Shown here one piece after another: positions 1-32,757 of a stretch of DNA of 32,757 nucleotides. Below the pieces are notes generated by a model, which saw only the letters and a program-made list of their open reading frames with translations, searched no databases and was not told where the DNA came from. The stretch is taken from contig JASHRM010000127.1 in assembly GCA_030037315.1 (NCBI GenBank), positions 1 to 32,757 of the forward strand, in the 5' to 3' direction. How positions within the stretch are numbered: the first letter of the stretch is position 1; every line of letters starts with the position of its first letter. The DNA is from Candidatus Acidiferrales bacterium (lineage in GTDB: Bacteria > Acidobacteriota > Terriglobia > Acidiferrales > UBA7541). The position numbers were made by a program, and so were the translations under genes.

Positions 1-72
1 TTGGTATCGATCAAGAGGAAAGCTACGGGCCACAGGCCAAACTACACGCGAACTCGAGAACGCATGATGGCC

Positions 73-1116
73 TCAGAAAAGCCCGTGCTGCCGGCGAGGT
101 TCGTCGAAGCCGAAATGCTTGTAGGCAAGCGCCGTCGCAACGCGGCCGCGCTGCGTGCGATCCAGGAGCCCGAGCTGCATCAGATACGGCTCGTAGATTT
201 CTTCGATGGCGTCTTCTTCCTCGCTGAGTGAAGCGGCAATCGTATTCAGCCCGACCGGCCCGCCCGAGTATTTCTGTATGATCGTCAGCATCAAGTTGCG
301 ATCGATATCGTCAAGACCGTATTCGTCAACGCCCAGCATCGCCAAAGAATCACGAGCCACTCCCACCGTGATGTGGCCTTTCGCGCGAACTTCCGCGTAG
401 TCGCGCACTCTTCGCAGCAAACGATTCGCGACGCGCGGTGTCCCGCGGCTGCGTCGCGCAATTTCCGCCGCGCCATCTTTGTCGATCGTGATTCCCAGAA
501 TCTGCGCCGACCGCGTGACGATTTTCTCCAGATCGTCCGGTGTGTAAAACTCCAGCCGGTGCACGATGCCGAATCGCGAACGCAGAGGCGCCATGATCAG
601 CCCCGCGCGCGTGGTCGCGCCGATCAGCGTGAATCGGTTCAGCTGGTATGGATGCACGCGCGCGCCCGGCCCCTGCCCGATAATCAGATCCACACGAAAA
701 TCTTCCATTGCGGGATACAAGATTTCTTCCAGCGCAGGCTGCAGCCGGTGAATTTCGTCCAGAAAGAAAAAATCGCGCGGATCGAGTGACGTCAGCACTG
801 CGGTCAGGTCACCCTTTTTCTCAAGCAGTGGCCCCGAGCTGATTTTGATCGCCGATCCCATCTCGTTCGCAAGAATCTGCGCGAGCGTCGTCTTTCCGAG
901 TCCGGGCGGCCCGTAAAGCAGTACGTGATCGAGCGCTTCGCCGCGCGCCCTCGCCGCTTCCACGGCGATTTGCAGATTTTCTTTCACGCGGTCCTGGCCG
1001 ATGTAATCCCCGAAATTCGACGGCCGGACGCTCGCCTCGATTCGTGCATCCTCATCAAAGGCGCGCCCGGAAACGATTCGATTACGCGGATCGGGTGTTC
1101 GTTTGGCTTCCGGCAT
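73..1116 (-). CDS. ruvB: RuvB, Holliday junction branch-migration ATPase
   Basis: RuvB is the hexameric AAA+ motor that works with RuvA to drive Holliday junction migration during recombinational repair in the cytoplasm. The 347-residue length is normal for the family. Visible motifs are Walker [10 protein letters not shown] at residues 69-77, Walker B FFLDEIHR at 117-124, sensor 1 GATTR at 166-170 and the arginine-finger segment LRSRF near 178-182, followed by the C-terminal winged-helix region. The ATG at 1116 directly follows the ruvA TAA (1119-1117) with no spacer, so translation is almost certainly coupled to ruvA. ruvC is not next to the pair in this window. Identification is secure. 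Confidence 0.98.
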
Positions 1117-1743
1117 TTACGAATCTCCGCCCGCCCGCGCGCTTTTTTGCATGGCGGCGCTTCCAAGAATCTGCAGCGACGCTTTCAGCAGCGTTTCAAA
1201 GTCAGCGCCCGCGTTCGGCCGCGCTTTCTCGATCGCTCGTTCCACCGATCTCGCATCGTATCCGAGATTCACAAGCGCGGAGGCAACATCCGATTCCAGC
1301 TGCGAACGCGGCGCGGGCTTTCCAGCTTCCCGCACGTCCACAACCGCCAGCTTGTCGCGCAGCTCAACCACGATTCGTTCCGCTGTTTTCTTGCCGACGC
1401 CCGGAATCAGCACCAGCCGCGCCACATCACCTTTGCGAATCGCCGGGACCAAATCTTCCAAACCCATTCCCGAAAGAATTTTCAGCGCGAGTGAAGGACC
1501 CACACCCGATGCTGAGATCAGCAATTCGAAGCACTGTTTTTCGCGCGCGGTCAAGAATCCATAAAGAGACAGCTGATCCTCGCGCACGTGCGTATGAATT
1601 AGCAGCGTAGCTTCGCCATGCAGCGCGCCAAGCATGGCAAAAGTAGAAAGCGGAATTTGAATCTGGTATCCGACGCCGCTTACGTCGAGCAGAATCTGGT
1701 TCGGACGCTTATCGACTAATTTCCCGCGAAGCAGGCCAATCAT
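1117..1743 (-). CDS. ruvA: RuvA, Holliday junction DNA-binding subunit
   Basis: RuvA binds the four-way junction as a tetramer and loads RuvB. The 208-residue product has the N-terminal OB-fold (starts MIGLLRGKLV), two helix-hairpin-helix motifs (ISASGVGPSLALKIL around 76-90 and IPGVGKKTAERIVVEL around 113-128) and the C-terminal domain III that contacts RuvB. The ATG at 1743 has no Shine-Dalgarno sequence. It sits only 8 nt after the -10 element of a good sigma-70-like promoter (TTGACA, 17-bp spacer, CATAAT), so the mRNA is probably leaderless. It is the first gene of a ruvA-ruvB operon. Confidence 0.97.
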   Translation of the reverse strand: MIGLLRGKLVDKRPNQILLDVSGVGYQIQIPLSTFAMLGALHGEATLLIHTHVREDQLSLYGFLTAREKQCFELLISASGVGPSLALKILSGMGLEDLVPAIRKGDVARLVLIPGVGKKTAERIVVELRDKLAVVDVREAGKPAPRSQLESDVASALVNLGYDARSVERAIEKARPNAGADFETLLKASLQILGSAAMQKSARAGGDS

Positions 1744-2046
1744 GTCGAGCGATTATGCGGTCAGGCAAAAGGAGTGTCAACGCGAGCGGTCCAAAATGGC
1801 CGTGCGAAAAATGACACATGCGAAAGTGCGAACTCACGCGCGTATTCCAAAATTCGGATAGCGTGCGCAATTCCGTTTTTTTTTGTTGTGCCGATTTCTG
1901 GCACGCCACAAAGATTCAATACGCATCACGCGGGAAAAATGTTCCGCAATTATTTTTCGTGCTGTGTCGCGCAATTTTGCTTTCCTCACAAATCGCCTCT
2001 CGTCTAACCGTGTGCAAGGAGTGAGGTCAAACCAAGGAGGGAAACG
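1744..2046. other. divergent intergenic region ruvA / small exported protein
   Basis: This 303-bp region separates ruvA from a divergently transcribed exported protein. It holds the ruvAB promoter (1752-1780), a run of nine T at 1876-1884 and the strong ribosome-binding site AAGGAGGGAAACG just before 2047. It is less GC-rich than the surrounding genes. I see no convincing ORF, RNA gene or clear promoter for the plus-strand gene. Confidence 0.5.
1752..1780 (-). promoter_or_regulatory. sigma-70-like promoter of ruvAB, probably leaderless
   Basis: Reading the minus strand, TTGACA (1780-1775) is followed by a 17-bp spacer and CATAAT (1757-1752). A start site about 7 nt downstream falls at 1745-1743, on or just before the ruvA ATG, which has no ribosome-binding site. 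The motif match and spacing are seen directly; leaderless transcription is inferred. Confidence 0.7.
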
Positions 2047-2400
2047 ATGTCACGCCGTAAAGCAACTTCGGTACTCGCGGTTTTGGTTGCGTTGATTTTC
2101 GCGACTGCTCTCGCAGCTCGCACCACTTCAGCCAATGCTTCTAAAGAAGCGTCCGCACAAATGGAGTTCACGACTCCCGTGACTTTGGGCGGAACGCATA
2201 TCGATCCAGGAATCTATTCCGTCACGGCGGACGATTCGAAAGTCACGGTTCGCCAAAAGGGGAAAATGATCGCCGAAGCGTCTATTCAGTGGAAGGACGA
2301 GAACGTGAAAGCTAGATACACAAACATCGTCACGGTTGGTGATCAAGTGACTGAAATTCACTTCGGCGGCAAGATGCGCTACGCCGCCATCGCCCGCTAG
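2047..2400 (+). CDS. small exported protein of unknown function
   Basis: The 117-residue product has an N-terminal signal peptide: a basic start MSRRK, a hydrophobic core around residues 8-24 and an Ala-rich cleavage region near 28-37. The mature domain of about 80 residues looks beta-rich. It begins with a phrase of the type FTTPVTLGGTHIDPGIYSV, a pattern I associate with small exported acidobacterial proteins of unknown role. No catalytic motif is visible. Its start is well defined by AAGGAGGG seven bases upstream of the ATG. It stands alone and converges on the aldolase gene, with a terminator at 2441-2483. Function is not known. Confidence 0.8.
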   Translation: MSRRKATSVLAVLVALIFATALAARTTSANASKEASAQMEFTTPVTLGGTHIDPGIYSVTADDSKVTVRQKGKMIAEASIQWKDENVKARYTNIVTVGDQVTEIHFGGKMRYAAIAR

Positions 2401-2440
2401 ATTTGCGCCAGCTCAAAACGTGCGATTACAAGCGGACAAG

Positions 2441-2483
2441 AAGAAGCCTGAGGCTGAACGAAACGCTTCAGGCTTCTTTGTTT
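2441..2483. terminator. bidirectional intrinsic terminator between convergent genes
   Basis: A 14-bp hairpin pairs 2441-2454 with 2465-2478, with one G-T wobble and a 10-nt loop. The plus-strand exit is TTTGTTTC. On the minus strand the U-rich stem base gives TTCTTCTTG. It lies 40 bp after the exported-protein stop (2400) and 10 bp after the aldolase stop (2494), so it probably ends both convergent units. Confidence 0.85.
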
Positions 2484-2493
2484 CGGAATCGTT

Positions 2494-3300
2494 CTACCGG
2501 ATCGAGCGGTCGCGGCGGACGGCTTCATCGATCAGCGACTCAAGTTCGCGGCGAGTCAGCGTGACGCGCTCGGTCGCGCCGTCGGCGTATGAAGTGGGAT
2601 CGTCGGAAGGCATGGGGACGGGTTGCGCGCCGGCAGCATAACGCGCGCGAACGGCTGTCAGTTTCTCTACATCGCCGCCGGAAAGCAAAACTTGTTTGCC
2701 GAGGAGTTCGGTGACCAGCGCAACGCGCGCAAAATGCTCTGTGGTTTCCAAACGCAAAAATGCGGTCAGCAAATCCAGCCCATAAGTCACCACTCCGTGA
2801 TTGGCCATCAAGATTGCGTCGTGGCTGTGCACCAGCGGTTCGAGCGCGGCGCTCAGTTCCGCGGTGCCGGGCGTGCCGTAACGCGCCACCGGAATCGAGC
2901 CCAGGCCGATCACCAGCTCGCACAAAATCGGTTTATCGAGCGCAATTCCCGCAGCGGCGTAACCCGTCGCTGTCGGCGGATGGCCGTGGCAAATCGCATT
3001 CACATCCGGACGCGAGCGATAAATCAGCAAATGCATGCCGAATTCCGAGGAAGGCTTGCGAACGCCCGCGATCCGGCGCCCCTCCAAGTCGATGATGACG
3101 AGGTCGTCCGGCGTCATCATCCCCTTGCTCATGCAAGTGGGAGTCATCAGGATCCGATCGGGACCGAGGCGAACTGAAATGTTCCCGTCGGTGGCCGCCG
3201 CGTAGCCGCGATCGTGAATCCAACGGCCCACAGCGCAAATATCGCTGCGGTGCTCTTCTTCTCTCTTTACAGCCCCATGAGAAATCGACTCGGGTTGCAT
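2494..3300 (-). CDS. class II aldolase/adducin-family protein with C-terminal tail
   Basis: This family contains Zn-dependent aldolases that cleave sugar phosphates such as L-fuculose-1-phosphate or L-rhamnulose-1-phosphate, and related epimerases and decarboxylases. The 268-residue protein has the family signatures GNIS (39-42), PSSEFGMH with putative catalytic Glu86, the Zn-ligand motif HGH at 105-107 and the third His168 in NHGVVTYG. FucA-type enzymes are about 215 residues. The extra ~50 residues here are a Pro/Gly/Asp-rich linker (about 222-244) and a terminal amphipathic helix (about 246-264). It is the last gene of the gpmI unit, 36 bp after gdhA, just before the terminator at 2441-2483. 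The substrate cannot be read from the sequence. Confidence 0.88.
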   Translation of the reverse strand: MQPESISHGAVKREEEHRSDICAVGRWIHDRGYAAATDGNISVRLGPDRILMTPTCMSKGMMTPDDLVIIDLEGRRIAGVRKPSSEFGMHLLIYRSRPDVNAICHGHPPTATGYAAAGIALDKPILCELVIGLGSIPVARYGTPGTAELSAALEPLVHSHDAILMANHGVVTYGLDLLTAFLRLETTEHFARVALVTELLGKQVLLSGGDVEKLTAVRARYAAGAQPVPMPSDDPTSYADGATERVTLTRRELESLIDEAVRRDRSIR

Positions 3301-3336
3301 GCGTGCCTCCGAAGGGGGGCCTGAGCGCGGCGTAGT

Positions 3337-4602
3337 TTAAGCGTAGAAGCCCCGTAATTTCAAGGCCCGAGCAACGCGGTCGATGGCCACGATATAAGCG
3401 GCAATACGATTGTTGACGCTATGCGCTTCCGCATAGCGGACCACTTGGTCAAAGCTGTGTTCCATCACGTCTTGCAGGCGCTCATTGACTTCGCTTTCGC
3501 GCCAGAAGAATCCCTGGCGATCCTGCACCCATTCGAAGTAACTGACCGTCACGCCGCCCGCGTTGCCGAGAATATCGGGAATCACAAAGATTCCTTTCTT
3601 CTCGATAATCGAGTCGGCGTGCGCCGTGGTGGGCCCGTTCGCACCTTCGCAAAGGATTTTGCAGTCCACGCGATGCGCGTTTTGAGACGTAATTTGATTT
3701 TCCGTTGCAGCCGGAACGAGAATGTCGCACGACCGAAACAGAATCTCCTGCGCGGTGGTCCGTTCACCGCCGGCAAACTCCGGCAGCGAACGCCGCTGGT
3801 GATAAACCCAGTCGTAAAGTTTCGGGATGTCGAGTCCGTTTTCGTTGTAGATCGCGCCGTTTACGTCCGCGGCGCCGATGATTTTGTAGCCGGCTTGATG
3901 CATCAGCAACGAACCTTCCGATCCGACGTTGCCGAATCCCTGAACGATCACGCGGGTGCTGTCTCGCTTCAGTCCGAGTTTGCTGATGGCTTTATCGCAG
4001 CAAATCATCAGTCCTCGCCCGGTCGCCTCTTTGCGCCCTTGTGATCCGCCCAGGTCGAGAGGCTTGCCCGTAACAACTGCGGTGGTCGCCTGGCGAACGT
4101 GCATGGAATATGTATCCATGATCCAAGCCATGATTTGGTCGTTCGTGCCGATGTCCGGCGCGGGTATGTCGCGCTCGGGCCCAAGCCAATCGGAGAGCGC
4201 CGCCGTATAACGCCGCGTGACGCGCTCAAGTTCCGACTTCGAGAGCTTGGCAGGATTGCAGATCACGCCGCCCTTTGCCCCTCCGAAGGGAATGTCTACG
4301 ACGGCGCATTTCCAGGTCATCCACGCGGCCAGCGCTCGCACTTCGTCGATGGAAACATCGGGCGCGAAACGCACGCCGCCCTTGCCCGGCCCTCGAACCG
4401 TGGAATGCAGCACGCGATAGCCGGTGAAAACCGCGATCTGTCCCGAGTCGAGCGCTACCGGAATGTAAACGGTGATCTCGCGCTCCGGATACTTCATGTA
4501 GCGGTAAAGGCCCTGCTCTAATCCCAATTTTTCAGCGGCGATTTCGAAACGGGCTTCCGCGGATTCGTAGACATTCAATTCTTCGCTGACGGCAGTCGGC
4601 AT
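3337..4602 (-). CDS. gdhA: glutamate dehydrogenase (Glu/Leu/Phe/Val dehydrogenase family)
   Basis: This enzyme interconverts glutamate and 2-oxoglutarate plus ammonia, linking nitrogen assimilation to the TCA cycle. The 421-residue length is typical of hexameric GDH. Seen motifs are the substrate loop GPGKGGVRF (71-79), Lys98 in WMTWKCAVV, the active-site signature PFGGAKGG (105-112) and the Rossmann loop GFGNVG (222-227). GDH rather than leucine dehydrogenase is favoured by the GPGKGGVRF sequence and the length. Coenzyme preference (NAD or NADP) cannot be settled by eye. A GGGGGAG ribosome-binding site precedes the ATG at 4602. It lies 21 bp downstream of a small membrane protein in the gpmI unit. 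Confidence 0.95.
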
Positions 4603-4623
4603 CTCACTCCCCCAGGGAATATC

Positions 4624-4896
4624 TTAGCGCGGGTCGCGCCGAATCGGAGTTGCAGTCCGCGAGCGATTGCGCAGCCAAGCGACCATGGCCGCGAGCAATC
4701 CCGCGACAAAAATGCAAATGACGAACGGGCGCGCGACCGGAACGAACGTCCAGAGCAGCGCGAATACGACAACCAAGAATGTGACGGCAACTGCGCCGCC
4801 GCGCCAAAAGATCGAGTTCATTTCCGCGATGGGATTGCGGCGGACCCCGGTATTCACAGGTTTAGCAGTGCTGTGGCGAATGCTGCCGGTTTTCAT
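4624..4896 (-). CDS. small two-TM membrane protein, coupled to gpmI
   Basis: The frame is open further upstream, but the plausible start is the ATG at 4896-4894, which overlaps the gpmI stop as ATGA. From there it encodes 90 residues. These are a polar N-terminal ~30 residues, two hydrophobic segments (about 34-52, [18 protein letters not shown], and about 57-74) separated by a short turn, and a basic Arg-rich tail (RNRSR...RRDPR), predicting a cytoplasmic C terminus. No known domain is recognised. The overlap with gpmI and the 21-bp gap to gdhA place it inside the operon. Function is unknown. Confidence 0.7.
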
Positions 4897-6461
4897 CGCG
4901 TGTGCTCTCGCAGGTCGCGGCCGGTCATTTCGCCGGGTTCGGGCAAGCCGAGGACGCCAAGCATTGTTGGCGCAATATCGCGCAGCGAGCCGCCCGGTTG
5001 CAATCGCGGTTTGCCGTCCTCGGTGACCAGAATGAACGGAACGGGATTCAGTGTGTGATACGTGTGCGGTCCGCCCGTGACGGGATCGATCATGGTCTCC
5101 GCGTTGCCGTGATCGGCCGTGATGATCCACGCGCCGCCGCGCGGACGCAGCGCTTGGTAAATTTTGCCCAGGCACGCATCGACAGTTTCCACGGCACGAA
5201 TCGTCGCTTCCAGGTTGCCGGAGTGACCCACCATATCCGCGTTGGCGAAATTCATGATGATCGCGTCGAAATCGCCTTTCTCGATTGCGTGAATCACCGT
5301 GTCGGCGACGCCGTCTGCGGACATTTCCGGTTTCAAATCGTAGGTTGGAACTTTCGGTGACGGAACCAGGGTGCGCTCTTCGCCGGCGAAAGGCTTTTCC
5401 ACGCCGCCATTGAAGAAGTACGTGACGTGAGCGTATTTCTCGGTTTCCGCGACGCGCAGATTTTTGTACTGCCGCTCGGCAAACACGTTGGCGAGGATGT
5501 GCTCGAGTTTTTCGGGACCGATCACGTAACGCAGCCACGGCCATGTTTTTTCATATTGCGTCAAGCCCACGTAGAAAAGATTCTTCGGCCGCGCCGGATC
5601 CACAAACTCCTTGAAGCCAGGCTCGATGAGAGCTTTGGTGATTTGCCGCGCGCGATCGGCGCGATAGTTGAAAAAGATCACGGCATCGTCATCGCGAATC
5701 AAGCCGCGCGGAGCCGCTGCATCTCCGTGTAAATCGTATTTGGCAATCACGATCGGAACGACGAACTCGTCCGTGACTCCTTTTTCGTAGCTAGCCCGCA
5801 TTGCCGCAACGGGATCCGAAAATTTGTGTTCGGATTCGCCATGAACCATTGCGTTGTAAGCCTTTTGAATGCGCTCCCAGCGATTGTCGCGGTCCATTGC
5901 GTAATAGCGGCCGCTAACGGTGGCAATTTGACCGGCGCCGAGCTCGCGCAGCTTCTGTTCGAGCTCGCGAATGAAGCCGATTCCGCTTTCGGGCGGCGTG
6001 TCGCGGCCGTCCATGAAGCAGTGGATGAAGATTTTTTCGACTTTGTTTTCGCGCGCCATGCGCAACAGGGCGAAAAGATGCTCGATATGCGAGTGCACGC
6101 CGCCATCGCTGAGCAAGCCCATGAGGTGCAACTGCCGAGGCCGCGCGTGCTGCATCGCTTCCACCAGCAGCGGATTCTGAAAGAGCCCGCCTGTTGAAAT
6201 CAGCTGGTCGATGCGAGTCATGTCCATCTGAACGATGCGGCCCGCGCCGATATTGAGATGGCCCACTTCGCTATTGCCCATTTGTCCTTCGGGCAGGCCC
6301 ACAAAAGGACCAGAAGTGTGGATCAGCGTATTCGGGAATTCCTTGAGCAGGCGGTCGTAGTTCGGCTTGCGGGCAAGCGCAATGGCGTTCCCGGCGGTTT
6401 CAGGACGATAGCCCCAGCCGTCAAGCACGGTGAGGACGATGGGTCTTGGGCGCGCTGTCAT
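4893..6461 (-). CDS. gpmI: 2,3-bisphosphoglycerate-independent phosphoglycerate mutase
   Basis: It interconverts 3- and 2-phosphoglycerate in lower glycolysis and gluconeogenesis and is a Mn-dependent alkaline-phosphatase-superfamily enzyme. The 522 residues match the usual ~510-residue family. Key elements are metal-binding Asp14 in VLDGWG, nucleophilic Ser64 in [16 protein letters not shown] in the transferase domain, [10 protein letters not shown] and the C-terminal TADHGNAE metal motif. It heads a minus-strand unit with a small membrane protein, gdhA and an aldolase. No clear ribosome-binding site precedes the ATG at 6461. A near-perfect 12-bp palindrome (6462-6473, GGTCTCGAAACC) sits directly upstream. 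Enolase, the next glycolytic step, is encoded separately at 9776-11080. Confidence 0.97.
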
Positions 6462-6524
6462 GGTCTCGAAACCGTGTCGATTAGAGCGTATGGCGACCTT
6501 TTGTTTTCATGAAGTCAAGTCCAT

Positions 6525-6551
6525 TTCTAATCGCCAGTGTGCCGGTTAGAA
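6525..6551. repeat. imperfect 11-bp inverted repeat upstream of gpmI
   Basis: TTCTAATCGCC (6525-6535) faces GCCGGTTAGAA (6541-6551) across a 5-bp centre. Nine of eleven pairs match and one more is a G-T pair. It lies about 65-90 bp upstream of gpmI and could be an operator or an RNA hairpin. No regulator is suggested by the neighbourhood. Confidence 0.4.
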
Positions 6552-6808
6552 TTTCGCCAAATTTGCCGAAGCTCCCTCTCAATTTCGAGCACTCCTTTTC
6601 ACGTTGTTCGATCATAGCGAGATTACGTTAGCAGAAGAAAAAGGCGTTGCAAGGAGGTTGTTGGTGTAAGGATCTGTAGCGGAGAAGAAGGCGGCATGGA
6701 GGCCGCGTCCTTCCCAACGCTCTCGGTGTCGGTCGCCAGGATTCAAAAACAGCGGGAGCGAGCGCCCGCACTCCACAAACTGCCGGTGGAAACCGATCAA
6801 ATCGCAGG

Positions 6809-6839
6809 TGCGGGCGCGGCAAGCCGCGCCCCCTACGAA
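6809..6839 (+). repeat. dispersed palindromic repeat, copy 1
   Basis: A perfect 9-bp inverted repeat (GGGCGCGGC, centre AA, GCCGCGCCC) is followed by CCTACGAA. Related sequence appears at 9743-9769 and 21942-21967 in the same orientation, always intergenic and near gene 3' ends. This is the best-preserved copy. Confidence 0.55.
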
Positions 6840-6864
6840 TGCGAGGCGATAACTTTACGGGAGG

Positions 6865-7395
6865 CTATCGGCGCGGTTCGCTCGATGGCGGCACGATGCC
6901 TTTCAGCCGTAGATAGACGGCCATCGAGCCATAGCATTCGTTGTCGTGGATCACGTTTCCGGCAAGCGCCGCAAGGCGAGTGGTCGGGCCGCGATAACTT
7001 TGCACGGAATCGTTCGCGTTCGCGTCGGTGAGCGCGGCATAGGCGGCGTCGCACGTGTCGAACGAATCCTTGAGCGCGGCGACGAGGTCGGCTTTTGTCG
7101 TCTTCGAGCTGGCGCTGGGAGTCTTGGGAGTGCCGAGCGCGCGAGAACAGCCGGCTGTTTGCGCATCGGCGACGTGAGCGACCCAACCGCCGAAATCGCG
7201 CTGTTCAGCAGTGGGCTTGAATGAGTAGCCGTCATCGGGCATTTTGTCCGCGGCTTTGAGAATGTTGTTCTTCACGCCGTTGTAATACTGGCGAATCGCG
7301 TCAACGGTACTGGGCGCTTGGGCGGTTTGGCCCTGCGCGAAAAGTGGGCAAGCGAGAAAAATTCCTGCTGCGAGCATGATGAGGCTGCGTTTCAT
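6865..7395 (-). CDS. exported DinB-like protein with altered metal triad
   Basis: The 176-residue product has a signal peptide (MKRSLIMLAAGIFLACPLFA, cleavage about residue 20) followed by a DinB/YfiT four-helix-bundle domain. Family members are usually cytoplasmic metal-binding proteins, some of them thiol-dependent S-transferases; exported versions are frequent in Acidobacteria. The first metal His is probably His74 (WVAHVAD) and the second is His150. The expected third ligand, in the usual HDNxHYG motif, is Cys154 here (HDNECYG). The ending LRLKGIVPPS is typical of this subfamily. A GGGGGA ribosome-binding site precedes the ATG at 7395. It is a single gene. Export is inferred from the signal sequence, and biochemical function is unknown. 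Confidence 0.8.
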   Translation of the reverse strand: MKRSLIMLAAGIFLACPLFAQGQTAQAPSTVDAIRQYYNGVKNNILKAADKMPDDGYSFKPTAEQRDFGGWVAHVADAQTAGCSRALGTPKTPSASSKTTKADLVAALKDSFDTCDAAYAALTDANANDSVQSYRGPTTRLAALAGNVIHDNECYGSMAVYLRLKGIVPPSSEPRR

Positions 7396-7548
7396 GGCAT
7401 TCCCCCTGTGCGAAACTCCTGCCGCCGCGATTATAGACCCGAATCACGAACTAAGTGGAGTTGGGCCAGCGAGCCAGCCTGCGATAGGATTGCCGCGCCC
7501 GTTCAACGAAGCCGGGAGTTATCGCGCGCGTCTTTTTCGGGAGGCAGG

Positions 7549-8037
7549 ATGGCCATTTCTGCGGAGGGAAAATTCACGTTCGCCGATGTTTGGCAGGGCG
7601 GCGTTTTTGTGTGCCGCAGGGCGATCGTCATCAATTCAGTTCTGGGCCTCGTGTTGATCGTCAGTGCCGGGTTACTGAGGCGGCTCAGTCCAGAGGGATC
7701 GTGGCTTCAATGGTTCATGTTCGGTTACGGCATTTTCGCACTTATATATTTCTGGATTTTGATTCTGTACCGAAGCAACAAGACCTCAAGACAAAGCCCG
7801 AATTTGCAGGGCGTGGTGAAATACTCCTTCGGCGATAACGGTTACCTGCTAGAAACTGCGCATACTCGGGCCGAGATCAAATGGTCCGCAATGGTGAAAT
7901 GGAGGGAGAATAAACATATTCTTCTTCTCTATTCTCATCCGAGGGTAGGAAGTTTGGTGCCGAAACGGTTCTTTCAAAACGCGGCGGAGGTTGGCGCAGT
8001 GCGCGAGCTGCTGCAGGCGAACGTCAAAAAAGCCTAA
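7549..8037 (+). CDS. YcxB-like membrane protein
   Basis: The frame is open from further upstream, but the ATG at 7549 behind GGGAGG is the best start, giving 162 residues. Two transmembrane segments (about 25-43 and 54-72) are followed by a cytoplasmic domain. Its pattern is like the YcxB C-terminal domain: VVKYSFGDNGY, then a Trp-containing strand EIKWSAMVKW, then VPKRFFQNAAEVG and a C-terminal helix. The role of this family is unknown. A 30-bp gap to the NTF2-like gene on the same strand suggests cotranscription. Confidence 0.75.
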   Translation: MAISAEGKFTFADVWQGGVFVCRRAIVINSVLGLVLIVSAGLLRRLSPEGSWLQWFMFGYGIFALIYFWILILYRSNKTSRQSPNLQGVVKYSFGDNGYLLETAHTRAEIKWSAMVKWRENKHILLLYSHPRVGSLVPKRFFQNAAEVGAVRELLQANVKKA

Positions 8038-8067
8038 GGACGCGAACCGTTAAGAGATTTACGAAAC

Positions 8068-8481
8068 ATGTCACCCGTTGAAGCTGCGCTGGAATTCATG
8101 GAATGCATCAACCGGCACGACGCGGATAAGCTTGCCGCGCTGATGACGGAAGATCACGCGTTCATCGACTCGCTGGGAAACGCGGTGCGCGGACGCGAGC
8201 AGGTGCGTGCGGCGTGGAAAAGCTATTACGCGATGTGTCCCGATTACTGGGTGACGCACGAGGAGGTTTTCGATAATGGAAAAGTTGTGGCTGTTTTTGG
8301 CGCTGCGGGCGGAACGATTGCCACGCACGGCCAACTAACGGCGAAAAATAAATGGCGCACGCCGGCTGCGTGGCTGGCGGTTGTCGATGGCGATTTGATT
8401 CAGGAATGGCGCGTCTTTGCGGATAACAAGCCGGTGTACGACATCCTGGCGAAATTGCACGCAAGTCAGCGGCATCCATAA
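8068..8481 (+). CDS. SnoaL-like/NTF2-like protein
   Basis: This is a 137-residue single-domain protein of the NTF2-like alpha+beta barrel superfamily. It has an N-terminal helix (EAALEFMECINRHDADKLAALM), then EDHAFIDSLGN and the G-x-E-x-V-R-x-AW helix (REQVRAAWKSYY). The C-terminal strands end in IQEWRVFADNKPVYD, the usual SnoaL-like polyketide-cyclase-type ending. Members include isomerases, hydrolases and non-enzymatic binding proteins, so the reaction cannot be stated. The ribosome-binding site is weak (AAGAGA). The gene follows the YcxB-like gene by 30 bp and may rely on it for expression. Confidence 0.8.
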   Translation: MSPVEAALEFMECINRHDADKLAALMTEDHAFIDSLGNAVRGREQVRAAWKSYYAMCPDYWVTHEEVFDNGKVVAVFGAAGGTIATHGQLTAKNKWRTPAAWLAVVDGDLIQEWRVFADNKPVYDILAKLHASQRHP

Positions 8482-9020
8482 ACCCCTAAAAACAAGTCCA
8501 CAGGCTTTTACTTGCCCACCCCCTTGAAATCGCGTGTCAGCGTGAATGCGGGCGGGCATTGTGCCCAGAAAGGAAGCCTGCAGCGCTGAGTGAAAAATGG
8601 TTTGCGGGAAAAGCCGGAGCAGCACAATAAGCGGCGGCGGGCTTTATTCTTACTTAGTTGGTATGAGTATCAGTTATTTTAGCCCCGCAATCTACCCGAC
8701 AAGCCTGCCGAGTAGATTTGCCTCTATCTTGCCTAAAATCAATTGCTTGAAATTTTACACCCGACAAAAGTGCCACGTTTTAGGGAAGGCCTTTTTGGCT
8801 TTGCAGGGATCAAAAGATTCACGGCATTTTGTAGACCGGAACCAGGAAGACCGCTTCGTAATTGACGCCGCGCGCGCTGCCACTTGTCTCGATTTCCCAA
8901 TGATCGCGGTCGACGTTTGTCTGGGATCGCCCATGAGCGGCAATAGAACTTCGGTGAAAGGGTAGCGATGCGTAATTTCCGGCGGCTGTGGCGCGTAACT
9001 ATCGATGAAGGAGATTCGCA
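8482..9020. other. gene-poor region, locally AT-richer
   Basis: This 539-bp gap lies between the NTF2-like and methyltransferase genes. Bases about 8640-8790 are clearly richer in A and T than the neighbouring genes. Short frames exist on both strands (for example 8597-8965 plus, 8755-9021 minus), but none has a convincing start, composition or recognisable motif. It may hold decayed coding sequence or the methyltransferase promoter; nothing specific can be named. Confidence 0.4.
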
Positions 9021-9677
9021 ATGCCGGCCAAAGGTTACAAAGGTATCGGAATGGAAGGGCCGATCGCGAAGTGGTACGCGAAAACGACTCACAAGGATAT
9101 CGATGAATTCAAGAAACTCGCGCGGCGAATGGCGGAGCGGCTTCCTGATGGAGCGCGCGTGCTCGAGGTGGCTCCCGGGCCAGGCTATTTCGCGATTGAG
9201 CTGGCGAAGCTCGGACATTACCGGATCACAGGGCTCGACATCAGCAAGACATTCGTCGAAATTGCGCGGAAGAATGCTCGCGAAGAGGGAGTGGAAGTTG
9301 AATTCAAGCTGGGGAATGCGTCCGCGATTCCGTTTGCGGATGATTCTTTCGACTTAATTATGTGCCGGGCTGCGTTCAAGAATTTCACCGATCCGGTGGG
9401 TGCGCTGCGAGAAATGAGGCGTGTGCTGAAAAAAGGCGGCAAAGCGGTGATCATCGATCTGCGAAAGGACACGCCGAAAGAAGAAATCGGCGCGCACGTA
9501 GATCAAATGCACGTGGGGGCGGTGAACGCGGCGTTCATCAAGCTGAGCTTTCGGATGATGCTGCTGAAGCGCGCTTACACGCGTGAGAATTTCGAGCAGT
9601 TCATCGTAGCGAGCGGATTCGAGAAGTGGCAGATCGCTGAAGCGCCAGTGGGATTTGAAATTACGCTGAGCAGGTGA
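9021..9677 (+). CDS. class I SAM-dependent methyltransferase
   Basis: The 218-residue protein has a Rossmann-fold methyltransferase core. Motif I is VLEVAPGPGYF at 47-57, the post-I acidic residue is in GLDIS (71-75), the motif II/III region is NASAIPFADDSFDLIMC, and there is a typical ALREMRRVLKKGGKAVIIDL segment. This resembles the UbiE/Methyltransf_11 group. The substrate is unknown. The start is well supported by AAGGAG seven to eight bases upstream. It stands alone and converges on enolase; the 98-bp gap holds a palindromic repeat copy. Confidence 0.9.
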   Translation: MPAKGYKGIGMEGPIAKWYAKTTHKDIDEFKKLARRMAERLPDGARVLEVAPGPGYFAIELAKLGHYRITGLDISKTFVEIARKNAREEGVEVEFKLGNASAIPFADDSFDLIMCRAAFKNFTDPVGALREMRRVLKKGGKAVIIDLRKDTPKEEIGAHVDQMHVGAVNAAFIKLSFRMMLLKRAYTRENFEQFIVASGFEKWQIAEAPVGFEITLSR

Positions 9678-9742
9678 ACGGCGGAGCGTCCCGAGGGCTA
9701 CAATCCCGAAGAATCCGCGCCGGGCGCACTTCCTGTGTCAGT

Positions 9743-9769
9743 GCAGGCGGCATGCCGTGTCCCTACGAA
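9743..9769 (+). repeat. dispersed palindromic repeat, copy 2
   Basis: GGCGGCATGCCG followed by TGTCCCTACGAA matches the centre and right flank of the copy at 6809-6839. It lies in the short gap between convergent methyltransferase and eno genes, a few bases after the eno stop. Confidence 0.45.
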
Positions 9770-9775
9770 AAATCG

Positions 9776-11347
<1,572 letters not shown>

Positions 11348-12481
11348 ATGGGATTGCGACATCCCGGCTTTAACGTCGACTCCTCGTTTACCGAGTCGGC
11401 CAATCTGGACTTCCTGCGCTCCGTGGCGGTGCTCCTCGTCTTCGTGAGCCACTTTTTTGCTATCGAGGCAGGACTTGGCGCCCAGTGGACTTTTACCTGG
11501 CATCTTGGCCGACTGGGCGTGATGATTTTCTTCGTCCACACATCCCTGGTGCTCATGTGGTCTCTCGAGCGTTCGGGTTTGCAGGGGGATCATTTAATCC
11601 TGCCGTTTTATGTGAGGCGGGCTTTCCGTATTTATCCGCTCAGCATCGTGATGGTGCTTTTCGCCTATCGATTCGACGCGCAATGGCTGCCTGCAAATCT
11701 CTGGCAGAACCTCACGCTCACGCAGTACATTTTTTTTAAGGACACGCCGCATTTTCCTCCGTCGGTGGTCCCGATTTGGTCTCTGCCGCTTGAGATGGAG
11801 ATGTATCTCGTCTTGCCGTTCCTTTTCATGCTTTTTCGAAATCGGTCGCTGAAGTTTTTCGCTGCCTTCTGGGCCGCTACTGTGATCCTCGCGTTCGCGC
11901 AACTGCGATGGAGCGACCGATTCACTCTTCTCGGATACGTGCCATGTTTTCTGGGCGGAGTGGCGGCTTGGCGGCTGATTCGCGAAAGGGATCGTCGCTG
12001 CCTTCCGAGCTGGTTGTGGCCTTTCGGGATCGCCCTGGCCTCCATAGTTTGGATGGTTTCTCGAAGCGAACGATGGCTTCCGCTTTTCACCGCTGCGTTT
12101 GGAATCTGCTTGGGCTTGGCGATTCCGCTCTTTCGCGAAATCGAATGGAGGGCCGTTCGGACCGCCGCCAAGCTCGTGGCGCGCTATAGTTACGGCATCT
12201 ACCTGACTCATTTCGCCGTCATGCTGTACGTGTTTGACAGCCGACAATCCAGCATCCACGGTCATCCACTTTTCCGAGTACTGCCGCCTCTTTTTGGGAT
12301 TCCGCATTACGGGCGCCTGATTGGAACTCTTCTCGCCAGTGTGTTGACCGCGCTCACTTCCGTGATGCTGTACCATGCCGTCGAGAAACCGGGAATTCGT
12401 CTGGGACAAAGCCTTGCGCGCCGAATGGCTCGGATGAATCCCGCAGCCGACAGGCAGAGACCCGCCGAAGCAAGCAGCTAG
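11348..12481 (+). CDS. acyltransferase family 3 membrane protein
   Basis: This integral membrane O-acyltransferase of 377 residues belongs to the Acyl_transf_3 family (NodX/OafA type), which acetylates or succinylates surface glycans, lipids or antibiotics. Seen are the N-terminal ANLDFLRSVAVLLVFVSHF with His35, the RRAFRIYPL motif (90-97), PIWSLPLEMEMY, about ten hydrophobic helices, and the late SYGIYLTHF and HAVEKP motifs. There is no SGNH domain. The target is unknown, and no polysaccharide genes adjoin it. The ribosome-binding site is poor, so the exact start is less certain than the identity. It converges on the beta-lactamase-fold gene. Confidence 0.92.
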   Translation: MGLRHPGFNVDSSFTESANLDFLRSVAVLLVFVSHFFAIEAGLGAQWTFTWHLGRLGVMIFFVHTSLVLMWSLERSGLQGDHLILPFYVRRAFRIYPLSIVMVLFAYRFDAQWLPANLWQNLTLTQYIFFKDTPHFPPSVVPIWSLPLEMEMYLVLPFLFMLFRNRSLKFFAAFWAATVILAFAQLRWSDRFTLLGYVPCFLGGVAAWRLIRERDRRCLPSWLWPFGIALASIVWMVSRSERWLPLFTAAFGICLGLAIPLFREIEWRAVRTAAKLVARYSYGIYLTHFAVMLYVFDSRQSSIHGHPLFRVLPPLFGIPHYGRLIGTLLASVLTALTSVMLYHAVEKPGIRLGQSLARRMARMNPAADRQRPAEASS

Positions 12482-12579
12482 ATTGTCCCGCCCGTTACCA
12501 GGACTCCTCCATCACCAATTTTCCGCAAAACACTCACGCCCATACCTTATCGGGCTGAGTTCGCCCCGTATCGAAAACT

Positions 12580-13977
12580 TCACTCAATCCGCTTTGCGTG
12601 CTGGTCGACGCCGTTTTGGTGCAGGATCAGCTCTGTTGCTTTGCCCTGGCCGTCAGAAACGAAGGTGATTTGCGCGTCCGCGACCTTGTAAAAGTAATCG
12701 CGATCGCCTTCCGCAAAAATCTGAAACTTGGGTTGGCCGGTCAGCTGCGCCATCAGCCGATCGCCCTCACGCGTTATGGTCATCGCGATCCCCGGGGCCA
12801 ACTCGTAGCGCCCGGAGTAGCCATCGAACAACTTCGGATCGACTGGAACTTCCTTGCGCTCGGAAGGCAAGACGATTCTCTCGCCGTGACCGAGGCGGGC
12901 GAGATTAGCAACGATTTCCCCGGTCGCATCGCCATTGCCGTTGGCCAGCACGATAAGGGTGACCTTATCGTCGGGATAATAGGCCATTCCGGTATTGAAT
13001 CCGTTGACTCCTCCATTGTGCTCGATCACGTTTCGTCCGTTTGCCGTGTGTACTTGCAAGCCGAAGGCGTATTCGTTTTTGAAAGGCGTGGTCATTTTGA
13101 TGAGAGAGGCACTCGAGAGAAGTTTTCCACCAAAAAGACCCCGCTCCCAGCGCAGCAGATCCTCCGTTGTGGAGTAAAGACCTCCAGCTGCAAACGGAAC
13201 GGTCATATTGATGAAGTCCGCATTCGCGAGTCCTCCGGGTCCCGGCTGGTAACCGGATGCGCGTTGCGGGATGATCGCTGAATTGGAGTCATAGCCCGAG
13301 TCGTTCATGCCGAGTGGGGTGAAGATATTTTCCTGAAGGAATTTGGCGTAGGTCTCACCCGTGATCTTTTCGATCAGATAACCGAGCAAGACGTAGTTCG
13401 AATTGCTGTAGCTCCATTTCTCGCCGGGTTCGAAATCGAGAGGCTTGTCGCGGAAACGACTAACGAGCTGCGCCGGTGTGGCCGCGAGGGCTTGAGTCGA
13501 AAGGTAGTCCGGGAAGCTCGTGAAGTTCGGTATGCCTGATGTGTGCGTCAACAGATTGAAGATCGTGATTTTGTCCCACGCCGCGGGCGCATCCGGCATG
13601 TATTTCTTCACGGGATCGTTCACGCTGAGTTTGCCGCGCTCCTCCAGCAGAAGAATGCAAGCCGCTGTGAATTGCTTGGTGATCGATCCGAGCCGGAATT
13701 TGGTCGTTGGAGAGTTGGGGATGTGCCACTCGAGATTGGCGTAGCCGTAGCCTTTGTCGAGGATGATGTCGTTGCCCCGGGCTACAAGAACGGAGCCCAT
13801 GAATTGCTTGCTGGAAACGTCCGATTGAATCAACTGCTCCATGCGCGCGACATCGAAACCTGGAGACGCTGCGGCGGGGGGCTGTTGGGCAGAAACCGAC
13901 GTACTCGAGAGTGCGAGGCAGGCCAACAGGAGCAAGAGGCCCACCCAATTGCGTGCACGACTCGGTGATCTCATCAC
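12580..13977 (-). CDS. secreted serine hydrolase, beta-lactamase/PBP4* family
   Basis: This is a 465-residue exported class C beta-lactamase-like serine hydrolase. The signal peptide covers residues 1-30 (cleavage SVSA-QQ). The catalytic set is SxxK at Ser98-Lys101 (GSITKQF), the LLTHTSGIP block at 142-150, YSN at 190-192, and HNGG (320-323) in place of the KTG motif. Residues from about 370 onward form an extra beta-rich domain (LFDGYSGRYELAPG...) like DUF3471. Such proteins are esterases, D-aminopeptidases or peptidases more often than true beta-lactamases, so resistance should not be assumed. GAGGGG precedes the ATG. It lies 33 bp downstream of glgC and may share its transcript. Confidence 0.92.
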   Translation of the reverse strand: MMRSPSRARNWVGLLLLLACLALSSTSVSAQQPPAAASPGFDVARMEQLIQSDVSSKQFMGSVLVARGNDIILDKGYGYANLEWHIPNSPTTKFRLGSITKQFTAACILLLEERGKLSVNDPVKKYMPDAPAAWDKITIFNLLTHTSGIPNFTSFPDYLSTQALAATPAQLVSRFRDKPLDFEPGEKWSYSNSNYVLLGYLIEKITGETYAKFLQENIFTPLGMNDSGYDSNSAIIPQRASGYQPGPGGLANADFINMTVPFAAGGLYSTTEDLLRWERGLFGGKLLSSASLIKMTTPFKNEYAFGLQVHTANGRNVIEHNGGVNGFNTGMAYYPDDKVTLIVLANGNGDATGEIVANLARLGHGERIVLPSERKEVPVDPKLFDGYSGRYELAPGIAMTITREGDRLMAQLTGQPKFQIFAEGDRDYFYKVADAQITFVSDGQGKATELILHQNGVDQHAKRIE

Positions 13978-14010
13978 ACCCCTCGTCTTAGGATCGGCTA
14001 CGAGCTGCGA

Positions 14011-15243
14011 TTACTCGGGCTCTTCGATCATGGACTCTGGACGGACGACCACAACGACGCCGCTGTCGGAGACGTGATAACGGCGGCGGTCGGCTTCGAG
14101 ATCGTGGCCGATGACGGTTCCTTCCGGCAAGTTTACGTGGCGATCAATGATGGCGCGGCGGATGCGGCTGTGGCGGCCTATGTTCACGTGGTTGAAGATG
14201 ATTGATTCCTCGACTTCGCTATAGCTGTTCACGCGCACATCGTAACCGACCACAGAACGCGAGACGCGCCCGCCGGAAATAATGGAGCCGCCGGAGACGA
14301 TTGAGTCGAAAGCGACGCCCATGCGCTGAGGATCGGCGAAGACGAATTTGGCCGGAGGATATTGACGCTGCCAACTGTGCAACGGCCAACTCGGATCGTA
14401 GAGATTCAGGATCGGAGTGACAGACACGAGATCCATGTTGGCTTCGTGATAGGCGTCGATGGTGCCGACGTCGCGCCAGTACGAAGTTTCTTTTTTGTTT
14501 TCATCACGAAAGTTGTAGGCGAAAACGCGGTACTTATCGATGATGCGCGGGATAATATCTTTTCCGAAATCGTGCGATGAAGTCTGATTCTCCGCGTCAT
14601 CGAGCAGAATCGGAACCAGAAGTTGCGTATTGAAGAGATAGACGCCCATCGAGCCGTTTACTTTTCCGGGATGGATGCGAGAGGACTTGGGGTTAATGGG
14701 CTTCTCTTCGAACCCGATAATGCGCCAGTGCTCGTCGGTTTCAAGGACGCCGAATTTTCCGGAAGCTTCCGCCGCATCCATTTCGATGGTCGCCACGGTG
14801 ACGTCAGCGCCGGAATCGGCATGCTGCTGAAGCATCTTTTGGTAATCCATCTTGTAGATGTGGTCGCCGGAGAGAATGAAAACGTAATTGGATTGCTCGC
14901 TGCCAATCGAATAAATGTTTTGGTAAACAGCGTCCGCAGTGCCTTGATACCAGTGCTGCGAAACGCGCATTTGCGGAGGCAAAACTTCGATAAAATCTCC
15001 ATAGCCCATTAGCGAGGACCAGCCGCGGCGAACGTGGCGATTGAGGCTGAGCGCCTTATACTGGGTGAGGACGAACACGCGGCGCAGATGGCTATTCAAA
15101 CAGTTCGAGAGGGTGAGGTCGATGATGCGGTAGACGCCGCCGAACGAGACGGCGGGCTTGGCGCGGTCGCGCGTTAGCGGCCAAAGGCGCTCGCCTTGTC
15201 CTCCCGCGAGGAGAACGCCGATCGCCTCATTCATCGATGGCAT
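14011..15243 (-). CDS. glgC: glucose-1-phosphate adenylyltransferase
   Basis: GlgC makes ADP-glucose, the committed step of bacterial glycogen synthesis. The 410-residue protein has the nucleotidyltransferase start VLLAGGQGERLWPLTRDR (about 10-27) with the RAKPAVSFGG pyrophosphorylase motif, IIDLTLSNCLNS, YQGTADAVYQN, the catalytic FILSGDHIYKMDY region and FEEKP. A C-terminal left-handed beta-helix follows. AAGGAG lies 12 bases upstream of the ATG at 15243; an internal ATG at 15234 is less well placed. An extended -10 promoter is seen at 15271-15279. Other glycogen genes are not adjacent. Confidence 0.96.
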   Translation of the reverse strand: MPSMNEAIGVLLAGGQGERLWPLTRDRAKPAVSFGGVYRIIDLTLSNCLNSHLRRVFVLTQYKALSLNRHVRRGWSSLMGYGDFIEVLPPQMRVSQHWYQGTADAVYQNIYSIGSEQSNYVFILSGDHIYKMDYQKMLQQHADSGADVTVATIEMDAAEASGKFGVLETDEHWRIIGFEEKPINPKSSRIHPGKVNGSMGVYLFNTQLLVPILLDDAENQTSSHDFGKDIIPRIIDKYRVFAYNFRDENKKETSYWRDVGTIDAYHEANMDLVSVTPILNLYDPSWPLHSWQRQYPPAKFVFADPQRMGVAFDSIVSGGSIISGGRVSRSVVGYDVRVNSYSEVEESIIFNHVNIGRHSRIRRAIIDRHVNLPEGTVIGHDLEADRRRYHVSDSGVVVVVRPESMIEEPE

Positions 15244-15270
15244 GGGCCGGGAAATCTCCTTACGGACAGC

Positions 15271-15279
15271 ATTCTAGCA
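15271..15279 (-). promoter_or_regulatory. extended -10 promoter of glgC
   Basis: On the minus strand, TGC immediately precedes TAGAAT, an extended -10 element, with no good -35. The predicted start near 15264 would give a leader of about 20 nt carrying the AAGGAG ribosome-binding site of glgC. Confidence 0.5.
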
Positions 15280-15351
15280 GCACGAATATGCGGAAAGGCG
15301 GGCATTTTGCGCGCGGCCCTCGCGCCAAAACATGATCTCGCCGAACAAATA

Positions 15352-15363
15352 TACCGATCGGTA
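15352..15363. promoter_or_regulatory. perfect 12-bp palindrome TACCGATCGGTA, operator-like
   Basis: This perfect palindrome with AT-rich flanks sits between the divergent glgC and rpsU promoters, about 40 bp upstream of the rpsU -35. Its form (ACCGATCGGT) resembles TetR-family operators. No TetR gene is present in the window, so the regulator is unknown. Confidence 0.4.
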
Positions 15364-15404
15364 AAATGACAAGACAGTGCAACGGCTCGTATGCAATTTA
15401 AAAC

Positions 15405-15433
15405 TTGACTTAAAGGGTAGCCTCCAGTAGAAG
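15405..15433 (+). promoter_or_regulatory. sigma-70-like promoter of rpsU
   Basis: TTGACT (15405-15410), a 17-bp spacer and TAGAAG (15428-15433) are seen. The predicted start near 15440 leaves an untranslated leader of about 80 nt before the GTG at 15523, which contains an inverted repeat. Confidence 0.6.
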
Positions 15434-15443
15434 AAGGGGCAAC

Positions 15444-15468
15444 TACCGGGTTCGCGAGGATGCCGGTA
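15444..15468 (+). promoter_or_regulatory. inverted repeat in the rpsU leader
   Basis: TACCGG (15444-15449) pairs with CCGGTA (15463-15468) around a 13-nt loop, immediately after the predicted transcription start. It may be a mRNA-stabilising hairpin or part of a ribosomal-protein autoregulatory leader. There is no U-run, so it is not a standard terminator. Confidence 0.4.
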
Positions 15469-15522
15469 ATCCGAAAGTTGAATCTAACCATTCAATTTCA
15501 AAAGGGACGGGGGTGAATACGC

Positions 15523-15720
15523 GTGGCAGAAGTTGTTATTCAAGAGGGCGAGTCTTTGGAAAACGCTCTCCGGCGCTTCAAGCGAAAGGTGCAGTCGGAG
15601 GACATCATCAAGGAGATCAAGAAGCACAGCTACTACATGAAGCCCGGGGAAAAGCGTCGAGCCAAGCAAGCTCTCTCGCGTAAACGTCTCCGAAAAAAGC
15701 AGCGGCGTGAACAGGACTAA
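15523..15720 (+). CDS. rpsU: 30S ribosomal protein bS21
   Basis: bS21 is a small, strongly basic 30S subunit protein near the mRNA exit/anti-Shine-Dalgarno region, needed for initiation. The 65-residue product matches family length and sequence: VVIQEGESLENALRRFKRK, then HSYYMKPGEKRRAKQ and a very basic C-terminal stretch. The start is a GTG at 15523, with GGGGGTG upstream. Expression is probably driven by the promoter at 15405-15433 with a structured leader. A zinc-ribbon gene follows after 138 bp. Confidence 0.97.
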   Translation: MAEVVIQEGESLENALRRFKRKVQSEDIIKEIKKHSYYMKPGEKRRAKQALSRKRLRKKQRREQD

Positions 15721-15858
15721 CCGACCCAATCACTGGGAAGTTTCCAAGCAGGCTCGTGCCAGCGGATCACAAGGATCGCTCGCTCAGCAGCGTTCGTCCA
15801 GCTGCGGGCACGAGGCTGCTGCGCTGCCCCTTCCGCGAACACGGCCCCGGAGCGGCCT

Positions 15859-16176
15859 ATGGAATACCATGATAAGGTCCTGAAGTGCGCAGAATGCGGG
15901 GCTGAATTCGTCTTCACCGCCGGCGAGCAGATGTTTTTCGCCGACAAGGGTTTCAAGAACGAACCGAAGCGGTGCAAGGCGTGCAAGTCGAATCGAGCAG
16001 TAGGGGGCGAAGCGAGCCCGGGCGTTCAAAAGGTGGAGACCAAAACCGTTTGCTCGCAATGCGGGAAAGAAACCACGGTTCCATTCAAGCCGACCCAAGG
16101 CCGTCCCGTATATTGCCGGGAGTGCTTCCAACACAGGCGCGCGGTGGGAACGCCCAGCGCAGCTGTGCAACAGTAG
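15859..16176 (+). CDS. double zinc-ribbon protein (CxxC-x17-CxxC type)
   Basis: This is a 105-residue protein with two treble-clef or ribbon-like zinc sites. The first uses Cys10/Cys13 (LKCAECG) and Cys39/Cys42 (RCKACK). The second uses Cys65/Cys68 (VCSQCG) and Cys86/Cys89 (YCREC), with exactly 17 residues between the pairs. The GRPVYCREC ending is typical of the CxxC-x17-CxxC domain family. The N-terminal ribbon resembles the probable zinc-binding domain often fused to it. Function is unknown; nucleic-acid or ribosome association is a guess from the fold and from its place downstream of rpsU. GGAG precedes the ATG. Confidence 0.85.
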   Translation: MEYHDKVLKCAECGAEFVFTAGEQMFFADKGFKNEPKRCKACKSNRAVGGEASPGVQKVETKTVCSQCGKETTVPFKPTQGRPVYCRECFQHRRAVGTPSAAVQQ

Positions 16177-16415
16177 GAACTTCACCGGCGTTGTCGGATA
16201 CTACAGCCGCGAGCTTGTCCCAGACGACGAGACTTGCCGAAGCGCGCGAGTACTGTGCGTCCCGTTCCTGGGTTGTCCTTTTCCTTCCCTGTCGCGAATT
16301 CTACAGGGTTTACCGTATTGGAGTGGTGCCGCAGAATTGTGGATGATTCGTCACTCCATGGAGGGTCTGGTCGCTCCGGGCTCTTTATCTGAAATCGCCA
16401 GGTAGGAATTACGAG

Positions 16416-18200
16416 TTGTTGAAAAATATCTCTGCTGAAACCGCGAAGACGGCCGCTGCATCCGGAGCCGCCCGGAAGGATTGTTTTCTCGATTCATTCG
16501 ATCCCATTCATGAAGGCCACGTAGTGCAGTTCTATACAGATGACGCGGTACTCATCGATGGATTGGCGCGATTCATTGGCGGAGCTTTGCGAGAGGGCAA
16601 TGGCGCCATCGTAATCGCGACGCTGGCACATCGGGAAAAGCTGAGAGCCGCGCTGACAAAGCGCGGCATTCCGCTAGCCCAGCGGATTGAAGAAGGCCGG
16701 TTCAGAGATCTGGATGCAGCTGACACCCTGTCGATGATTACAGTCGATGGGCGCCCCAACGCGACCCTGTTCACATCGGTAATGAATCAGGCGGTCGATC
16801 AGATTCGCGCAAAGAGCGCAAACCCCGCGCAACCGGTTGCGGGCTTCGGCGAGATGGTCGCGCTGCTGTGGGGCGCGGGCAAGATCGAAGCGGCGATTCG
16901 GCTCGAGCAGTTGTGGAACGATTTCGCGCTAGAGAACCGTATTGCGCTGCGATGTGCGTATCCCATGATCCATTTCGATAGGGAGCGCGATACGGAGATG
17001 TACCTGAAGGCTTGTGCCGAACATTCAGCCGTGATCCCGAGCCAGAGGCACGATCGAATGGGCGCGGCTCCTGAGGGAACTCAAGGTGGGGGCGCCAGGG
17101 GTCGCCAGGATTTACACGAGTTTGAGGCAGAGGCGGCTCTGCACCAAAGTGAAGAGCGTTTCCGGCTCTTCGTCGATAACGTGCAGGACTACGCGATTTT
17201 CATGCTGGACACGGAAGGACGAGTGGACAGTTGGAACGCCGGAGCGGAGAGGATCAAGGGCTATAAGGCCTCGGAAATAATTGGAAAGCATTTTTCCTGC
17301 TTCTATCCTCCGGAAGAGATTGCGGCCGGCAAACCGCAAAGGGATCTGGAAATCGCGGCGCAGCACGGCCGCTACGAGGATGAAGGATGGCGCGTGCGCG
17401 GAGACGGCACACGCTTTTACGCGAGCCTGATTTTAACCGCGGTGAAGGACAGCGCGGGCCGGCTTCGCGGGTTCGGCAAGGTGACGCGCGATATTACGGA
17501 ACGGATTGACGTCGAGCGCAAGCTACGGCAGTCCGAGCACTCGTTGCGCAGACTGTCAGGACACCTGCTCCGGACGCAGGACGAAGAACGGCGCCGATTG
17601 GGGCGCGAACTGCACGACAGCGTTGGGCAGTATCTTGCCGCGTTGAAGATGGCCCTTAGCTCTTTGACGGTCGAAGACAACGAGAAAGTCGATGAGTGTT
17701 TGCGGCTGGCAGACCAGTCCATCGCGGAGATACGAACGATTTCCTATCTTTTGTATCCGCCCATGCTGGAAGAGTTGGGTCTGCGATCGGCGATACCCTG
17801 GTATCTGGAAGGCTTTTCGAAACGCAGCGGCATTCAAATCAAGCTGGATATTACTCCAGACTTTGAAAGGCTTTCCCGCGATTCCGAACTGGCGCTCTTC
17901 AGAATTTTGCAGGAAAGTTTGACAAACGTCCATAGACACTCGGGAAGCAAGACGGCGGAAATTCGGCTGAGCCGAACGCAAGAAGCTGTTTTCCTTGAAG
18001 TGATCGATCAAGGCAAAGGCATGCCGGTTGAGGCATTGAGCCAAACTCAGAGCGATAGCGGCGCTTTCGGCGTGGGGCTTCGCGGAATGACCGAGCGCAT
18101 GCGCCAATTAGAGGGCGACTTGGAAATCACATCTTCGAATGCGGGAACCAAAGTGCGGGCCACGCTTCCGGTAAAGCAGCGCACTGCAGACGGGGACTGA
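16416..18200 (+). CDS. MEDS-PAS sensor histidine kinase (NarX/DesK-type)
   Basis: This is a 594-residue soluble hybrid sensor. Residues about 33-200 form a MEDS domain (starts HVVQFYTDDAVLIDGLARF), the input module first described in DcmR and methanogen sensors. Residues about 246-362 form a PAS domain ending in KVTRDITER. A short coiled linker leads to a HisKA_3 domain with phosphoacceptor His400 in GRELHDSVGQ, then an HATPase_c domain (about 490-590) with LQESLTNVHRHS, DQGKGM and GVGLRGM boxes. No transmembrane segment is evident, so it senses a cytoplasmic cue. The best available start is TTG at 16416 with AGGA upstream; this start is uncertain. The partner receiver gene lies 86 bp downstream. 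Confidence 0.92.
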   Translation: MLKNISAETAKTAAASGAARKDCFLDSFDPIHEGHVVQFYTDDAVLIDGLARFIGGALREGNGAIVIATLAHREKLRAALTKRGIPLAQRIEEGRFRDLDAADTLSMITVDGRPNATLFTSVMNQAVDQIRAKSANPAQPVAGFGEMVALLWGAGKIEAAIRLEQLWNDFALENRIALRCAYPMIHFDRERDTEMYLKACAEHSAVIPSQRHDRMGAAPEGTQGGGARGRQDLHEFEAEAALHQSEERFRLFVDNVQDYAIFMLDTEGRVDSWNAGAERIKGYKASEIIGKHFSCFYPPEEIAAGKPQRDLEIAAQHGRYEDEGWRVRGDGTRFYASLILTAVKDSAGRLRGFGKVTRDITERIDVERKLRQSEHSLRRLSGHLLRTQDEERRRLGRELHDSVGQYLAALKMALSSLTVEDNEKVDECLRLADQSIAEIRTISYLLYPPMLEELGLRSAIPWYLEGFSKRSGIQIKLDITPDFERLSRDSELALFRILQESLTNVHRHSGSKTAEIRLSRTQEAVFLEVIDQGKGMPVEALSQTQSDSGAFGVGLRGMTERMRQLEGDLEITSSNAGTKVRATLPVKQRTADGD

Positions 18201-18286
18201 AGGTTTATAAATCGGCGAGGGTTTGTGTTGAAGTCATTGGTTCGAGCAGCCCCTCCTGATATTTGTAGTTTATGTGTGGAGAGGCT

Positions 18287-18715
18287 ATGGCTTTATCTCC
18301 CAGAATTCTAATTGTTGACGACCATGAGGTAGTGCGCCAGGGCGTGCGCACGATCGTGCAAAAGTCGCGCCCCGAATGGCAAGTCATCGGCGAAGCAGTA
18401 AACGGAATCGAGGCCATCGAAGCGGCGAAGCTGCACGATCCGGACATCATTATTCTGGATATAACGATGCCCGTGATGAGCGGTCTCGAAGCCGCTTCGC
18501 ACATCACCAAGCTGGGCAATCATTCGTCGATTCTGATCTTCACCATGCACGAATCCGAGCGCTTGATGGCCGAGGTGCGCGAGGTGGGCGCCCAGGGCAT
18601 CGTCCACAAGTCCAAAGCGGGTCGCGATCTGATTCTCGCGATTGACACGCTGCTCGGCGGTGGGACTTTCTTCGGCGGCCCCCTAAAACCGATCATATCC
18701 GGCGGCGGAAAATAG
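18287..18715 (+). CDS. single-domain response regulator, NarL-type receiver without HTH
   Basis: ATG at 18287 behind GGAGAGG gives 142 residues; an upstream in-frame ATG at 18272 is less likely. The receiver is intact: acidic Asp11/Asp12, phosphoacceptor Asp58 (IIILDITMP), Thr86 and Lys108 (IVHKSKAG). The sequence is closest to NarL/LuxR-type receivers, but it ends after a Gly-rich tail (LLGGGTFFGG...) where the linker to the LuxR helix-turn-helix would begin. No HTH remnant is seen downstream in any frame. It is probably phosphorylated by the kinase encoded upstream and acts through protein contacts. Confidence 0.9.
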   Translation: MALSPRILIVDDHEVVRQGVRTIVQKSRPEWQVIGEAVNGIEAIEAAKLHDPDIIILDITMPVMSGLEAASHITKLGNHSSILIFTMHESERLMAEVREVGAQGIVHKSKAGRDLILAIDTLLGGGTFFGGPLKPIISGGGK

Positions 18716-18794
18716 CGCTCGCTGTTTGTTAATCCGGGTCGTTCACTCACACTGTTTCTGCTCCCTGCGAATTTTTGCGCCGTTCGCCGCAGAA

Positions 18795-18823
18795 TTGACC
18801 CATCCGCAAGCTGAGCCTAAAAT
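18795..18823 (+). promoter_or_regulatory. sigma-70-like promoter of the DinB-family gene
   Basis: TTGACC (18795-18800), a 17-bp spacer and TAAAAT (18818-18823) form a near-consensus promoter. The predicted start near 18830 gives a short leader containing GGGGACGGAA before the ATG at 18848. Confidence 0.7.
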
Positions 18824-18847
18824 TGTTGAAGTTTGGGGACGGAACTC

Positions 18848-19327
18848 ATGAACGAAAAAGAATTGCGCGATTTTCTCCGCCGGACGCTGAGCTGGCACGA
18901 AGCTCATGTGGATTGGAAAAAGGCGGTCAACGGGATTCCGGAGAAACTGCGCGGAAGCCGGCCGAAAGGCGCTGAGCACTCACCGTGGGAATTGCTCGAG
19001 CACATGCGAATCGCCACATGGGACATTTTGGAATTTTCGCGAGGGAACAATCATAAGTCTCCGGAATGGCCCGCTGGGTACTGGCCGAAGAAGCACGCGC
19101 CGGAAAGCGCCGCGGCATGGAATCGCAGCGTCAAAGAGCTTGAACGCGACATTGAGGGCATGGGCGAACTGGTGGCCGATCCCAAGACGGATTTGCTCGC
19201 TCCAATTCCGGGCGGTTCAGGACAAAATATTTTGCGCGAAGCGCTGTTGATTGCGGATCACAATGCGTATCACGTTGGCCAACTCGTGCTGGTGCGCAGG
19301 TTATTGGGTTGCTGGCCGGAAAACTGA
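18848..19327 (+). CDS. DinB-family protein
   Basis: This is a 159-residue cytoplasmic DinB/YfiT-like four-helix-bundle protein. The presumed metal triad is complete: His52 (WELLEHMRIA), His138 and His142 (DHNAYHVGQLV). The ATG at 18848 is chosen over a TTG fifteen bases upstream because it sits correctly after GGGGACGGAA and the promoter at 18795-18823. Family members include bacillithiol and mycothiol S-transferases and uncharacterised stress proteins. The role here is unknown. sucA follows after 101 bp. Confidence 0.9.
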   Translation: MNEKELRDFLRRTLSWHEAHVDWKKAVNGIPEKLRGSRPKGAEHSPWELLEHMRIATWDILEFSRGNNHKSPEWPAGYWPKKHAPESAAAWNRSVKELERDIEGMGELVADPKTDLLAPIPGGSGQNILREALLIADHNAYHVGQLVLVRRLLGCWPEN

Positions 19328-19428
19328 GGGCGAGTTGAGCCGGTTAATCGCGAGCAAGGCATCTTAATATGGAGCGCAACGCGAGCGCTGCCGAGCAAAG
19401 TGCAATCCTTCGCATTTAGGGGAGCTCG

Positions 19429-21900
19429 ATGATTCGGGAACAAGCCATAGCGGAATCTGCCGTACCCGCGGACGTGCAGGAAAAGATCTGGGATTCATTT
19501 CGCCGGTGGGGATACTTGCAGGCGAATGTCGACCCTCTGGGCGATCTCGAGCCCGCCCCGGTGGCCGAACTGGAAGTTTCAGGGCCTGATGCCGACGCTG
19601 CGAGGAGGGTTTATTGCGGCACGGTCGGCGCGGAATTCATGCACATGCCCGATCCGGCGCGCCGCCAGTGGGTCCAGCACCGCATGGAAGCGGAGGCCGC
19701 CGAGCCCGACCGGCCGCGCATTCTCGATTTGCTGGTGAAGGCGGAAATTTTCGAGCAAGTGCTCCAGACGCGTTATCTCGGTACGAAGCGCTATTCGTTG
19801 GAAGGCGAAGCGGCTCTGCTGCCGCTGCTCGATTCAATTCTAAATGCGGCTTCCGAGCGCGGCGCTGAAAAAGCGATGCTGGCGATGAGCCACCGGGGCC
19901 GGTTGAACGTGATGGTCCACATCGTGGGGCGCGCCGCGGCGGAAGTGTTTGCGAGATTCGAAGATGTGGACCCTCGAAGTACTTTGGGCAGCGGCGACGT
20001 GAAATATCACATCGGCGCGACCGGGGATTTTCGCGCCGCGAACGGCCGCAGCTTGTCGATGCACCTCGTATCGAATCCGAGCCATCTGGAAGCGGTCGAT
20101 CCGGTGCTGATGGGCAGGACGCGCGCAAAACAAACCCGCTCCGGCGAAACGGGGCGCCACGGCGTGGTGGCCATCGCGATGCATGGTGACGCGGCGTTTG
20201 CGGGCCAGGGAATTTGCGCGGAGACGCTGAACCTTTCGGGCGTGCCTGGATTTAACGTCGGCGGTTCGATTCACATCATCGTGAACAACCTGATCGGATT
20301 CACGACGACGCCGAAAGAGACGGGCTCAACGCGGTTTTCGTCGGACCTTGCGAAGCGGCTGCCCGTGCCGATTTTCCACGTGAATGCGGAAGACCCAGAC
20401 GCGGTCGTGCGCGTGGGACGCATGGCGCTGGATTATCGCTACGAATTCGGGACGCCGGTGGTGATCGATCTGATCGGTTACCGGAAACACGGTCACAGCG
20501 AAGTGGACGATCCGACGATTACGCAGCCGCTGCGTTACCGGAAGATCGAGGCGCATCCGCCGATTTGGCAGATTTACTCCGAAAAAAGCGGTATCGACGC
20601 GCAGCGATTGGTGAAACAGGCGCATGAAGAATTGGACGCGGCTCAGGCCGAAGCCAAAGAAATCGAAGAGCGCCCGGAAATGCGGCGCCTGCCAAAGTAT
20701 TGGGGCCAGTACCTTGGCGGGCGTTACGAAGAATCGTACGAAGTTGATACGGCGGTGCCGCAGGAAACGATTGCGGCGCTGGGCCAATCGCTTACGACCT
20801 ACCCCGGCGGGTTTCACATCCACGCGAAGGTGAAAAAGCTACTGGAACAGCGGCTCGAAATGGCGCAGGGCAAGCGCGCGCTCGATTTTGGAATGGCTGA
20901 GGCGCTGGCGTTCGGTTCACTGTTGCTCGAGGGAGTGCCGGTAAGGCTTTCGGGGCAGGATAGCCGCCGGGGAACGTTCAATCAGCGGCACGCCGCGCTG
21001 ATCGACGTCGAGACGGAGGAAGAATATCTGCCGCTGCAACATCTGAAGGAAAATCAGGGCTGGTGCGAAATTTTCAACTCGCCGCTTTCGGAGGCGGCGG
21101 TGCTCGGATTCGAGTATGGTTTCAGCCGCGACTACCCCGAGGCGCTGGTGATGTGGGAAGCGCAGTTCGGCGATTTCGCGAACGGTGCGCAGATCATCAT
21201 CGACCAATTCATCGCTGCCAGCGAGGACAAGTGGAGGCTGCTATCGGCCGTCGTGATGCTGCTGCCGCACGGCTACGAAGGCCAGGGACCCGAGCATTCG
21301 AGCGCGCGAATCGAGCGCTTTCTGGAATTGGCCGCGCGCGACAATATGCAGATTTGCCAGCCTTCGACGGCCGCGCAGTATTTTCACTTGCTGAGGCGGC
21401 AGGCGCTGCGAAAGTGGAAAAAGCCGCTCGTCGTATTTACGCCGAAGAGCATGCTGCGCAATCCGGCGGCCTCATCGCCCGTGAGCGAATTAAGCGAGGG
21501 ACGCTTCCGCGTTGTAATTCCCGATTCGGGTGATGGCACGGCGCAGCGCGTCCTGCTCTGCACGGGGAAAATCGGGCACGAGCTGATGGCCGAGCGCAAG
21601 CGGCGCGGACAAAATCAGCCGGCGATCGTATTCATCGAGCAACTTTACCCATTTCCGGAAGCGGAGATCGCGGCGGAAATGGACCGCTATACGAATGCGC
21701 GCGAATTCGTTTGGGTGCAGGAAGAGCCGGGCAACATGGGCGCCCGCCAGTTTATGATTCCGCGACTTGAGCGATTGGCACATGGCCGCGCGGTTCTCTC
21801 GGTAAACCGCTCGGATAGCGCGAGTCCTTCCACCGGATCGGCAAAGGCGCACGAGATGGAGCAGAAGACGCTGATTGCGCTGGCGCTTGGAGCGCAGTGA
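19429..21900 (+). CDS. sucA: 2-oxoglutarate dehydrogenase E1 component, short form
   Basis: This thiamine-diphosphate-dependent E1 subunit decarboxylates 2-oxoglutarate in the TCA cycle. The 823 residues are about 100 fewer than E. coli SucA. Conserved features are NVDPLG (33-38), YCGTVGAEFMHM (62-73), KRYSLEGEAALLPLLD (120-135), SHRGRLN (154-160), HLVSNPSHLEAVDPV, the ThDP/Mg motif GDAAFAGQG (253-261) with Asn286/Asn287, and the C-terminal EQLYPFPE and WVQEEPGNMGA segments. The first ~25 residues replace the usual N-terminal E2-docking extension, and the segment after DPLG is also short. GGGGAG lies just upstream of the ATG. E2 (sucB) and E3 are not adjacent. Confidence 0.95.
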   Translation: MIREQAIAESAVPADVQEKIWDSFRRWGYLQANVDPLGDLEPAPVAELEVSGPDADAARRVYCGTVGAEFMHMPDPARRQWVQHRMEAEAAEPDRPRILDLLVKAEIFEQVLQTRYLGTKRYSLEGEAALLPLLDSILNAASERGAEKAMLAMSHRGRLNVMVHIVGRAAAEVFARFEDVDPRSTLGSGDVKYHIGATGDFRAANGRSLSMHLVSNPSHLEAVDPVLMGRTRAKQTRSGETGRHGVVAIAMHGDAAFAGQGICAETLNLSGVPGFNVGGSIHIIVNNLIGFTTTPKETGSTRFSSDLAKRLPVPIFHVNAEDPDAVVRVGRMALDYRYEFGTPVVIDLIGYRKHGHSEVDDPTITQPLRYRKIEAHPPIWQIYSEKSGIDAQRLVKQAHEELDAAQAEAKEIEERPEMRRLPKYWGQYLGGRYEESYEVDTAVPQETIAALGQSLTTYPGGFHIHAKVKKLLEQRLEMAQGKRALDFGMAEALAFGSLLLEGVPVRLSGQDSRRGTFNQRHAALIDVETEEEYLPLQHLKENQGWCEIFNSPLSEAAVLGFEYGFSRDYPEALVMWEAQFGDFANGAQIIIDQFIAASEDKWRLLSAVVMLLPHGYEGQGPEHSSARIERFLELAARDNMQICQPSTAAQYFHLLRRQALRKWKKPLVVFTPKSMLRNPAASSPVSELSEGRFRVVIPDSGDGTAQRVLLCTGKIGHELMAERKRRGQNQPAIVFIEQLYPFPEAEIAAEMDRYTNAREFVWVQEEPGNMGARQFMIPRLERLAHGRAVLSVNRSDSASPSTGSAKAHEMEQKTLIALALGAQ

Positions 21901-21941
21901 GTTTGGCTAGCGGCAGTCGTTGGGTCGGCTAGCGCCAAGGT

Positions 21942-21967
21942 CAGTTGCCGGGCCGCGCCCCTGCGAA
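21942..21967 (+). repeat. dispersed palindromic repeat, copy 3 (degenerate)
   Basis: GTTGCCGGGCCGCGCCCCTGCGAAA shares GCCGCGCCCC-TnCGAA with the copy at 6809-6839, but its left arm is eroded. It lies between the convergent sucA and methyltransferase genes. Confidence 0.35.
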
Positions 21968-21992
21968 ACACTGCACATCCCGCAAGCCGTAC

Positions 21993-23015
21993 TCATACGC
22001 GCGAAATGATCAGGCTGTGATCGCTAATTTGCATCGGCCGAAGCTCATTCGAGGAAAAACCGGCGTTGCGAAACATTCGGTCGTATTCGGAGAAGGTGTA
22101 AGCGTCGCCGCCGGGAGTCATGCCCAGCATCATCATGCTGAATGCTGCGGCGCGCGGCGGTGAAACGCGATCGTCATTGGGAATGAAATCGAGGGTCACA
22201 GCGATCCCGCCGGGCGCAAGAGCGGCGCGAATTTTCCGCAGGAGCGATTCGTTCGTCGGCGGATCGAAGTGGTGAAGGAAGCTGGTAATCAGAATCACGT
22301 CGTAACCCGAGCCGAAGTCCACCTCGAACGCGCTGCCGGGCAGTCGATGAAAGCGCGACTCGATTCCAGCGGCTCGCGCATTTTCGGCGGCCACTTCCAG
22401 CACTGGCGCCCAGTCCTGCGCGAAAATTTCGGCCTTAGGATTGTGCTTGCCCAATGCAATGCCGAAAATTCCGTGTCCACCGGCGATATCGAGCACTTTC
22501 CACTTTTTGCCGGCATCTAGGTTTAGAACGTGCGCAATTTCTTCTGCGATCGGGCGCATCGTCGAGCCCATCGAGCGCGCAAACTCGACCCATATCGGAT
22601 TTTCGTCCGCGACGGAGCCTTCGCCATCCTTCATGGCGGGCCGGCCGGTGCGAATCGTCTGCGCGAGATGCATAAAGGCATCCACCGTTTCAGGCAAGGT
22701 GAGAAACGCGGCGGTCGAGCCCTGGTATTTGGGAGATCTACGGTCGAGAAAGGCTGCGGATTCAGGAGCGAGCGAATACCGATGATCTTTTTTGGTGAGA
22801 AAGCCGATGATTGTCAGGTAGTCACAGAGAATGCGGATGCCGCGTTCGGTGGCTTTGCAATGCGTGGCGAGAGTTTCAGCCGTGTCGAAGCCTCGGCCGA
22901 TCGCCGTGAAAATATCGAGCTCGATGGCGGCGCGAAGCGCGGCCGTTTGCTGATAGCCGTTCAGCGTTTGGTGAACGATTGAAGGATTGAGATTCGGACT
23001 GGATTGCGATGCCAT
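21993..23015 (-). CDS. ASMT-like O-methyltransferase
   Basis: This 340-residue protein has the two-part layout of acetylserotonin/hydroxyneurosporene-type O-methyltransferases. The N-terminal winged-helix dimerisation domain covers about 12-95 (LNGYQQTAALRAAIELDIF...LATHCKATERGIRILCDYL). The SAM-binding Rossmann domain follows from about 165, with motif I VLDIAGGHGIFGIAL at 174-188, the SFLHHFDPP motif and an ALAPGGIAVTLDF strand. The acceptor is unknown; relatives methylate small aromatic or polyketide metabolites. The gene stands alone, convergent with sucA. Its ATG lacks an obvious ribosome-binding site. Confidence 0.9.
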   Translation of the reverse strand: MASQSSPNLNPSIVHQTLNGYQQTAALRAAIELDIFTAIGRGFDTAETLATHCKATERGIRILCDYLTIIGFLTKKDHRYSLAPESAAFLDRRSPKYQGSTAAFLTLPETVDAFMHLAQTIRTGRPAMKDGEGSVADENPIWVEFARSMGSTMRPIAEEIAHVLNLDAGKKWKVLDIAGGHGIFGIALGKHNPKAEIFAQDWAPVLEVAAENARAAGIESRFHRLPGSAFEVDFGSGYDVILITSFLHHFDPPTNESLLRKIRAALAPGGIAVTLDFIPNDDRVSPPRAAAFSMMMLGMTPGGDAYTFSEYDRMFRNAGFSSNELRPMQISDHSLIISRV

Positions 23016-23264
23016 TCGCGATTTACCGAATGCAAGTATTACTTCTAGGATATGGGTGAATCACGGCGGGTCATTTTGCCGCGAGGATTGGCCGATAAGC
23101 AATAGCGAATACCCGCGTTGCAAGCGGCCAACTGTTCGGAGTGGAAATTTTCGTAGGTCAGGTTACACTCATGGCCCGGGAAATCCCTAGAAGAGCGAGT
23201 TTGCCGGCGCGCGCAGGCGTGCGGGCGCAGGTCTGTATTACAAACGCATAGACGGCGGAAAACC

Positions 23265-24101
23265 TTGACGAAACGAATCCTTGTGGCGGATGACGACCCG
23301 ACGACTCGGAATTGGATCGCCGGGATTTTGCGCGGTCAGAAATTCAAGGTTGAAACGGCTGCGAACGGCAGCATCGCCTGGAAGAAGATTCAAAAATCGA
23401 GATTCGACTTGGTGCTTCTGGACGTTTGGATGCCGCGCATGAACGGGCTCGACCTGCTGGCCGCGATGCGCAACGGCAAGAAGCAGCCGAAAGTAATCGT
23501 GGTGACTTCCGACGAGTCGCCATCTACTTTGCTTGCCGCCATCCGCGAGCACGCCCACAAATATCTGCACAAACCCATCGAGCGAGAGGCTCTGGTCGGC
23601 GCAGTGAACGAATTGCTTGGAAAGAAGACCCGAGTCGCTTCGATCAAAGTGATTTCCGCCCGGCCGGAATGGGTCGAGCTGCTCGTGCCTTGTTCGCTGG
23701 AGGCCGGGGAGCGGCTGGAAGGATTCCTGGCGCAACTCGATACTGGTTTGCCCGAGGACGTTCGCGGCGCGGTGGGCCACGCGTTCCATGAGTTGCTGAT
23801 GAACGCGATCGAGTGGGGCGGAAAATTGAACCCGAGGCGAAAGGTCCGGATTTCCTTTTTGCGGGCAAAGCGAATGCTGCTTTACCGCATCGCCGATCCT
23901 GGGCCCGGATTCAAGTTCGCAGAACTCGATCACGCCGCGATCTCGAACAGTCTGGATGAGCCGACGAAACATGGCGAAGTAAGAGAGAAAAAGGGCTTGC
24001 GTCCCGGCGGTTTCGGGCTGGTGATGGTGAAAGCAAACGTCGATGATCTGATTTACAACGAAGCGCAGAACGAAGTCGTGTTCGTCAAATACCTCGATTA
24101 A
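23265..24101 (+). CDS. receiver domain fused to RsbW-like HATPase
   Basis: This is a 278-residue two-domain signalling protein. Residues 1-120 are an intact CheY-like receiver: Asp10/Asp11, phosphoacceptor Asp53 (VLLDVWMP), Thr81 and Lys103 (LHKP). Residues about 125-278 resemble the HATPase_c_2 domain of RsbW/SpoIIAB-type serine kinases, with N-box HELLMNAIEWGG (175-186), G1 box DPGPGF (211-216) and lid/G2 GLRPGGFGL (244-252). There is no His-phosphorylation domain. The start is TTG at 23265 behind GGCGGAA. The layout suggests a phosphorylation-controlled anti-sigma or protein-serine kinase. No sigma factor or STAS antagonist gene is nearby. Confidence 0.9.
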   Translation: MTKRILVADDDPTTRNWIAGILRGQKFKVETAANGSIAWKKIQKSRFDLVLLDVWMPRMNGLDLLAAMRNGKKQPKVIVVTSDESPSTLLAAIREHAHKYLHKPIEREALVGAVNELLGKKTRVASIKVISARPEWVELLVPCSLEAGERLEGFLAQLDTGLPEDVRGAVGHAFHELLMNAIEWGGKLNPRRKVRISFLRAKRMLLYRIADPGPGFKFAELDHAAISNSLDEPTKHGEVREKKGLRPGGFGLVMVKANVDDLIYNEAQNEVVFVKYLD

Positions 24102-24246
24102 TCTGCACGAATTCAACGCTTCTTGGATGGTACGTTCGTGCCATTGCTCCACCCTGATCAAGCTGGCAATTTTGGATCGACGGCGACAGGTCGAAGTCTG
24201 CCCGGACCGCAGATCCGCTGGCGCAGGCTTTGACCGGGTGTTGTTG

Positions 24247-24648
24247 ATGATTCCGGGGCTCATTTTTGCGGGTTTTATCGCGGGCTTGGCGCAGTTCTTT
24301 TTCTATTGTCATACCGCCCTCATCTCCGCGCGCGATGTAGAAGTGTCGGCCGCTGTGCTCGGCCTCGCAAGCCTGGAAAATGAACGCCCACGAGCCGAGG
24401 ATTTTGGCCGTCTGTTGCAGCTTGTTGGTCTCTGCCCGGATTTCCGTATTCACCGCATGGAAATCCGAGCGGTCCAGGACTACTACAATGTGCTGCGCGG
24501 CCTCAACGCTGTTACGCGGCGTTTTGCCCCGAGCGTTTCCGACTGGACCGAACGCGAGCGCGCGGACTGCTCTCATTTCGCGGCAGTCATACTCGAAAGG
24601 CGAATCACCTACAGCCGCGCGATAGCGGCCCAACGAGTGAGCGATTGA
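24247..24648 (+). CDS. small one-TM protein of unknown function
   Basis: The frame is open from 24127, but the first 40 codons look non-coding. The ATG at 24247 gives a 133-residue protein beginning with a transmembrane helix (MIPGLIFAGFIAGLAQFFFY). A soluble domain follows, with VSAAVLGLAS, DFGRLLQLVGLCP and EIRAVQDYYNVLRGL. The codon pattern and the orderly sequence support a real gene, and I believe similar one-TM proteins occur in Acidobacteria. Function is unknown. The ribosome-binding site is weak (GGGTG). It lies 145 bp after the receiver-HATPase gene and 66 bp before tilS. Confidence 0.6.
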   Translation: MIPGLIFAGFIAGLAQFFFYCHTALISARDVEVSAAVLGLASLENERPRAEDFGRLLQLVGLCPDFRIHRMEIRAVQDYYNVLRGLNAVTRRFAPSVSDWTERERADCSHFAAVILERRITYSRAIAAQRVSD

Positions 24649-24714
24649 CGAATCGCGCCCAAAACTCGCGCTTCACCCTTCGCGCTGTTACCATTCCCTG
24701 ATTGCAATTTTCGC

Positions 24715-26211
24715 GTGCGGTATCCGAACGTGAAAGCACTCGAACAACACGTACTCAGATCGATCCAGCGTTCAAGAATTGTTAGCGCTGGGGACCGCGT
24801 CGGCGTCGCGGTCTCGGGCGGCGCGGATTCCGTGGCGCTCTTGATGCTGATGAGCGCGCTCCGCGAACGCATCGGGATCACGCTGAAAATCGTGCACTTG
24901 AATCACGGCTTGCGTGGCGCGGAATCCGATGCCGATGCGAACTTTGTCAAAGAGCTGGCGCGAAAACAGGAGTTGGAGTTCATCGTGGAGCGCGAAGATG
25001 TGGCCATGGAAGCCCGCGCCCACAAGTGGAATCTGGAAGACGCGGGGCGCCGCTGCCGGCACGCGTTCTTTGAACGGCTTGTCGCAGCAGGGATCGTGGA
25101 CAAGATTGCGGTCGCGCACACAGCAGACGATCAGGCAGAAACGATGCTCGCGCATTTGCTTCGCGGCACAGGTGTGACTGGACTTGCCGGAATTTATCCG
25201 CGAGCAGGAGCCGTCGTGCGGCCGCTGCTAGCCGAGCGTCGAGCCGTCCTTCGAGAATACTTGCGCTCGATCGGGCAAGAATGGCGAGAGGATGCGACGA
25301 ATGCTGACACCGGCCGATTGCGCGCGCGCATCCGCCAAAAACTGTTGCCGCTGATCGAAAAGGACTTTACGCCGAAGGCGACGGAACGCCTGGCACGTCT
25401 CGCCAGCTTGGCGCAAGAAGACACGGCGTTCTGGAATGCTCTGGTGGAGGATCGCTATCGCACCTTGACGTACACAGGAGAAGAAGCCACCAGAATTCAC
25501 ACACGCGATCTTCTGGCCCCGCTTGCATTGGGTCCGGGCGGCACGCAGGCCGCACCGACGATGGACTCGACCATGCAGGCATTAACCGAACGCATGGTTC
25601 GCCGTCTATATGAGGGAGCACACGGGAGCAGAGCTGGATTGGCGTCGGCGCATGTGAAGCAGGTGATTCGGCTCGCCAGAGATTCTTCGAGCGGCAGCCG
25701 GTTGGACCTGCCCGGCGGAATTCTGGTGGAGCGCGATTTCGATACGTTGCTTTTTCACTACAAACGAAAATCGAAAGCGCATGAATCGCGTCATTCGCTC
25801 GGGGCGTACCGATATTTGGTGGAACTGCCAACTTCAGAACCGGTCGTTTGGGTTGTGCCGGAACTAAAACGACAGTTCCGGCTGAAAGTAATTGACTGGT
25901 CCAGCCCGCGGCGCGACACTGAAATGGATAATTTCACACTGGATGCCGATCGATTACGGGGACCGCTGGTTTTCCGCAACTGGCGCCCTGGAGATGCGTA
26001 TAAACCAAAAGGGCGGACTGGTACCAAGAAACTAAAGGAGATGTTCTTATCGGCTCGGGTGCCCAAAGCCCAACGCACCGTCTGGCCGGTGCTTGAAAGC
26101 AAGGGACGGATTGCGTGGGTGCTGGGGATGCTGCCAGCCGAGGAATTTTGCGCTCGCGAGAATACACGAGCTGGTCTGGTGATTGAAGAAGATCGCGTCA
26201 GCGGAAGTTGA
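24715..26211 (+). CDS. tilS: tRNA(Ile)-lysidine synthetase
   Basis: TilS converts C34 of the CAU anticodon of tRNA-Ile2 to lysidine, an essential step for reading AUA codons. The 498-residue protein has the PP-loop motif SGGADS at 34-39, the HLNHGLRG segment, the AHTADDQAET motif and the EDATNAD element. Substrate-binding and C-terminal domains follow (FRNWRPGDAYKPKG...TKKLKEMF), so it is full length. The start is GTG at 24715; another GTG at 24730 is possible, and neither has a strong ribosome-binding site. ftsH follows 162 bp downstream, the common tilS-ftsH neighbourhood, but the hpt gene usually between them in Firmicutes is absent. Confidence 0.95.
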   Translation: MRYPNVKALEQHVLRSIQRSRIVSAGDRVGVAVSGGADSVALLMLMSALRERIGITLKIVHLNHGLRGAESDADANFVKELARKQELEFIVEREDVAMEARAHKWNLEDAGRRCRHAFFERLVAAGIVDKIAVAHTADDQAETMLAHLLRGTGVTGLAGIYPRAGAVVRPLLAERRAVLREYLRSIGQEWREDATNADTGRLRARIRQKLLPLIEKDFTPKATERLARLASLAQEDTAFWNALVEDRYRTLTYTGEEATRIHTRDLLAPLALGPGGTQAAPTMDSTMQALTERMVRRLYEGAHGSRAGLASAHVKQVIRLARDSSSGSRLDLPGGILVERDFDTLLFHYKRKSKAHESRHSLGAYRYLVELPTSEPVVWVVPELKRQFRLKVIDWSSPRRDTEMDNFTLDADRLRGPLVFRNWRPGDAYKPKGRTGTKKLKEMFLSARVPKAQRTVWPVLESKGRIAWVLGMLPAEEFCARENTRAGLVIEEDRVSGS

Positions 26212-26373
26212 CGGCGATCAACAGGTTGCGGCCCGAAAAAGATCTGCGGTGCTTGCGCTGCAGCAAAGCGAAAGCTGAATACGCAGGCTTCTTGGCGGCA
26301 TCTAAGGATGTGGGCGGTAATATCGGATTGAAGTGGAGTTCATGCGGAGTTTATCCAAAGGTGAGGTAGGAAA

Positions 26374-28314
<1,941 letters not shown>

Positions 28315-29262
28315 GACGGCTCGCAGGGCTTGCGAATGCAGACCATCGCTCCTGCGCGATGCCCCGCGGAATAATCGGACGGCAAGGCTGAGTTCGTCAT
28401 CAAAATCACGGGAACGTGCCGGAGGCGATGGCTCTTTTTCACCGCTGTGCAGAGATCTTTGCCTGAAACGCCTTCGTCCTCAGCCTCCGCGAGTAAAACG
28501 TCCGGCGTATCCGTTTGCAGAATGTCGAGCGCTTGCTGCGCTGTGGTGACGAGCACCACCTGGTAGCCACCCTGCTCCAAGAGCGCGCGAGTCGCGTCGG
28601 CCAAAGCTGGATCGGATTCCACGCCGAGAACTTTTATGCGGCCGGCGTCCTGCGGATTTGCAAGGTCGGCTTTTACGGACGCTTGCTCAAATTGAATGGC
28701 TACTTCACAGCGAAAATCCGGCATCAGGATGTTGCGGACGCCCTTCGCTCTGCGCGCCAAATTGATTGCGTTGGGCGCCGTCCAATACGGGAACGTGACG
28801 TCCAGAGGTTGTCCAATCCAGTAGCCGCCGCGCGATGTGGATATCACAAGGCCGCCGCGCGAGGCGTCGACTGTTTTGCCGACGTCTTCAAATGCGTCGA
28901 GCGTGCCAACGCCGCCGCGAATGTGGACGCGTCCGACAATCTTGGCGCGAAAGCGAGTGCGCCGGTCGGCTCCGGAACTGATTGGATGCTTCGAGCCGTT
29001 TCCGTTAGAAATTTTGGCGGTCGTTGACAATTAGCCCTCAGTTATTCCGCGATTTGCAGCAAACGGCCTCACACGCGCGCCCCAAGAGCACACGTCCCCC
29101 GGGCTCTTAGGCGGCTTTTCTATACGGCGCACATCGGCATTTCCGTGAAATCCTTTAGGACTTAAACGGGGCGCAACAGCTGCGTTGTAAGCCGAAGCTT
29201 CGAAAGAAGTTGCGGGGATGCAGAAGAATCAGTGTCACAGATCTTTACACCAAACACGCCAC

Positions 29263-29289
29263 TTGACACGGAGGCAAGAGGCGTAGAAT
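29263..29289 (+). promoter_or_regulatory. possible leaderless promoter of the 101-residue zinc-ribbon gene
   Basis: TTGACA (29263-29268) and TAGAAT (29284-29289) flank a 15-bp spacer, shorter than ideal. The -10 ends 7 nt before the ATG at 29297, which has no ribosome-binding site, so the transcript would start at or next to the ATG. Confidence 0.45.
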
Positions 29290-29296
29290 ACGGGCC

Positions 29297-29602
29297 ATGC
29301 CGAAACGATCCAAGGAAACTTTTGAAGTCGATTGCCCTTGCTGCGGCTCAAAGCTCACGGTAGATAGCGAGCTTCATGTGGTGCTCGGGCACACTGCGCC
29401 CGTGCGGCCGCCCTCGATCGATCTCGACGACACAGCGCGGCTGCTTCGCGCTCACGACGATGCTGTGGAAGCGAAGTTCCGTGCGTCGGTTGAAGCCGAG
29501 CGAACGAAGGAAGATGTGCTGGCGCGAAAATTCGCCGAGGGCTTGAAGAAGGCAAAAGACGCGCCAATCGAAAAGCCGATTCGCGACTTCGACCTCGATT
29601 GA
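29297..29602 (+). CDS. small protein with N-terminal CxxC motif
   Basis: The 101-residue protein begins with a half zinc-ribbon (DCPCCGSKLTV, Cys13 and Cys16, with an additional Cys15) and continues as a charged, largely helical region (AHDDAVEAKFRASVEAERTKEDVLARKFAEGLKKAKD). The second Cys pair needed for a full zinc site is absent, so metal binding would need a partner or dimer. Function is unknown. It lies 7 bp upstream of the VWA-domain gene, so the two are probably cotranscribed. A leaderless promoter is suggested at 29263-29289. Confidence 0.75.
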   Translation: MPKRSKETFEVDCPCCGSKLTVDSELHVVLGHTAPVRPPSIDLDDTARLLRAHDDAVEAKFRASVEAERTKEDVLARKFAEGLKKAKDAPIEKPIRDFDLD

Positions 29603-29609
29603 ATCCTCA

Positions 29610-30857
29610 ATGCTGGCGCGCTGCTCCACGTTTAGTAGAAGCAGGGCGCCGAATGCAGGGAGGGGCGCGGCGCGAATCGCCTTGATCGTCTGCGCGATAC
29701 TCGCAGGCCTTTTTCACACGCAGGGTTCGCAATCCTCGCATCAGAAACCGGCAAAATTTCCGCAGCAGCTCGATCGTGGCGCCGTCTGGCAGCGCGACGC
29801 GCAAACGGGCGAACTGCGCTTGCTGCGCGCAAAAGAGGCCGGCGTCGCTTCGGAAAATCCTTCGCTAACAGCGGCCCACGCCATTCAAAGCCGAACGCAG
29901 GTGGTTGCGGTCACTTGTACGGTTTCAACGGCGGATGGGGCTGCGGTACCGGGCCTGCACCGCGAAGATTTCACAATTTTCGACGACGGTGTCGAACGCC
30001 CGATTTTCTATTTCGACGCTTCAACTCAGCCCGCCAGCGTGGCGCTTGTGATCGACGCGAGTCCGAGCGTGTTGCGCGATTCCGAGGAGATGAAAGACGC
30101 CGCGGATGCGCTGATCAACGCGTTGATGCCGCTCGATCAGGCAGCGGTGGTGGATTTTTCGGCGCATACGTATCTCCAGTTGCCGTTTTCCGATGCACGC
30201 GAAGAGATTCGCCGCGCCGTTGCGCGCGTGGATGTGACTTCGCTTTTGGGCGATACGGGCGGTTCGAATATTTATGAGGCCGTGTATCTGACGGCGCACG
30301 AACTCTTCCGCGGGCGCACCGGGCGCAAGGCAATTCTGCTTCTCACCGACGGGCAGGATAGCGGCCTGGGGCTCACGCTTGATCCGGCGAGCATGTCGCC
30401 GCGTCCGGACGAGGCGGAAAACCGGCTGACTTTTGACGACGTCACGCGGCTGCTCGCCGAACAGGATATTCAGGTCTTTGCCGTGTCGACCGAAAACCGG
30501 CCAAGGGTGATGACGCCTGAATGGCTGGCAGGACATCAGAACGCGACGCTGATCACACCAAGCAATCGCGGCTTCGAAATTCCGCCGTACACACTGTTCT
30601 TGGCCGAGCTCGTGCGGCGCGCTGGCGGACAGCTCTATTTCCTCCACGAACAGGCGACGATGGCGGACACGTTTCGCAAGATCGCGGAAAAGATCCGCGC
30701 GGAATACACACTCGGCTTCTATCCGGCATCCGGCCCGGATGCGGATGGCGACAAAGCTGCGGGCCACTCCGGCTGGCACAATTTGCGCGTAACGATCGAT
30801 CAGCCGAACGTCCACGTTACGCATCGCGCCGCGTACTACGTGCCAGCATCGCAATAA
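29610..30857 (+). CDS. acidobacterial VWFA-related domain protein
   Basis: This 415-residue exported or membrane-anchored protein has a hydrophobic N-terminal segment (about 22-36), a short Ig/Bacuni-like stretch (VVAVTCTVSTADGAAVPGLHREDFTIFDDG), then a von Willebrand factor A domain. The MIDAS residues are visible: DASPS (149-153), Thr216 in GDTGGSN and TDGQD (246-250). It ends with IRAEYTLGFYPA and HNLRVTI, matching the architecture of VWFA-related proteins largely confined to Acidobacteria. The role is probably metal-dependent protein binding at the cell envelope; the ligand is unknown. It follows the small CxxC gene by 7 bp and precedes folP by 59 bp. Confidence 0.9.
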   Translation: MLARCSTFSRSRAPNAGRGAARIALIVCAILAGLFHTQGSQSSHQKPAKFPQQLDRGAVWQRDAQTGELRLLRAKEAGVASENPSLTAAHAIQSRTQVVAVTCTVSTADGAAVPGLHREDFTIFDDGVERPIFYFDASTQPASVALVIDASPSVLRDSEEMKDAADALINALMPLDQAAVVDFSAHTYLQLPFSDAREEIRRAVARVDVTSLLGDTGGSNIYEAVYLTAHELFRGRTGRKAILLLTDGQDSGLGLTLDPASMSPRPDEAENRLTFDDVTRLLAEQDIQVFAVSTENRPRVMTPEWLAGHQNATLITPSNRGFEIPPYTLFLAELVRRAGGQLYFLHEQATMADTFRKIAEKIRAEYTLGFYPASGPDADGDKAAGHSGWHNLRVTIDQPNVHVTHRAAYYVPASQ

Positions 30858-30916
30858 GCCCACATTTCGGCCATCTGCCATAGATTTTCCGCGAAATCGT
30901 GATTCAATAGGCGCCC

Positions 30917-31801
30917 ATGCTTCGCCGGGAGAAATTTCGGTTGCGCCTGCCGTCACGAACGATCGTCTTGGGCGAGCGAACGCTAGTGATGGGCGTGCTC
31001 AATGTGACGCCGGACAGCTTCTTCGATGGCGGCTTGTTTCGCGATACGAATGCGGCCGCGGCGCGTGCGCTGGAACTTGAGCGCCAGGGCGCGGACATTC
31101 TCGATATTGGCGGCGAATCGACGCGTCCGGGGTCGGAAGGAGTTTCCGCCGCCGAGGAAATCTCGCGAGTTTTGCCTGTGCTGGAAAAGTTGCAGGGAAA
31201 AATTCGAATCCCCATCTCGATCGATACCAGCAAAGTTGAAGTCGCCGAGGCTGCGGCGGACGCGGGCGCGGAAATCATAAATGACGTGACTGGCTTGCGC
31301 GCGAATCTGCACTTGGCCGATGTGTCGCGGAGGCGCAAGCTGCCGCTGATCCTGATGCACATGCGCGGGAACCCGCGCACGATGCAGAAGCTGCCATTCG
31401 CGCGAAATGCGATGCGCGATGTAAGCGCGGGATTGCGATATTCGGTTGCGGTCGCGCGGCGCGCGGGCGTGCCGAAATCTCAAATCGTGCTCGATCCGGG
31501 ACTCGGATTTGGAAAAAGCGCGGCCCAAAATTTTGAGCTGATCGCTCATCTCGAAATTTTGGCGCGGCTGGGATTCCCGCTCCTGATCGGCGCATCGCGA
31601 AAATCGTTCGTCGGAAAAGCGCTGGGCGGTGTGCCCAAAGAAGATCGCATTTGGGGCTCTGCAGCGATGGTAAGTGCCAGCATTCTGGCAGGCGCGCACA
31701 TCGTGCGCGTACATGATGTCGCAGAAATGGTGCAGATCGCGCGCGTTACGGATGCAGTGCTGGATCCGTCGCGCGTGGCCGCGGCGGCAAAGGCCGAATG
31801 A
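30917..31801 (+). CDS. folP: dihydropteroate synthase
   Basis: FolP condenses p-aminobenzoate with dihydropterin pyrophosphate in folate synthesis and is the sulfonamide target. The 294-residue protein carries the two signature blocks NVTPDSF (29-35) and DIGGESTRPG (63-72). It also has ISIDTSK, EIINDVTG, LDPGLGFGKS, SRKSFVGK and the late VRVHDV motif, all expected for a functional TIM-barrel enzyme. No ribosome-binding site is obvious at the ATG at 30917. The stop overlaps the MFS start as ATGA. In many bacteria folP lies next to ftsH and glmM; here accessory genes separate it from ftsH. Confidence 0.97.
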   Translation: MLRREKFRLRLPSRTIVLGERTLVMGVLNVTPDSFFDGGLFRDTNAAAARALELERQGADILDIGGESTRPGSEGVSAAEEISRVLPVLEKLQGKIRIPISIDTSKVEVAEAAADAGAEIINDVTGLRANLHLADVSRRRKLPLILMHMRGNPRTMQKLPFARNAMRDVSAGLRYSVAVARRAGVPKSQIVLDPGLGFGKSAAQNFELIAHLEILARLGFPLLIGASRKSFVGKALGGVPKEDRIWGSAAMVSASILAGAHIVRVHDVAEMVQIARVTDAVLDPSRVAAAAKAE

Positions 31802-32757
31802 GCGCTACGCCTGCTGTCCTCTCTCCGGAAGAGCGCGCGAATTCGCGCAATGCACTGATCGCAAGCTTTATCGGCTGGACGCTTGACGCGTTCGATTTCT
31901 TCATCCTCACTTACGTTCTCACTGAGATCGGCGCCGAATTTCACAAATCCGACACGCAAATGGCGTTGACCCTTACCGCGACTCTATTGACGCGGCCCGT
32001 AGGCGCGGTGATTTTTGGGCTCATCGCGGACCGATGGGGACGCAAGCTGCCGCTGATGATCGACGTGATCTTTTATTCCCTTATCGAGGTGCTCTCAGGT
32101 TTTGCGCCTAGTTATGGCGCTTTTTTGGCATTGCGTCTACTTTATGGCATCGGCATGGGTGGCGAATGGGGAGTCGGCGCCTCGCTCGCGATGGAAGCCG
32201 CTCCGGTGAAATGGCGCGGCGTGCTCTCTGGGATATTGCAGGAAGGATACGCGCTGGGAAATTTGCTCGCGGCGATTGCGTTTTGGACGGTGTATCCGCA
32301 TTGGGGCTGGCGTCCAATGTTCTTCATCGGCGGATTGCCGGCGCTGCTGACGCTTTTCATCCGCGCGAAGGTGAAGGAAAGCGGTGCGTGGCAGGCGCAT
32401 GCCGCTGCCCGAAGAACCTGGCGTGAATACTTCGGCCTCGTACTTAAGCACTTGAAGCGATTCGCATACTTATTGGTGCTGCTTATCGTCATGAACTTCA
32501 TGTCGCACGGGACGCAGGATATGTACGCCACGCTCTTGAAGAAACAGCATCACTTTAACCCCCGCGATACGGCGATAGTCAGCGTGATCTCGATGATCGG
32601 CGCGATCGTCGGCGGCGTAGTGTTCGGACTGTTGTCCGACCGATTCGGTCGGCGGCGCGCGATGATTGGCGCGAGTGTGCTCGGCTTGGCGATTGTCCCG
32701 CTCTGGGCGTTTTCTCCAACAATGGCGCTGATCATGATAGGCGCGTTCCTGATGCAA
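31798..32757 (+). CDS. MFS transporter, sialate/carboxylate-symporter-like (3' truncated)
   Basis: The ATG at 31798 overlaps the folP stop (ATGA), and the frame stays open for 320 codons to the window edge. The protein begins with a polar N terminus, then TM1 with the motif GWTLDAFDFFILTYVL. That motif is typical of the sialate:H+ symporter group, which also includes lactate permeases. The MFS loop 2-3 signature GLIADRWGRK is at 74-83 and GIGMGGEWGVGASLAMEA at about 117-134. The second-half counterpart GLLSDRFGRRRA is also present. At least nine TM helices are covered. The substrate is probably an organic acid or sugar acid, but this is not provable here. The last helices lie beyond the window. 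Confidence 0.9.
   Translation, partial: MSATPAVLSPEERANSRNALIASFIGWTLDAFDFFILTYVLTEIGAEFHKSDTQMALTLTATLLTRPVGAVIFGLIADRWGRKLPLMIDVIFYSLIEVLSGFAPSYGAFLALRLLYGIGMGGEWGVGASLAMEAAPVKWRGVLSGILQEGYALGNLLAAIAFWTVYPHWGWRPMFFIGGLPALLTLFIRAKVKESGAWQAHAAARRTWREYFGLVLKHLKRFAYLLVLLIVMNFMSHGTQDMYATLLKKQHHFNPRDTAIVSVISMIGAIVGGVVFGLLSDRFGRRRAMIGASVLGLAIVPLWAFSPTMALIMIGAFLMQ

Follow-up and report, generated by a model that had tools for sequence, protein, structure and literature searches.

The stretch of DNA analysed here, referred to as the window, comprises 32,757 nucleotides of a Candidatus Acidiferrales genome (G000). At 2494..3300 on the minus strand lies a class II aldolase gene, encoding 268 aa from an ATG start and recognised by Pfam, whose product we regard as a putative former cargo enzyme of an ACI-type microcompartment. 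The initial annotation had read this open reading frame as a class II aldolase, and the assignment is confirmed, on the minus strand and with the catalytic residues intact. The gene is preceded, 36 bp upstream, by a minus-strand gene for a Glu/Leu/Phe/Val dehydrogenase (GDH; 3337..4602; Pfam PF00208/PF02812), and the two probably belong to one operon. On its other side, a 93-bp spacer (2401..2493) separates the aldolase gene from a plus-strand gene for a small hypothetical protein (2047..2400), which has no Pfam match and was placed by synteny; relatives of this protein sit beyond the shell genes in G223 and G270. Next come, on the minus strand, ruvA (1117..1743), assigned from the adjoining ruvB, its own sequence and synteny and not from a family search, and ruvB itself (73..1116; Pfam RuvB_N and RuvB_C, and synteny). 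By synteny, the spacer is the position at which relatives hold BMC-H and BMC-P genes; it gives no shell match and includes a hairpin at about 2441-2478, predicted by folding and unflagged by the consensus scan. GDH, ruvA and ruvB served as syntenic anchors, ruvA lying beyond the shell cassette of the relatives. The arrangement seen at 73-4602, a GDH-aldolase pair with ruvA-ruvB beyond it, is recurrent in the order. The window region 9776-28314 holds ordinary chromosomal genes by Pfam: enolase (9776-11140), a beta-lactamase-fold protein (12580-13977), a MEDS-domain histidine kinase (16416-18200), an E1-type dehydrogenase (19429-21900), tilS (24715-26211), and ftsH (26374-28314).

The catalytic core spans residues 1-221 (2638..3300, minus strand) according to AlphaFold2 secondary structure and pLDDT and to Foldseek, with Pfam Aldolase_II covering residues 20-195. 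The best Foldseek matches are 6btg, 6btd, and entries of FucA, the L-fuculose-1-phosphate aldolase, and identity to the FucA-type structural matches (PDB 1fua; also 6btd) is about 28-32%. E86, H105, H107, and H168 are invariant across 78 aligned aldolase rows; to these we map, by assumption, the roles of FucA E73, H92, H94, and H155 as catalytic acid and metal ligands. The window aldolase shares with FucA the fold as well as the acidic residue and three histidines, so that the zinc-binding histidines and the catalytic acid of a FucA-type metal site are present. It differs in that FucA chains have about 215 aa and end before the linker and helix described below. The protein scores below the cut-off for each of the 25 NCBIfam families listed, and it is the only class II aldolase match in the window genome.

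In the AlphaFold2 model, built on 78 orthologues, the last core helix occupies residues 208-221. It is followed by a linker (residues 222-249; 2554..2637, minus strand) that is predicted to be disordered, with mean pLDDT values of 60 (221-230), 49 (231-240), and 64 (241-250), and that evolves faster than its surroundings. The chain closes with a C-terminal helix at residues 250-267 (2500..2553, minus strand; pLDDT blocks 95 and 91), which we assign as a putative encapsulation peptide (EP) on the basis of pLDDT, dN/dS, and the shell-bearing orthologues. Together, the position of the last core helix, the low-confidence linker, and the terminal helix bear out the domain layout proposed in the initial annotation, i.e., a domain end near residue 221 followed by linker and helix. 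The helix had also been described as amphipathic. The seven 19-residue windows with the highest hydrophobic moment in the aldolase all fall within the tail, in line with this description, but the moment of residues 248-266 (0.43 versus a mean of 0.29 for same-letter shuffles; P = 0.17) lies within chance, and we rejected amphipathicity as proof of an EP. EPs are amphipathic helices of about 15-20 residues that a flexible linker joins to one end of a cargo enzyme and that bind shell protein so as to direct the cargo into the lumen. The tail does have the form of an EP, a helix joined through a low-confidence linker, with the moment to be read at P = 0.17.

Its residues are better conserved than chance would allow. 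Leucine occupies positions 253 and 256 in all 53 shell-free sequences compared, position 257 is I or V in 53/53, and position 260 is A in 52/53, while the linker diverges across the same set; this comparison excludes those lineages in which the helix has disappeared or been altered. The window tail retains a hydrophobic face and, on our own reading, places opposite charges one turn apart (R250-E254 and D258-R262). If the E7-R11 salt bridge of the PduP tail is taken to align to window positions 254 and 258, the bridge is absent, both positions being acidic. R250-E254 and D258-R262 could be stand-ins for it.

The named relatives of the window genome are Acidobacteriota MAGs, including Candidatus Acidiferrales and Terriglobia. 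Among the 95 genomes of the order, BMC-H scored above the cut-off in 22, of which 21 were kept, and BMC-P in 19, of which 18 were kept. The PF00936 match in G279 (25.1 bits, positions 14-62) was discounted since the ORF reads by eye as an acyltransferase, presumably of the FabD kind; the PF03319 match in G022 (26.1 bits) was discounted as it spans 28 of 83 positions. With both genomes counted as shell-free, 74 of the 95 are shell-free by our own count. In all 19 shell-bearing genomes with a readable locus, the aldolase gene is followed on the same strand by BMC-H, and in 17 of them by BMC-P too, the exceptions being G098 and G285; the unread loci among the 21 are those of G174 (whose aldolase match covers 46 residues and is followed by BMC-H) and G271 (a weak match). 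Each of the 18 BMC-P genomes has three or four BMC-P genes, some of them away from the aldolase locus. Outside the order, 15 shell-bearing loci were checked, and each of them has the aldolase with BMC-H and BMC-P in the same arrangement. The tails of shell-bearing aldolases, e.g., LTREELEALIEEAV, ITVTREELIALIDEAV, and ISLTRSELIDLIERVV, align with the window tail LTRRELESLIDEAV. The likeness to an EP suggested in the initial annotation holds up well, as the same helix is found on the same enzyme in shell-bearing relatives, directly upstream of BMC-H/BMC-P. As judged from the alignment, the window tail shares common ancestry with the EP of an aldolase that serves as microcompartment cargo, one encoded together with shell genes in the shell-bearing orthologues and apart from any in the window genome.

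A pfam00596 class II aldolase with a C-terminal EP is described for the ACI microcompartment in the catalogue entry of Sutter 2021 (PMC8217296), which reports ACI primarily from Acidobacteria subdivisions 4 and 6. Our shell-bearing relatives resemble ACI in two respects: the aldolase followed by BMC-H and BMC-P genes corresponds to the ACI main locus, and in the three genomes read (G110, G130, and G094) a distant second BMC-H lies beside an aldehyde dehydrogenase, PF00171 being confirmed for G110 and G130. The window protein is likewise a pfam00596 aldolase with a C-terminal EP. The window genome departs from ACI in having neither the BMC-H (PF00936) and BMC-P triplet (PF03319) found in shell-bearing relatives nor a matching satellite aldehyde dehydrogenase (PF00171; no match at E <= 1e-60 in G000). 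In the aldehyde dehydrogenase census, which used a PF00171 query and scored 11 first-look candidates per genome, a relative of the shell-type enzyme at E <= 1e-60 was present in 17 of 95 genomes, namely 16 of the 21 shell genomes and the shell-free G259; the G259 match has 31% identity and is regarded as unrelated. Five shell genomes gave no match (G098, 97% complete, and G223, G285, G251, and G252, 59-79% complete), so that absence of this enzyme does not by itself identify a genome that has lost the shell. Since the searches turned up neither shell nor aldehyde dehydrogenase, we class the protein as an aldolase of ACI type by apparent descent, outside the ACI microcompartment itself. The initial annotation had pointed to aldolase cargo of the Planctomycetes type; its microcompartment aldolase origin stands, and the type is ACI rather than PVM. 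PVM (PvmN) is similar in also having a pfam00596 aldolase, by catalogue description only (PMC8217296).

As noted before, no shell gene occurs in the window, and a profile search of the whole window genome (3.68 Mb, 82.6% complete, 339 contigs) returned 0 PF00936 and 0 PF03319 matches, with E. coli and the Synechococcus ring as controls. The locus order in the window is GDH, aldolase, hypothetical protein, RuvA, RuvB; in G223, which belongs to the same genus, it is GDH, aldolase, BMC-H, three BMC-P, small hypothetical proteins, RuvA, RuvB. Comparison of the two shows that the window lacks the shell genes at a site that is assembled and otherwise corresponds to that of G223, whose own assembly is 79% complete and has the aldolase locus on a 10-kb contig. 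GDH adjoins the aldolase in 60 of the 72 shell-free and 17 of the 20 shell-bearing loci fetched, and RuvA or RuvB falls within the fetched stretch in 35/72 and 8/20, respectively, many of these stretches extending no further than 1.5 kb beyond the aldolase. No shell match at E <= 1e-3 was obtained in any of the 72 shell-free loci, four of which are paralogues. A search of their spacers for shell remnants gave a best E of 0.007 versus 0.013 with reversed queries, and no remnant is claimed.

Nearly all genomes of the order (92/95) have some aldolase match, and 87 rows were usable, 19 shell-bearing and 68 shell-free; paralogues marked b were left uncounted save G182b, the second half of a split gene. 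The strict EP motif is present in 18/19 shell-bearing rows, the lone miss being G270 with its broken aldolase frame, and in 54/68 shell-free rows. A present cargo function, which the initial annotation had entertained, is contradicted by these results: the genome has no detectable shell genes, the cassette position is empty, and shell-free members of the same clade keep the tail, the absence of shell genes and such retention having been named beforehand as speaking against it. Among the 14 shell-free misses, the helix is still recognisable on reading in G277, G014, and G162, and it is lost or changed in G280, G269, G186, G226, G037, G273, G051, G114, G190, G138, and G166. By lineage, it is missing or changed in g5 (3 genomes) and g6 (5) and in G280, G269, and G186. 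In g5 (G226, G037, and G273; L216, L229, and L230), the aldolase has lost the tail helix and forms a long branch in the tree; the shell-bearing G272 of the same genus has kept its tail helix. The aldolase tree, which omits ten rows (fragments, paralogues, G270, and G186), requires three state changes, two of them forced by well-supported branches, and leaves the number of shell losses unsettled. Core identity falls to 0.62 within g1 and 0.66 within g2, which suggests that shells have been absent for a long time, supposing a single origin of this state in each clade.

Outside the order, we tabulated 95 genomes from a class sample of 250 drawn from a larger group, typing each from the aldolase matches listed, which extend down to about 224 bits; of the 87 genomes outside the order that bear shell genes, 21 have no aldolase among the matches listed and do not appear in the table. 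A tail was mostly scored where the alignment reached residue 254 or beyond. By hand, G078 and G021 (listed ends 223 and 244) were moved to the tail class after reading, and G099, whose match runs through stops, to the class with no tail. In this table, the aldolase reaches the helix in 66/66 BMC-H genomes (64 from the matches listed and two after reading) and in 12 of 29 shell-free genomes, all of family f7; the other 17 align only up to the linker or are changed. None of the 12 tail-bearing f7 genomes is among the BMC-P genomes, and their tails, e.g., EKIEITRKQLLSIIDEALKVRG, were read individually. The shell-free aldolases of G054 and G181, the latter also from f7, stop before the helix. Its absence or alteration in g5, g6, G280, G269, G186, and 17/29 genomes outside the order indicates that any role of the helix is dispensable in those lineages.

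Where the helix is kept, it changes slowly. We compared 22 near-sister pairs from shell-free genomes of g1, g2, and g4, hand-picked from the aldolase tree, some of whose forks are poorly supported; G280, G014, G162, G269, g5, and g6 were left out, g5 and g6 being analysed apart. dN/dS was 0.08 (0.07-0.08) for the core, 0.17 (0.13-0.22) for the linker (taken here as residues 216-244), and 0.09 (0.06-0.12) for the helix (residues 245-268), synonymous sites being near saturation in many pairs and dS therefore rough. The rate of change in residues 216-244 is roughly double that in core and helix, and positions 248, 250, 253, 256, 257, 260, and 265 show no within-pair difference in any of the 22 pairs. 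Against neutrality, the binomial P for the helix is 1.6e-56, with differences treated as independent. Shell-bearing pairs gave a similar helix dN/dS of 0.11 (7 pairs); the value in g6 was 0.29 (0.12-0.61; 2 pairs), and in g5 nine helix codons align (1 pair). In f7, five pairs, partly non-sister and with saturated linker dS, show 42 non-synonymous and 53 synonymous differences in the helix (P 5.5e-10 against neutrality). Taken as a comparison of sequences, these values argue strongly that the helix is under purifying selection in shell-free genomes.

One genome of the order appears to be caught between the two states. G098 (L329, G098:C36:24000-38000, about 7552-8019), 97% complete, has kept BMC-H with ruvA close behind, and we found in it neither a BMC-P gene nor a shell-type aldehyde dehydrogenase. 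Between BMC-H and ruvA lies a 39-bp piece about 90% identical to the relatives' BMC-P gene (blastn E 5e-7 to 2e-11 against close relatives), the sole remnant seen. With BMC-H only and an EP-bearing aldolase, G098 looks like a half-way state of microcompartment loss. No BMC-P was found either in its tree sister G285, which has BMC-H and is 71% complete.

These comparisons make it very likely that the window aldolase descends from an ACI-type microcompartment that has lost its shell. Loss rather than gain of the shell genes is the simpler polarity because shell genes adjoin the aldolase across several families. The ancestors would have built an ACI-type microcompartment with the aldolase as its signature enzyme; the adjoining shell genes and the distant aldehyde dehydrogenase would then have been lost, and the aldolase retained with its C-terminal EP. 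An EP that stays under selection after shell loss suggests that the helix retains a function independent of the shell. We therefore favour, as the rather probable overall explanation, that a former ACI cargo tag persists for a purpose that needs no shell, most likely to let the aldolase assemble with itself. FucA-family aldolases are tetrameric, and EP bundles might join such tetramers into a larger assembly or condensate, with a presumed benefit.

Several published observations fit such a role. Trettel et al. 2025 (PMC12339742) attribute condensation by metabolosome EPs to packing of hydrophobic residues, with an Ile at the centre, together with an E-R salt bridge that spans one helical repeat; the effect is described as stronger when the carrier is a tetramer. 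In E. coli, enzymes tagged with EPs are described as clustering into dense aggregates that remain active, whether or not shells are present (Lee et al. 2016, PMC4909751). Another description has EPs bind in the groove where shell tiles meet (PMC11157265), which is impossible in a genome without such tiles. By analogy, we tentatively name self-assembly as the reason for selection on the helix, ranking it ahead of a binding partner and of a structural role in the tetramer. Among the proteins of 24 genomes searched with a tail profile, none but the aldolase carries the tail at significance (the next matches have E 0.02 in the shell-bearing G102 and E 0.05 in G022), which favours self-association over a partner bearing the same tag; the profile is blind to EPs of other sequence, e.g., a suspected N-terminal helix on the aldehyde dehydrogenase.

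That the helix is instead kept for binding another, non-shell partner, such as the adjoining GDH or a membrane or scaffold protein, we consider unlikely. The adjacency of GDH (60/72 shell-free and 17/20 shell-bearing loci) would suit this idea, and the search of 24 genomes would leave room for a partner with no such tail or a different one. However, the tail-keeping G005 and G217 have no GDH match in the 1.5 kb flanks of the aldolase. Less likely again is that the enzyme has absorbed the helix into its own structure, where it would lie against the tetramer and either add stability or shield the active site. This would be in keeping with g2, where the linker is constrained nearly like the helix (dN/dS 0.10 and 0.08) and predicted with higher confidence than in the window protein: its blocks at 221-240 have pLDDT 75 and 79, with five models disagreeing (mean pLDDT 57 to 89). 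In g2, a further change of role may have followed. G058 (L221, residues about 222-245) and other g2 rows share a conserved linker motif, PPPGGGAELP. The window helix, however, hangs on a low-confidence linker, and the existence of tail-less shell-free aldolases (G054 and G181, which end before the helix, and the 17/29 genomes outside the order aligning only to the linker) indicates that the fold does not need it. An active EP with overlooked shell genes, conceivable for an incomplete or divergent genome (82.6% complete, 339 contigs), is very improbable given that the relatives' shell position is assembled and empty and that g1 G044, G086, G118, G134, G182, and G241 (92-96% complete) and g2 G005 and G142 (98% complete) have 0 BMC-H/BMC-P and no shell-type aldehyde dehydrogenase match. 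We give equally little credence to a neutral relic on its way out, as might be read from the tails gone or changed in g5, g6, G280, G269, and G186 and the g6 helix dN/dS of 0.29 (0.12-0.61; 2 pairs), in view of the helix dN/dS of 0.09 (P 1.6e-56, differences taken as independent) at core identities down to 0.62-0.66 in shell-free genera.

Self-assembly of the aldolase would place it beside known EP systems. With the PduP and PduD EPs as presented by Trettel et al. 2025 (PMC12339742), the window tail shares a short helix on a linker, a hydrophobic core centred on Ile/Val, residues of opposite charge spaced by one helical turn, and a carrier enzyme whose family is oligomeric, and it differs in the positions of the salt bridges. 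Those EPs derive either from shell-bearing systems or from engineered fusions, whereas here a natural EP appears to be under selection with no detectable shell. The aggregates of Lee et al. 2016 (PMC4909751) are alike in that shell-less EP-tagged enzymes can cluster and stay active; they were engineered in E. coli from four enzymes, in contrast to the single natural enzyme of this study, for which clustering is proposed. In the open-access literature, we found no report of EPs kept in shell-free genomes. It seems to us almost an even call whether EPs have outlived their organelle in at least two Acidobacteriota families, staying under selection long after shell loss and serving now as a shell-free assembly tag. 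If true, nature would here have its own version of the shell-free condensates that until now have come from engineering, and the finding bears on whether an EP is only an address label for the shell or a gatherer of enzymes in its own right. The order would then offer a natural experiment, in which the shell is gone and the peptide selected in some lineages and not in others, beside the BMC-H-only G098, as well as natural protein pairs for comparing shell-free assembly. For annotation, an EP on an enzyme is no proof of a microcompartment in the genome; the genome analysed here is a case in point, that of a soil bacterium with a sugar-type aldolase and an organelle-type tail without adjoining organelle genes. 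The kept tail and the lost shell, taken together, are a result that the initial annotation had not foreseen.

Two further features of the shell-bearing genomes were observed. The satellite aldehyde dehydrogenases (L264 8135-10345 and L265 7529-9292) have long Ala/Pro-rich C-terminal extensions in which further short helix-like segments can be seen by eye, and in L265 a gene for a GAF-GGDEF protein (9862-10980) adjoins BMC-H. On contig G266:C76 (L253), there is a second aldolase-BMC-H-BMC-P locus, whose aldolase is 50% identical to that of the window and has an f7-like tail; it is perhaps the product of a transfer or a binning mix.

Follow-up and report, generated by a model that had tools for sequence, protein, structure and literature searches.

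Response regulators whose output is an RsbW-type ATPase have been described before. The layout of a receiver (REC) domain followed by RsbW is credited to a 2006 response-regulator census in PMC12826045, whose authors also retrieved 100 proteins of this layout with CDART. Their subject, TciR of the betaproteobacterium Vogesella indigofera, regulates indigoidine, is encoded with the sensor kinase TciK, lies genetically downstream of it (tciR and tciK), and operates in a strain described as having no RsbV homologue (PMC12826045, 2025). LvrC of Leptospira interrogans (LIC11110) was matched to the kinase LvrB by phosphotransfer profiling, phosphorylated in vitro by LvrB and crystallised, and its authors propose that it is a receiver-regulated anti-sigma factor (PMC13269768, PDB 9QIH, 2026). 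For PDB 9QIH, the sequence file calls the chain SenB, although the title of the entry reads response regulator LvrC. HsbR, CrsR and SypE (Pseudomonas, Shewanella and Vibrio) are likewise response regulators that include a kinase or anti-sigma domain of the RsbW type; HsbR, of REC-PP2C-kinase layout, takes its input from the Hpt protein HptB and in turn phosphorylates HsbA, a STAS-type antagonist (PMC6482189). Finally, RsbW and SpoIIAB of Bacillus are stand-alone proteins that have no receiver and are encoded with a STAS antagonist and a sigma factor.

The protein described here is encoded in the window, by which we mean the whole analysed stretch of 32,757 nucleotides from a soil bacterium. 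Like LvrC, it has an N-terminal REC domain and a C-terminal Bergerat ATPase of the RsbW/SpoIIAB type and lacks both PP2C and HisKA; the two proteins are only about 20% identical, but LvrC is the structure that fits its full-length model best. The kinases linked to the acidobacterial relatives are hybrids ending in Hpt, whereas the LvrC kinase, LvrB, is a histidine kinase under REC control, and the target proposed for LvrC is a sigma factor. TciR, compared by its description, shares the REC-RsbW layout with the acidobacterial family and an adjacent sensor kinase gene with part of it. In contrast to HsbR, CrsR and SypE, the window protein has no additional PP2C domain, and its ATPase half resembles RsbW and SpoIIAB in fold, and in the N, G1 and G2 boxes with their N-box Glu and Asn, and has a possible counterpart of SpoIIAB Arg20. 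We therefore assign it as an LvrC/TciR-type response regulator, and an orphaned one. A reading of this DNA from sequence alone had implied that a single chain uniting two-component with partner-switching control was new, but TciR and LvrC precede it; what is new is the acidobacterial family, its probable Hpt-type phosphorelay, a recurrent linkage to STAS genes and a pseudo-receiver branch.

Domain make-up and fold of the window protein

The fusion gene (23265-24101, + strand) begins with TTG, contains no internal stop and encodes 278 amino acids. Its receiver spans residues 5-114 (23277-23606, +; Pfam PF00072, 2.8e-29) and carries the acidic pair D10 and D11, the phospho-acceptor D53, the switch residue T81 and K103. 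The ATPase spans residues 151-275 (23715-24089, +; HATPase_c_2, PF13581, 9.6e-14), with an N box at E176/N180, a G1 box at D211/G213/G215 and a G2 box at G248/G251. Between them, a linker and first hairpin (residues 127-142, 'IKVISARPEWVELLVP'; 23643-23690, +) forms a conserved signature that bridges both halves. Both Pfam matches exceed their curated cut-offs; the ordinary HATPase_c family, at 0.0039, falls under its own, and no match to HisKA, HisKA_3 or SpoIIE (PP2C) was found in the protein up to E = 1. Since a single continuous REC-ATPase frame recurs in relatives across Acidobacteriota, we regard this as a conserved gene and not a chance open reading frame. An antisense frame of 341 amino acids (23238-24263) was rejected as coding; nothing supports it, and we read it as a shadow of the gene on the opposite strand. 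Just 3′ of the fusion lies a small gene (24127-24648, +) with an N-terminal hydrophobic stretch and no Pfam match, and a similar small gene adjoins the fusion in three close relatives. Elsewhere in the window, a MEDS-PAS-HisKA_3 histidine kinase (16416-18715, +) followed by a receiver-only protein of 147 amino acids makes up a separate two-component pair, and the C-terminal part of a PilZ-receiver fusion frame (27999-29030, −) runs antisense to the 3′ end of ftsH, an overlap that possibly reflects a frameshift or an assembly error.

The residues expected of a working receiver and ATPase are conserved. D10, D11, D53, T81 and K103, as well as E176, N180, D211, G213, G215, G248 and G251, are invariant in 25/25 orthologues, and E176, N180, D211, G215, G248 and G251 remain so over 96 distinct loci. 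The linker/hairpin signature is nearly as constant (W136 in 96/96, S131 in 93/96, I127 in 92/95). Arg20 of SpoIIAB is a residue that contacts the partner. Opposite it, in an HMM alignment to 1tid/1til/1th8, lies R150 (23712-23714, +), which is Arg in 88/96 loci; against RsbW, its placement is ambiguous by 2 residues. One N-box position, His in SpoIIAB, is Trp in the window protein, so that kinase activity is not assured.

Searched as a profile against solved structures, the ATPase half retrieved RsbW (6m36, 3.2e-7), LvrC and SpoIIAB (about 1e-5), with histidine kinases at 0.04 or worse. An AlphaFold model of the full-length protein (pLDDT 87) places strands 128-133 and 136-142 in a hairpin, and Foldseek ranks LvrC first against it (E 6e-18). 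All matches listed by VIA-align for this model were receiver domains (Z up to 23), and the ATPase half was therefore modelled on its own (pLDDT 79) for fold comparison. The isolated half matched 12 RsbW-class or related entries (among them RsbW, SpoIIAB, UsfX, SiaB and LvrC) at Z 8.1-9.8, and histidine-kinase ATPase domains at Z 6.0 or less. Altogether, sequence profiles and predicted fold agree in classing the window protein as a response regulator, with an output of the RsbW/SpoIIAB type, and not as a histidine kinase. This is what the sequence-only reading had proposed, including the direct junction of the two domains, the intact Asp53, Thr81, Lys103 and ATP-binding boxes, and the missing HisKA-type dimerisation domain; placement in the HisKA-linked HATPase_c family, which it had named as the outcome to look for against it, is not what the comparisons give.

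Linked kinases and the orphan clade

Relatives of the fusion occur in many genomes of the order. In the GTDB collection, the best 80 of 255 relatives belong almost wholly to Acidobacteriota (Terriglobia, Vicinamibacteria and Blastocatellia), the others among these 80 being two records labelled Eisenbacteria and one labelled Latescibacteria. An adjacent kinase gene is usual for the LvrC/TciR type without defining it, and within the family one lies no more than 600 nt from the fusion in 41/96 loci, with a 4-nt overlap in 12. Five linked kinases that were sampled are hybrids of the order HisKA-HATPase-REC(-REC)-Hpt, four of them with a GAF/PAS sensor part. Hpt domains occur in 33/86 immediate upstream neighbours and 6/92 downstream neighbours; one SpoIIE domain was found among the 86 upstream neighbours. 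Since the linked kinases usually end in Hpt, a phosphorelay probably feeds the acidobacterial fusion family, and gene order and domain order suggest that the usual route would be a four-step phosphorelay ending on Asp53. In four loci (L076, L077, L083 and L085), an OmpA-domain protein, an Hpt-ending hybrid kinase and the REC-RsbW gene form a cluster, joined in L076 and L077 by a Ras-like small GTPase and in L076, L077 and L083 by a coiled-coil-like protein; this cluster looks like a GTPase-linked signalling unit.

No kinase gene lies beside the window copy. Together with five relatives it forms a supported clade (97) in which 0/6 copies have a linked kinase, whereas its sister clade is kinase-linked in 5/5. 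The sensor half of the sister-clade kinase has no match in the window genome, which is 83% complete. Either the kinase was lost from or separated from this clade, or it was gained in the sister clade. With no linked kinase in the window genome, the donor to Asp53 must act in trans. One possible donor, by its architecture, is a stand-alone REC-Hpt protein on contig C314 (2080-2940 of locus L219), which shares 41% identity with the tail of REC-RsbW-linked kinases in relatives and adjoins a LytS/LytT-like pair. As the home of the lost kinase itself, C314 was rejected, for it holds this REC-Hpt protein and not the kinase; likewise, no kinase frame was found in the first 4 kb of contig C44.

STAS linkage and the Asp53-less branch

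As the sequence-only reading had noted, the surroundings of the gene offer no partner: no STAS or SpoIIE (PP2C) gene is present on the window contig, nor any SigB/F/G-type match. The window genome (3.68 Mb) does hold 9 STAS domains, about 10 SpoIIE-type PP2C domains and, on contig C105, a separate stand-alone RsbV-RsbW pair. That reading had left the target open and had called for a search of relatives for co-occurring STAS or sigma genes. In relatives, the search came out positive for STAS and negative for sigma. The fusion has a STAS gene no more than 1.5 kb away in 11/96 loci, about 17-fold over the window genome's rate: 11 STAS matches fall in the 263 kb near the fusion, where about 0.6 would be expected at 9 per 3.68 Mb, versus 3 in the 606 kb farther out. 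Most relatives have no STAS neighbour. Where one is present its position varies: 5′ with a 4-nt overlap and a DSGG site in L178, directly upstream in L092 and L096, directly downstream in L189 and L162, and as an RsbW-RsbV pair downstream of the fusion in L161 and L173. On the tree, STAS linkage requires 8 changes and is thus not one inherited cluster, but the linked loci belong to only about six lineages. Sigma-like genes, in a rough control with a profile of three sigma-like proteins, are not enriched (1 near, 2 far), and no SigB/F/G-type sigma factor exceeds the cut-off in the window genome. Taken together, this gene content makes a STAS protein a better candidate than a sigma factor for the direct partner of the acidobacterial family and, by extension, a putative direct target for the window protein. 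However, TciR functions in a strain reported to have no homologue of RsbV, so STAS proteins cannot be the universal target of the LvrC/TciR type.

The same genome encodes a full-length paralogue on contig C250 (11958-12923 of locus L080), 33% identical to the window protein, in which Asp53 is replaced by Ser. In this paralogue and 13 copies related to it, position 53 is Ser or Gly and every ATP-site residue is kept; many Asp53-less copies also lack a second acidic residue. A linked kinase is present in 0/16 loci without Asp53, a contrast that is statistically weak because these loci are essentially one clade and one evolutionary event. L092 and L096, with their directly upstream STAS genes, are among the Asp53-less copies. 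Because the ATP-site residues stay in these apparent pseudo-receivers, they suggest a role for the ATPase output that is independent of Asp53 phosphorylation.

Proposed mechanism and alternative explanations

We think it rather probable that this LvrC/TciR-type regulator carries a two-component signal into a partner-switching circuit, an account built on the domain make-up, intact residues and fold class of the protein, on the kinase and STAS genes linked to its relatives, and on the phosphorylation of LvrC by LvrB and the place of tciR downstream of tciK. A phosphoryl group would reach Asp53, in relatives usually from the C-terminal Hpt of the neighbouring hybrid sensor kinase and in the window genome from a donor in trans. 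The phosphorylated receiver would then rearrange and, depending on the direction of the effect, free or re-pair the RsbW-type ATPase half. That half would in turn bind and/or phosphorylate its putative partner, a small RsbV-like STAS protein, the latter on a conserved serine.

A rather unlikely alternative is that the ATPase half is a direct anti-sigma factor, gated by phosphorylation, that sequesters a sigma factor with no involvement of STAS. This is what the LvrC authors put forward for their protein (PMC13269768); it agrees with the alignment of the widely kept R150 to SpoIIAB Arg20 and with the statement that the TciR host has no RsbV homologue (PMC12826045), but it has to contend with a window genome devoid of SigB/F/G-type matches over cut-off and with a family beside which STAS genes, and not sigma-like genes, are enriched. 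Doubts of another kind come from the orphan status of the window copy, which might be a relic that has drifted since the loss of its kinase and retains little function. The kinase-free clade with its wholly kinase-linked sister, and the sensor half left unmatched in the window genome, would be expected of such a relic; however, all six orphan copies keep every active-site residue of receiver and ATPase, and the window copy is 75% identical to its nearest copy over 277 columns. Free drift would not keep such identity together with intact sites, and we consider a relic improbable. It is more improbable still, to the point of being hardly tenable, that the ATPase half is the CA domain of an ordinary histidine kinase and the protein a degenerate hybrid kinase. 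A shared Bergerat fold and the weak HATPase_c match lend this idea what support it has, but the far stronger HATPase_c_2 match, the missing HisKA, the PDB profile matches to RsbW, SpoIIAB and LvrC and the Z comparisons refute an ordinary CA domain.

Returning to the phosphorelay-fed partner switch, the acidobacterial STAS genes found overlapping the fusion or immediately next to it provide a short list of candidate partners for LvrC/TciR-type proteins, and the same loci contain natural controls in the Asp53-less paralogues and in the copies with no linked kinase. If the STAS target is true, REC-RsbW proteins would be phosphorelay-switched STAS kinases and not plain anti-sigma factors. We can also speculate, with considerable doubt, that a two-tier switch is widespread in Acidobacteriota, in which phosphorelay-fed REC-RsbW proteins with Asp53 and Hpt-tailed kinases, and paralogues that cannot be phosphorylated at position 53 for want of the Asp, would both act on STAS proteins, with no SigB-type sigma factor dedicated to the switch. 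In that event, the pseudo-receivers would either provide a baseline that does not depend on phosphorylation or be competitors for one and the same STAS partner.
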